Notes under the pieces: model-generated
The model's input: only the letters and a program-made list of their open reading frames with translations
What the model was told of the DNA's origin: nothing
Databases searched by the model: none
Source: a virus
IMG/VR virus record: IMGVR_UViG_3300025133_000275
Location: 1 to 39,238 of that record
Strand: one strand, 5' to 3'
Length of the DNA stretch: 39,238 nt
In this document: piece after piece, positions 1-39,238 of the stretch
Position numbering within the stretch: the stretch's first letter is position 1
Layout of the letters: the number at the start of each line of letters is the position of its first letter
Made by a program: the position numbers and the translations under genes

Positions 1-120
1 GGTGACGAGTCTGGTGACGAGTCTGGTGACGAGTCTGGTGACGAGTCTGGTGACGAGTCTGGTGACGAGTCTGGTGACGAGTCTGGTGACGAGTCTGGTG
101 ACGAGTCTGGTGACGAGTCT
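1..120 (+). repeat. 12-bp tandem array (GDES)n, left end
   Basis: Ten perfect head-to-tail copies of GGTGACGAGTCT fill positions 1-120 and are followed by the variant GGTGACGGCGGC. In the frame of the downstream VWA region each unit reads Gly-Asp-Glu-Ser, so the array encodes an acidic flexible linker. The same array, in the same phase and reading frame, ends the window at 39111-39238. The suffix 39123-39238 (116 nt) is identical to positions 1-116, so the contig is circular or terminally redundant and was cut inside the array. The number of units in the real molecule may be larger than the 10 seen here. Confidence 0.97.
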
Positions 121-1086
121 GGTGACGGCGGCGCTAAACAGTTACCTGATCTTGATATGGACACAGACGACAATATAGACGGCTTGATAGGTGATAATAC
201 TACAGACGGTGAGATACCGGACTACCCGGAAAATGACCTTGTGTCTATACTGGCACGCCGCACGCCGCCGACACATGTTAACGAGTACTACGATAATGAT
301 TTTAACCGGATAGCCAAATATTACAGCGAAGCGCCGTTTAAACAGGAGGTCGATAAACTCACACGGGGCACGCAAAGACTCGAAAACGGCTTGAGATCAA
401 TAATAAAAGTCGAATCAAAAACCGGCGTCATAACCCGGCGGCCGCGCGGTAGATTAGACACGCGCGGCTTAGCACGCGCCGCCGCCGGTGACAGTAACGT
501 GTTTCAAAAACGATGGTATAAACAAGCACAAAATACGGCGGTATGTGTTTTAACGGACGTGTCATCATCAATGACGGTGAATTATGTTGACCACGTGACC
601 GACCCGGCACCCATGTTTCTAGCCGCTACGTTTCAACGTGTAGCCGCGCGCACATTACAGCGCGCGCGTGTACCGTACTCACTTGTGGATTATCACGACT
701 ATACCGTTATCAAAAAGTCGTTTACTGAAAACATAACAGACGCGGAATTAGATAAGCGCGTTATTCTTGGCGGCGCTATTTGCCGGGGATGTACTAATAC
801 AACGACGGCTATTTGTGACGCCGCCGATATGTTTAGCACGATACCGCTATCGACTAACGTCACACGCCGTATCATGCTTGTAGTGACCGACGGTGATTGC
901 GACTATGGGCCTGATATGGTTCGTGAATCAATGGCATACGCGCGCACACAAGGCGTTGACGCTATCTATGGTATCGGAATAGGTGATACCGTCGACTTAA
1001 CCGGCGCTGGCTATGATGCACACGAACATATCAATGCAACAAGTCTACCAACTACAGGGCTGAATATGCTCACACGCGCCGTGTAA
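1..1086 (+). CDS. CobT-like VWA protein, C-terminal part (gene continues from 38406-39238)
   Basis: This is the C-terminal part of a gene cut by the contig ends. The frame is open from base 1 through the GDES repeats to TAA at 1084-1086, so the ATG at 157 is internal, not the start. After the acidic linker comes a von Willebrand A domain. The MIDAS motif DVSSS lies at about 553-567, followed by CTNTTTA (the MIDAS Thr region) near 790 and VVTDGD near 880-897, as expected for Mg2+ binding. The known architecture is that of CobT and related proteins: an N-terminal helical region, an Asp/Glu-rich middle and a C-terminal VWA, working with a CobS/MoxR AAA+ ATPase. The ATPase gene lies directly upstream at 37054-38403. 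Nothing else here suggests cobalamin synthesis, so a chelatase role is doubtful; remodelling of a protein or metallo-target is more likely. Confidence 0.9.
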   Translation, partial: GDESGDESGDESGDESGDESGDESGDESGDESGDESGDESGDGGAKQLPDLDMDTDDNIDGLIGDNTTDGEIPDYPENDLVSILARRTPPTHVNEYYDNDFNRIAKYYSEAPFKQEVDKLTRGTQRLENGLRSIIKVESKTGVITRRPRGRLDTRGLARAAAGDSNVFQKRWYKQAQNTAVCVLTDVSSSMTVNYVDHVTDPAPMFLAATFQRVAARTLQRARVPYSLVDYHDYTVIKKSFTENITDAELDKRVILGGAICRGCTNTTTAICDAADMFSTIPLSTNVTRRIMLVVTDGDCDYGPDMVRESMAYARTQGVDAIYGIGIGDTVDLTGAGYDAHEHINATSLPTTGLNMLTRAV

Positions 1087-1117
1087 GGCGCGTTAACTAA
1101 TATGGGGTAATAACCCT

Positions 1118-1285
1118 ATGGCTAAGTTTAAATTCACGTTACCGGTGCCACACGGTAGCGTAACGGTATACTGGCACCGGTTCACGTCCGCGCCAGACGA
1201 CGCCGCGCGGTTTTTTATGTACCGCGCCGACGGCTACATGCAAATATATTTGCACTCGTTTTCGAGTAATTTCTACTCGTTTTAG
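1118..1285 (+). CDS. 55-aa protein of unknown function
   Basis: A short open frame runs from ATG 1118 to TAG 1283-1285, 31 bp after the VWA gene and on the same strand. It encodes MAKFKFTLPVPHG... rich in aromatic residues and ending in SSNFYSF. I do not recognise it. Its GCGC/CGCC-rich base use matches the preceding operon. The upstream ribosome site is weak (GGGG about ten bases before ATG, in a small GGGT/ACCC hairpin). Its stop overlaps the stop of the convergent helicase gene by two bases, so coding space is fully used, which supports it being a gene. It could instead be a chance frame in a terminator-like region. Confidence 0.5.
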   Translation: MAKFKFTLPVPHGSVTVYWHRFTSAPDDAARFFMYRADGYMQIYLHSFSSNFYSF

Positions 1286-1290
1286 AGTAA
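1239..1290. repeat. Palindrome and two tandem small hairpins at a convergent gene junction
   Basis: A perfect 16-bp palindrome (TGCAAATATATTTGCA, 1239-1254) abuts two near-identical 16-bp units, ACTCGTTTTCGAGTAA (1254-1269) and ACTCGTTTTAGAGTAA (1275-1290). Each unit can fold on its own (ACTCG/CGAGT with a TTTT loop, and ACTC/GAGT). The second contains both overlapping stop codons of the convergent genes. The units may act as a weak bidirectional transcription end or as protein-binding sites. They lie inside the 3' end of the small plus-strand frame and touch the end of the helicase gene. Confidence 0.6.
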
Positions 1291-2622
1291 CGCGTTTAAA
1301 CGCTTCATCAATATGTTGTGGTGTGAGGCTTTATTTTCCTCTCGAACTACTATATCTAGGTCTATCGTGTCAGTAGCCGCGAGTATGTCGACCTTGCACG
1401 TGGCCTTTTGATTACGCCGCCAAATGCGCGCTATGACTTGACGCGTTAAATCCCGCGACCATATAGGCGATGCTATTATCATGCGGCTGGCACAGGTTAA
1501 GTCTAATCCGTGCGCTGCCGACTTAGGATGTAGGAATAGCACGCCATTAGAGTCTTTTCGGAACCTAGCAAGGCTGTCATTCCCGCGCTTGTATAAGAGT
1601 CCTTCGGGTATCGCGCGCCGTAGTCTTTTGAGTTCTTCGGCGAACTGGTAAACCACTATGAGAGGTCTTTCAGTGCATTGTAAGAGTCTTTCAGTCTTTA
1701 AGTCATGTATGTAGTCTAGTCCTTCGCCTTCCGTGTGGTATGCAAACCCAGCGCAAACCTGTTGAAGTTTCGTTACCAGTATCGCCGCGTTGTCGGCGAT
1801 TATGTTCGAGTTCACACTGTCTCTTTCGAGTTGCAAATAATAATCCATACTCGCCGTGTCTAGTTCTATCAAGTCCGTCCGTAGTTCCAGCGGCGGGAGT
1901 TCATCCGTGTAATCAGGTAGTGTATAGACGAGGTGTGCTATCCGGTCAGTTATCCGATCAGCTCCGTTGGTCTTTATGTCCCAAGAATAACCGTTGTAGT
2001 CCTGAACGAAATACTCGTTCATGTACTTAGTCTTGTTTCGGCCTAGTGCTTTCCCGCCGTCGATTGCGAATACCTGATAGAACAATTGTTCAAACGATTC
2101 TGACACGGGAGTCCCAGACATCCCGACCCGGACGTCAAAGGTGTTTAAACACTTCCTCATCTTCTTGAACCCTGCGCCGCCCGCTTTGAGCTTCGTGATC
2201 TCATCGAACACAACCATATCGAAACCGTGTTGTTTTCCGTAGGTTGTAAAGAACCAATCCATGTTATTGTATGACAGCACAATGATCTCATTCGACAGGT
2301 CAGCCACTAATTCCTTTCTTGACCCCGGCGAGCCATTAGCAATGGCGATGTTTAAACACGCTGTGTGATCCCATGTGAGATATTCACCGGGCCAGACATC
2401 GGCGACCACGTTAGGCGGTGCAAACACAAGTGCGCGCTTAACCACGCCGTCGCGTAATAACTCCTGCATGGCAGTCAGAGCAACGATAGTCTTTCCAGCA
2501 CCCATCTGACCTATCAGCAGAGTCTCGCCGTATTCGTATATGTGAGTGACGGCTTCGTGCTGTTCACTGTTTAAACACTTAGTCAAGCTGCCTCGCGCTC
2601 TCGTAATGAAAAGGTGATCCAC
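1282..2622 (-). CDS. SNF2/DEAD-type superfamily 2 helicase
   Basis: This 446-aa ATPase has SNF2-family helicase motifs in order: Walker A GQMGAGKT (residues 38-45), the DEAH-like box DEIT (140-143), a SGTP-type motif III (GMSGTP) and C-terminal motifs V and VI (HGLDLT, then QVIARIWRRNQ). Such short SNF2 helicases in phages lie next to a VRR-NUC nuclease and family A polymerase and are assigned to replication or recombination. Translation appears to start at GTG 2622, inside the end of the nuclease gene (44-nt overlap), so the two are translationally coupled. The stop TAA (1282-1284) overlaps the stop of the facing small gene. The function is inferred from motifs and context. Confidence 0.9.
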   Translation of the reverse strand: MDHLFITRARGSLTKCLNSEQHEAVTHIYEYGETLLIGQMGAGKTIVALTAMQELLRDGVVKRALVFAPPNVVADVWPGEYLTWDHTACLNIAIANGSPGSRKELVADLSNEIIVLSYNNMDWFFTTYGKQHGFDMVVFDEITKLKAGGAGFKKMRKCLNTFDVRVGMSGTPVSESFEQLFYQVFAIDGGKALGRNKTKYMNEYFVQDYNGYSWDIKTNGADRITDRIAHLVYTLPDYTDELPPLELRTDLIELDTASMDYYLQLERDSVNSNIIADNAAILVTKLQQVCAGFAYHTEGEGLDYIHDLKTERLLQCTERPLIVVYQFAEELKRLRRAIPEGLLYKRGNDSLARFRKDSNGVLFLHPKSAAHGLDLTCASRMIIASPIWSRDLTRQVIARIWRRNQKATCKVDILAATDTIDLDIVVREENKASHHNILMKRLNALL

Positions 2623-2902
2623 CGGTCATCCATTTGCCCAGCATGTCATAGAACTTATCAGAACTGTCGATGACATACACGCACAGCCCGACGGCGTTTA
2701 GGCGTTGGTGGTCTGCGATCTGTACCGGCGATAGTTTACCCCGCCCGGTGGGAGACTTGAATTCGACGTACATCGTCTTGCCGCCGTGGTGAAAAATGCA
2801 ATCGGGGAATCCGTTATGACTTGGCGTTTCGACTTTACGTGCGAAGCACCCCCGGTTCCGTGCGTATTGTAAACATTTCTTTTGCAAGTCTCTTTCGTTC
2901 AT
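2579..2902 (-). CDS. VRR-NUC domain nuclease
   Basis: This 107-aa protein matches the stand-alone VRR-NUC fold, a PD-(D/E)XK nuclease also found in FAN1. It has an N-terminal helix with ERDLQKKC, catalytic Asp34 in GFPD, Glu47 and Lys49 in YVEFKS, and KLSPVQ after them with the family Gln. Phage VRR-NUC proteins are thought to cut branched or Holliday-type DNA. The gene is first in a two-gene minus-strand unit with the SNF2 helicase and overlaps it. ATG 2902 is used; its ribosome site is weak (CGGTG). It faces away from the replication operon that begins at 2971. Confidence 0.92.
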   Translation of the reverse strand: MNERDLQKKCLQYARNRGCFARKVETPSHNGFPDCIFHHGGKTMYVEFKSPTGRGKLSPVQIADHQRLNAVGLCVYVIDSSDKFYDMLGKWMTGGSPFHYESARQLD

Positions 2903-2914
2903 TGTTCACACCGT

Positions 2915-2943
2915 TTGACATGTGCTTACCAGTATCGCATAAT
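2915..2943 (+). promoter_or_regulatory. Sigma70-like promoter for the replication operon
   Basis: A perfect -35 TTGACA (2915-2920), a 17-bp spacer and a CATAAT -10 (2938-2943, five of six) lie 27 bp upstream of ATG 2971, which has an AAGGAG ribosome site. The sequence just after the -10 is ACGCTCA, part of a motif found at other unit borders. It should start the plus-strand early unit C with host RNA polymerase. Confidence 0.75.
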
Positions 2944-2960
2944 ACGCTCACATTTATCAA
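2931..2960 (-). promoter_or_regulatory. Possible sigma70-like promoter for nuclease-helicase unit
   Basis: On the minus strand TTGATA (2955-2960, five of six) and GATACT (2931-2936, four of six) are 18 bp apart, with the VRR-NUC start codon at 2902 downstream. This overlaps the plus-strand promoter, so the two polymerases would compete. The match is moderate. Confidence 0.4.
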
Positions 2961-2970
2961 GGAGTACCGA

Positions 2971-3183
2971 ATGTCCATTCTAACCCACATACAAGTTGGT
3001 GAGTTTAACTGGCGCGTAGAACAAGAGGCGGGTAATACTGTCTGGGCCGCGTGGCTACCTGACGCCGCACACCCCGACACTGGCGCGCCGACGTTCACTG
3101 ATTTCGATCTTGGCGCGCTGGTGGAAAAACTCAATGCCTTTAATAAAGGAGCACAGCATGGCACTAGCCAAACAGAAAAGTAA
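2971..3183 (+). CDS. 70-aa protein of unknown function, first gene of replication operon
   Basis: The frame starts at ATG 2971, preceded by AAGGAG at 2959-2964 and by the promoter at 2915-2943. The open frame extends further upstream but that part would cross the promoter. The product (MSILTHIQVGEFNWRVEQ...) is small and mildly acidic with several Trp residues; no membrane segment or known motif is visible. It overlaps the following small gene by 26 nt. As the first and probably earliest expressed gene of the unit it could be a host-acting or regulatory protein, but that is only position-based inference. Confidence 0.65.
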   Translation: MSILTHIQVGEFNWRVEQEAGNTVWAAWLPDAAHPDTGAPTFTDFDLGALVEKLNAFNKGAQHGTSQTEK

Positions 3184-3364
3184 ACGTAACCCGGATAGAA
3201 AGAAAAGCACTGCTAACGTGAGTCTGCCTTGGGACGTCTACGACCGTTTAGACAAACTGGCAGAGTCCGAGAAAACCAGCCTTGGCAGAATCGTCGAAGG
3301 CTTAATAGATTACTACGAAGAAAGAGAAGGGAAACAGCGTGGAGGTTTTGATGAAGCACTATAA
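3158..3364 (+). CDS. Ribbon-helix-helix (CopG/Arc-type) DNA-binding protein
   Basis: ATG 3158 follows AAAGGAG at 3145-3151 and gives a 68-aa protein. A basic N-terminus (KQKSKRNPDRKK) is followed by a strand (TANVSLP) and two helices (WDVYDRLDKLAESE; SLGRIVEGLIDYYEERE), the arrangement of ribbon-helix-helix dimers in which the strand enters the DNA major groove. It probably regulates the operon or the nearby divergent promoters; the overlapping inverted elements at 2915-2960 are a natural target. It overlaps its upstream neighbour by 26 nt and its downstream neighbour by 14 nt, so the three are probably cotranslated. Confidence 0.75.
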   Translation: MALAKQKSKRNPDRKKSTANVSLPWDVYDRLDKLAESEKTSLGRIVEGLIDYYEEREGKQRGGFDEAL

Positions 3365-3839
3365 ACGAGGCGGCAGTTCAGCCGCCCGGCAAATCGCTTG
3401 CCCAAGCTGGCAGAAAATATCCGAGGGCGTGCCCCAGCAAAGCACAACCAGTTCATACGCCGCCGAGGGTACGGTCTTGCATACCTGCATGGAGAACATC
3501 CTTGAAGACGGTGCCGAGATAAACGATTTTATGGGGCAGACGTTCACTGTCGATGGTATAGAGGTGGTCATTGACGACGATCACATAGAGTTGCTAACGA
3601 TGGCGCTAATGGCGTGGGACGAGTTCTGTCGTCAGAATCATATCGAAGATTACCGCGTAGAACAGACCTTCGAGATTGATGAAGACACTGGCGGTACCTG
3701 TGACGTAATCGCGTGGAGTGACATCAGAGTGTGGGTTCTTGACTGGAAATTTGGGCAAGGCGTGGAAGTAGCCGCCGCAGGATCAAAGCAAGCAATGTTC
3801 TATTTAATGGCAGCGGAGCAAAGTGATGAATATAAGTGA
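3351..3839 (+). CDS. RecB/Cas4-type nuclease (DUF2800-like), N-terminal half
   Basis: GGAGG at 3341-3345 selects ATG 3351 rather than GTG 3339, giving 162 aa. PD-(D/E)XK RecB-type motifs are visible: Glu39-Gly-Thr-x-x-His44, Asp118, Asp131-Trp-Lys133, and Gln147 in SKQAMFYLM. Cys17 (IACPSW) sits where these enzymes carry the first ligand of a 4Fe-4S cluster. The protein stops at TGA 3837-3839 just after the Gln helix, where the family normally continues to three more clustered cysteines. Those are in the next, overlapping gene in the +1 frame. DUF2800-type nucleases commonly precede a single-strand-binding-type protein and polymerase A in phages, exactly as here. It is either a genuine two-subunit split, a programmed frameshift or a sequence error. 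Confidence 0.85.
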   Translation: MKHYKRGGSSAARQIACPSWQKISEGVPQQSTTSSYAAEGTVLHTCMENILEDGAEINDFMGQTFTVDGIEVVIDDDHIELLTMALMAWDEFCRQNHIEDYRVEQTFEIDEDTGGTCDVIAWSDIRVWVLDWKFGQGVEVAAAGSKQAMFYLMAAEQSDEYK

Positions 3840-4485
3840 GTTATTTAAAACCCGAGGGCTGGGTGTGGCTATCATACAGCCGACGCCGAGTAGGGATACT
3901 GAAACACTTAAAGTATGGTGCCCGACACCTGACGACTTCGACGCATTTAAACGTGACTACGCCAAGTCCAAGACTGCTGTCGGCACCAGTGCCGGAGATC
4001 ACTGCAAGTTCTGTCCGGGGGCTTCGGTTTGCCCGATCAAAACAGGTGACGCCCAAGCAGCATCCGTGGCAGACCCGCATGTACTTGACCAGTTGTCTGA
4101 GAATCTAACACTTGCGCTGAGTCTCAAGGAGTGGATCAAATCCGTAGAGAACTTCGCCCATGAGCAGATGGAACAAGGCGCGGCTGTCGAGGGGTTTAAA
4201 CTCGTCCAGAAGCGGGCGACTCGAAAGTGGTCTAATCCCGTGGAAGCGGAGGAAGCCATTAGGCAAACTAAGAAATTCAAAGTGCGGGATTTCACTAAGT
4301 CCACACTGCTAACCCCACCGCAGATAGAAAAGGTGTTCAAACAAAAAGGAGTTGACATGAGCGTACTGGAGGGGTACATTGTCAAACAGTCAACAGGAAC
4401 GACGGTCGCAACGGTCGACGATCCTCGCGACGAAATAGCCGTGAATGTCAACGCGCTCAAAGCAGCACTTGACCGTTCACAATAA
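3826..4485 (+). CDS. RecB/Cas4-type nuclease (DUF2800-like), C-terminal half with cysteine cluster
   Basis: ATG 3826 has GGAG at 3815-3818 (7-nt spacing) inside the preceding gene, so it can be translated in its own right by coupling. The 219-aa product begins MNISELFKTRGLGVAIIQP, the strand expected to follow directly on the upstream half, and holds Cys60-x2-Cys63-x5-Cys69 (CKFCPGASVC), the three C-terminal ligands of the cluster in Cas4/AddB-type nucleases. The remaining part (about 90-219) is helical with many Lys residues and probably binds DNA. It has no catalytic motif of its own and needs the upstream protein. The two frames overlap by 14 nt. Confidence 0.85.
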   Translation: MNISELFKTRGLGVAIIQPTPSRDTETLKVWCPTPDDFDAFKRDYAKSKTAVGTSAGDHCKFCPGASVCPIKTGDAQAASVADPHVLDQLSENLTLALSLKEWIKSVENFAHEQMEQGAAVEGFKLVQKRATRKWSNPVEAEEAIRQTKKFKVRDFTKSTLLTPPQIEKVFKQKGVDMSVLEGYIVKQSTGTTVATVDDPRDEIAVNVNALKAALDRSQ

Positions 4486-4510
4486 TAAACAGGTAACAGG
4501 AGACATAAAT

Positions 4511-5215
4511 ATGTCAAGTAACCTACCAGCAGTAAACGTACCCGATCTAGGCAAAAGTCTAGTAGCAGCAAAACAACGCAGAGTTCCAGACTCCGGGGAT
4601 ATGCCTTTTCTACGCTTAATCAAAAGCGGTGAGTGGGTGTATGGTTCTGATGACGTCGACGTACAGGAGGGTTCCAAGTGGGCCGCTAATCCTACGACGT
4701 TGATGGAGGGATTCTGTGCGTGGGGGGACGGTGAACTTTTGGGCGAAGAAATGCAGCCCATGACAAACCCGACGCCTCTGATCTCGGCTAACCTACCCGA
4801 CGTGGGCGCGCCGTATAAACGTCAAATCGCGATACAGTTTGTCTGTATCAACGGTGACGACGAGGGTCAGGCTGTGATGTACAAAACATCCAGCAAAGGC
4901 GGCTTAAAAGCTGCGTCCGGGTTGATAGACGCGATCATCACTCAAATCGAAACTACCGCTGACGACGACGGCGAACCGCCTATCGTCCCGGTGATTAAGT
5001 TTGAGGTATCTCACTACAAACATAAAGAGTACGGTCGTGTCTACACGCCTATTCTGGACATTGTAGAGTGGGCCACGATGGGCGGGTCACTCGCGGCGAA
5101 AGACTCCGACGTTACCGGCGGACAAGCCGATGACTACGGTGACGACGACGCTGACGAGCCAGCAGAGGAAGAAGCGCCAAAGCAACGCAAGCGCAGACGT
5201 CCTATCGCTAGTTAA
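4511..5215 (+). CDS. Probable ssDNA-binding-type replication protein
   Basis: AGGAG at 4498-4502 points to ATG 4511 (234 aa). The body is a mixed, beta-rich domain (PFLRLIKSGEWVYG, IAIQFVCINGDDEG, PVIKFEVSHYKHKEYGRVYTPIL). It is followed by an acidic tail (DDYGDDDADEPAEEEAP) and a basic end (RKRRRPIAS). An acidic C-terminal tail is usual for phage single-strand-binding proteins. In comparable phage modules the slot between the DUF2800 nuclease and polymerase A holds a DUF2815-type protein considered SSB-like. I do not see a firm family signature, so the role rests on position and tail. A terminator follows immediately. Confidence 0.7.
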   Translation: MSSNLPAVNVPDLGKSLVAAKQRRVPDSGDMPFLRLIKSGEWVYGSDDVDVQEGSKWAANPTTLMEGFCAWGDGELLGEEMQPMTNPTPLISANLPDVGAPYKRQIAIQFVCINGDDEGQAVMYKTSSKGGLKAASGLIDAIITQIETTADDDGEPPIVPVIKFEVSHYKHKEYGRVYTPILDIVEWATMGGSLAAKDSDVTGGQADDYGDDDADEPAEEEAPKQRKRRRPIAS

Positions 5216-5221
5216 ACCCAC

Positions 5222-5244
5222 GGGGCCGCAAGGCCCCTTTTTTT
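5222..5244 (+). terminator. Rho-independent terminator
   Basis: GGGGCC (5222-5227), a GCAA loop and GGCCCC (5232-5237) are followed by seven T (5238-5244), a classical intrinsic terminator. It lies between the SSB-type gene and polymerase A in the same direction, so it would lower polymerase expression relative to the genes upstream. Confidence 0.85.
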
Positions 5245-5261
5245 CCTTTGAAGGTTTAAAC

Positions 5262-7307
5262 ATGAGATTTCTAATCATAGATTTCGAGACTCGATCCCGT
5301 GTCGATCTCAAAACCGCAGGGACAGACAAATACTGTAAAGACCCAAGCACTGAGATACTGTGCATGGTAGCCAAAATGTCCGATGACATACGGACGTGGG
5401 TGTGGGACGCAACCGGACAGTTGAGTAGTTCACCGCTCTACGACGACGTGTTAGATGATTTCATCAGAGTCGCAGCAAAGCATGTTGCGGACGGCGGCTT
5501 GATAGCCGCGCACAACGCAAGATTCGATCAACAGATATGGGAGTACGTCGCCGTCGGCGATCACGGGTTCCCTGAGATACCCGCTGAATCGTGGTACTGT
5601 ACATCTGCACAGGCGCGTATAAACGCCCTACCCGCTAACCTCGACGATGCCACCCGCGCGCTGGACGCCAGACACAGAAAGAACCACGCCGGGGCCGCGC
5701 TAATACGGCAGTTGTGTATCCCAAACGACATGGGTCAATTTAACAACGACGTTTCACTGCTAACTAAGTTACTGGTGTACTGCATCGACGACGTGGCAGC
5801 GACCAAAGACTTACTGAACAGCACCCGACTGATGTCACCGACGGAACACGACGATTGGTTGGCTAACGAAAGAATCAACGACCGGGGTATAAAAATCGAC
5901 CGGGTTCTCGCAGAGCACGCCACCCAATACGCGGCAGCAGAAGCAGCAGAGATAGGCCGCGAGTTGTCTATACTCACGAATAACAACGTGTCTAAACACA
6001 CGCAGAACCAGCGGATTAAAAAATGGTTGCTGGGCAGGCAGGTTCCCGACATGGTTGAGCAGTTGATGACTGTCTACGTGAAAGGAGTGAAAAAACACTC
6101 GCTGGCAAAAGACATAAGAACGCAGATACTCGACCGCGCGGACTCAGGTGAAATTGACCTGCCTGATGACGTGTACAATGTGATTGCTGCCTTGGATGAC
6201 GGTAACAAGTCCTCAGTAGCAAAGTATCAACGTATGCTCGACCGCAAGGAGCCTGACGACCGTGTAAGGGGTTCGTTCATGTACGCCGGGGCAGCGACTA
6301 TCCGATATACCTCGCGTGGTCTGCAACTACATAACTTCAAACGTGACTGCCTGTCCGCCGCCGACGCGGAGAGTCTGCGGGGTATGATGAGCAGTGGCGC
6401 GCAACTGTCTGGACACGCAGTGATGGACACCCTTGCCAAAGCCCTGCGCCCGACGTTAATACCTGACGAGGGCAAGGCGTTTATCGTGGGCGATTGGAGT
6501 TCTATCGAGAACCGGGCACTACCTTGGCTGGCGAATTCTTACGGGGGTCAGATGAAACTAGACCTGTTTAAACACATCGACGCCGATCCTGATCTGCCTG
6601 ACATGTACGTGCGTGCTGCTGAAGATGCCGGGGGGTATGACAGACAGGTGGGTAAAGTAATTGAATTGTCTCTCGGCTTCGGCGGGGCCAACGGCGCGTT
6701 CAACTCAATGGCGCGTAACTACGGTGTACACCTGCCTGACCACCAAGTGACGCGCATAGTCAAAAACTGGCGTAGGGCTAATCAATGGGCAGAGACTTTT
6801 TGGAACGAACTGGAGAGGGCAGCACGGCAAGCGATCCAAAGCCCCGGTCTGGTCACAGATGCGGGACGGGTGAAATACGTGTTTAACCCTGACCTGATAG
6901 GCGGATCACTGATCTGTGAGCTACCGTGTGGGCAGCTACTGACCTACCCGGCGACACGTTTAAACACTGTTGATACTGAGTGGGGGCCTAAGTCTGAGAT
7001 CAGTGCCTTGAAAGCAAATTGGTCGCCAGCCGCTGATGCAAAAGAATGGCCGAGGTACACTTTATGGCGGGGACTACTCGCAGAAAACGTGACACAAGCG
7101 ACATGTGCGAGTTTATTGCGCTATGTCATTCGCCAGTTCGATGACGTAGTGCTACACTGTCACGACGAAATTGCGCTCGAAGTTCCTATCGGGGATGCTT
7201 ATCTCTGGCGTGACACCCTGCAACACGAAATGGAGAATGGGCCAGCATGGGCACAAGGATTACCTCTCAACGCGCCAGCCAAGATAATGACCAGATACGG
7301 CAAATAA
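5262..7307 (+). CDS. polA: DNA polymerase family A with 3'-5' exonuclease domain
   Basis: The start is ATG 5262 with GAAGG and GTTTAAAC just before it; the open frame extends upstream through the terminator but has no better start. The 681-aa enzyme has exonuclease motifs Exo I (IDFET, Asp7 and Glu9), Exo II (NARFD) and Exo III (YCIDD). These precede polymerase motif A (GDWSSIENR, Asp411), motif B (RQVGKVIELSLGFGG) and motif C (HDE, 634-636). It is the size of replicative phage family A polymerases and should copy the phage genome with the primase-helicase just downstream. All catalytic residues that I can check are present. It is separated from the SSB-type gene by a terminator and so is probably expressed at a reduced level. 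Confidence 0.96.
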   Translation: MRFLIIDFETRSRVDLKTAGTDKYCKDPSTEILCMVAKMSDDIRTWVWDATGQLSSSPLYDDVLDDFIRVAAKHVADGGLIAAHNARFDQQIWEYVAVGDHGFPEIPAESWYCTSAQARINALPANLDDATRALDARHRKNHAGAALIRQLCIPNDMGQFNNDVSLLTKLLVYCIDDVAATKDLLNSTRLMSPTEHDDWLANERINDRGIKIDRVLAEHATQYAAAEAAEIGRELSILTNNNVSKHTQNQRIKKWLLGRQVPDMVEQLMTVYVKGVKKHSLAKDIRTQILDRADSGEIDLPDDVYNVIAALDDGNKSSVAKYQRMLDRKEPDDRVRGSFMYAGAATIRYTSRGLQLHNFKRDCLSAADAESLRGMMSSGAQLSGHAVMDTLAKALRPTLIPDEGKAFIVGDWSSIENRALPWLANSYGGQMKLDLFKHIDADPDLPDMYVRAAEDAGGYDRQVGKVIELSLGFGGANGAFNSMARNYGVHLPDHQVTRIVKNWRRANQWAETFWNELERAARQAIQSPGLVTDAGRVKYVFNPDLIGGSLICELPCGQLLTYPATRLNTVDTEWGPKSEISALKANWSPAADAKEWPRYTLWRGLLAENVTQATCASLLRYVIRQFDDVVLHCHDEIALEVPIGDAYLWRDTLQHEMENGPAWAQGLPLNAPAKIMTRYGK

Positions 7308-7309
7308 AA

Positions 7310-7333
7310 AACCCCGGCGCGAACCGGGGCTTT
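7310..7333 (+). terminator. Possible terminator after polymerase gene
   Basis: CCCCGG (7312-7317), loop CGCGAA and CCGGGG (7324-7329) are followed by CTTT and preceded by A residues. The T-run is short, so this is an attenuator or weak intrinsic terminator. It lies in the 54-bp gap before the primase-helicase. Confidence 0.5.
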
Positions 7334-7361
7334 AAACACACCATCAAAGCGGAGAACCACA

Positions 7362-9875
7362 ATGGATGACGACCATAATACACCTGACGATGACGTGAGT
7401 CTACCTGATACGACCTGCGACGACGTGAGTCAATCTGACACACCACCACCACCGACTGTACCCGTACCCCCAGCGCCCACGATGCACATCGTTGGCACTG
7501 CGACACATAACTATGACCACCAAGCGATAGATGACTTTATCGACTTGGTGTTTCACACGCCGCCCACCCCGGATGCGCATAGGCTCGTTTATACGGCGCG
7601 CACCAACATTCCCCGGATGCCGGTGACAGTGGCGGACATGCACAAAAGTCTGCGCCACAACAAAGCCCGGTCGATGTATTTCAACACCAGTACGTGCGTA
7701 CCTGACCAGCAGGGCACGCTAAGACACAAAAAATCACTGTTCAGTGCCTTCCATGTGCTTGTGCTGGACGACATAGGCACCAAGATACCAACCGAGAACG
7801 TACCGACGGACATGAAGCCCACGTATATCATCGAGACAAGTCAGGGTAACTTCCAGTACGGCTACGTCCTCGACGAGCCATTGACTGATTTAAACGCCGC
7901 TACAGCCCTGTGTCAGACCGCTGCGTTGTCCGGGTTGACCGACGGTGGCGGCGTAATGGCAACCAAAATAGTTCGTCTGCCTGAAGGGGTGAATGGCAAA
8001 GCGGGGCCTAAGCAGGATTTCCAAGTAACCCTGATAGACGATGAAGGCCCCTTCTGGACGCCTGAGTTGCTTGTGGAGCGTATGCGCTGCACTGTCGACG
8101 GCGAGGCAATCACTTGGGAAGGCATACTCCAAGGGGACACGCCTCTAGCCAAAAAATACCACAACCGTAACCCTATACATTCACAGTCAGCCGAGGGTGT
8201 AATAGACCCGGTACTGGAGTGGTTCTATGAGAATGACCTCGTAATGGGCGACGGTGGGGGTGATTGGATTGATATTGAGTGCCCTTGGCACTTGAAACAC
8301 AGCTCAGGTAACAATACCGCCGGTTATGCGCCTGTCGGGCGCGGAGATATGTCACATATCAGAGGTTTTAAGTGTTTTCACGACCACTGCAAGGACAGAA
8401 CGATAATCGACCTGATTCAGTGGGTACTGGCGTCGTCGGATTTCAACCACCTAGCAGTCGAGGAAGCGCGTTTAAACGCCACAGAGTTCGCCTTTGACCC
8501 GGCGCAGGACATGGTGTGGAACATACCTGAAGGTCGCGCATGGAAAATCTCTGGTTTTCGCACTATGCACAACACGCCGTTGTGGGCTTACGAGCCTCGC
8601 CGGGACAAACCCCGTAAAATCACTGCTGCTGAGTCGTGGTTACTATCCCACTACCGCACAGTCGTCGCAGGAGCTTACCACAGCCCCGGTTCGCCGCCTT
8701 TGTTTGAGAAGGGGGGTAGCCTATGGGTGAACCCGTATCGCGGCCCTGCGTGGTCAGACGGGCAGTATGACATGAAACACGTTCAACCTTTCCTTGATTT
8801 CCTTGAATATCTGCTGCCTGACGCCGACGAGAGGGCATATTTCATACAATGGCTGTCCGCCAAGGCTCAGAACCCGCGTTTTAGGGGTACAGGTATCATC
8901 ATGCAGACACAAGCCTTCGGCACCGGTCGGGGCACGCTGGCAGCGATGGTTAACCAGATATGGCAGGATAAGACCGCCGGGGTGGAGTTCGACACACTCA
9001 TACGGTCAGAGGGCTTTAACGGCTGGGAGGCGTTCCCTCTGGTCATTGTAGGAGAGGCCCGTGAGTCTACCTCTAAGATTGAGTCAAAAGGCGCTCACAA
9101 GGCTTACGAGACGCTTAAACAGCGTATGGACACGTCAGTCGTGCGCGGTAAGATCAATGAAAAGTTCCAGCCCGAGAAGCAGATAGACATTTGCTCGTCA
9201 TACCTGCTGTTCACTAACCATATAAACGCCGTGGCAGTCCCACAGGAAGACAGGCGCATCACTGTGCTGAGTAACCCCATGACGGCTGAATCACCGCAGT
9301 ATTTCGTGGATGTGTACAGGTGGCTTGACGCGGGTAAGTTCCCCAATAACCTCGCCGAGCACGATCAGTGGGCGTGGCACGTATGGCACTGGCTTCTCGA
9401 ACAGGACACGGACACCGCTAAACTGGCGTTGCCGCTACGCACGTCAGCTAAACAACTGATGACAGACTCAGCACAGACACCTATGGAGCGTGCCTGCTCT
9501 TGTATGGCGCTGTACATGGTCGATAACGACATAAGCGCCATATCGCCGGGGACGTACAAGACGATAGTTACACAAGCGTTACAGAAGTTTGACCCTAACC
9601 TGAACATATCGACGAGTTACATGCTCCAGACGATGAATGACAGCACGACCGCGCTGGCTATCAAGCTGCATAACTCGACAAGTGGCAAGTCAGAACGTGT
9701 CCGGGTCAATAATCAGGTGCTTCGCGAGTGTAAACTTGTTATCCCCGATAACGCCAAACTTCGCACGGTGCCCGCCTCAAAGTTTAAACGCGCTACCAAG
9801 AACAGGTTTGCAACCGATATGGCGCGTTTAAACATGAACACGGTGATTGACTTCATAGTAGACCAAATGCAATAA
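7362..9875 (+). CDS. Primase-helicase (AEP-type primase, zinc finger, DUF5906/SF3-type helicase)
   Basis: ATG 7362 follows GGAG at 7351-7354 and gives 837 aa. The first 40 residues are Pro/Asp/Thr-rich and probably disordered. Residues 130-212 hold primase-like elements: LVLDDIGTK (acidic motif I), ETSQGNFQYGY and RLPEGVNGK, the layout of RepB/AEP-type primases. CPWH at 307-310 and CFHDHC at 338-343 form a zinc-binding site. The helicase part has a P-loop AFGTGRGT (518-525) and an acidic strand LVIVGEARES. The usual P-loop Lys is Arg, a form I recall from phage DUF5906 proteins. It should unwind and prime the replication fork for the polymerase upstream. Family A polymerase plus such a fused protein suggests self-sufficient replication. 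Confidence 0.88.
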   Translation: MDDDHNTPDDDVSLPDTTCDDVSQSDTPPPPTVPVPPAPTMHIVGTATHNYDHQAIDDFIDLVFHTPPTPDAHRLVYTARTNIPRMPVTVADMHKSLRHNKARSMYFNTSTCVPDQQGTLRHKKSLFSAFHVLVLDDIGTKIPTENVPTDMKPTYIIETSQGNFQYGYVLDEPLTDLNAATALCQTAALSGLTDGGGVMATKIVRLPEGVNGKAGPKQDFQVTLIDDEGPFWTPELLVERMRCTVDGEAITWEGILQGDTPLAKKYHNRNPIHSQSAEGVIDPVLEWFYENDLVMGDGGGDWIDIECPWHLKHSSGNNTAGYAPVGRGDMSHIRGFKCFHDHCKDRTIIDLIQWVLASSDFNHLAVEEARLNATEFAFDPAQDMVWNIPEGRAWKISGFRTMHNTPLWAYEPRRDKPRKITAAESWLLSHYRTVVAGAYHSPGSPPLFEKGGSLWVNPYRGPAWSDGQYDMKHVQPFLDFLEYLLPDADERAYFIQWLSAKAQNPRFRGTGIIMQTQAFGTGRGTLAAMVNQIWQDKTAGVEFDTLIRSEGFNGWEAFPLVIVGEARESTSKIESKGAHKAYETLKQRMDTSVVRGKINEKFQPEKQIDICSSYLLFTNHINAVAVPQEDRRITVLSNPMTAESPQYFVDVYRWLDAGKFPNNLAEHDQWAWHVWHWLLEQDTDTAKLALPLRTSAKQLMTDSAQTPMERACSCMALYMVDNDISAISPGTYKTIVTQALQKFDPNLNISTSYMLQTMNDSTTALAIKLHNSTSGKSERVRVNNQVLRECKLVIPDNAKLRTVPASKFKRATKNRFATDMARLNMNTVIDFIVDQMQ

Positions 9876-9876
9876 T
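9847..9876 (+). promoter_or_regulatory. Possible sigma70-like promoter inside the end of the primase gene
   Basis: TTGACT (9847-9852), an 18-bp spacer and AATAAT (9871-9876) resemble a sigma70 promoter, followed by CATACGCTCATTCTACAA, a copy of the TACGCTCA motif found after the 2915-2943 promoter. It would serve the small basic protein at 9895-10062. Confidence 0.45.
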
Positions 9877-9894
9877 CATACGCTCATTCTACAA

Positions 9895-10062
9895 GTGCGA
9901 AAAATTCCCGTGAGCAATGTAAAAGCAGTGCAGAAATATTCACAGAAGCAGAAGCGGAAGGGGTTTATCAGGATGACCATCTGGGTGCCTGACTCTGACC
10001 GTAAACTAGCCCTCGACTTCTCCCGTGAGCGTCGTCGAAAGTATGCCCAGACTAAGCGTTAA
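9895..10062 (+). CDS. Small basic protein, possible ribbon-helix-helix fold
   Basis: The frame from GTG 9895 to TAA 10060-10062 gives 55 aa, very basic (many Lys and Arg). It contains KGFIRMTIWVPDSDRKLALD, a strand-then-helix pattern seen in small ribbon-helix-helix regulators. No Shine-Dalgarno site is visible; GTG 9910 and GTG 9931 are alternative starts. It is the last gene of unit C. Its stop overlaps the stop of the convergent late operon (TTAA at 10059-10062). It may be a DNA-binding switch protein controlling the neighbouring late unit, but that is inference. Confidence 0.6.
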   Translation: MRKIPVSNVKAVQKYSQKQKRKGFIRMTIWVPDSDRKLALDFSRERRRKYAQTKR

Positions 10063-11975
10063 AACTGGGGTTCCGGCCACGTATCTAGTATTTTCCACTC
10101 TAAAGCCGATTTCTCCACGGAGCTAAGGTCGCTGCTGCGGTAGCCGTCTACAAGCGCGTTGTAAATCATCGCCTGATGCTCTATAGGTAGCGCCAACCAC
10201 GTCTCCTTACGGTCGGGCTGCATCTGGAACTGCCACCATTCATGGATGTCATACACACCATCGCTATTGATGTCGCGTGTCGTGTCGAAGTTCTTGAATG
10301 TGGTTCCCGTGACCGGGTTGGTGAACTCGTCTGTGGTCGTGCCTCCGTCACCCGTGGTCGGGGTCGTGGTCGTGCCTCCGCCATCCGTGGTCGTCCGTGG
10401 GTCGCCTACCCAATCATCGGCCTGCCAGTGCTGACGGTTGGACTCGTTCTGCCCATAGTCTATCCAGTGATCGTAGGCGGTGTATCCTGTCTCCGCCCAG
10501 TTATCCCGCCGCGCTAAGTCCGCTACGTCAGGGTTGTTTTCTAGATAGGCGCCCGCGTCGAAGGTGTGTCTGGCTCTGTCATAGTTGGGGTTGGGTATTT
10601 CTATAGGCCCGGCGGGGCCTTCTGTATAGATGAACTCCTGATCGGGTGTGCCTCCATTCGCGGCTACCCATGCCGCGTAGCCCGCCATCTGCTCTGCGGT
10701 CATACCTGTATGTGGATCAACGGCGTTCGGGTCAGCGGCGGGGTCAGCGGCGGGGTCAGCGGCGGGCGCTTCCACAGAGTCAGGCCACGCACTGTTAATC
10801 GCATCAGCTAAGAGTACCTTAGTTGGGTGGTTGATATTATTGTTATCCAACCCTTTGATTAGCGCGTCTTTAATCATCGCCTGATGCTCTATAGGTAGCG
10901 CCAACCACTCAGTAGACGCACCGTCGCGTAACTGGTAGTCAGCCCACTCCTGTGCGTCCACACGGTTGTTCTGGTTGGCATCCCAGTTCACATCCCACGC
11001 AATAAGCTGGTCGATGTTGTCATAGTCTTTCCCAGTGATGGGATTGGTGTACTGTATTGGGTTTATCTCATCCAGTGGTATGTAGGGTGTCGGCTCTCTG
11101 TCATCTCCGTAATTGCCCATAGCATGCTGTGTCATTGGCTTGAAGTAACCATTCTGTCCGTCCACTCCGTCGCCGGGTATCTGGTAGGCGTCGGCGCGTT
11201 CAGACAGCGGCGGCATAGGATATTCGAGTATGTCACCACCTGTGTTGGTGTTCTCAGGTGCGAAGTTAGGGAACAGCGACGTGACTGAGTTTTGCAAGCC
11301 GAGACGTGACGTGTCGTTTATACGCTCGTCGTTAGCCCCTTGGTATAGCGCATCGGCAAGCGCGTCCTGCTGCTCTTGCGGTAGATCACCCCAGCCGCTT
11401 GTGTCGCGTTGCAGTTGGTAGTCCGCCCACTCCTGCGCGTCAAGTATGTCATCGTCACGCCACTCAGGGTTCCAGTTATCAAACTCCGTAAGCTGGTCAG
11501 CCTTGTAGGGCTGGTCAGTTACTGGGTTGTAGACAGGGTTCAGGTAGGCGTCTGCCTGACTGAGCAGGGCCTGATCATCTTCAAATCCACCGCCGCCAAC
11601 TGCGTTCTGCACCTCGCTGCGGTTGTTCATGTTGATGTTCTGTTCAAGCCACTCATTCGGGTCGATACGGTTGTTCTGGTTTGACGTGTAGTTACCCGCG
11701 TCCACAAACGCATTGACGTCAGCTTGATTGAAGGCATAGTCAGACCCCGGACGAGTGCCATAGTCTTGCGGAGGCAGCGGTTGCACAGGAAGCGGGGTCT
11801 GTACAGGCGGCGGGGTGTAGTCGTCCACAGGGAGCATTGAACCCGCAAACATGCCTGTCCCCGCAGGGGCATAAGTACCCGGAGGCATTTGCTGTTTCGC
11901 CTCTCGTGCCGGTTGCTGTGCTAGAGGTAGCCCTGTAGCCGGGTCTACCGCGCCTGTGGGTTGGATGACAGTCAT
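10059..11975 (-). CDS. Large virion-associated protein with EF-hand-like calcium repeats
   Basis: This is the last gene of the late operon (638 aa), with a Pro/Gln-rich N-terminus to about residue 75. A module of about 85 residues occurs three times (about 150-236, 310-397 and 552-634). Each copy opens with NPVT/NPIT, carries an EF-hand or dockerin-like loop ending in EW (DANQNNRVDAQEW at 332-344, DINSDGVYDIHEW at 568-580, a degenerate loop near 171-184) and ends in a helical pair with WLALPIEHQAMI. A further loop NQNNRIDPNEW is at 99-109. Residues 475-515 (AYLENNPDVADL ... HWIDYGQNESNR) resemble the NPDV...HY..G..EGR motif of secreted RTX-type proteins. Linkers are (AADP)3 and a Gly/Thr-rich stretch. 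A calcium-stabilised, surface-exposed virion or host-interaction protein is likely. Confidence 0.7.
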   Translation of the reverse strand: MTVIQPTGAVDPATGLPLAQQPAREAKQQMPPGTYAPAGTGMFAGSMLPVDDYTPPPVQTPLPVQPLPPQDYGTRPGSDYAFNQADVNAFVDAGNYTSNQNNRIDPNEWLEQNINMNNRSEVQNAVGGGGFEDDQALLSQADAYLNPVYNPVTDQPYKADQLTEFDNWNPEWRDDDILDAQEWADYQLQRDTSGWGDLPQEQQDALADALYQGANDERINDTSRLGLQNSVTSLFPNFAPENTNTGGDILEYPMPPLSERADAYQIPGDGVDGQNGYFKPMTQHAMGNYGDDREPTPYIPLDEINPIQYTNPITGKDYDNIDQLIAWDVNWDANQNNRVDAQEWADYQLRDGASTEWLALPIEHQAMIKDALIKGLDNNNINHPTKVLLADAINSAWPDSVEAPAADPAADPAADPNAVDPHTGMTAEQMAGYAAWVAANGGTPDQEFIYTEGPAGPIEIPNPNYDRARHTFDAGAYLENNPDVADLARRDNWAETGYTAYDHWIDYGQNESNRQHWQADDWVGDPRTTTDGGGTTTTPTTGDGGTTTDEFTNPVTGTTFKNFDTTRDINSDGVYDIHEWWQFQMQPDRKETWLALPIEHQAMIYNALVDGYRSSDLSSVEKSALEWKILDTWPEPQF

Positions 11976-11976
11976 A

Positions 11977-12306
11977 TTAGCTTGCCTTTATTGTTTCGAT
12001 CATCTCGAACACTTCCGGGGCGTTTACACGGAACTTGGCAGACGTGAGCCTGTCCATGACCAGTTTAAACTCCGCGTCCTCCAGTTCAAGGCTACCATCA
12101 CCGATCTCAGGCTGTTTATACGCCTTGAACTTGTTGTACACGGGCATCACCTCCAGCATTTCTTCGTAGTCGGTACTCTGCTCTGGGTTCTTGGGTGTCA
12201 CCAGTAGCCGTTTGATCTCCTCTACCCAACTGAAAGCGATCATCTCGCTGGCGGGGTCAAGGTGGTTGATGGGCATCTCTGTCTTTCTTAAAGTTATTGT
12301 CTTCAT
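11977..12306 (-). CDS. 109-aa late-operon protein of unknown function
   Basis: ATG 12306 is preceded by GGAG with 5-nt spacing on the minus strand. The product is a soluble acidic protein (EMPINHLDPASEMIAFSWVEEIKRLL ...) with predicted helices and no recognisable domain. It lies between two structural-region genes in the late operon, one base upstream of the EF-hand protein. Candidates are a chaperone or a small structural protein for the fibre genes; nothing in the sequence decides this. Confidence 0.7.
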   Translation of the reverse strand: MKTITLRKTEMPINHLDPASEMIAFSWVEEIKRLLVTPKNPEQSTDYEEMLEVMPVYNKFKAYKQPEIGDGSLELEDAEFKLVMDRLTSAKFRVNAPEVFEMIETIKAS

Positions 12307-12349
12307 AGCTACTCCACGTTTAGGTGATCTGTCCTACTCCCTGCCGGGA

Positions 12350-12685
12350 TTATACAAACCTATCCGGCAATTCAGGTGAATCATATACCCCGATCTTCCA
12401 TGTCTCCGTAATTACTTGCTTCTCCAGCACCAAATCCGTATCGGCCAGTTCATCTTTCTTATGCTCAATATACACATGAGCAATGAACGCAGGAGCCATG
12501 ACGGACTCATCTGGCATGGTCATGGTGTCATACTCTGTCAGCGTTGCCCTTGCCGTGATCGACTTGCCATCGGCAGTCTTACGCGCCTCTGATAACACAT
12601 CAGGCATCTTGTCCTGTATTAGCTGTTTGACCTCTGCCTTGGTAGCAACCGGCCCCACTTGAAATGTATCTGTTCGTTCTCTCAT
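12350..12685 (-). CDS. 111-aa late-operon protein of unknown function
   Basis: The frame from ATG 12685 begins three bases after the stop of the LamG-type protein, with no clear ribosome site, so coupling to that gene is probable. The sequence (RERTDTFQVGPVATKAEVKQLIQDKMPDVL ...) has a helix then several beta strands (SITARATLTEYDTM; FIAHVYIEHKKDEL) and no membrane segment. It may be a small tail-fibre partner or chaperone by position only. Confidence 0.7.
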   Translation of the reverse strand: MRERTDTFQVGPVATKAEVKQLIQDKMPDVLSEARKTADGKSITARATLTEYDTMTMPDESVMAPAFIAHVYIEHKKDELADTDLVLEKQVITETWKIGVYDSPELPDRFV

Positions 12686-12688
12686 AAT

Positions 12689-15373
12689 TTATAACCCGTA
12701 TTTTGTTAGTAGGTGATTGCGGATAGTACCTGCTTCTGAATCCGTGAGTGCTGAGTCAAATACAATGATTTCCCACATAGCCCCCACATACTCATTATAG
12801 CTTGGAGTAGTTGGCCCATCATACGAGGTAAAGAAGGTCGCAAAATCCCAATCATCTGATCCAACATTACCTGTGACACTAGCCAATCCAGAAACAATAA
12901 GTTTAGTTGTTGCATCCCCATTAAAGTGTTCAGAAACAACGTGCATATCAGTGTCATAAGCTGGGGTAATCTGGATCTCTGACCCACTACCCTGTCCAAC
13001 ACCAAACTCTCGGTTCGGATTTGAGTTAATGCCTTTCCACCTAGCATCACTATCAGACCGAGCATCGTGTAAGAAATAAGCGTCGGAGACTGACCCTTCT
13101 GTGTACTTAAAGACCATGAACACAGTTCCGGGCGAACTTATAGTCTGCCCTGCTGTTGTCTCCAAACCTACGTCGTCATTCACATACACAGCCGCATAGT
13201 CAGTCGTATTGACAAAAGCATCACCCTGTATAGTCCATGTCTCACCACCAGCACCGCTGCTTACCCATGTTGAGGTGTTGGCAGTAGCATCTGCTGGGTT
13301 GAAATCCAGTACTGGCGTAGCCGTTGGGTCTGTACTGTTGAGCAAAACTACCCTGCCAAAATTCCCTGTAGCCTTGTTATCTGTACCGCTAGTATCTGAA
13401 CCAATCTCAAACTCATGTGAGCTATCAACCAACGTGCCTACAACATGGGATATGTCGGCACTACCGAGTTGCGCCCATGATACGCTTGCTACCGCTGTTG
13501 TAGCAGCATCATCACTGGTATAGAAGTTGGTTGTGTTGGCTGAATTATCAAAAGTAACCCTTATCCAGTGACCTGTACCATTACTAAACCCTGTAGCAGA
13601 TGTAGAATTGGAATAAACATAATCGGAACCAGTGGTTGATGTGGTTAGGGTTAGTTGGCCACCACTAATATAAAATCTATAACAACGATCAGAACTCCCT
13701 CCATACTTACCCGCAACAACATAAGTTCCAGTATCCCAGACATCAAAAGAAGCATAAGCAATAATTGTGAACGCACTGGATACGCTGTTGTCGGCAGAGT
13801 CGGGAGTAGAAAAGTAGTTGCCCGAAGTGCTGTCCCTCCTAGCTGTATTGCTAGGCAACACAAACAAATTAGCCGCAGTCCCATTCACGGTATCCAGATC
13901 ATAATCCGTACCGCCTGTGCCGCTGTTCGTCCACTCAGTTATGGGGAACGTGCCTACAATGTCAGCAGGAGTGTAGTGGGCCAGCGCAGTAGCAAGCAGG
14001 GTTTCAGCGTTAGCCAGCTCGTACTTGGTTTCAAGGTAGTCCTGTACCAGTGCTACATCGTCGTCACTCAGGGCTGAGTCGAACACGATGAACTCGTACA
14101 TTGCGCCCGTTGTCGGCACAGTGTGAGCAGTATTGGAAAACAACGTACCCCAGTTTAAGTGGTATGCCCCTGCGTCCCCTGTCACACTACCCATACTGCT
14201 GTCTGTTAGTTTTGTAGTAGCATCCCCGTTATGTTGGATCGTAGTGATAGAAAGTGCGTTTTGGTATGGTTCAGCTAGATATATGTTTGATCCCGCGTAC
14301 AGAGTAATCTTGTCTGGTGTTCCAGGCTCAGTGTTTACCCCTATACTAGCCGAGCCTGTTGACTTAGCGTTGAAATACACCTCAGTAGCACTGGGATCTG
14401 CAATTTTTTGTTTCAGTACCATGAATATAGTCATGGGATCAGCTATCGCTTGCTCCGTCGTTGTCTCTATACCAACCGATCCTTTAGCATACACAGCATC
14501 GTAGTCTGTCGTATTGACCACTGCATCGCCTTCAATTGTCCAGACCTCTGCGTTTGCGCCGCTGCTTGTCCATGTGTCGGCGTTGGGGGAAGCATCTGCT
14601 GGGTTACAATCCCATGCGGGGGCTGCGGTTGGGTCAGTGCTTTTTATACCAACTACTCTGCCAAATTTCCCGCCCCATGTTGAGCCTCCATCCAATATGT
14701 CGCCTACCTGAATATCGCCACTACTATCGTAAAGGCTTGTCTGTGTTATTGTTACTGACGTTCCTAGCTGAGTCCATGATACTGCGGTTGGTTCCGTATC
14801 TGCGGCATCGCCTGACGTATAAAAATCTGCCGTATTTGCCGATATATCGTAAGTAACTCTAATCCAGTGCGCGGAACCATTAGCAAAACTGTAGCTTGCA
14901 TTCGACGCGCCATCTGCAACGGTAGCGACCGTCCCATCACTAGTTGTAACTAGGTACAGCTTGTCTGCGCCTGACTCAGTAGCAAAAGCCCAACAAAATT
15001 CCCCTACGGAAGTGAACTGCCCCGCAATGTATTGCCTACCTGTTGAACCCCAATCAGCCAGCGCACCATAACCGATAACTGTAAAGTCCCCTGTAAAACT
15101 GTTAGCGGCTGAGTCAGGCGTGGATAGGTAATCTGCGTATGTCACCTTCACCATGTGGCTCTCAAGCGTAATCAAATTAGCCGCTGTACCCACAACCGTA
15201 TCAAGGTCGTAGGATGCTCCACCCGTACCTGAGTTCGTCCACTCTGTGACGGGAAACGTGCCTACAATGTCGTCTGCCGTATATCGGGCAAGGGCTGTGG
15301 CTAGTAGTGTATCTATAGGAGTGGTAGGTGTGCCGCCACCACCGAACCCAAGCATCTGATAACCAAAACTCAT
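12689..15373 (-). CDS. Tail-associated adhesin with two LamG/concanavalin-like modules
   Basis: This 894-aa protein consists of two homologous halves (about 22-450 and 455-894). Each half starts LLATALA-YT-DIVGTFP-TEWTNSGTGG and later contains HWIRVTYDISANTADFYTS-like strands, WTQLGT/WAQLGS and a closing IIVFDSAL. These are typical strand patterns of Laminin-G_3/concanavalin-type jelly rolls found in phage receptor-binding proteins. The start ATG overlaps the stop of the tail fibre gene (TAATG), so the two are cotranslated. It most likely binds a cell-surface glycan as part of the tail fibre assembly. The duplicated halves have diverged at protein level, so the duplication is old or under diversifying selection. 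Confidence 0.8.
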   Translation of the reverse strand: MSFGYQMLGFGGGGTPTTPIDTLLATALARYTADDIVGTFPVTEWTNSGTGGASYDLDTVVGTAANLITLESHMVKVTYADYLSTPDSAANSFTGDFTVIGYGALADWGSTGRQYIAGQFTSVGEFCWAFATESGADKLYLVTTSDGTVATVADGASNASYSFANGSAHWIRVTYDISANTADFYTSGDAADTEPTAVSWTQLGTSVTITQTSLYDSSGDIQVGDILDGGSTWGGKFGRVVGIKSTDPTAAPAWDCNPADASPNADTWTSSGANAEVWTIEGDAVVNTTDYDAVYAKGSVGIETTTEQAIADPMTIFMVLKQKIADPSATEVYFNAKSTGSASIGVNTEPGTPDKITLYAGSNIYLAEPYQNALSITTIQHNGDATTKLTDSSMGSVTGDAGAYHLNWGTLFSNTAHTVPTTGAMYEFIVFDSALSDDDVALVQDYLETKYELANAETLLATALAHYTPADIVGTFPITEWTNSGTGGTDYDLDTVNGTAANLFVLPSNTARRDSTSGNYFSTPDSADNSVSSAFTIIAYASFDVWDTGTYVVAGKYGGSSDRCYRFYISGGQLTLTTSTTGSDYVYSNSTSATGFSNGTGHWIRVTFDNSANTTNFYTSDDAATTAVASVSWAQLGSADISHVVGTLVDSSHEFEIGSDTSGTDNKATGNFGRVVLLNSTDPTATPVLDFNPADATANTSTWVSSGAGGETWTIQGDAFVNTTDYAAVYVNDDVGLETTAGQTISSPGTVFMVFKYTEGSVSDAYFLHDARSDSDARWKGINSNPNREFGVGQGSGSEIQITPAYDTDMHVVSEHFNGDATTKLIVSGLASVTGNVGSDDWDFATFFTSYDGPTTPSYNEYVGAMWEIIVFDSALTDSEAGTIRNHLLTKYGL

Positions 15374-17715
15374 TAGGCATCGTTCCCTGCGTCAGTGGTG
15401 AAAAACAGTTTTATCCCTATAAGCCTCGCGTCCTCCGCCATAGTATCGCTGCCGTTTGATACAGCCCTGAATATCCTGAAATAGCACATATCCTCAGCCG
15501 CTGGCGTACCGGCTATGGTGATAGCGCCAGACTCGCCCGTTACAAGCATGTCATTTGCTGCCGAGATATTGTTGTCAATGACCACAACAGCAGTACCGTA
15601 GGTCGCGCCTATCGTGCCGTCGTTACTAACCGCTACACCTTGTAGACTCCATGCCACACCATCGGTATCAGTAGCCGTAGAAGTCCAGAAGGCTTGGAAG
15701 GCTACTGTGCCCTCATTCCAGCTCTTTGGAAACGCCACTTGGAACTGTGCGTATTCGGCAGAAGTCCCGTCAAAGTCCAGCACGTTCATATCTGGTTGCC
15801 CAGCCCCTGTCGCAGCCTGTGCTATCGCCGCACAGCCGTTAGACACCGTGGGCAGCATAGCCGCTACTGGAACGAATATAGTTGATTTGCCTATGTTGCC
15901 GGATGCCAGCCCTGTACAAGTGCCTGAGCTGCCGCTGGCGTTGCCTGTGACGTTGCCAGTTAGCGGCCCTGCAAAATTTGTAGCGGCTGTAATCACCCCG
16001 CCATCAATGGCGCTCGACCCGACATCGACAGCGCCAAAACCTGACGTAATCGAACCTGAGTCCAGCGCTCCTACAGTGACCAAATTGGCTGCACTCGTGA
16101 TGGATGCTTGTGTTCCGCCTGTGACCGTTGCTGCGGTGCCACTGGCGTTGCCTGTTACGTTACCTGTTAAATCTCCAGCAAAATTTGTATCAGCAGTAAT
16201 TACACCACCGTCAATGGCGCTACTGCCGACGTCAATAGACCCAAATCCCGACGTTATAGAGCCTGAGTCCAGTGCTCCAACCGTGACGGCGTTAGCCAGC
16301 GTGGTAATTGCTGCCTGAGTCGCGCCTGTGACTGTTGCTGCCGTGCCAGAAGTGTTACCTGTGACATTACCTGTAATATTCCCTGCGAAGTTTGTATCCG
16401 CTGTGATCACACCGCCGTCGATAGCACTGGAGCCGACATCAATAGACCCAAAACCTGACGTAATTGACCCTGAGTCCAATGCGCCTACAGTAACAAGATT
16501 TGCCGCACTTGTTATACTGGCCTGCGTCCCGCCCGTTACAGTGGCTGCCGTGCCGCTGGTGTTTCCAGTAACATTACCTGTTAAATTTCCAGCAAAATTT
16601 GTATCCGCTGTAATCACGCCACCGTCGATAGCACTGGAGCCTACGTCAATAGATCCGAAGCCGCTCGTGATCGAACCTGAGTCCAATGCGCCCACTGTGA
16701 CCGCGTTAGCGAGAGTGGTGATTGCTGCCTGTGTAGCCCCTGTTACGGTTGCGGCTGTCCCTGATGCGTTACCTGTCAGGTTGCCTACAAACACTGTGCT
16801 GGTGATAGATGTCGCGCCTGTGACCACACCCGCATCGACGCTGATCGTGCCGTCCAGAACGATAGCTGATCCGGCTACGGGTGTCAGTGCGAGGTTGCCC
16901 ACGGTGGTCACAATAGCGTCACCGTTGGTGATCTCCAGATTCGTGCCGCCTGTGGTGTTGCCCAGCGCCAGCACCTCAGTCAGTGAGTTCACTGTGCCTA
17001 CCTGCGCGTCTACATACGCCTTGATCGACTGCTGCGTGGCAAGCTGTGTGGCACTGTTTGTACCCATCGCGTCTTCATCGAGTATACCTGTGACCGTCGC
17101 GCCTGTGGCAAGTGTCAGGGACGTAGACAAGGTAGTAGCCGGTGTGACCACCACCGAGGTGCTGATGTCGATGACTGTGGTGAGCGTGCCCGCCTGCATG
17201 GTCTTGACGAGCAGCGTGCCGTCTTCTGTGGCGTCTGTCACGTCGTCTATCTGGGCCTCGATAGAGGCGAAGGTGGTCTGTGTACCCCCGTCGTCCTCAC
17301 CGTCGAAGTAGACCGCGCCTATAAAGTCCGCGTCTGCTGGCGAGGCTGAGTTCCTGTGCAGCTTGAGGATAGGGCCAATAGTAGCGTCTGCCACTGCGCT
17401 GATCACCGTGGCGACCTCCGAGGCGTAGTCCATGACCTGCACACCCGCGAGGGCTATGCCGACGTTCCCCGTGGCGATGTAGTATATACCTGTGGATAGC
17501 TCATCGGTGAAGGCGTAGCCGGGTAGACTGACGGTGCCTGCGAACCCTTCCAGACCTGCGAGCATCGCGCCACTACCTGACCGGGAGAGGCTGTCTGTCA
17601 TCTCCGTGGCAAGGTCTGTCAGCGTGTTATTCGCCCATGTCGCTGAGATCGTCGTACCCGAGCTAACCGGGTTCCCCGATGCTAAACTATAATTACCTGA
17701 CGCGTCGCGTGCCAT
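15373..17715 (-). CDS. Tail fibre protein with Gly/Thr-rich repeats
   Basis: AGGAG, then GTTTAAAC, then ATG 17715 gives 780 aa. The N-terminus (MARDASGNYSLASG ... ISATWANNTLTDLATEM) is typical of podophage tail fibres that attach to the tail. From residue 319 four copies of a 69-residue unit follow (GTAATVTG ... AGNLTGNVTGN), forming a probable beta-rich trimeric shaft. The C-terminal 150 residues (after CTGLASGNIG) form a compact domain with a segment like IFVPVAAMLPTVSNGCA. No peptidase S74 motif is present here; one occurs in a different protein (21730-23367). It overlaps the adhesin gene downstream by one base. Confidence 0.88.
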   Translation of the reverse strand: MARDASGNYSLASGNPVSSGTTISATWANNTLTDLATEMTDSLSRSGSGAMLAGLEGFAGTVSLPGYAFTDELSTGIYYIATGNVGIALAGVQVMDYASEVATVISAVADATIGPILKLHRNSASPADADFIGAVYFDGEDDGGTQTTFASIEAQIDDVTDATEDGTLLVKTMQAGTLTTVIDISTSVVVTPATTLSTSLTLATGATVTGILDEDAMGTNSATQLATQQSIKAYVDAQVGTVNSLTEVLALGNTTGGTNLEITNGDAIVTTVGNLALTPVAGSAIVLDGTISVDAGVVTGATSITSTVFVGNLTGNASGTAATVTGATQAAITTLANAVTVGALDSGSITSGFGSIDVGSSAIDGGVITADTNFAGNLTGNVTGNTSGTAATVTGGTQASITSAANLVTVGALDSGSITSGFGSIDVGSSAIDGGVITADTNFAGNITGNVTGNTSGTAATVTGATQAAITTLANAVTVGALDSGSITSGFGSIDVGSSAIDGGVITADTNFAGDLTGNVTGNASGTAATVTGGTQASITSAANLVTVGALDSGSITSGFGAVDVGSSAIDGGVITAATNFAGPLTGNVTGNASGSSGTCTGLASGNIGKSTIFVPVAAMLPTVSNGCAAIAQAATGAGQPDMNVLDFDGTSAEYAQFQVAFPKSWNEGTVAFQAFWTSTATDTDGVAWSLQGVAVSNDGTIGATYGTAVVVIDNNISAANDMLVTGESGAITIAGTPAAEDMCYFRIFRAVSNGSDTMAEDARLIGIKLFFTTDAGNDA
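15934..16761 (-). repeat. Four 207-bp repeats in the tail fibre gene
   Basis: Unit boundaries are 16761-16555, 16554-16348, 16347-16141 and 16140-15934. Each encodes 69 residues. Units alternate A-B-A-B: A units have ATQAAITTLANA and B units have GTQASITSAANL, so a two-unit block was duplicated. The protein is nearly identical between units while many third codon positions differ. Confidence 0.92.
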
Positions 17716-17727
17716 GTTTAAACGCTC

Positions 17728-20388
17728 CTATTCTCTGCTGTACGTCTGTTCGTTGCCCGCCTGTACCATTGTCGCGGGGACTACGACGCCTATTGTTTGA
17801 TTCTGCGCGTCCTTCAACATAGACGTAAGCATGTTCTTCATATCTACCTCAGAAGCGGGTTTAAACTTCTTGACCGCCTCCTCGAATCTGCCCGCGTCAC
17901 CTATCATGGTGTCGAGCGCCTTCGTAATCTGTGGATCGCCCACTTTCAATACTGCTTCTTTGAACCAATCTCGCGTCGTGCCTGAGAGCAGTAATGAGTT
18001 ACCCGGTAAGAATTTTAGCATAGCTGTGGCGACAAGTGCCGAGGCTATTTTGTCATGCCTTGAGAAGTCATGCTTGATCGGTGACGCGCCCCTACGCATA
18101 GCGGTGCCTTCAGTCAGGTCAAGCACATCAGCTATCACATCCAGTTCAGGCCCGGACATGATGCCGTCTGCTTCCAGTGTCCCGCGCATTTTTTTGAACT
18201 GCGCCACTGTAGCAGGGTTGATCGTGCCCTCTGTCCTGCTGATGCCTTCAAGGAACTGCTGCCCTATAAGTGACTTCAGGTTTGCCCTGTCCTTGGGTGT
18301 CTTACCCACGTCGTTGATGAGTCGTTTCATCATGTCAGGGCCATTCTCGTCGTTGAGTATCTTCGTGATCGACTTCTGAGGCTTGTCCGCGAAGTCTCCG
18401 AGGACGCTGGCGTACAGCGCCTTCGTGCCCTTCGTGGCTTTTGCATTAGCGGCCTTTCTGGCCTGCTTCAGCGTGCCCGCCATGTCTTTCTGCGCGGTTG
18501 CCTCGACCTTGTGTATGTCTTTTGTGGCTTTTACCTGCGTATCAAGTCTTTTATTCGCTCTTTGTAACGTGTGTACTTGATCGCGAAGGTCAGGAAAGGC
18601 TGACAATAACTCGTCGTGTTTGTTGATGAACGCATCCAGCCTGCCTAAACCTTCTTCGCGGGTAGCAAGGCTCATCATGGTCTGTTTAAACGTCTTGATG
18701 ACCGCTGGTGAGCCTGATTGCTTGATCTCTGCTGCTGTAACAGCACCTTTTTCAAGGTTCTCACCCATGTTAGCCATTAACAGCCTACCATCGGTGGTTT
18801 TTCTACGTGCGTCACCTACGCTACCGGGTTCAAATTTGTCTTTGTGTTTTTTAGTCGCGGCTTGCCCCGCTTTGTACATACCGCCTGCGGCACTATCTTG
18901 AAGAAACTTCTCCAATTTTTTGTTTATCTGTACCATCTCGCGTGTATACGTCTTAGCCGCGTCGATGTTGGTCAACTTACCTTTTATGAGGTCTATCACA
19001 CCCTGCACCTCGTTAGGGTGCTCCCCTGTAGCGGGGTTCATGTCATCCAGCAGTTTTAGCTCGTTTGCGAAATGTTTTTCTATACCCTTGCGCTTGGCAC
19101 TATTCATTTTAGCCAGTTCAGCGCGCACCATCGGCACGATGTTAGCCACATCAATAGGGGGTAGGTTGGGGTCATTAAATGGTGCCCACACCGGGCGGAC
19201 ATTCCTTACGTCGTCGGCCTTTTCCGTAAGGGCATACGTGTTAGACAACTTCTCACTTGCCGCTGATGGAGGTGTGAAGTTACCTCCGGTGTTTATCGCG
19301 TCGGCGTTTAAACGCTCCGCGTCCATGAGGTCAGACGTTGCGCCTTCCACTTTAGCGCGTGATTGGGTTAATCCTGCGGCTGCCTGTCGCTCTGCGCCCG
19401 CTATGCTCTCGTCACGCAGCCCCCTACGTTCTTGTATCTTCCCTGCAAGTACATCACGGCCTACCTGTCCGGGCTGGTCGGGGTTCACATACGCATGGTC
19501 ATCAAACTGGTCGCCTATGCGCTGCTCCATCTGGGCGTTGCGCTGCTCCTGTGCGACGTTGAGCTTGTTACCTGCTGACGTACCCGCTTGCGCCATAGCC
19601 TCTACGTTGTAGATGCCCCTGTCCTTACACAAGTCGGCAAACGTACCTTTCTCGCCGTTCTCAAGCGCCTTTAGAAAGTTAGCTTTCGCCTTCTCCGGGT
19701 CGTCAGCGTGGAGCATTATCGCTTGAAGGGCGTCCTCTATGTCCATGTCGCTTAAATGGTTAGGGTCGCCTTTGAAATACTTGTTGAATAACTGTTTACC
19801 TCTGTCCAACGTAGCGCGTGAGGCTACACCGCTCGTGAGGGCGCCAATCATCTCACCTGTCTCGCCGCCTACCTGCTCACCTACCGCTGCGCCACCGCCT
19901 ATCTTGGCTATGTTCTTGGCTGTCTGTTTTAAGCCTCCAAGGCCACCGCCAGTGACTACCGGCATTATGTATTCGCTGGCTGTCTTCGTCATATCGAGCA
20001 GTGCGTTATCGCCCCGGCGTATTTTCTCTTTACCCCACTCGTCTAACCCGGTGTCTTTAGCGAACTTCTCTCGCGCTATGTCCCCTTTGTCCGGGGGCGC
20101 AAAAGGGTTTATCTGATCCATCACACTACGATCTTCCACACCCCATGACTCGGGGGCTAACTGGTCAACTGACGCGCGGGCTATGTCGTATATGTCCGCG
20201 AAGCCTTCAGCGGCGTACCCACCCCCTCTGACAACCGAGCGCCCGACCTCGGCTGCGACTTCACCTTTAGTGGCTTCGTCGTAGCTCATTTTGTGGCTTG
20301 CTATCTTCTCTTTTAGTTCCTCCACGCGTAGCTTTTTGCGGAGGAGAGCTATTCTAGCTTCCTTTTTTTGGCGTTCTTCGGGCGTCAT
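17728..20388 (-). CDS. Large ejection-type internal virion protein
   Basis: This 886-aa protein begins with a charged coiled-coil (MTPEERQKKEARIALLRKKLRVEELKEK). It then has a Gly-rich, moderately hydrophobic segment (GGGLGGLKQTAKNIAKIGGGAAVGEQVGGETGEM split across 145-180) and long helical stretches with many Lys, Asp and Gln. Late in the sequence (around 820-840) a hydrophobic helix appears (SALVATAMLKFLPGNSLLLS). P22 and related podoviruses eject three such proteins into the host to carry the DNA across the envelope. Its position after two other helical virion proteins and before the tail fibre fits that. ATG 20388 directly follows the stop of the preceding gene (TAG-ATG). No lytic transglycosylase motif was seen. 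Confidence 0.75.
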   Translation of the reverse strand: MTPEERQKKEARIALLRKKLRVEELKEKIASHKMSYDEATKGEVAAEVGRSVVRGGGYAAEGFADIYDIARASVDQLAPESWGVEDRSVMDQINPFAPPDKGDIAREKFAKDTGLDEWGKEKIRRGDNALLDMTKTASEYIMPVVTGGGLGGLKQTAKNIAKIGGGAAVGEQVGGETGEMIGALTSGVASRATLDRGKQLFNKYFKGDPNHLSDMDIEDALQAIMLHADDPEKAKANFLKALENGEKGTFADLCKDRGIYNVEAMAQAGTSAGNKLNVAQEQRNAQMEQRIGDQFDDHAYVNPDQPGQVGRDVLAGKIQERRGLRDESIAGAERQAAAGLTQSRAKVEGATSDLMDAERLNADAINTGGNFTPPSAASEKLSNTYALTEKADDVRNVRPVWAPFNDPNLPPIDVANIVPMVRAELAKMNSAKRKGIEKHFANELKLLDDMNPATGEHPNEVQGVIDLIKGKLTNIDAAKTYTREMVQINKKLEKFLQDSAAGGMYKAGQAATKKHKDKFEPGSVGDARRKTTDGRLLMANMGENLEKGAVTAAEIKQSGSPAVIKTFKQTMMSLATREEGLGRLDAFINKHDELLSAFPDLRDQVHTLQRANKRLDTQVKATKDIHKVEATAQKDMAGTLKQARKAANAKATKGTKALYASVLGDFADKPQKSITKILNDENGPDMMKRLINDVGKTPKDRANLKSLIGQQFLEGISRTEGTINPATVAQFKKMRGTLEADGIMSGPELDVIADVLDLTEGTAMRRGASPIKHDFSRHDKIASALVATAMLKFLPGNSLLLSGTTRDWFKEAVLKVGDPQITKALDTMIGDAGRFEEAVKKFKPASEVDMKNMLTSMLKDAQNQTIGVVVPATMVQAGNEQTYSRE

Positions 20389-21726
20389 CTAGTCTGTCCG
20401 GGTGTCGTAGTTATTTGTGGCGCTGTCCCGGTTGATTTCCTCTTGTAGTTGTTTTAGTTCCGCCTCCATAGATGCTTTATCTGTTTCAGGTTCACCTTGG
20501 TAGTCTTTCTCTGCGTCGTCTACAATCTCATACAGTATTTTTTCGATGGCGTCGATTTCTTCTTTGCTTCGTACACCTACTGCGCGCGCTTCGCCTATTA
20601 TTTTAGGTATCACGGCATTTTTATATGTGCTTATCATCGCGGGGACACTGTTGTTCAAACCCCCAACTGCGCCGAAGGCTTCCTGAACATCCCTATTAGA
20701 AGGTATGCCCAGCATCTGAAGTAGCGGCCCTGCTGCTACGAAGTTTAAACGCTTAATACCGCTTTGAATTTTATTGACCTCGTTATAAAACTTACTATCT
20801 TCACCCGCGAATTGTTGCTCACCTATGTGTCTCTGAGGGTCGAAACGCCCTGTAGCCGCGTTGAGTATTTCTTTACCCGCGCCGAAGACCTCACGCATGG
20901 TGTTTACAAACGGGTCTATGTTGACATCCGTAAGTAACTTGTCGTGTTCAAACTTTTTAGCCGCCGCAGAGCTACCCCCTCTGGCATCATCCACCCACTT
21001 GCGGAAGTCTTTAGGAGGTACAGTGCCTTTGTACAACTCAGGGCCTTTACCTTCATCAACCCACGTCTGTCCTTCTCTATCTTGCCACACACCCATCGGC
21101 TTAGAAATGTCGTCAGGGTTATGCACTTGCTGATACGTCTTCTGTTTAGCCGCTTCATCCTGCCTGTCTTGTTGCATGAGTATTGCATGTTCTTGTTGGT
21201 CTTCTTGCAGTCCTGCCGTGGCCCCCTGTTGGTCTTCCTGTAGAGATACACGTTCTCCCGCGAGAGTGCTGCTCGAATTAATCGCGTCTATTGATTTAGT
21301 CAGTGCCGTCTGACCTTTCATCGCGTGCTCGCGCATACGCTGTTCTTTTTGCGCGGCGCGTGCTTGAGTCAAGCGCCCGAACTCCGACTCTGTAGCCTCA
21401 GAGATTTTCTTTTTCTTGGTAAACATGTTCATCAAAGCGGCAGCGGGAGCGAAGATAAGGCCATCACCTTGCCACTTATTTTTCTCGTACTGCTCTTTGC
21501 CGTAGCGCGCTGCGGCTGTTTTATCTAACTCAGCGTTTGCCGCCCGCGCCTTATCCGATATAGGTATGTAAGGGTTGTTAGCTGTCTGATTACCTTTGGC
21601 CTGCTCGATACTGGCGAGTCGCGCCGCTTCTCGTTGCTCCGATAGCTTTTGCGCCTCCGCTTGACGTATCTCCTCCTGACGCTTCTTTTCCTCGTCGCTA
21701 TCCGCGCGTAACTGTGGCATTAACAT
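20389..21726 (-). CDS. Ejection-type internal virion protein, coiled-coil
   Basis: This 445-aa product has a Glu/Arg/Gln-rich coiled coil at 10-45 (SDEEKKRQEEIRQAEAQKL...) and a short hydrophobic stretch GLIFAPAAALMNMF followed by KKKK. It then has Gln-rich helical repeats (LQEDQQGATAGLQEDQQEH). This composition is usual for podovirus DNA-ejection proteins. The start is ATG 21726 (or ATG 21720), just after GGGGGG and a GTTTAAAC palindrome. It lies between the Gln-rich S74-motif protein and the 886-aa protein, and the three probably act together. Assignment is by composition and order, not by a recognised domain. Confidence 0.7.
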   Translation of the reverse strand: MLMPQLRADSDEEKKRQEEIRQAEAQKLSEQREAARLASIEQAKGNQTANNPYIPISDKARAANAELDKTAAARYGKEQYEKNKWQGDGLIFAPAAALMNMFTKKKKISEATESEFGRLTQARAAQKEQRMREHAMKGQTALTKSIDAINSSSTLAGERVSLQEDQQGATAGLQEDQQEHAILMQQDRQDEAAKQKTYQQVHNPDDISKPMGVWQDREGQTWVDEGKGPELYKGTVPPKDFRKWVDDARGGSSAAAKKFEHDKLLTDVNIDPFVNTMREVFGAGKEILNAATGRFDPQRHIGEQQFAGEDSKFYNEVNKIQSGIKRLNFVAAGPLLQMLGIPSNRDVQEAFGAVGGLNNSVPAMISTYKNAVIPKIIGEARAVGVRSKEEIDAIEKILYEIVDDAEKDYQGEPETDKASMEAELKQLQEEINRDSATNNYDTRTD

Positions 21727-21729
21727 TGT

Positions 21730-23367
21730 TTAAACCCCCCGCCTTACCGGGACGCACTCTACGTCAATCAGGTCGTAGAAGACCCCGAGCATACCGTTTA
21801 TGCCTTCAGCTACCGCATGACCAAGGCCCATAGCCAACAAGTCTTGAGCCATCGCACCGCTGTACACCTGTCCAGTATCATCGTCGCTATACCTGAACGT
21901 GTAAGTTGGAATACCAGACGGAGAAGTGCCTCTACGCTGTATATCGTGCTTCAAGCGTCGGTCACTTGCTTTCATACCCGCACCCGCAGCGCCCATGAAG
22001 GCGTTAAACATGCCTGCACCTGTACTGTAGCCCTGCTGGTCGAAGTTACCCTGCGCCTGTGCTGCTGCAAGTAGCTGCGGAGCCTGTGCTGCGCCTGCAC
22101 CCATAAACTGCGGCATCTGAGGCGTACCGACCTGCTGCCCGGTCATAAGCGCGTTCATCTCGTTGATGGACATACCTCTGCGCTGGGCTTCTTCTGCAAT
22201 CGCCTGCTGTCTGAGCGTGTTCTGGTAGTTCGCGGCTTGCATCTGCTGATTAAAGCCCTGCCCGCCCATCGCCAACTGCTCTTTCATCAACTGGTTACGC
22301 TGCTGATCCTGATAGTTCGCTGTCTGCATCTGGCGGTTAAACGCCGCATCTTGAGCGCTGCCCTGCTGCTGCTGTAGTGCCTGCATCTCACCGAACTGTT
22401 GCCCACGCAGTGCATTGGCCTGCTGTGCTGCTTGCGCCTGCTGACCGAATCGCTGGGCACCTATACCCAACTGCTGCTGTAGTGCCTGTTGTGCCGCCTG
22501 ATTAGCGAACTGGCCTTGCTGGTTGATCTCACCCGCCTGCTGGCCCCTTCGCGCCATCTCACGTTGAAACTGGTTCTGTTGCTCCTGTCCGCCATAGCGT
22601 ACAGAGTCCGCTGAGATACGCCCACGCGCCTCACTCTGCTGGTTACGCAGATCACGGATGCCCCGGTCATACGCCTCCGTGCCGGGTGTTAAACCCCGGT
22701 TGCGGAGTTGTACTTCCATGCTCTCCATCGCCCGCTCTTGTTCCGGGCGCAGGAGTGACATATTCCTATCGTATTGGGTCTGTGCAAAGTCAGGGTTATA
22801 CGCCCCGGCTGCGTTGACATCGTTTAAATCGGCATAGTTAAGACCGCGCTGGATGTTCTCCTGCCCAAGTCCCTGCGCCTGTGGGCCTTGCTGCCACGAG
22901 TTTAACTCGTTGTACTGCTGTGCACCTTCAGGGAGCGCCTGTTGTGCGGGGTTGGGGTTGGGTAGCGAACCCATCTGCGTAAGCCCCTGACCATAAAAGT
23001 CAGGCACGTCAGGTGCTGACGCGGGATCAGGCATGTTATTCCAATCAAACTGCTGGGCCGTCTCACCTGCGGCCCTGCCTATCAAGTTTTGCGCTAGACC
23101 AGAGCGCCCCTGCTGTACCGCTATTTGTGAGTCAAGCGCCCGCTGTATCTGTGGGTTGAGTGCCTCTGTTTGGTGCCATTGAGTAACCGCTTTGTTTGTA
23201 GATGGGTCAACCCTGCTTTTAGTGCTCCACGACGTAGACCCCCACGGCGTAATTTGCTCAGGTCGATTAGCCCACGTTTGCTGACGAACAATCTCCTTGC
23301 CCGCTTCTGCTTCTTCTACCGCTGCACCTGTATAGTCTGGTGCGTCTGGTGCGTCTTTTTTACCCAT
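21730..23367 (-). CDS. Gln-rich internal virion or tail protein with C-terminal S74-type motif
   Basis: This 545-aa protein is very Gln- and Ala-rich (about 150-460: QRFGQQAQAAQQANALRGQQ and similar), probably long helices. Its last 78 residues start with SDRRLKHDIQ (Ser468, Lys473) and run through YTFRYSDDD and YSGAMAQDLL. This matches the start of the peptidase S74 intramolecular chaperone that trimerises and then cuts itself from phage fibres at that Ser. It is unusual to see it here rather than at the end of the fibre. The start ATG overlaps the stop of the GNAT gene by 8 nt, with AGAGGA upstream. Its role is probably tail tube or DNA ejection. Confidence 0.75.
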   Translation of the reverse strand: MGKKDAPDAPDYTGAAVEEAEAGKEIVRQQTWANRPEQITPWGSTSWSTKSRVDPSTNKAVTQWHQTEALNPQIQRALDSQIAVQQGRSGLAQNLIGRAAGETAQQFDWNNMPDPASAPDVPDFYGQGLTQMGSLPNPNPAQQALPEGAQQYNELNSWQQGPQAQGLGQENIQRGLNYADLNDVNAAGAYNPDFAQTQYDRNMSLLRPEQERAMESMEVQLRNRGLTPGTEAYDRGIRDLRNQQSEARGRISADSVRYGGQEQQNQFQREMARRGQQAGEINQQGQFANQAAQQALQQQLGIGAQRFGQQAQAAQQANALRGQQFGEMQALQQQQGSAQDAAFNRQMQTANYQDQQRNQLMKEQLAMGGQGFNQQMQAANYQNTLRQQAIAEEAQRRGMSINEMNALMTGQQVGTPQMPQFMGAGAAQAPQLLAAAQAQGNFDQQGYSTGAGMFNAFMGAAGAGMKASDRRLKHDIQRRGTSPSGIPTYTFRYSDDDTGQVYSGAMAQDLLAMGLGHAVAEGINGMLGVFYDLIDVECVPVRRGV

Positions 23368-23803
23368 GTGCTGTGTCCTCTACTGCTGGTTGATCTATCC
23401 AGCGGCATTTCTCTTTTCTCATGGCGGTCAATATGTAATCGACCCCCTTCTTGTAGCCGTCAGGTACGCGGCCTATGTCTTCAAATCCTATATGGCGTAT
23501 AAACTTCAACGCCTGCTTATTGTCTTCAGGCGTGATACCTATCACCACCTCACGCCCTGATTCTTCACTGAACGCGAACTTAAAAACCTCTTCTGCAAAC
23601 CCGTTTTTCAATACGAACGGGTTGTCTATAAATATGTGTATCTGGCACGAGTTAAACGACCATGTGTCCAGTACGCACGCGGCTACCAGTTTACCCGTTT
23701 CGTCCTGCGCTACAATACCCCGTGTGTCCTCACACTTACGAGGTCGGGCTTTAGCGGGGATCATCTCCCAGTGCCACGGCAGGATGGGGACGAAGTAAAA
23801 CAC
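23360..23803 (-). CDS. GNAT-type acetyltransferase-like protein
   Basis: This 147-aa protein has the GNAT layout: strands GIVAQDETGKLVAACVLDTWS and CQIHIFIDN, the cofactor-region helix KNGFAEEVFKFAF, EVVIGITPEDNKQALKFIRHIGFEDIG as strand 5 and helix, and a final strand VDYILTAMRKEKC. Similar small GNAT proteins sit among podovirus connector and tail genes, perhaps modifying a virion or host protein. A canonical Q/RxxGxG/A acetyl-CoA loop is not clear, so activity is unproven. GTG 23803 overlaps the preceding stop by one base (TAGTG) and is the only sensible start before Met14. Confidence 0.72.
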   Translation of the reverse strand: MFYFVPILPWHWEMIPAKARPRKCEDTRGIVAQDETGKLVAACVLDTWSFNSCQIHIFIDNPFVLKNGFAEEVFKFAFSEESGREVVIGITPEDNKQALKFIRHIGFEDIGRVPDGYKKGVDYILTAMRKEKCRWIDQPAVEDTAHG

Positions 23804-25431
23804 TACAGAAGCCCCCCTGTGTCGTAGACAATATCGAAGGCAAGTAACGTGGTAATATCACCTGTACGCCCGCGAATGTTCACCGCGCAGTGACGCCCCA
23901 TTCCTGCGCCGCCTTTAAGGTCTTCAGACACGCGGAGCGCACCACCCCAGATAGTGCTGCCCCATAAATCTGTATTCCAAGTGCCTACCACATCGGCACC
24001 CAGCGTAGGGGGTTCAGAGATGGCGCTGAGATCATAGTTATAATACGCCCGGACATTTATACCGGGTTCAGCCCCGTCAGAGGAGAATATAGGTCTGATG
24101 AAATGCAGGCGTTTATACGCCGCAGAGGAACCAAAATCCTGATACGCCGTCAGTAGCTGCCAATCTATTGCTACCGCCTCACCATCTGTCGCTGTGTTAA
24201 GGTAGACCTGATCTATGTTCCCTGACTTCTTAAATACTTTAAGTTGGACGTTATCCGTCCAGTACACCTCACCCTGCCAGTTGGTGGTATTAGCGATAGG
24301 CAGGTCACGTACAATACCCCACGATCCTCGCCCGAGGTACATCTGGAAATTCTGCTGCTGCGTGTTATCTGACCGCGCTGGCGTGTTGATTGTGAGCAGG
24401 TTCTCTGTCATATCGACGTGGACATCCCACCCGAAAGTAGTCAGTTCATTGTCCAGCACCTCGCGTATGTACGGCGAAATCTTATGCGTGATCGACGCAT
24501 CCTCGCCTGTCATGCCTTGCGTCAGGCGGGAGAGGGCCATAAGCCCTTGTCTGGACAGTATAAACAGGTCGCCAGCGTGTTCTGTGGCAATACGTCTGCC
24601 CGCAGGCACCGCGCCCACGTACCACGTACCCTGTAACTCGAAAGACGACACCGCTGCCGGGTCAGTACCTGTGTATACACAGACATCACCGCCACCTGAT
24701 ATAGCCACCAGCTTATCGTCGATACCGTCGCCCGCGTCGAGCGTCCAGTTGTGTATCGCCCTGAGTGCGCCGCCGAACCTGAACTGGTCAGCGAAGTTAA
24801 ATTCTATGGCTGCGCCGTAAGCGGCACCGGGGGCGAGATACCACGCTGAACTCTTACCCGCTTCAATGAACCAAACACGCTTCTTCCAGATCGTGACAAA
24901 ATCAAAGTTCACAGGGTCTACATTATCTATCTGCGTAGCGCCTGCGCCCGTTGCGATCTTAGCCCATGTGTCAGTGCTGCGTGTCCACGTATAGTATCCG
25001 TTAGCGCCGTCGCACAGGAGTAGCAGTTCTTCATCGCCATCGGTGCTGAACTGCACGTAGGAGACTATGCCTGCGTTACCCGTGGTCGTGGCAAACGTAA
25101 CATCCTGCGTTGGTGACGTTTCACCGTCAGTGGTGACATCCCATATACCCGTAGTGTTACATACCCATAACCTGTCGTTAGATGAATCCTGCCCCTCGAA
25201 AGCCACAATACTACGGGCAAAAGTGCCTGTCCAGCCGTTTGCATATTCTACAGACCCTTTGCGAACCTCCATGCCTGAGTCTTTAGGGAGCATGTTATAC
25301 GAGTAAATACACTCCAGAGGACTCATAGCCGCGAGCGCCGCTGTAGCATTTATACCGTCGATAGGTGCAGGAATAGTGCCGGGTTGAGAACGCTGGCGTC
25401 CACCCCTGTAGCGATCAACCCGTTGAGCCAT
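23803..25431 (-). CDS. P22 gp10-like stopper / DNA-stabilisation protein
   Basis: The 542-aa product from ATG 25431 (GTG 25437 is also possible) is beta-rich. It has repeated blade-like segments (RLWVCNTTGIWDVT; LLLLCDGANGYYTWT; VCVYTGTDPAAVSSFELQG; LFILSRQGLMALSRL), the pattern of the beta-propeller-containing tail hub/stopper gp10 of P22-like phages. That protein plugs the packaged head after the gp4-type connector binds. The gene directly follows a gp4-like gene, the same order as in P22. No enzyme motif is present. It ends overlapping the GNAT gene. Confidence 0.85.
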   Translation of the reverse strand: MAQRVDRYRGGRQRSQPGTIPAPIDGINATAALAAMSPLECIYSYNMLPKDSGMEVRKGSVEYANGWTGTFARSIVAFEGQDSSNDRLWVCNTTGIWDVTTDGETSPTQDVTFATTTGNAGIVSYVQFSTDGDEELLLLCDGANGYYTWTRSTDTWAKIATGAGATQIDNVDPVNFDFVTIWKKRVWFIEAGKSSAWYLAPGAAYGAAIEFNFADQFRFGGALRAIHNWTLDAGDGIDDKLVAISGGGDVCVYTGTDPAAVSSFELQGTWYVGAVPAGRRIATEHAGDLFILSRQGLMALSRLTQGMTGEDASITHKISPYIREVLDNELTTFGWDVHVDMTENLLTINTPARSDNTQQQNFQMYLGRGSWGIVRDLPIANTTNWQGEVYWTDNVQLKVFKKSGNIDQVYLNTATDGEAVAIDWQLLTAYQDFGSSAAYKRLHFIRPIFSSDGAEPGINVRAYYNYDLSAISEPPTLGADVVGTWNTDLWGSTIWGGALRVSEDLKGGAGMGRHCAVNIRGRTGDITTLLAFDIVYDTGGLL

Positions 25432-25439
25432 GCCCACGG

Positions 25440-26180
25440 TTAGGTGCCAAAGCCAGTATCAGGCGTATTACGGAACCCGTCAAGGTAGTACCCGCCAAAC
25501 CTGTTTTTACCTACTGTAAGTATACCGCCTGAGTTGTCTTTACCTATTTCAGAGTCAAGCGCCATATTGTATTCGTTAGTCGCCTTCTGCGTATCGAATC
25601 CTTTAGCGTCGAGAAACTTCACCTTGAGCAATCGTGTGACGACATGGATAGGCAACACCACCACGTCAGCGTGGACTGTTGCCACGTCAGAATAAGTGGT
25701 CGCACCGTCGTCAGCGATGAGGTTACGCGAGACATACTCGAAGTTAATATCGAGCGCATCAGGCATCGGCGTTGATGGATACACATAGAACTTATCTTGA
25801 TCGAACCGGAAGGAAGCGTAAATCGTGGAACCAACCAAGTCTCGACCCAGTAGGTAAGTCCATGCTTGGGGTGCCAATGGCCCGATCAGAGGGACATTTG
25901 AACTACGCTCCCATCCGGTCTGTGGGATCATGTAAGCGAAGTCGTCAGGTAAATCCAGCGGCCCGCTCTCACTCGTTCCCGTCGTATATTGAAACTCACG
26001 GATTAAACGCTGCCACGGGTGCAGCAGCATGAGTTCCTGTAGTGTAGTCGTTAGTAGCGTGCGTAGCTGTATAATCGCGTCATCAGAGGAAGCGAACACA
26101 TCGGAAGTCTCACGCAGCCCAACTTCAACAGCTACACGATTAACGATGTCTCCGCATGTCTGATACCGCGTTATCGCCAT
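25440..26180 (-). CDS. P22 gp4-like head-tail connector (tail accessory factor)
   Basis: This 246-aa protein (AITRYQTCGDIVNRVAVEVGL...) has N-terminal helices, then LQELMLLHPWQRLIREFQYTT and ESGPLDLPDDFAYMI. These are features I associate with tail accessory factor gp4-type connectors that bind below the portal ring. It is placed just before the gp10-like gene. Its ATG follows the stop of the previous gene directly (TAA-ATG). No muramidase motif was found, although P22 gp4 has such an activity. Confidence 0.8.
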   Translation of the reverse strand: MAITRYQTCGDIVNRVAVEVGLRETSDVFASSDDAIIQLRTLLTTTLQELMLLHPWQRLIREFQYTTGTSESGPLDLPDDFAYMIPQTGWERSSNVPLIGPLAPQAWTYLLGRDLVGSTIYASFRFDQDKFYVYPSTPMPDALDINFEYVSRNLIADDGATTYSDVATVHADVVVLPIHVVTRLLKVKFLDAKGFDTQKATNEYNMALDSEIGKDNSGGILTVGKNRFGGYYLDGFRNTPDTGFGT

Positions 26181-26981
26181 TTAGCTCGCTACTGACCTCC
26201 GTTTGCCTTTCGGCTTTGGTTTCACCTCCGCAGCTTCAAGGTCAAATTCCTCGTCAGGCGGGGGTAGGTCGTCAGGCAGGGGCTGTTCTTCAGGTACGAA
26301 GCCCATAGGCTCTTGTTCCTGAGTAGGTACTGCTGGCGGTGTGCCAATAGGCGTCTGCGGCACTGCTATAGGCTGCCCCGCCTGTGCGCGTAGCGCGCCC
26401 ATCTCCTGTACAAGCTGGTCGATCTGCAACTGCTGGGCTGCGAGCTGTTCGTCACGCTGAGTAAGCTCGGCCTGCATTTGCACCAAGGGTGCGCCGCCTT
26501 TGGCCTGCTCCAGATATCTCCGGGCAAGTTCACGTAAGCGGTTAGCACCCATGAATTTTTGTAGTATGGTGTCAGACAGGTTGGCTAACTGCTCCAACGT
26601 GGTGACATTGAAATATGCCAGTTCCTGAATCTGGCCTTTACTCAGCGGGGGCCACTCCTTGAGAGGCGTGCCATCCACTTTCTGATCTTTGTTCTCTTTA
26701 AACAGCGCGTACTCACGCGCAAATTTCTGGTTGTCTGACTTCTCGTCAAACCCCAATCGGATGGGTCTGTCGATAAGGGAGTTTTTGTCCCCCGGCACCA
26801 TGATCTGAACAAACTCTACGTCTTTGTACACCGCACGACCGTGCTGGGTAGACGCGGCATCATCAAGTACCGAGTTCATGTAAAATTTCACGTACAGCCC
26901 ATGATTGAGCTGACCAGCCCCCACATGCTCAGGGCCTAAAGCTATATCATTAAGACTCTCATCTAAGTCAAACTCAGACAT
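26181..26981 (-). CDS. Podovirus virion-region protein with coiled coil and acidic tail
   Basis: AGGAG with 8-nt spacing precedes ATG 26981 (266 aa). The N-terminal half has a beta-rich segment (LYVKFYMNSVLDD ... EFVQIMVPGDKNS). A helix-hairpin-helix-like stretch follows (ELAYFNVTTLEQLANLSDTILQKFMGANRLREL split over 125-155), then a coiled coil (LTQRDEQLAAQQLQIDQLV). The C-terminus is Pro/Glu/Asp-rich and ends in a basic patch PKGKRRSVAS. It lies between the decoration and gp4-like genes after a terminator. It is probably a structural or assembly protein; the sequence does not show more. Confidence 0.72.
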   Translation of the reverse strand: MSEFDLDESLNDIALGPEHVGAGQLNHGLYVKFYMNSVLDDAASTQHGRAVYKDVEFVQIMVPGDKNSLIDRPIRLGFDEKSDNQKFAREYALFKENKDQKVDGTPLKEWPPLSKGQIQELAYFNVTTLEQLANLSDTILQKFMGANRLRELARRYLEQAKGGAPLVQMQAELTQRDEQLAAQQLQIDQLVQEMGALRAQAGQPIAVPQTPIGTPPAVPTQEQEPMGFVPEEQPLPDDLPPPDEEFDLEAAEVKPKPKGKRRSVAS

Positions 26982-27011
26982 ATAAAATACTCCTACTGTA
27001 TTTGTGTAAGG

Positions 27012-27031
27012 AAAAGGGGGCTTGCGCCCCC
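27012..27031 (-). terminator. Intrinsic terminator downstream of decoration gene
   Basis: On the minus strand GGGGGC, loop GCAA and GCCCCC (27031-27016) are followed by TTTTCC. It lies just after the decoration protein stop (27041) and before the next ribosome site, so it should reduce transcription from the abundant coat and decoration genes into the connector genes. Confidence 0.8.
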
Positions 27032-27040
27032 ATTAACCTG

Positions 27041-27541
27041 TTAGTCCGCAATATTATCAGTGTGCGGATAGTTTATATCCAATTCGATCAACCCAGTGCT
27101 TGGTGTGTCCACCGCACTGACTGAAAGACAATTATGGATACGATCACCAGCGACAACAGCATCGTCGATAGTACCGGCAGTTGCCGTAAGGTACTGCGCC
27201 GCGTTGTCAGCGTTAGAAGCCGCTCCCAACCCAACCGCACAGCCCTTGATCTGAAACCACCCGTACTCGTCGGCTACCGTAGCCGCCATTGCGAAACCAA
27301 TCGCGCCAGCGTCATCAGCAACAGCCAATTTCACGGTGTATGTGTCTGCTTCAATCTTTACACACTCACCTACTGCTACAGAGGCAAGCCCTGTGCAGTA
27401 AATAAATACACCGTCGCCATAAGCTGTTGATGCCGTATCACGGGCATAAGCTATTTCACCTAGCTCATGCTTCTGGGTGGTACTATTCTCGTCAATCGCT
27501 TGACCACCAATAATACCGTTCAAACGTTTAAAATCACTCAT
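27041..27541 (-). CDS. Head decoration / capsid cement protein
   Basis: TAGGAGG with 8-9 nt spacing selects ATG 27541 (166 aa). The product is beta-rich and Gly/Ala-rich (FIYCTGLASVAVGECVKIEADTYTVKLAV; EYGWFQIKGCAVGLG) with alternating small residues. This resembles DUF2190-like capsid cement proteins that follow the major capsid gene in many phages. It lies 39 bp downstream of the coat gene and is followed by a terminator, consistent with high expression alongside the coat. Confidence 0.8.
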   Translation of the reverse strand: MSDFKRLNGIIGGQAIDENSTTQKHELGEIAYARDTASTAYGDGVFIYCTGLASVAVGECVKIEADTYTVKLAVADDAGAIGFAMAATVADEYGWFQIKGCAVGLGAASNADNAAQYLTATAGTIDDAVVAGDRIHNCLSVSAVDTPSTGLIELDINYPHTDNIAD

Positions 27542-27580
27542 GTATACGCCCTCCTACAGACGTTTAGCTTAACCCTGCTG

Positions 27581-28543
27581 TTACGCGGAGTCTATCAAGC
27601 GTCCTTGGTAGCGTGCCCCTGAGCAAGTCATATTGCCCGCCCACGCCAGAATCTGAACTTCAGCATCCTGATTCGTCGCATAACGACGATTTGGGGACAG
27701 TGGCACCATATTACGCTTGGAGTGTGGTCGCCAGTGCAGGTAGTCACAGTTGAGAAAATATGCAGTCCGGGTAGTAGCGTTACCGCCAATACCTCCATCC
27801 AGACATACATCCGTACCCATGTACTTGATTGAAGGAAAACCGGAGTCTCCGACTTCAGCACTATGGAAGCGTTGCTGCGCTTGCAGCGTATCCATGTAGA
27901 GTGTCCACATGGCGTTATCCATAATAATCAAGTTGGGTCTATCGCTACCCCGTGTCAGTGCTGCCCACATAGTGTTCATAGCTGATTGGAGTGTAGTTGA
28001 CGAATAGTCCGCAGTTGTTGAGGTGGTTCGCCAGAAAGTCCACGTAGCGCGGTTGATACCGCCATAGGTGCCCGTCGTAGCTGTAACGGGTACAGCGAGG
28101 TCAAGACCTGTGATCTCTTTACCGCCAGAGCCTGTACCGTCAGAGTACATGCCTTCGCAGATGAGATTTGTCAGTGTGGATTCGGCAACGCTCAGGCGAC
28201 TTTCGAGCAGGTCGATCATTTGCTCTTTACCTGAGTTCTGGAGTAGCTCCAGCCCGGAGACGATACAAGGTACAGCGGCCTGCTTGATATCAAATTCAGC
28301 GGCGCTTAACACGTCACTGGCAGAGATAGGAAGCTGGTCGTACCCGGAATAGAAACCGGAGTTGCCGTTTTCGGCGAAACTCAACTCCTGATATATCTTG
28401 TGCCCGCCAGAGAAGGTTTTAACCTTGCCCGACATAGACAATTTCTTGAGCAGAACATTGTTGTCAGTCACATTGTCTGCGATCTTTTTAGATCGGTTTT
28501 CAATGGTCGTGGCAAGAATATCGCTCACGTTTGGGAATGACAT
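27581..28543 (-). CDS. Major capsid protein
   Basis: TAGGAGG about 8 nt before ATG 28543 is the strongest ribosome site in the window. The 320-aa protein has a helical N-terminus (SDILATTIENRSKKIADNVTDNN), an extended region KVKTFSGGHKIYQELSF (E-loop-like) and a later spine-helix and P-domain pattern (KEQMIDLLESRLSVAESTLTN), suggesting the HK97 fold. It lies directly after the scaffold gene and before the decoration gene, the order expected for head genes. No N-terminal protease domain is visible, so maturation probably relies on the separate scaffold. Confidence 0.88.
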   Translation of the reverse strand: MSFPNVSDILATTIENRSKKIADNVTDNNVLLKKLSMSGKVKTFSGGHKIYQELSFAENGNSGFYSGYDQLPISASDVLSAAEFDIKQAAVPCIVSGLELLQNSGKEQMIDLLESRLSVAESTLTNLICEGMYSDGTGSGGKEITGLDLAVPVTATTGTYGGINRATWTFWRTTSTTADYSSTTLQSAMNTMWAALTRGSDRPNLIIMDNAMWTLYMDTLQAQQRFHSAEVGDSGFPSIKYMGTDVCLDGGIGGNATTRTAYFLNCDYLHWRPHSKRNMVPLSPNRRYATNQDAEVQILAWAGNMTCSGARYQGRLIDSA

Positions 28544-28734
28544 TAGCCAATCCTCCTAGTTAGAGTTTCAGTTTTTAACCTGAGCATTAACAACGGTCAG
28601 CCTTACCTGTGGGCGTTGCAACGACTCTAATTCCGGGGGTTTACCTCGTCTGGACTCCGTGGGCTTGCGCTCGTCTGTCCTCCGTGGGGCTAATCTCGTA
28701 ATTTGGTCTACTTTTCGTGCATAGGGTTCACATA
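28544..28734 (-). promoter_or_regulatory. Leader of the capsid gene with a 19-bp direct repeat
   Basis: This is the only sizeable gap inside the late operon. It holds two 19-bp copies (28645-28663 and 28670-28688) differing at two bases, spaced 25 bp, followed on the minus strand by the strong AGGAGG site of the capsid gene. No perfect sigma70 promoter is obvious. It could hold a late promoter, an RNA processing site or an mRNA-stabilising hairpin. A 60-codon frame here is not convincing. Confidence 0.5.
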
Positions 28735-29754
28735 TTAAACGTCTTCCCATGCTTGTTCAAGTGCCCCTCGCATTGACGTAGGCGCGGGGGCTTGTGCGGC
28801 TACGCTTGAATTTTGTGGTACTGACCGTCCTGCGGCCTGTGCCGAGCCTACGGCGTCCTGATTTCTGCGGCTGTTATTCCTGTTCTGGATGATCTTCAAA
28901 ATGTCCGGGCGTGTAGACAGGGCGCGTCTGTACGCCTCGTCCATCGTCAGCGTCTCCCCCTGCTGCACGGCGACATCAAAGAAGCGTGCCATATCGCGCC
29001 GCACGTCTTCACCAAATTCATGCGTCTTGATGAACTGCTCCGCGTCGTTGTTTAAACGCTGCTGCTCTGCGTTGGTCTGCGCCTGATACTGCTGCTGTTG
29101 ATTATTTATCCACTGCTGTTGCTGCGCCAGTTGTTCACGTAGCTGCGCCACCTCCGGGTCATTAGATTGCGGTTGGATATTGCCCACAAGAAGATCGTCT
29201 AAGGCACTGATATCTATACCATAATCTTCGATGAGCGTAGCAACTGTCTCCGCTTTCTGCTGAACTGTGCCTCCCTGTAACACCGCTGCCGTACCCAGCA
29301 CGGCGTTTATGCCTGTCATGGCATCCACGCCTTGCGCTTGGAACAACTGCTGGTATGGTTGGGTCAGCCGTTGGAACTCCGTCTGGTGCTGGCGTGCGGT
29401 GCCTGTGTCGTTCAGCGCCGTGCGGATCTCAGCCTCACGCTTGTCGATGTGCTTCTGCACCTCTGGAGGTATGCTTTTCCACGCCTCTCGCGCTTCAGGC
29501 GACCATGACGCCGGGGCTGTAAGCGCCGCAGGCTCTTCCGTAGTTCCCTCGGGTGGAGCGTCCCCCGTACTTGGGGTTGTGGTGGTTGATTCGGGAGCCG
29601 ACTCCACCGAGGGTTTTGCTTCAGGCGCGGGACTAGCTGCCGCTTCCGCCGCCTCTGACTCGTCGAAGGCCGCTGAAAGCGCGTCCTCCATCTCATTACC
29701 TGATTCTTCGCCTTCCTCGTCGTCTACTACTTCCGCTGCTATTTCACTCATCAT
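28735..29754 (-). CDS. Scaffolding protein
   Basis: AGGAGG 7 nt before ATG 29754 sets the start; an upstream in-frame extension lacks one. The 339-aa protein is acidic and Ala/Glu/Pro-rich to about residue 85 (probably disordered). It then has helices with PEVQKHIDKREAEIR, and a Gln-rich coiled coil at about 210-240 (AQLREQLAQQQQWINNQQQQ). The end is a short helix (MRGALEQAWEDV). This is a common layout of phage scaffold proteins, whose C-terminal helix binds the coat protein. It lies directly before the coat gene. Confidence 0.82.
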   Translation of the reverse strand: MMSEIAAEVVDDEEGEESGNEMEDALSAAFDESEAAEAAASPAPEAKPSVESAPESTTTTPSTGDAPPEGTTEEPAALTAPASWSPEAREAWKSIPPEVQKHIDKREAEIRTALNDTGTARQHQTEFQRLTQPYQQLFQAQGVDAMTGINAVLGTAAVLQGGTVQQKAETVATLIEDYGIDISALDDLLVGNIQPQSNDPEVAQLREQLAQQQQWINNQQQQYQAQTNAEQQRLNNDAEQFIKTHEFGEDVRRDMARFFDVAVQQGETLTMDEAYRRALSTRPDILKIIQNRNNSRRNQDAVGSAQAAGRSVPQNSSVAAQAPAPTSMRGALEQAWEDV

Positions 29755-30103
29755 ATACGGGCCTCCTACTGTACCCTGACGAACTTGCTCGCTCAAATGC
29801 GTCCAACAATGCGGGTATGCGTGTTGGGTCTTTCTTTGGCTTTGTTACCTCGTTTGCCCTGTTTAACTCCCGGCGTGTCTGCGTTCTGAGGCTATCAAGG
29901 TCATTTGTCATGCCTGTGCGGTTCTCGTAGGCCCTCATAGCGTCCCGTGAGGCGATTCTCGTCCCATCGGGTGCTATGACCTCCTGAAACACAGAAACAC
30001 CGTGAGAACGAATAGGCGGCTCATCTGCGCCCACAGGTTGCCCGGTTTTGATGTCAATTTCGACTAACCGCCCTTCGATCTGTCGCCACCGTCTGCGTGT
30101 CAT
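29744..30103 (-). CDS. 119-aa late protein, probable head-assembly region protein
   Basis: ATG 30103 overlaps the holin stop (ATGA). The product is basic (MTRRRWRQIEGRLVEID) with a central VFQEVIAPDGTRIASRDAMRAYENRTGM segment and a Lys/Arg-rich C-terminus. Proteins beginning this way occur in podovirus late operons just before the scaffold gene but have no established role. It overlaps the scaffold start by 11 nt. I call it a conserved-type hypothetical. Confidence 0.7.
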   Translation of the reverse strand: MTRRRWRQIEGRLVEIDIKTGQPVGADEPPIRSHGVSVFQEVIAPDGTRIASRDAMRAYENRTGMTNDLDSLRTQTRRELNRANEVTKPKKDPTRIPALLDAFERASSSGYSRRPVYDE

Positions 30104-30459
30104 TTTTTAATGCTTCCTACTGACTCTACTAGACCACCACCAAAATAAAACAGCACGATAGTGGTCATAATCCAACCAATTTTAAACTCTGCCATGATGC
30201 TAACAACTTCGGCGGTGTCGCCTACGCCCATCAGCGTCATAATCAATACAATAAAAAAGCACGCAAGAAACGTGCAGGTAAACAGCAACGCGATGTACCG
30301 CTGCGCGAGTTTAAACGGCGCGTATGCTTTCATCAGGTCTATCTTAGCTTTAGCTTTCGACTCGCGCTTTTCTTCCTCTGACTCGAACGCATCGTCGATC
30401 AGTTCAAGCCCCTTAGCCAGAACGTCACCCGAACCTAGAATTTTAGCTATAATACCCAC
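30100..30459 (-). CDS. Holin of the GTA-type three-transmembrane class
   Basis: GTG 30459 overlaps the stop of the preceding gene (TAGTG); an upstream in-frame ATG at 30534 would put 25 codons inside that gene and lacks a good site. The 119-aa protein has a charged region (ESEEEKRESKAKAKIDLMKAYAPFKLAQR divided over 25-55), then hydrophobic segments YIALLFTCTFLACFFIVLIM and IGWIMTTIVLFYFGG. The KAKIDLMKAYAPFKLAQRY motif is close to the GTA holin family. It would make inner-membrane holes that release or trigger the endolysin encoded two genes upstream. Confidence 0.82.
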   Translation of the reverse strand: MGIIAKILGSGDVLAKGLELIDDAFESEEEKRESKAKAKIDLMKAYAPFKLAQRYIALLFTCTFLACFFIVLIMTLMGVGDTAEVVSIMAEFKIGWIMTTIVLFYFGGGLVESVGSIKK

Positions 30460-30947
30460 TAAGGCTTTATCACTCCTGTCATGTTGACCCCCGCAATACC
30501 AAACAGCCCGACGATGATAAGTATGCCCGCCCATATTGCATACTTACCGTTCGCGGACGTCAAAAAACCCCCATTAGTCTTAACCGCAGCTAACGACTGC
30601 CTTACGTTGGGTATCTTCGCAACCTTTACCTCAAGATCGCGGTGGTCTTCGCGTATCTGCGTAATTAAGTCAAACTGTGTTTTGTCGTTGTCCGCAATCT
30701 GGCGCACAGACGTTTCAAGCGCCGAAATTCGTGCAGGTATTGGCGTGAGCACTTTACCTATCTCGTCAGCTTTCTGCGCGGTCAACGCAACCGACATTTT
30801 CACGTCAGCCATGAATTGCTGATCTTGTTGTCGGTGCTGTGCAAGTCGTTCCGTAACTCGTATCATTAAATCTGCATTAGCCTCTTTCATCGCCGCTATT
30901 AATTCAACGTATCCACTACACCTGTCGTTGCTACCCATGTCACTCAT
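30459..30947 (-). CDS. Coiled-coil membrane protein of the lysis cassette
   Basis: This 162-aa protein has a long helical/coiled-coil body (about 15-115) and one C-terminal membrane segment (YAIWAGILIIVGLFGIAGVN, about 136-155). GGAG lies 4 nt before ATG 30947, which overlaps the endolysin stop by 8 nt. It lies between endolysin and holin, so a spanin-like, antiholin-like or holin-partner role is possible. The tail-anchored topology does not match a standard Rz protein. Function inferred only from position. Confidence 0.7.
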   Translation of the reverse strand: MSDMGSNDRCSGYVELIAAMKEANADLMIRVTERLAQHRQQDQQFMADVKMSVALTAQKADEIGKVLTPIPARISALETSVRQIADNDKTQFDLITQIREDHRDLEVKVAKIPNVRQSLAAVKTNGGFLTSANGKYAIWAGILIIVGLFGIAGVNMTGVIKP

Positions 30948-31368
30948 TCAACTCCCCAATAACGTCAGCCAATTCGTGCGCCCTTTCTGGCGTCTGCTCT
31001 GCCCACTGTGAGTCTAACATTTCCATCTGTGCCAACATGTAGTTACCCGCTTCCAGCGCGGCCCACATTTTCTTGAATTTGTTTACGCCTGCGACACCCA
31101 GTTGAAAGGCCATTTCGGCTGTTACTTCTACCACTTCGTCAAGCACTTCTATCTCAGCATCAGAGTAAAAATTAGGGTCTAAGCACGCTGGGTGCTGTGT
31201 CTTCAATTCGCGCATAATCTGCAACAGGCGCTCGTTGACGATGCGCTTGGATTCTTCCTCACTGATCCACGTCAGCCCGTGCCCGAATGTCCAGTTGCCC
31301 AGATGATCCTGATAAGGTTTAGCTCTGAAGCCTTCATGCAGACAGACGCGCTCGACGAGATCACTCAT
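30940..31368 (-). CDS. Endolysin, GH24 (T4-type) lysozyme
   Basis: This 142-aa protein has the GH24 catalytic pattern HEGF (Glu12), YQDHLGNWTFGHGLT (Asp21 and Thr33) and the later helical lobe VTAEMAFQLGVAG. These residues correspond to Glu11/Asp20/Thr26 of T4 lysozyme. It should cut the glycan strands of peptidoglycan at the end of infection. No signal peptide is visible, so release needs the holin at 30100-30459. Its start overlaps the portal stop by 8 nt. Confidence 0.92.
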   Translation of the reverse strand: MSDLVERVCLHEGFRAKPYQDHLGNWTFGHGLTWISEEESKRIVNERLLQIMRELKTQHPACLDPNFYSDAEIEVLDEVVEVTAEMAFQLGVAGVNKFKKMWAALEAGNYMLAQMEMLDSQWAEQTPERAHELADVIGELNE

Positions 31369-33436
31369 TGGAACTTTGCGTCGGGTTTAAACGCGCTCGC
31401 GCCTGTTCCCGCTTGATAAATTCTTCAGTCTCTTTCTCTTCTTCGACCATATTCAGTTCAGCTTGAGCCTGCTCCTTACGGATATTATTATTATTTTCCG
31501 TCTGGAGTTCCTGCTGTCTTATCTGCGCTTCAAGTTGTATGTGCTGCTGTTCGTACTGCCATTTCTGTTGCTCGAACTGTTGCGTGAGTTGTAGCTTTTG
31601 CATTTCAAACTGCTGTTTAGCTTGTTCCGTTTGAGCCTTGATTTCAGCGTCAGACGGCTTATCGTTTTCGCCCTGTTGCCCGGCGCTCTGAAGCGTCTTG
31701 ATAGCCTGATCGAGAACTCCTTCAACCTCATTGCTGCCCTTGAACCCCGCAAGCCCCCACTTGAGCATTTCCAGAAGTACAGGCGTTGCAGTTGGTTCCA
31801 ACTCAACAAGAGGCGCAGCCGACTGTAAGAACGTAGCCAGTGCCGTGATGTAACTCGTCCTTTCCTCTTTAAGCTGTGCATAGTCCACCATCGCTACTGA
31901 TTCGGCTTTAACCTCAATGCGCCATATCAAGTCGGCGCGATTCTTCATAATGTCGATAGCAGGCTGAATTAACTCCTGCTCTGCGGTCATCGCCATTGCG
32001 TTAGACTGCTTGACGATTGACTCAGGCTGGAAGTGTTTAGACACTATCTCAGCACGCAGACGGATCAAGTCAGTCGCGTACTGGGCAAACTCGTCCTGCA
32101 TGGACTGTACGTTGATCGACGCGAACCGCGCCTCTAGCGCACGCTCTGTCGCGGACGCTGCACCACCTGCCTGCTTACCGCCACGCATGATGTCAGACAT
32201 ACCACTGATCTCGAACAGGAGCGCCTTAGCGTCGTCCCTGCGCCCGACCAATATCATCATAGTCTCAGCGACCTCTTTAATAGGCAGCCAATCAATCGCG
32301 CCCTGCAAGCCGCCCTTCTCGCCAAACATCGCCCAGTTGTCCACCGGGATCAGGTCATTCTCCACGCCCTCCAGCATGAGCGACTTAACGCCCTCGCTAG
32401 ATTGGTCATAGACTCCAACGACCTTAATCGCCTCAGTAATCTTGGCTATACGTGTCTCAAGGTTTGTTATCTCAAGGTACAAATCTTCAGACATCTTGTA
32501 GTCTGACTTGGGCATGAACGCCGTAGTGGTTACGTTAGCAACCATCGGTTGTGGTATTGGGAAGAACCCCGTCAACTGTAGTGGGTCGTTCTGCTCGTCA
32601 AGAATCTTACTATACCCTTTGCAGAACCAATAAACCTTCTTGTCTTCTTTCGCCCATATCTCCCACACCTCACCACGCATCCAAGCGTCTTGCTTTGGAT
32701 CATCAGAGTCGATGTCCTCCTCACCGTCGTCCAAGGCGGTCTTCTCTAAGGGAATATGCTTCGCTATGTCTTCGCCAAAGCGCTCGGTGAGCTGATCCTT
32801 TGTCATAAGCGTGCGGAAGGCTACCCATCGAACCTCTTGCCATGTCCTCGCTGGTGCCCATACAAAATCGCGCCAGTGGACATAATCTATTGGTGCTCTC
32901 TCGTCGGTGATCTGTTCTTCTGTACGGGCAGGCTCTAGCTCTAGGCCCGTCAACTGATCTGTTACGGATGCGATCTCGACTTCTTCTTTGTCGAACTCGT
33001 AGCGTACTCTGGAAATTCCAAGACCGGGTAAAAGGCGATCCTGTAGATTCTGTTTAAGTGCTTCTGAGTAGAGGTCATTAGGGGTGCCGATGTCGGCGTT
33101 GAGCATCCTCTCGAACAGGATTCCTGCGACTCTGGCTGGATCATCGTTAAAGTCCATGTTAGTACGGGAAAATTTTATCTCAGGCAGCTTACCGAACATC
33201 ATTGCCTGCATCGTTCTGATATTGGCGTGAAACAGGTTAAGGTTAAACGTCTCCCCCGCTTTTGAGTTCAAATACGCCTGCACCACCTCCGCGCCCTGCT
33301 TCTGGTACTGACGACACGCTGTGAACGCCGCCTTAATCTCCGCGTCCCACCGCTTGTGCTGGCCTACGGTTGGTTCGCTGTCGTTCTCAAATTCATCTAG
33401 GGAGTCTATCGCCCCCTGTACACTGCTATTAGCCAT
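31361..33436 (-). CDS. Portal protein
   Basis: This 691-aa protein lies directly after the large terminase gene (TAATG overlap) and has the size and composition of P22-type podovirus portals. These features include the N-terminal QHKRWDAEIKAAFTACRQYQKQ, a core with WAPARTWQEVRWVAFRTLM, and helical stem and crown regions. The C-terminal 120 residues form a Gln-rich barrel-like coiled coil (QQFEMQKLQLTQQFEQQKWQ), comparable to the P22 portal barrel that reaches into the head. It forms the dodecameric vertex through which DNA is packed by the terminase and ejected. Confidence 0.87.
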   Translation of the reverse strand: MANSSVQGAIDSLDEFENDSEPTVGQHKRWDAEIKAAFTACRQYQKQGAEVVQAYLNSKAGETFNLNLFHANIRTMQAMMFGKLPEIKFSRTNMDFNDDPARVAGILFERMLNADIGTPNDLYSEALKQNLQDRLLPGLGISRVRYEFDKEEVEIASVTDQLTGLELEPARTEEQITDERAPIDYVHWRDFVWAPARTWQEVRWVAFRTLMTKDQLTERFGEDIAKHIPLEKTALDDGEEDIDSDDPKQDAWMRGEVWEIWAKEDKKVYWFCKGYSKILDEQNDPLQLTGFFPIPQPMVANVTTTAFMPKSDYKMSEDLYLEITNLETRIAKITEAIKVVGVYDQSSEGVKSLMLEGVENDLIPVDNWAMFGEKGGLQGAIDWLPIKEVAETMMILVGRRDDAKALLFEISGMSDIMRGGKQAGGAASATERALEARFASINVQSMQDEFAQYATDLIRLRAEIVSKHFQPESIVKQSNAMAMTAEQELIQPAIDIMKNRADLIWRIEVKAESVAMVDYAQLKEERTSYITALATFLQSAAPLVELEPTATPVLLEMLKWGLAGFKGSNEVEGVLDQAIKTLQSAGQQGENDKPSDAEIKAQTEQAKQQFEMQKLQLTQQFEQQKWQYEQQHIQLEAQIRQQELQTENNNNIRKEQAQAELNMVEEEKETEEFIKREQARARLNPTQSSNE

Positions 33437-34767
33437 TAAATTCTACGCCTCGCAATGGATAGCTTCTGTGGTTTTTCCCTATCCTCAAACAACTCGTTCA
33501 ATGTGATTTTTGGCTTCTCAAACACTGGACGTGAGGGTTGTGACGTGATATTACCCCTTTTCTCCTGCGCGACCAAGGCTAAATATCTAAACGCATCTGC
33601 TCCGTCAGAGGCCCAATCGTGGAGGGGGGTGTCTCTAAAAGCTTTTGTAAGCTCGTTAAACTCTCGTCGATACGCTCTAAGTGCTTCAACACCTGCGTCG
33701 CCATTGGTTGTGTCAATGTGGCATGTTGGCAGTACAAGGCGAGCAGCGTCAATACCCTGTTGTACGGCCAGTTTAGGCACCACGCGGCATGGTAGACCCG
33801 CTTCGATAAGCTGTTCGACTGTTGATCGCCCCGTTTGGAGCGTCTTTGCTCGTGCGTCGTGAGGTAGCCAGAGTGTTTCAATTTCATAGGGCTTCGCCTG
33901 TAGCATGTCGATGTAATGGCTGAGAGGGACGGACTGATTCTCATAATAGTCGATTATGGCTATGCCGTCAGGTCTTGATTGCCAGAACCAGAAGGCGCAG
34001 GAGTCGCTGTACCCGATGTCGGCGGCGATCTGTACAGGTTGGGTGTGGTCAAAGAGGTTGAGCTTCCCGATTTGGCCCTCTTGCTCCATCGTTTGTATGA
34101 TAGCGGCATAGTAAGTTCCCAATACCGCTGCTGTGAAGTCACACTCAAATTCTTGATCATACTGCGCTTGCTCCATCAATCCTTGCAGTTGTTTAAGGTC
34201 ATCAGGGGCCAGTATGCCTGATTCGCTCGCCTTGAGCGTCATACTGAACCACTCCGGGTCGCTTACCGCTGTTTGGTGAATATGATAAAAATGGTTCTTA
34301 CCTTTTGGCGTACCAATGAACGCAGCCCAACCGCGCCTGTCCGCAAGCGTTGGTAAAATAACTTCGGCCCATAAAGAAGGACGACAATCACCATACTCGT
34401 CAAGAATAACGCCGTCCAGATATATCCCCCGGAGAGCATCAGGATTATCAGCGCCGTAAAGAGTAATCCAAGCACCGTTAGGAAGTACCACGCGAAGATC
34501 AGATTCTCTGACTTCAACGGCAATGCCTTCTGTAGCGTCTTTGAGGTATGTCCAAGCCACGTCTTTAGCCTGTTTATAAAATGGTGCAATATACGCATAT
34601 CTGGCGTTCTCCTTTGGTGTGTATAGGGCGCGAATGACGGCCTCGTTGACGCACGCGAAGGTCTTACCAGCGCGGCGGTGACAAACTAGGGATGACCAGC
34701 GTTTATCCCTCTGGTGTAAGGGCAGAAAGTGGTCGCGGGGGGTGTATTTGAGCTTAAATTCAGCCAC
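33436..34767 (-). CDS. terL: Terminase large subunit
   Basis: The ATPase/nuclease that packs DNA. Walker A HRRAGKT follows SSLVC; Walker B VILDEYGD, then the coupling motif GTPKGKNHFY. The RNase H-like nuclease has DIGYSD, LPHDARA and a final Asp in WASDGADAFRYL. The best start is GTG 34767 (MAEFKLKYTPRDHF ...), which overlaps the stop of the 53-aa gene; TTG 34794 is upstream but unlikely. The protein is then 443 aa. It acts with the small subunit at 34914-35420 and docks on the portal encoded next. Overlap of the stop with the portal start couples them. Confidence 0.95.
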   Translation of the reverse strand: MAEFKLKYTPRDHFLPLHQRDKRWSSLVCHRRAGKTFACVNEAVIRALYTPKENARYAYIAPFYKQAKDVAWTYLKDATEGIAVEVRESDLRVVLPNGAWITLYGADNPDALRGIYLDGVILDEYGDCRPSLWAEVILPTLADRRGWAAFIGTPKGKNHFYHIHQTAVSDPEWFSMTLKASESGILAPDDLKQLQGLMEQAQYDQEFECDFTAAVLGTYYAAIIQTMEQEGQIGKLNLFDHTQPVQIAADIGYSDSCAFWFWQSRPDGIAIIDYYENQSVPLSHYIDMLQAKPYEIETLWLPHDARAKTLQTGRSTVEQLIEAGLPCRVVPKLAVQQGIDAARLVLPTCHIDTTNGDAGVEALRAYRREFNELTKAFRDTPLHDWASDGADAFRYLALVAQEKRGNITSQPSRPVFEKPKITLNELFEDREKPQKLSIARRRI

Positions 34768-34921
34768 TGACTCTCGCAGCCTCGCGAATCTCAATCAGTC
34801 GCTCCAGTTGAGCGTCGTTTTGCTTATCAACTTCTTCCTTGGTGTAGGGAACACCGTGCAGAAAAGCGTAAGCGCGCCCATCGACACTGAAATACCCACG
34901 TAACAATTCCGCGTCAGACAT
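34760..34921 (-). CDS. 53-aa protein between terminase subunits
   Basis: ATG 34921 overlaps the small terminase stop (ATGTCTGA) and TGA at 34760-34762 lies just inside terL, so the frame is tightly tiled between its neighbours. The product begins MSDAELLRGYFSVDGRAYAF and ends in a charged helix. I do not recognise it. Its exact overlap with both neighbours and its matching codon use suggest a real cotranslated gene; it could assist terminase assembly. Confidence 0.7.
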   Translation of the reverse strand: MSDAELLRGYFSVDGRAYAFLHGVPYTKEEVDKQNDAQLERLIEIREAARVSG

Positions 34922-35420
34922 CAAGCACTCCCTTCGGTAGCTGGGTGTTATTAATTGTGATATTCACCTTGGTATCGACCTTATCCCGCCCTACACCGTC
35001 CATGCTGTTCATCTCTCTGACCGCTGCGATGGATGTTTTAGGGTCTTCGGCTTGGTTGTCGACGGCTATTTCGTTGAGCATACGCTTTCTGTGCTCGATT
35101 GAAGGGCCTTCGAGGTGCAGGTCGTAGAAGTGGAGCAGTTCGATCAGTTCTTGGATGTTTTTACGGGCGAAGATCGTGACGACGGTGTTTTGTGCGTAGC
35201 CCAACTGCTCTGCGATTTCTTTGTTTGGCATACCCCGGACGTGTAGCTTCGCCGCTTCGATGTGTTTTGGCCTGCATTTGACTGACTGCGCCACGATAGC
35301 ACGCTGGATGTGTTTTTGGTGTTGGTAGAACGGTTGATTTGCCGGGTGGTACTCGTCGAGGAGCAGCGCAGGGTCGATATATTGGTAGTCGATGATTTGC
35401 ATGGGCTGATTGTACGCCAT
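34914..35420 (-). CDS. terS: Terminase small subunit-like DNA-binding protein
   Basis: This 168-aa protein from ATG 35420 is the first gene of the late operon (TTG 35438 and ATG 35402 are other starts; none has a clear ribosome site). A helix-turn-helix (AAKLHVRGMPNKEIAEQLGYAQNTVVTIF) is followed by long helices (about 95-140). It lies one small gene before terL, so small terminase subunit is the best call. It would recognise the packaging site, perhaps within its own gene or in the repeat-rich region upstream. The family signature is generic. Confidence 0.75.
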   Translation of the reverse strand: MAYNQPMQIIDYQYIDPALLLDEYHPANQPFYQHQKHIQRAIVAQSVKCRPKHIEAAKLHVRGMPNKEIAEQLGYAQNTVVTIFARKNIQELIELLHFYDLHLEGPSIEHRKRMLNEIAVDNQAEDPKTSIAAVREMNSMDGVGRDKVDTKVNITINNTQLPKGVLDV

Positions 35421-35472
35421 AGCGTGTCTATGGAGCAAAGTTTTTATACGCTCATTTTAAAATCTCGATTTT

Positions 35473-35499
35473 TTGTCTGACAGGGGGCCTATCAGACAA
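35473..35499. repeat. 8-bp stem inverted repeat
   Basis: TTGTCTGA (35473-35480) and TCAGACAA (35492-35499) flank an 11-nt loop (CAGGGGGCCTA). T residues precede rather than follow the stem on the plus strand, so it is not a normal terminator in that direction. Confidence 0.6.
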
Positions 35500-35512
35500 C
35501 TCGGAGAAAAAA

Positions 35513-35557
35513 TAGGGGGACGCAACTAGGTTTTCTATCCCGGTTGCGTCCCCCCTA
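35513..35557. repeat. Long hairpin with 12-bp perfect stem
   Basis: GGGGGACGCAAC (35515-35526) pairs perfectly with GTTGCGTCCCCC (35543-35554), loop 16 nt, extended by TA/TA with one bulged C. There is no T-run on either side, so it is more likely a structural, protein-binding or packaging element than an intrinsic terminator. Confidence 0.75.
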
Positions 35558-35568
35558 GCTGGGAGGGT

Positions 35569-35920
35569 GTTTAAACGCTGTATGTGCGGAGGCGTGTTTA
35601 AACACACCCCGGCAAAATAAACATAAAAATTTTTATTTTGGCCGTGTACTTTTTAGCTTTGGTGTGCATAGGTACGCTCATTTTAAAAATAACAAAAATA
35701 TACGTGTACCTCCGAGCAATTGCAGCGACAGCCGGATCGAATTGACCGTGGGGGTGCCTTTCTCCTGCTGTTTAAACACTATTAGAACAATGAGAACAGG
35801 CCATACCATGCACATATGGCGCGCTGGCTAAGTTTAAACGCGGCGGCTGTACGTGTGCCAGCGCTAGACGCTGTTTTGCCATCACAGGCCATCACAGGCC
35901 GTTACAAGCCATGTTTAAAC
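35569..35920. repeat. Cluster of five GTTTAAAC palindromes
   Basis: Copies lie at 35569, 35596, 35770, 35832 and 35913, two of them as the longer GTGTTTAAACAC or TGTTTAAACAC form. This is the highest density of the motif that occurs 29 times in the window. Also here are the 14-bp palindrome ATAAAAATTTTTAT (35623-35636) and three 10-bp tandem units based on CCATCACAGG (35879-35908; two exact, one degenerate). Confidence 0.9.
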
Positions 35921-35986
35921 ACTACGCGCTACCGTGTAACCTGTGAACTATTTAAACCATGTATTTATACCGCCAAATACCGTAGA

Positions 35987-36230
35987 TTCTACCGGTGTTA
36001 CGGTATGCTGGCACGCCGCGTATTTAAAGGGATACAGCCTATTTCTACCGGTGTTACCGTGGTTTTAGTTAAACTTCATATATAAGAAAAACCATATACC
36101 CTATACCACTGTATATATATACAGTACTACTTTTAATAACCATATATAGTAAGTAGAAGGTAGAACCGGTAGAAAATAGCCACACCTCCCGCCGTTACTA
36201 CCGCTCGCAAATACCGCGCCCCCGGTAGAA
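35987..36230. repeat. TTCTACCGG repeats in both orientations
   Basis: TTCTACCGGTGTTAC occurs at 35987-36001 and again at 36043-36057. The reverse form CCGGTAGAA occurs at 36166-36174 and 36222-36230, with further GTAGAA copies at 36153 and 36160. Between the two orientations lies an AT-rich tract with the 18-bp palindrome ACTGTATATATATACAGT (36108-36125). Iterons flanking an AT-rich element are the usual look of a replication origin, though no initiator is proven. Confidence 0.7.
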
Positions 36231-36344
36231 ATACCCTAAAAAGTGTCCGTTTAGACGGTTCAAACCATGCATTTACGTGATCTATGTCAATTTCTTACAT
36301 GATTTACACTGTTTAGACACTTGACAATATGGTGAAATTCGCGG

Positions 36345-36362
36345 ACACTCGCTAGCGAGTGT
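36345..36362. promoter_or_regulatory. 18-bp operator-like palindrome upstream of the SprT gene
   Basis: ACACTCGCTAGCGAGTGT is a perfect palindrome, extendable to 26 bp (36341-36366) with one G-T mismatch. The element CGGACAC occurs at 36343 and 36374, and its reverse complement GTGTCCG at 36244. A TTGACA lies at 36321-36326 but a good -10 is not seen. A dimeric repressor or activator site controlling unit A is likely. Confidence 0.6.
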
Positions 36363-36400
36363 TCGCAATAACGACGGACACCGCCAACGGAGAGCCAAAA

Positions 36401-37027
36401 ATGAACGAACCAATTACACGCGAACAGTGGCTAAATAGCGCCGCCGCTATGATAGTAGCTGAAATACTCGAACCCGCCGTGAATACGCGCTCGCGCCTGT
36501 TCCCACTTGACGCCGCGCTGCCGGTGCCACACTACCGCATAAGTGTAGCGCCGTTAAAATCTAAAGCTCTGGCTGAATGTCACCCCCAATCACATAGCGC
36601 CGACGGTATCAATGAAATCTTCATCGACGCCGGAGAAAGTGACTCACTAAAAATGCTGGCTAGTCTGCACCATGAACTAATACACGCATTCGATAATTGT
36701 GAATCAGGGCACAGGAATTTCTTTGCCCAGATAGCGCGCGCTACCGGATTGGAAGGAAAACTTACCGCTACCGTAGCCGGGGAAACATTGACAGTTACGC
36801 TACAAGAATACGTCGATATCTTAGGCGATATCCCGCACGCCAAGTTGTCTATACCTAATAAATCAAAAGGACGGAATAACAATAAACTACTATGCGCGTG
36901 TGGATTTAAATCCAATCTATCAGCTAAACAATGTACCGCCGTAGAACAGGGCGTTATGTATCAAACACACGGTATGGTTCACTGCCCAGCGTGTGCAAAC
37001 ATCTCACTTGAAATTCACCGCGCGTAG
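36401..37027 (+). CDS. SprT-like zinc metallopeptidase
   Basis: ATG 36401 has GGAGAG at 36389-36394; GTG 36359 lies upstream but within the palindrome. The 208-aa protein has HHELIH (His91-Glu92-x-x-His95) and a third His in ESGHRNFF (His104), the SprT/SPRTN-type zinc site. The C-terminus has a zinc ribbon (CAC at 165-167, HCPAC at 194-198). SprT-family proteins cleave DNA- or chromatin-bound proteins, or act without proteolysis. It is the first gene of an operon with a CobS-type ATPase and a CobT-like protein that itself has an HExxH motif. GC-rich, CGCG-heavy base use sets this operon apart from the late genes. Confidence 0.85.
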   Translation: MNEPITREQWLNSAAAMIVAEILEPAVNTRSRLFPLDAALPVPHYRISVAPLKSKALAECHPQSHSADGINEIFIDAGESDSLKMLASLHHELIHAFDNCESGHRNFFAQIARATGLEGKLTATVAGETLTVTLQEYVDILGDIPHAKLSIPNKSKGRNNNKLLCACGFKSNLSAKQCTAVEQGVMYQTHGMVHCPACANISLEIHRA

Positions 37028-37053
37028 TAGCGCGCTAAACAGGAAACAGGAAA

Positions 37054-38403
37054 ATGACAAATCTAACCATAAATAGCCAGCGCCGCGCCTTGATACAAAA
37101 AGGCCACGCGGTAGCAGGGTTAACCGACGCCGATATTGAACAGGCATATAACGCTATGACACTTGGCGCCGCGCTAGGTAACACACCTAAGCCTATTCAG
37201 CCGCAACCTAGTGATACCAGTAGCGCGCCGCAAAATAGCACCGTTGGCGCTGATCTTGCGAATACATTTATGAACGACGGGAAAAACGCGTTTATAGCTT
37301 CCCTAGGCGTCGTACTAGGCGATTATCAAAAAGAGAATGATAACCTCACCAGTATCATAGACGGCCTACACGCGGACAACAGCGCGCTACAGGATGATGT
37401 CGACAACGCGCGCCGTATATCGACTACGCCGCCGCAAATCATAACGCGCACAGTTGACATTGACGGGAACGAAATAACGCCGGACGTGAACCCGCAAAAA
37501 GTCGATACAGTACAAGCCGCCGACATCTGGCCTGACATCGACGGCGCGTATACTTTCGACAGATACGACTTTGAAGCGCCGCGTGAACCTGCATTTTATG
37601 ACATGAATCAGATGCACAACTCCGGGTTACTGGCACAGGTAGCCAGCGCCGTTAAACGTGATAACCCATTATGGCTATACGGTGAAAAAGGCACAGGCAA
37701 AACGACTTTTGTACAATCGCTGGCCTTCTCATTAGGACGTCCGTTTTTCAGGATATCGCACACTAAATCAATGGAATCGCAGGCATTGATAGGTTGTTTC
37801 CTGCTACCTGACAGTAAAACCCAGTGGAGTGACGGCGCGTTGACTCAGGCCATTAAAACGCCGCGCGCGGTCATACTCTTAGATGAACCTACGCGTAACC
37901 CGGACGCGTGCGAAATCTACCAAACACTACTGGATGAGAAATACTATGACATAGCAGAAACCGGGGAACGCGTGTGGATAGCTGACGGCGTGTCATTTTT
38001 TGCCGCCGATAATCAAAACGGTGACGGTGACGATACAGGCCGCTACGACGGTACGTTTGCGGTTAACAGCGCCTTTGGTGACAGGTTCAAAGCGAAACTA
38101 CAATGCTTCTATATGGCACCGGCACATGAGGCCGCGTTACTTGTATCGTTGACCGGTATCAATAAAAACAGCGCGCTGGAAATAGCGGAATTTGCGAACA
38201 TCATGCGCGGCATGGCTACCGCAGGTGAGATTGAAGAACCTATTTCTTTTAGGCGTTTAAACGCGTTAGCTGAATTCATAGTCGACGGTATACCGCACGA
38301 CTTAGCGATGGAAACAGCCGTGTTTGCTTTTATAAGACACGAACAGGATAGAGAAACATACCGCACGCAAGCCGCCGTACACCTTACACAATTGAGAGCC
38401 TAA
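37054..38403 (+). CDS. cobS: CobS/MoxR-type AAA+ ATPase
   Basis: AGGAAACAGGA before ATG 37054 gives 449 aa. An N-terminal 190 residues (partly low complexity, possible coiled coil near 85-115) precede the AAA+ domain: Walker A GEKGTGKT (210-217), Walker B VILLDEPTR (Asp277-Glu278), sensor 1 FFAADNQNG and DRFKAKL with an arginine-finger candidate. It closely follows the CobS/MoxR pattern, which works with VWA partners such as CobT, encoded two bases downstream (38406). The N-terminal extension replaces the short N-terminus of bacterial CobS. A MoxR-type remodeller is more likely than a cobaltochelatase. Confidence 0.9.
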   Translation: MTNLTINSQRRALIQKGHAVAGLTDADIEQAYNAMTLGAALGNTPKPIQPQPSDTSSAPQNSTVGADLANTFMNDGKNAFIASLGVVLGDYQKENDNLTSIIDGLHADNSALQDDVDNARRISTTPPQIITRTVDIDGNEITPDVNPQKVDTVQAADIWPDIDGAYTFDRYDFEAPREPAFYDMNQMHNSGLLAQVASAVKRDNPLWLYGEKGTGKTTFVQSLAFSLGRPFFRISHTKSMESQALIGCFLLPDSKTQWSDGALTQAIKTPRAVILLDEPTRNPDACEIYQTLLDEKYYDIAETGERVWIADGVSFFAADNQNGDGDDTGRYDGTFAVNSAFGDRFKAKLQCFYMAPAHEAALLVSLTGINKNSALEIAEFANIMRGMATAGEIEEPISFRRLNALAEFIVDGIPHDLAMETAVFAFIRHEQDRETYRTQAAVHLTQLRA

Positions 38404-38405
38404 AC

Positions 38406-39238
38406 ATGGACTACCTAAGCACACTAAACAGCGCTAAGCCGGTTTCTGGCTACGCCTATGCACAGGCCAGCCGCGCCGCGTTAGCGGCTATGCTACGCGC
38501 ACACGCCGTCGACGTGAAACGTATTGACGTACACTGCCAAGGAAACACGGCGGCTATTAACTTCGATACAAATATTTATGGTGAATTGAGTATCACGCTA
38601 TTTTTGCCAGCGCTCCCCAAATCAGGGATGTTAACCCGGATACAGGCCGATACTTTTACCGGATACTGGCTACATGAATCTTTGCACGCCTTGTATACAA
38701 CAAAAGATAATGCTAAGACACAATCCTTGTTCCCTACGCCGTATGAGTTTTCTATGTTTAACGGCTTAGAGGATTGCAGGATAGAAATGTTAGCCTTGCA
38801 AAATAACGTCGCTGTTAACTTATTAAAATGTCTCACACGGCTACGCCGCCACACGTTCAAAGGCATACCGGCTGAACGTTTAAACGCGTTAGTTGATAAC
38901 CCGTTACAATCGCTTGGCTATATCTTAAAACTGGCTATTAATGAACAGTTTGGCATCGACGCCGGGGCGCTACCGTTTTTATCACGCCTTGATAGTATCG
39001 AAAAGTATTTAGAGCACGCACGCGCCGGGGCACTAAAGCCTAGTTTCCTGATGGAATTTGGCGCGGCTAAACTGGCGCGTGAAATACTTGATAGGCTACA
39101 AGCGCCGGATAGTGACGAGTCTGGTGACGAGTCTGGTGACGAGTCTGGTGACGAGTCTGGTGACGAGTCTGGTGACGAGTCTGGTGACGAGTCTGGTGAC
39201 GAGTCTGGTGACGAGTCTGGTGACGAGTCTGGTGACGA
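38406..39238 (+). CDS. cobT: CobT-like protein, N-terminal zincin-like part (gene continues at 1-1086)
   Basis: ATG 38406 starts two bases after the ATPase stop; the frame stays open to the end of the window through GDES repeats and is in the same frame as positions 1-1086. In the 239 residues before the array there is HESLH (His90-Glu91-x-x-His94) and, 27 residues on, GLEDCRIE (Glu122/Asp123, Glu127). This HExxH plus EDxRxE pair is found in metallopeptidase-like domains fused to VWA in DUF2201-type proteins and resembles gluzincins. The full protein is at least about 600 aa: zincin-like domain, acidic linker, VWA. Whether it cleaves peptide bonds is unknown. Confidence 0.88.
   Translation, partial: MDYLSTLNSAKPVSGYAYAQASRAALAAMLRAHAVDVKRIDVHCQGNTAAINFDTNIYGELSITLFLPALPKSGMLTRIQADTFTGYWLHESLHALYTTKDNAKTQSLFPTPYEFSMFNGLEDCRIEMLALQNNVAVNLLKCLTRLRRHTFKGIPAERLNALVDNPLQSLGYILKLAINEQFGIDAGALPFLSRLDSIEKYLEHARAGALKPSFLMEFGAAKLAREILDRLQAPDSDESGDESGDESGDESGDESGDESGDESGDESGDESGDESGD
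39111..39238 (+). repeat. 12-bp tandem array (GDES)n, right end
   Basis: The array opens with the variant AGTGACGAGTCT (Ser-Asp-Glu-Ser), followed by nine perfect GGTGACGAGTCT units (39123-39230) and eight bases of a tenth. It joins in phase and in frame with the array at 1-120. Because the unit is 12 bp, gain or loss of units changes linker length by four residues without breaking the frame. Confidence 0.97.

Follow-up and report, generated by a model that had tools for sequence, protein, structure and literature searches.

A phage DUF2800 nuclease gene recorded in two overlapping reading frames and its probable private frame change

Two overlapping plus-strand frames, ORF A and ORF B, lie in the replication region of the analysed virus record of 39,238 bases (the whole of it is called the window below), and judged by their sequences they correspond to the N-terminal and the C-terminal half of a single RecB/Cas4-type nuclease of the DUF2800 family (PF10926). 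The locus as recorded is thus a broken or split member of this family. On balance, we lean towards a phage DUF2800 nuclease gene of the ordinary kind that carries a private net one-base frame change; the likelihoods given in words here and below are our own judgement and were not computed. The break is called private because the relatives examined are unbroken at this position. A nuclease made of two separate chains is the alternative that had to be weighed most carefully.

Reading frames, family and predicted fold

ORF A (162 aa) extends from ATG 3351 to TGA 3837–3839, and ORF B (219 aa) begins at ATG 3826 in the A+1 frame, which gives an overlap of 14 nt (Table 1). A previous interpretation made from the letters alone (the sequence-only reading) had noticed both frames, the GGAG, the ATG, the AAG-TGA-G context and the four cysteines, all of which were found where it had placed them. 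Its beginning of the feature at 3339 was not retained, as the start of ORF A is ATG 3351, preceded by GGAGG, and not GTG 3339. The last stop upstream in the frame of ORF B is TAA 3805–3807 and the first frame is closed by the TGA at 3837–3839; because both frames are open in between, the frame change can be placed only to 3808–3836. The AAG-TGA-G proposed earlier as the shift site is therefore present and represents one option within this stretch. There is no long homopolymer at the site. A direct repeat of 6 nt, AAGTGA, occurs at 3821 and 3834 with a spacing of 13 nt (13 = 1 mod 3); it was considered as the mark of a real insertion and was set aside, since the two 13-nt units are not identical and repeats of this kind are not unusual.

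Table 1. Features of the nuclease locus and the surrounding replication genes in the window
Feature	Position	Strand	Basis or remark
SNF2/DEAD-like helicase, same replication region, upstream	1282–2622	-	unbroken against relatives
Shine-Dalgarno-like GGAGG of ORF A	3342–3346, within a base (3341–3345)	+	sequence reading; anti-SD duplex -10.5 kcal/mol
ORF A, N-terminal part of putative DUF2800 PD-(D/E)XK nuclease	3351–3839	+	PF10926 positions 3–161
Stretch open in both frames	3808–3836	+	holds the A to A+1 change; equals the length-variable loop after the QxxxY helix
GGAG, possible SD of ORF B	3815–3818	+	7 nt before ATG 3826
ORF B, with last core strand LGVAIIQP, C60/C63/C69 and C-terminal domain of DUF2800	3826–4485	+	PF10926 positions 167–367
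234-aa gene, next in module, phrog_9528-like	4511–5215	+	between nuclease and polA
Family A DNA polymerase	5223–7307	+	unbroken against relatives
Primase/helicase-like replication protein	7362–9875	+	unbroken against relatives

Profile searches assigned both frames to the same family. ORF A matched positions 3–161 of the 368 of PF10926 with 59.5 bits (E 4.4e-16) and ORF B positions 167–367 with 85.1 bits (E 7.2e-24), while the read-through protein P0003, a single conceptual translation across the junction that served for searches and fold prediction, matched positions 3–367 with 154.1 bits and also matched PDDEXK_1. All three scores are above the PF10926 gathering score of 21 bits. Because ORF A and ORF B match adjoining parts of PF10926, they are not chance ORFs; both also match the phage exonuclease family phrog_69. 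Thus, the earlier proposal that reading through would yield a natural DUF2800-type sequence was borne out by the full-length match. The family profile gave no match in a sequence search of the PDB.

ORF A carries C17, H44, D118, D131-x-K133 and Q147xxxY151, and ORF B carries C60, C63 and C69, which correspond to residues 218, 221 and 227 of the read-through protein. C17, D118, D131, K133, Q147, Y151, C218, C221 and C227 do not vary in an alignment of 53 sequences, H44 is almost invariant, and every one of 71 aligned sequences has the four cysteines. The four-cysteine pattern of the Fe-S (AddB/Cas4-type) nucleases, with one cysteine on the N-terminal and three on the C-terminal side of the core, is therefore present, divided 1+3 between ORF A and ORF B. 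These matches and conserved motifs agree with the RecB/Cas4-type identity and the cysteine division originally claimed. As in the DUF2800/phrog_69 phage exonucleases, the match covers the whole length and the invariant catalytic and cysteine residues are retained; unlike in those enzymes, the protein is encoded in two frames with the break between profile positions 161 and 167. One continuous frame through the nuclease core, a trait of the surveyed relatives that stands outside the Pfam definition, is absent here.

The AF2 model of the read-through protein has a mean pLDDT of 87, with about 97 at the junction, and predicts a RecB-type fold. The model aligned with AdnA at Z 15.9 (216 residues, rmsd 3.5), with AddB at Z 12.8 (227 residues, rmsd 3.6), with MGME1 at Z 11.2 and with Cas4 SSO0001 at Z 10.4, values that come from VIA-align, which re-examines Foldseek's own matches, so that families unlisted there may still be similar. 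The modelled fold and the 1+3 cysteine arrangement are shared with the AddB, AdnA and Cas4 Fe-S nucleases, but the phage protein is free-standing, without a helicase domain and without cas1/cas2. A CRISPR Cas4 identity was rejected, as NCBIfam cas4 (TIGR00372) gave 16 bits, far under its cut-off of 65, and no cas1/cas2 neighbours were found among the large ORFs searched nearby (157–11975).

In the model, the loop at the break joins the QxxxY helix (146–157) to the next core strand (169–175). Residues 159–161 are among the family positions with frequent indels, and the loop between fixed columns has 18 residues in the read-through protein and 13–19 in the relatives.

Unbroken and split relatives and the genomic setting

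At 60% identity, the closest copies are L004/L083 from IMG/VR and L104, a contig from the MAG of a gammaproteobacterium; they consist of one ORF of 371 aa and are followed by the same genes. L004 differs very little from L104, and the two therefore count as about one lineage. The syntenic locus L209 (35% identity) also has one ORF, and about 70 further loci at greater distance show no break here either. Those relatives in which both gene ends were present run continuously through the core in the frame survey, and no other row of the 71-row alignment is broken at this loop. A tblastn search matched 742 phage records, in 600 of which at least 80% of the query was covered at a single place, and among 60 rows sampled down the ranking only MW202496 had the gene in two pieces. 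Relatives all with one frame had been named beforehand as the result that would count against a genuine two-frame nuclease, and at this position L004/L083, L104, L209 and the roughly 70 loci are all of that kind.

DUF2800 genes divided elsewhere do occur. The only split loci seen were L206 (3037–4075) and L002 (4001–5160), each made up of a nuclease gene and a gene for the C-terminal domain, with the division after the third C-terminal cysteine. These are the two-gene DUF2800s of two Manatee Spring phages, MW202557 and MW202496, with overlapping ORFs cut at profile positions 249/250, one of them with the same 14-nt A+1 overlap as in the window. Their split, however, lies at the boundary of the C-terminal domain, and one chain retains the core with its four cysteines; the 1+3 division was seen in this window only. 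Feature names had suggested the APSE phages as a further split case, which was discarded because P51/DUF2800 is one gene there. The literature search found nothing on split DUF2800 or Cas4 nucleases.

Divergence from L104 was 0.24 and 0.27 at first and second codon positions and 0.50 and 0.61 at third positions for the two halves. Both halves have thus diverged equally, at a pace like that of the neighbouring genes, which is as expected for one gene broken late. Searches for closer sequences were negative: the window had no DNA similarity to phage records, the exact junction DNA did not occur in IMG/VR, and no closer copy of DUF2800 was found in 369 genomes of the class, or of P0003 in 390 genomes of the order, to which the MAG of L104 belongs. 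A search with the polymerase led to L084, which begins within the 234-aa gene and does not include the nuclease.

A duf2800-gp2.5-polA module has been reported in phages (PMC8093625), and the window likewise has a nuclease gene followed by a small gene and then polA; it differs in that the 234-aa middle gene has no detectable link to gp2.5/DUF2815. The 234-aa protein, which occupies the place of gp2.5 of other phages, is conserved in relatives at 38–43% and had no Pfam match. Its identification as gp2.5 was dropped after hhalign with the relatives found at the DUF2815 position gave no match.

Some features of the rest of the window are worth recording. One 12-nt tandem array (GGTGACGAGTCT, 10.6 copies) recurs at both ends, 1–127 and 39112–39238, and contig G005 spans the join; therefore, the map closes inside a simple repeat whose true length may differ from that recorded. 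A CobS/MoxR-like AAA+ ATPase gene (37054–38403, +) and a gene for a VWA/CobT-like protein (157–1086, +) flank the terminal array and resemble, as a pair, cobaltochelatase-like phage genes. Four diverged 207-nt tandem repeats are located within a structural gene region (15930–16752, −), in and around which the same-species contigs differ from the window.

Origin of the frame change

On the broken-gene reading, the recorded frame change would be an error of the consensus or else a private mutation, probably of recent date. Same-species contigs, found via the portal gene, match the window over 9365–39216 without unbalanced indels, and the helicase, polymerase, primase and 234-aa genes are unbroken against their relatives; thus, indel errors appear to be rare in this assembly. 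None of those contigs extends to the break: a protein search for the nuclease gave no match in them, and a DNA search with 1–9000 matched window positions 14–118 only.

The broken-gene reading is supported by the adjoining PF10926 matches, by the 154 bits of the read-through protein compared with 172 bits for the unbroken L104, by the unbroken relatives, by a loop length within the family range, by the high pLDDT of the modelled junction and by the equal divergence of the halves. The apparently indel-clean assembly, the lack of a long homopolymer, the position of the break in a loop tolerant of splitting and the ATG of ORF B with its GGAG stand against it. If a single gene was broken by a net one-base change inside the loop after the QxxxY helix, the intact enzyme would be a RecB/AddB/Cas4-type PD-(D/E)XK exonuclease with a four-cysteine Fe-S site, encoded in the replication module beside polA. 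It would be one chain, in which the N-terminal and the three C-terminal cysteines hold one cluster, and it may process DNA ends in replication or recombination. ORF A by itself, which is without one core strand and three cysteines, would presumably be inactive.

A real two-gene nuclease is possible, and we hold it to be the less probable explanation. In such a system the ribosome would stop at TGA 3837 and restart 14 nt back at ATG 3826 on the GGAG, and the two chains would form one PD-(D/E)XK core sharing one Fe-S cluster (1+3) at their interface. The overlap is of the reinitiation type, the ATG of ORF B with GGAG at 7 nt has about the typical start strength for this phage (anti-SD energy of −5.8 kcal/mol, middling among its genes), the break falls in the length-variable loop between helix 146–157 and strand 169–175, where chain breaks are best tolerated, and both the spring phages with their two-gene DUF2800s and the otherwise clean assembly are consistent with it. 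Nevertheless, no relative is split here, the splits known at 249/250 keep the core and the four cysteines together, and ORF A would be left without a core strand. Chance alone puts an A+1 start as good as that of ORF B into 6.6% of the comparable coding stretches in the window (2.5% with ATG), and in 7 of 70 relatives the equivalent loop happens to hold a start of the same quality, four times with ATG. The whole reinitiation-type arrangement, that is, overlapping stop and start plus SD, is expected by chance in about 3–10% of cases. Since comparable starts arise by chance, ORF B as a gene of its own is favoured only mildly. The more specific proposal, a split Fe-S nuclease whose core is completed in trans and whose one cluster joins two polypeptides made by reinitiation, seems rather unlikely to us. 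The active site and one cysteine would then come from chain A, and the other three cysteines together with the last core strand from chain B. The sequence-only reading had offered such a shared cluster as one option; it is possible, but the relatives lend it no support.

Two further explanations are much weaker. A programmed +1 frameshift at AAG-TGA-G, which would give a fused nuclease and a short product, was also suggested by the sequence-only reading. In its favour are the +1 offset of the frames, a UGA stop like that of the prfB-type shift, and a fused sequence that reads as a natural DUF2800 protein. In the prfB frameshift, an SD-like element lies about 3 nt before the slippery codon, whereas here 15 nt separate the end of the GGAG from the AAG codon, and the GGAG is well placed for initiation at ATG 3826 (7 nt) instead. 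Moreover, re-pairing from AAG to AGU is poor, downstream structure is insignificant (z about −1.4, −1.3 to −1.5), and the signal is in no relative because no relative is broken there, so that we regard a programmed shift as very improbable and the suggestion as poorly supported. Genuine decay, with a real break old enough for fixation in a phage that no longer needs the nuclease, is equally hard to credit: real single-base breaks do occur in phage populations and this one is private to this genome among the sequences seen, but both halves keep all their other motifs and carry no further lesion, so any decay would necessarily be recent, and recent decay shades into the broken-gene reading.

If the frame change is an error or a private mutation, as we think probable, the locus is an ordinary DUF2800 nuclease that annotation would list as two genes. 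If, on the other hand, the two chains are real, two polypeptides would share one nuclease core and one Fe-S cluster, something rarely seen in nature.

Follow-up and report, generated by a model that had tools for sequence, protein, structure and literature searches.

What would a virus do with a SprT-like zinc metallopeptidase, a CobS-like ATPase and a CobT-like protein encoded one after the other? The question is raised by the window analyzed here, a virus record of 39,238 bp taken at its full length. The answer that we favor, and to which we give about even chances, is that the operon encodes a three-part module for protein remodeling and proteolysis, which would expose DNA-bound proteins to a SPRTN-like protease early in infection.

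The SprT-like gene (phrog_6361) spans 36401..37027 on the plus strand and encodes 208 aa from its ATG, with a possible alternative GTG start upstream, at 36359. It is followed, after a gap of 26 bp, by the gene of a CobS-like, MoxR-class AAA+ ATPase of 449 aa (phrog_249; 37054..38403, plus strand), whose stop lies 2 bp before the start of the CobT-like gene (38406..39238, plus strand). The tight packing on the plus strand described in the initial annotation is borne out by the ORF coordinates; of the three genes assigned there to 36401-38403, two, the SprT-like and the CobS-like, are inside this span, while the third begins at 38406. Just 5' of SprT, at 36345..36362, there is a perfect 18-bp palindrome, ACACTCGCTAGCGAGTGT, the sole copy in the window and possibly an operator. 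An Rfam search of the window gave no match, and the matches of a promoter and terminator scan were not above chance.

The third gene is cut at the end of the contig, after a zincin domain (HESLH at residues 90-94; NGLEDCRIE) and the start of a (GDES)n linker. Where is the rest? At the opposite end of the window, 1..1086 on the plus strand encodes the same linker followed by a VWA domain with a DVSSS MIDAS motif. Both window ends are inside one 12-bp tandem array, (GGTGACGAGTCT)n, encoding the Asp/Glu/Ser/Gly linker on the plus strand (39112..39238, and again at 1-127), and the end and the start overlap exactly over up to 116 nt. Since the overlap registers all differ by 12, the frame continues through the common repeat, and a single CobT-like protein of ~600 aa results, with an indefinite number of repeats. 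A second metagenome yielded another contig of the same phage (L002; CobS, SprT, and zincin proteins 100% identical), and this one, too, breaks within the array, which is what one expects of a repeat that assemblers cannot cross. Most simply, judging from this coding logic, the contig is a genome, either closed or circularly permuted, that was cut within the CobT-like gene. The VWA/MIDAS domain ascribed to the operon is therefore present, but it is located at 1-1086, outside both 36401-38403 and 38406-39238, because the contig breaks within the repeat of one gene.

Elsewhere in the window, the exonuclease (DUF2800/phrog_69) runs across two overlapping ORFs in different frames (3339-3836 and 3823-4485), which may reflect a programmed frameshift, a gene split, or a sequencing error; a nucleotidyltransferase-like ORF (4445-5215) overlaps the DNA polymerase ORF (5130-7307) by 86 bp; and a 780-aa minus-strand ORF of the structural region, without a PHROG match, contains four imperfect 207-bp tandem repeats (15930-16752).

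What can be said of the individual proteins? The SprT-like protein carries HELIH at residues 91-95, a third His, and Cys pairs toward its C-terminus. HExxH, the third His, and two Cys close to the C-terminus vary little or not at all across 45 homologues, HELIH and H104 being conserved in at least 90% of the sequences. For its AlphaFold (AF2) model (pLDDT 87), the best solved neighbor among 526 chains is human SPRTN (6mdw; Z 8.2, 3.2 Å, 100 residues), a moderate score tied with selecase and abylysin; archaeal minigluzincins are likewise near the model, and Foldseek returned no significant solved match for it. HExxH, the third His, and the modeled fold all agree with membership in the SprT/SPRTN family. 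The Pfam profile PF10263 does not match the window protein, and one relative (L060) reaches 25.3 bits against a gathering score of 25.6, an annotation threshold without a structural criterion; being below it, the protein is classed as SprT-like and not as a certified Pfam member. Its relatives in cultured phages are located in replication modules, for example, near DNA polymerase I or SSB.

The CobS-like protein has a Walker A (GEKGTGKT) and a Walker B (VILLDEP) motif and matches AAA_5 with 63.3 bits (cut-off 22) and CbbQ_C with 26 bits (cut-off 20.6), so that the MoxR-type ATPase named in the initial annotation is confirmed as a member of the MoxR/CbbQ class. Its nearest solved relatives are midasin and NorQ/CbbQ, followed by CobS. 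The VWA domain of the CobT-like protein, assigned to CobT PHROGs, scores 21.4 bits on Pfam VWA, just below the cut-off of 23.8, and retains both the DxSxS MIDAS and the TD motif. The N-terminal half matches no Pfam or PHROG family, and a direct search of cultured phages with it gave no match. Nevertheless, HExxH and NxxEDxxxE are invariant across 30 diverse homologues of this zincin. Its AF2 model (pLDDT 93) is surrounded nearly exclusively by HExxH peptidases (DUF885 proteins, Ste24p, selecase, BlaR1, and SPRTN; best Z 7.3), again with no significant solved match in Foldseek. The invariance in 30 and 45 homologues means that the zinc-site motifs are not due to chance; the operon does encode two separate HExxH proteins, with HELIH and HESLH, respectively, both conserved among homologues, and structure prediction yields both zinc-site folds confidently. 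The zinc site of the CobT-like protein may belong to an active peptidase or be structural only; its strict conservation favors activity.

Does the neighborhood exist elsewhere? A SprT scan gave 80 viral loci, and a separate CobS scan 79 more. SprT lies directly 5' of the ATPase in 88 viral loci, with a median gap of 4 bp between its stop and the ATPase frame, and of the 76 CobS-anchored loci whose upstream sequence is visible, 63 have an adjoining SprT; two further loci (L132 and L146), missed by the adjacency filter, have it as well. The commonest of the architectures is SprT-CobS-zincin-VWA in four genes (53 loci); the zincin and the VWA are fused in the window and in L080, L081, L082, and L084; SprT-MoxR-DUF7192 occurs in L007, L008, L060, L063, and L072; and CobS-CobT without SprT, verified over whole records, is found in L096-L103 and others. 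The co-occurrence of SprT, CobS, and zincin-VWA is hence a conserved feature of other viral loci, although the locus count overstates independence, since, at 60% CobS identity, most SprT+CobST loci fall together in a single clade; the lineages besides it are the window and the L080-L084/L081 group. A profile scan of bacterial genome contigs with the CobS of one clade retrieved only distant MoxR proteins, and SprT beside CobST was not seen in any cultured phage inspected. In many phages, CobST occurs alone or SprT occurs alone, so each can also function by itself. In mycobacteriophages, DUF7192 (PF23822) is a common family, of no assigned function; in phages, it is a partner of MoxR-type ATPases whether SprT is present or not (L091 and L095 are further cases). 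As to whether DUF7192 is a hidden VWA domain, a profile comparison with the VWA set gave a probability of 4.5%.

The phylogenies add a further dimension. The SprT tree, of 65 rows, places the window with L007, a SprT-MoxR-DUF7192 locus, as its sister (support 100/98), and the remaining CobST-linked SprTs form their own clade with the same support (100/98); constraining all CobST-linked SprTs to one clade is rejected (p-AU 0.008). The ATPase tree groups the CobS of the window at 99/93 with L096 and L097, both of which are without SprT. The nearest genomic relatives found are L007 and L008, with 55% identity in the terminase large subunit (33436..34794 in the window, minus strand), 42% in the portal, 39% in the DNA helicase (1282..2622, minus strand, downstream of the operon), 42% in SprT, and 43% in part of the polymerase. 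Between these syntenic flanks, TerS/TerL on one side and the helicase on the other, they carry SprT-MoxR-DUF7192 in the slot of the window operon. SprT+CobST has accordingly been assembled at least twice, and the trees, together with the common slot, indicate that SprT stayed in the lineage of the window while the ATPase-adaptor pair was exchanged, in either direction. Repeated assembly and pair exchange are stronger evidence of a common function than a bare neighborhood.

Another link, in this case with DNA, comes from a short palindrome. GTTTAAAC, of the nTTTAAAn type, has 29 copies in the window against 0.59 expected, an over-representation of ~47-fold. Five sites are clustered upstream of the operon within 35569..35920 (starts 35569, 35596, 35770, 35832, and 35913), and the others start at 336, 1294, 2143, 2350, 2569, 4194, 5254, 6566, 6958, 8470, 9782, 9826, 12063, 17716, 17859, 18684, 19306, 20743, 21728, 29050, 30309, 31385, 38255, and 38878; they are found in coding and noncoding DNA, with little conserved flanks. 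Enrichment of the same sequence extends to 81 of 82 SprT+CobST loci and to L007/L008. It is replaced by CTTTAAAG in L060, L063, and L072 (over whole records, 46 copies in 40.9 kb for L060 and 58 in 43.2 kb for L063), and by ATTTAAAT in SprT loci without a MoxR neighbor (L026, L028, L029, L034, and L035; 4-5 copies vs 0.1-0.2 expected). Among dereplicated ATPase-anchored loci, two contig-edge cases being left out, nTTTAAAn is enriched in 18/18 with SprT and 0/17 without; the palindrome thus goes with SprT, not with the ATPase. It also occurs in cultured phages whose hosts are unrelated (16 palindromes in Pan1 and 20 copies of GTTTAAAC in Dinoroseobacter phage R26L, which carries SprT, the reversed pattern being absent in both), and the 4 copies of E. 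coli phage ep3 (0.7 expected) are not significant. That SprT alone brings the palindrome was ruled out, as it is missing from SprT-bearing actinophages (GC ~70%) and from Bordetella phage FP1. In the open-licence literature, no report of GTTTAAAC enrichment in phages was found.

How should this association be read? Phylogenetic contrasts on the ATPase tree are concordant in 3/3 cases, and, with only three independent contrasts, the association stays below significance. One reading, speculative and in our judgment unlikely as it stands, is that the SprT-MoxR-adaptor set would be a DNA-site-directed proteolytic machine: one of its parts, a candidate being the SprT zinc ribbon, would recognize nTTTAAAn, and the machine would clear or spare the proteins bound there. 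The outer bases would be specific to each lineage (GTTTAAAC, CTTTAAAG, and perhaps ATTTAAAT), and the phage itself would have spread the motif over its genome, at about one per 1-1.5 kb. The reader of the palindrome may also be another common DNA-binding protein, such as the adjacent TerS/HTH protein, and a host or lineage effect, such as a common host signature, may account for the association.

Collectively, linkage, repeated assembly, the common slot, the folds, the invariant catalytic residues, and the link with DNA, through the palindrome and the replication modules in which SprT relatives lie, count in favor of a remodeling and proteolysis module. Its mechanism can be sketched as follows. 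The CobS-like protein would form an ATP-driven MoxR ring; the CobT-like zincin-VWA protein, with its own HExxH site, would be the adaptor of the ring, its VWA MIDAS holding the client; and the client, once loosened, would be cleaved by the SprT-like protease, as SPRTN does with DNA-bound proteins. Formation of the complex, hand-over of the substrate, and proteolysis are steps that we infer from known MoxR-VWA pairs and from SPRTN, and delivery of a substrate for cleavage, proposed at the outset, remains the leading hypothesis. The module would act early, on host or phage proteins sitting on the DNA. That the clients are DNA-bound and the timing early is a guess, the latter suggested by the plus strand that the operon has in common with the exonuclease, polymerase, and primase genes, opposite to the structural genes. 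Against the module count the moderate structural Z-scores (7-8), the nonsignificant Foldseek E-values, the dominance of one clade among the loci, the separate occurrence of the parts in many phages, the small number of contrasts behind the palindrome association, and a published proposal of virion assembly for the MoxR/peptidase-VWA pair (Iyer 2021, PMC7824862).

In that proposal, formulated for T4-like jumbo phages, the MoxR/zincin-VWA pair is a virion-assembly chaperone that remodels structural proteins while peptidases trim them. The same paper cites a MoxR-VWA pair required for the tail assembly of an archaeal virus, and the operon adjoins TerS/TerL/portal in the lineages examined. However, the strand of the operon is that of the replication genes and not that of the structural module, and the SprT relatives occur in replication modules, which makes virion assembly rather unlikely here. 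The module could instead serve host take-over or counter-defense by degrading a host protein, for instance a nucleoid protein, an RNA polymerase component, or a defense complex, a possibility that overlaps with the reading we favor and differs from it in the target only. Host targets have been suggested for phage SprT by the jumbo-phage authors (PMC7824862), and a patchy distribution with module swapping would fit; long retention within one large clade and the lack of noted defense-related neighbors speak against it, and we regard it as possible but on the unlikely side. Nor is the operon supported as a known defense system: against PADLOC system models, the hits were confined to weak ones with generic AAA entries (for the window, E 1e-3 at best), and the bacterial search with one clade brought up no close relatives.

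Are these genes a functional unit at all? If SprT and CobST/MoxR were mere operon neighbors retained by synteny, with no common function, one would understand why each part is found alone in other phages and why the large SprT+CobST clade is a single lineage. Yet there are two separate SprT-CobST assemblies, SprT adjoins either kind of ATPase pair in one and the same genomic slot, and the gap is of few bp in nearly all loci, so that simple synteny appears decidedly doubtful. Very improbable, in turn, is a role in auxiliary metabolism, in which viral CobST would use the CobN of the host to raise cobalamin synthesis and SprT would be an incidental neighbor. The window proteins do resemble CobS/CobT, and the same proposal has been made for viral cobST (PMC8651126), but the CobS-like protein scores 34.1 bits on TIGR01650 against an equivalog cut-off of 558.55, the window has no match to TIGR01651 (CobT; 31.5 vs 759 in L044), and CobN is absent from all 12 viral records inspected (the window and 11 related ones), in line with the initial observation that no cobalamin genes accompany the operon. 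Moreover, midasin and NorQ/CbbQ rank ahead of CobS, CobST is swapped with MoxR-DUF7192 in the same slot, and the invariant HExxH has no known role in chelation.

Why does this matter? Both MoxR-VWA pairs and SprT-like proteases are widespread and little understood, and viral CobS and CobT are as a rule annotated as vitamin B12 genes. The recurrence of a SprT-MoxR-adaptor unit argues for protein remodeling over a vitamin B12 role, and the palindrome offers a concrete candidate for its DNA target.

Among the known systems, NorQ-NorD, CbbQ-CbbO, and RavA-ViaA are MoxR-VWA pairs in which a MoxR ring and its VWA partner remodel a client. Unlike the window module, they are without a SprT partner and have bacterial clients. 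Another known system is the pair of a MoxR AAA+ ATPase and a metallopeptidase-vWA protein in T4-like jumbo phages, proposed to be a chaperone with a peptidase (Iyer et al. 2021, PMC7824862). The window protein, read across the contig ends, has the same arrangement of an N-terminal zincin and a C-terminal MIDAS VWA beside a MoxR ATPase, and PHROGs 1576 and 459 (peptidase) link the two families. The differences from PMC7824862 are that here a SprT-like gene heads the operon, the phage has 39 kb, the adaptor is frequently encoded by two separate genes, and the ATPase pair is exchangeable with MoxR-DUF7192. The cobST cluster of many tailed viruses, read as a cobaltochelatase (PLoS Biol 2021, PMC8651126), likewise places a CobS ATPase beside a CobT with VWA/MIDAS, sometimes in two ORFs (HHTV-2); in contrast to PMC8651126, here the scores are below the equivalog cut-offs, HExxH is invariant, and SprT is attached. 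In pelagimyophages, sprT and cobST are both listed, with no link drawn between them, and no paper that treats SprT and MoxR or CobST as one unit, or describes its exchange with MoxR-DUF7192, was found in the open-licence literature. The suggestion of an undescribed system thus holds in part: the CobS/MoxR and metallopeptidase-VWA pair was already described (PMC7824862, PMC8651126), and the new part is its coupling to SprT and the swap with MoxR-DUF7192. With SPRTN/Wss1, which act on DNA-protein crosslinks, and with the phage SprT-like proteases, the window protein has in common the SprT fold, HExxH, the third His, and zinc-ribbon-like C-terminal Cys motifs; it differs from SPRTN/Wss1 in that for it a DNA-damage context would be hypothetical, and from the SprT genes of the cultured phages inspected in adjoining a MoxR ring. 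This ring would make the operon a phage parallel to eukaryotic crosslink repair, in which an AAA+ unfoldase hands substrates to SPRTN.

Follow-up and report, generated by a model that had tools for sequence, protein, structure and literature searches.

In tailed viruses, clusters of cobS- and cobT-like genes are widespread, and it has been proposed that they borrow CobN from the host (PMC8651126). In the clusters described there, as in Microcystis phage Mae-Yong1326-1 (OP028995.1), a cobT-like gene directly follows an AAA+ cobS-like gene, and in the CobT-like product an acidic linker joins an N-terminal HExxH region to a VWA/MIDAS domain at the C terminus. Both the gene order and this layout recur in the window, which is the whole 39,238-nt contig analyzed here (IMG/VR record IMGVR_UViG_3300025133_000275). 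The Microcystis phage CobT is encoded by a single gene (644 aa) directly 3' of cobS and carries the motifs HETLH and DMSDSM as well as an acidic linker of GEGS-type repeats. In two-sequence BLASTP comparisons, its residues 33 to 107 align with the cobT-like N half at the right end of the window (E 2.7e-7) and its residues 409 to 603 with the C half at the left end (E 1.4e-9). Identity to the Microcystis phage CobT is about 29%, and the window has a perfect GDES array in place of the GEGS-type linker. In Rhizobium phage B1VFA, unlike in the window, cobT precedes cobS; the profile of the corresponding phage CobT-like family, phrog_1576, matches the C half (E 1.9e-6) but not the N half alone, which had no PHROG match at E values up to 1. 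The major capsid proteins of Stenotrophomonas phage BUCT555 and Myxococcus phages Mx8 and Mx9 are 58 to 65% identical to that of the window, whereas neither cobT half had a match at an E value of 1e-5 in a protein search of a phage collection including all three.

A second comparison concerns the contig ends. According to the CheckV authors, contig-end overlaps whose lengths are fixed and odd stem from assembler k-mers, which they often equal in length (PMC8116208). The end sequence of the window is likewise tied to the k-mer length, but the cut is random in the closed contigs described there and is set by a tandem repeat here. Phage cobST genes are already published, and the gene pair and the assembly break are both of a known kind; the window adds one divergent cobST pair to the known phage pairs. 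The features concerned are as follows.

1 to 127, plus strand: 12-bp tandem array (GDES codons) at the left contig end, 127 nt by repeat scan
1 to 1086, plus strand: cobT-like gene, C-terminal part, with the remaining acidic linker and a VWA domain with DxSxS (DVSSS); C profile match
36359 to 37027, plus strand: small putative metallopeptidase (HELIH) upstream of the cobS-like gene; phrog_6361, E 1.1e-24; Peptidase_M76, E 0.034 (weak)
37054 to 38403, plus strand: cobS-like MoxR/AAA+ ATPase; AAA_5, E 3e-17; CbbQ_C, E 1e-5; phrog_249, E 4.5e-47
38406 to 39236, plus strand: cobT-like gene, N-terminal part, open at the contig end; HESLH at residues 90 to 94, LEDCRIE at 121 to 127; N profile match
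39112 to 39238, plus strand: 12-bp tandem array (GDES codons) at the right contig end, 127 nt by repeat scan

The array unit is GGTGACGAGTCT, which encodes Gly-Asp-Glu-Ser (GDES), and it is the same in unit, phase and frame at both ends. Each terminal array has a period of 12, is exactly 127 nt long and contains no mismatch, bearing out the claim of a preliminary description that the contig is cut inside a tandem array. That description had also recognized the shared unit, phase and frame, but its coordinates (1 to 120 and 39111 to 39238) are replaced by the measured ones, since the period is broken at base 39111, outside the array. The longest exact suffix/prefix identity of the contig is 116 nt, with shorter overlaps at every 12-nt step; these are not 116 independent matches, because a single 12-mer is repeated in phase. 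Counting direct repeats on one strand, no exact repeat of at least 55 nt occurs in the window apart from the terminal arrays (tested at 55, 77, 99 and 105 nt), making chance an unrealistic source of the end identity, and no exact direct repeat of 127 nt was found in the window.

The open reading frames (ORFs) at 38406 to 39236 and 1 to 1086, both on the plus strand, read through the array as GDES without a stop. Joining the contig ends at an overlap of 116 or 104 nt gives a single frame of 600 or 604 aa, respectively, and the frame is kept for every array length of 138+12n nt. Two profiles, one for the N and one for the C region, were derived from the CobTs of nine phages (Microcystis; Rhizobium B1VFA and RHph_Y2_11; Nican01; BUCTxx99; CRP-810; T5S1-k141_653015; Hollow; Cyrano), eight of them hand-picked for spread from 50 listed records for which B1VFA was the query. 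Among 224 stop-to-stop ORFs of the window (at least 60 aa each, E values up to 1), the sole match to the N profile is the right-end ORF (E 7.7e-7), and the sole match to the C profile is the left-end ORF (E 4.6e-19). The shared frame and these complementary matches support the view that the two half-genes make up one CobT-like protein, and also the related warning that each half would be misannotated if treated alone. The join, the gene identity and the closed map were all correctly recognized in the preliminary description.

The motifs of the joined product agree with this assignment. DVSSS at residue 425 (DVSSSM) provides the MIDAS DxSxS motif present in all nine reference CobTs, and the most acidic stretch has 28 D/E in 60 residues (19 to 37 of 60 in the references). 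HESLH at residues 90 to 94 fits the HExxH of the zincin-like region, which is found in seven of the nine references and is absent from Nican01 and BUCTxx99. Of the layout proposed earlier, the linker and the VWA domain stand, and the N-terminal domain may be called zincin-like on the strength of its HExxH motif and a modest profile match. Neither half matched the Pfam models for the cellular cobaltochelatase subunit, PF06213 (CobT) and PF11775 (CobT_C), at E values up to 1, and the Microcystis phage CobT fails both models likewise; because these models are unmatched, we use the name CobT-like rather than CobT. The C half has a match to the Pfam VWA model under the curated cutoff (E 5e-4).

Scans of viral contigs with each cobT half, with the AAA protein and with alignment A1 gave nothing or a near-identical contig only, the VWA half being absent from all other viral contigs scanned, and none of 182 pattern matches was confirmed in a genome-contig scan with alignment A1. 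In a PDB profile search with the same alignment, the solved CobT (9uka) had an E value of only 0.13; the top match was an uncharacterized protein, 3rag (E 7.5e-6), confined to a portion of the C-terminal region, and several further matches fell in the low-complexity linker. Single-sequence AlphaFold models of the two halves had mean pLDDT values of 44.3 and 38.9 and were set aside.

The cobS-type AAA+ gene adjoins the cobT-like gene, ending 2 nt upstream of its start codon, and its family phrog_249 is annotated as "porphyrin biosynthesis"; phrog_6361, matched by the putative metallopeptidase, is a family of unknown function. Between the terS-like gene and the metallopeptidase gene, the sole ORF of at least 60 aa in about 0.9 kb (35439 to 36358) has 89 aa, and this stretch is possibly a promoter, origin or packaging region. 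Among the relatives found via the major capsid protein, many of whose records are fragments, a VWA search hit 1 of 24 records (weak, E 9.5e-4, with internal stops) and an AAA search hit 2 of 23, a near-identical one (G001) and a weak one (E 6.7e-5). The cobST pair looks accessory within this phage group. CobN proteins are larger than 894 aa, the size of the largest ORF in the window, so that a phage CobN is apparently absent and the phage appears to have none of its own.

Why does the contig stop in the middle of a gene? The repeat, the reading frame, the domain matches and the gene order are direct observations, and the window is very probably a near-complete tailed-phage genome from a short-read metagenome, whose closed graph was cut at the GDES array in the cobT-like gene. 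The assembly graph would be closed and cut at its sole unresolvable repeat, the GDES-coding 12-bp array in the middle of that gene, and the acidic linker would be the part broken in silico. Nine near-full-length relatives of 36.5 to 41.8 kb, found via the major capsid protein, were compared. In three of them (G008, G013 and G020) the ends share an exact overlap of 127 nt, in a fourth (G011) one of 112 nt, and the remaining five have no end overlap. Measured from the capsid gene, the breaks of those three fall at different distances, a pattern that arbitrary cutting of a ring would produce. We infer that the assembly k-mer was 127. In a simulated de Bruijn ring with k = 127, in-phase arrays of 150 or 162 nt led to a stop at 39,238 nt, and arrays of 126 or 138 nt let the ring close; a simulated ring with an out-of-phase array of 300 nt gave 39,237 nt. 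The match in length indicates consistency and not independent proof, since the input held the window's 127-nt ends and the match is partly built in. If k was 127, ends of exactly 127 nt require the array to span 150 nt or more and the map 39,134 nt or more, and the true array would measure 138+12n nt with n at least 1. The minimum circle of 39,122 bp given earlier holds for a plain overlap but not under this argument. The cobT-like gene would then be split between the ends because a short-read assembler is unable to cross the 12-base repeat.

It is very unlikely that the ends belong instead to a pair of distinct genes that each contain a GDES array and flank a missing segment of a ring that does not close here. 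Such an arrangement would fit the lack of an independent contig across the junction (none in the viral-contig scan with the VWA half, which is carried by none of four near-identical records), and a naturally split cobT, with the vWA domain as a separate ORF, is described for HHTV-2 (PMC8651126). However, both frames continue through the array stop-free, and the halves are complementary CobT parts in the correct order. Moreover, an exact three-unit scan of viral contigs returned a near-identical record only, with no third contig showing other flanks, and the window's length falls within the range of its nine near-full-length relatives. That the window is a physical linear genome whose ends are terminal repeats composed of the GDES array is barely credible. 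Direct terminal repeats of 125 bp have been reported for the pelagiphage Skadi (PMC10504331), with a TerL about 41% identical to that of the window, but an end here would interrupt the coding frame that links two conserved domains. Moreover, each terminal array runs for exactly 127 nt, which equals the overlap found in relatives, near-identical contigs stop elsewhere (e.g., at 9365 and 33828), and Mx9, with a capsid protein 58% identical to that of the window, is reported to use headful packaging (PMC10281127).

A genome assembled as a closed graph and cut at the array is compatible with several forms of virion DNA. The end overlap indicates a circularly closed assembly graph only, because the same result would come from a linear genome that is concatemeric or circularly permuted. 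Hence, of the earlier statement that the genome is circular, the closed map stands on the overlap and the domain logic, but a physical circle does not follow, as other genome forms fit equally. The closed map forms a ring of about 39 kb, a usual size for tailed phages. Mx9 DNA was found to be linear and terminally redundant (PMC10281127), and the Skadi pelagiphages are reported as circular contigs, with the direct terminal repeat in four of nine (PMC10504331). By analogy with its relative Mx9, the virion DNA of this phage is probably linear, permuted and headful packaged.

The cobT-like product, encoded 3' of the cobS-like AAA+ gene, would consist of a zincin-like domain at its N terminus and a VWA/MIDAS domain at its C terminus, joined by an acidic linker. 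In a CobST complex, the AAA+ ring would drive the VWA subunit, perhaps together with a borrowed host CobN. As the 12-bp array is perfect, the length of the linker could change in four-residue steps without a frameshift. It is conceivable, if doubtful, that linker length varies as a ladder across the phage population and that the spacing between the zincin-like and VWA domains tunes the coupling to the AAA+ ring or the host CobN.

One near-identical virus from another dataset, IMGVR_UViG_3300010155_000104 (22,887 nt), is 99.92% identical to the window across 20,960 nt. This contig breaks in the window's terminal array, 105 nt into it, and we would guess that 105 nt is the k-mer of its assembler. 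Its other end lies within a region of 207-bp tandem repeats, where its last 300 nt find their best window match at 16629 to 16330 with 87% identity. In the window, this repeat occupies 15930 to 16776, in an ORF on the minus strand (15373 to 17715) without a PHROG match; because the near-identical contig ends there with that identity only, the region appears to be fast changing. Three further near-identical records (L011, L012 and L058) cover other parts of the window. Two of them, L011 (1 to 852) and L012 (1 to 1717), diverge from the window just inside the start of terL (window position 34766 onward), and in the terS region their DNA identity to it is about 71%. This pattern suggests recombination upstream of terL in near-identical strains.

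The window neatly exemplifies a viral contig whose stopping point is set by a coding tandem repeat and not by a genome end, and the gene at the ends is therefore lost to annotation. In building the CheckV database, contigs whose end repeats are of low complexity or occur more than 5 times were removed (PMC8116208). Contigs like the window could be discarded by such a filter despite holding an essentially complete genome.

Two other regions of the window deserve mention. Overlapping ORFs on the plus strand at 3339 to 3839 and 3823 to 4485 match parts 85 to 249 and 309 to 468 of the 501 positions of the phrog_69 exonuclease; since successive parts are matched, they look like one nuclease gene split over two frames, by a frameshift or a sequencing error. 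An acyltransferase-like gene (phrog_4470; 23360 to 23803, minus strand) lies amid the virion genes, and the corresponding area of BUCT555 contains a gene for a GNAT acetyltransferase.
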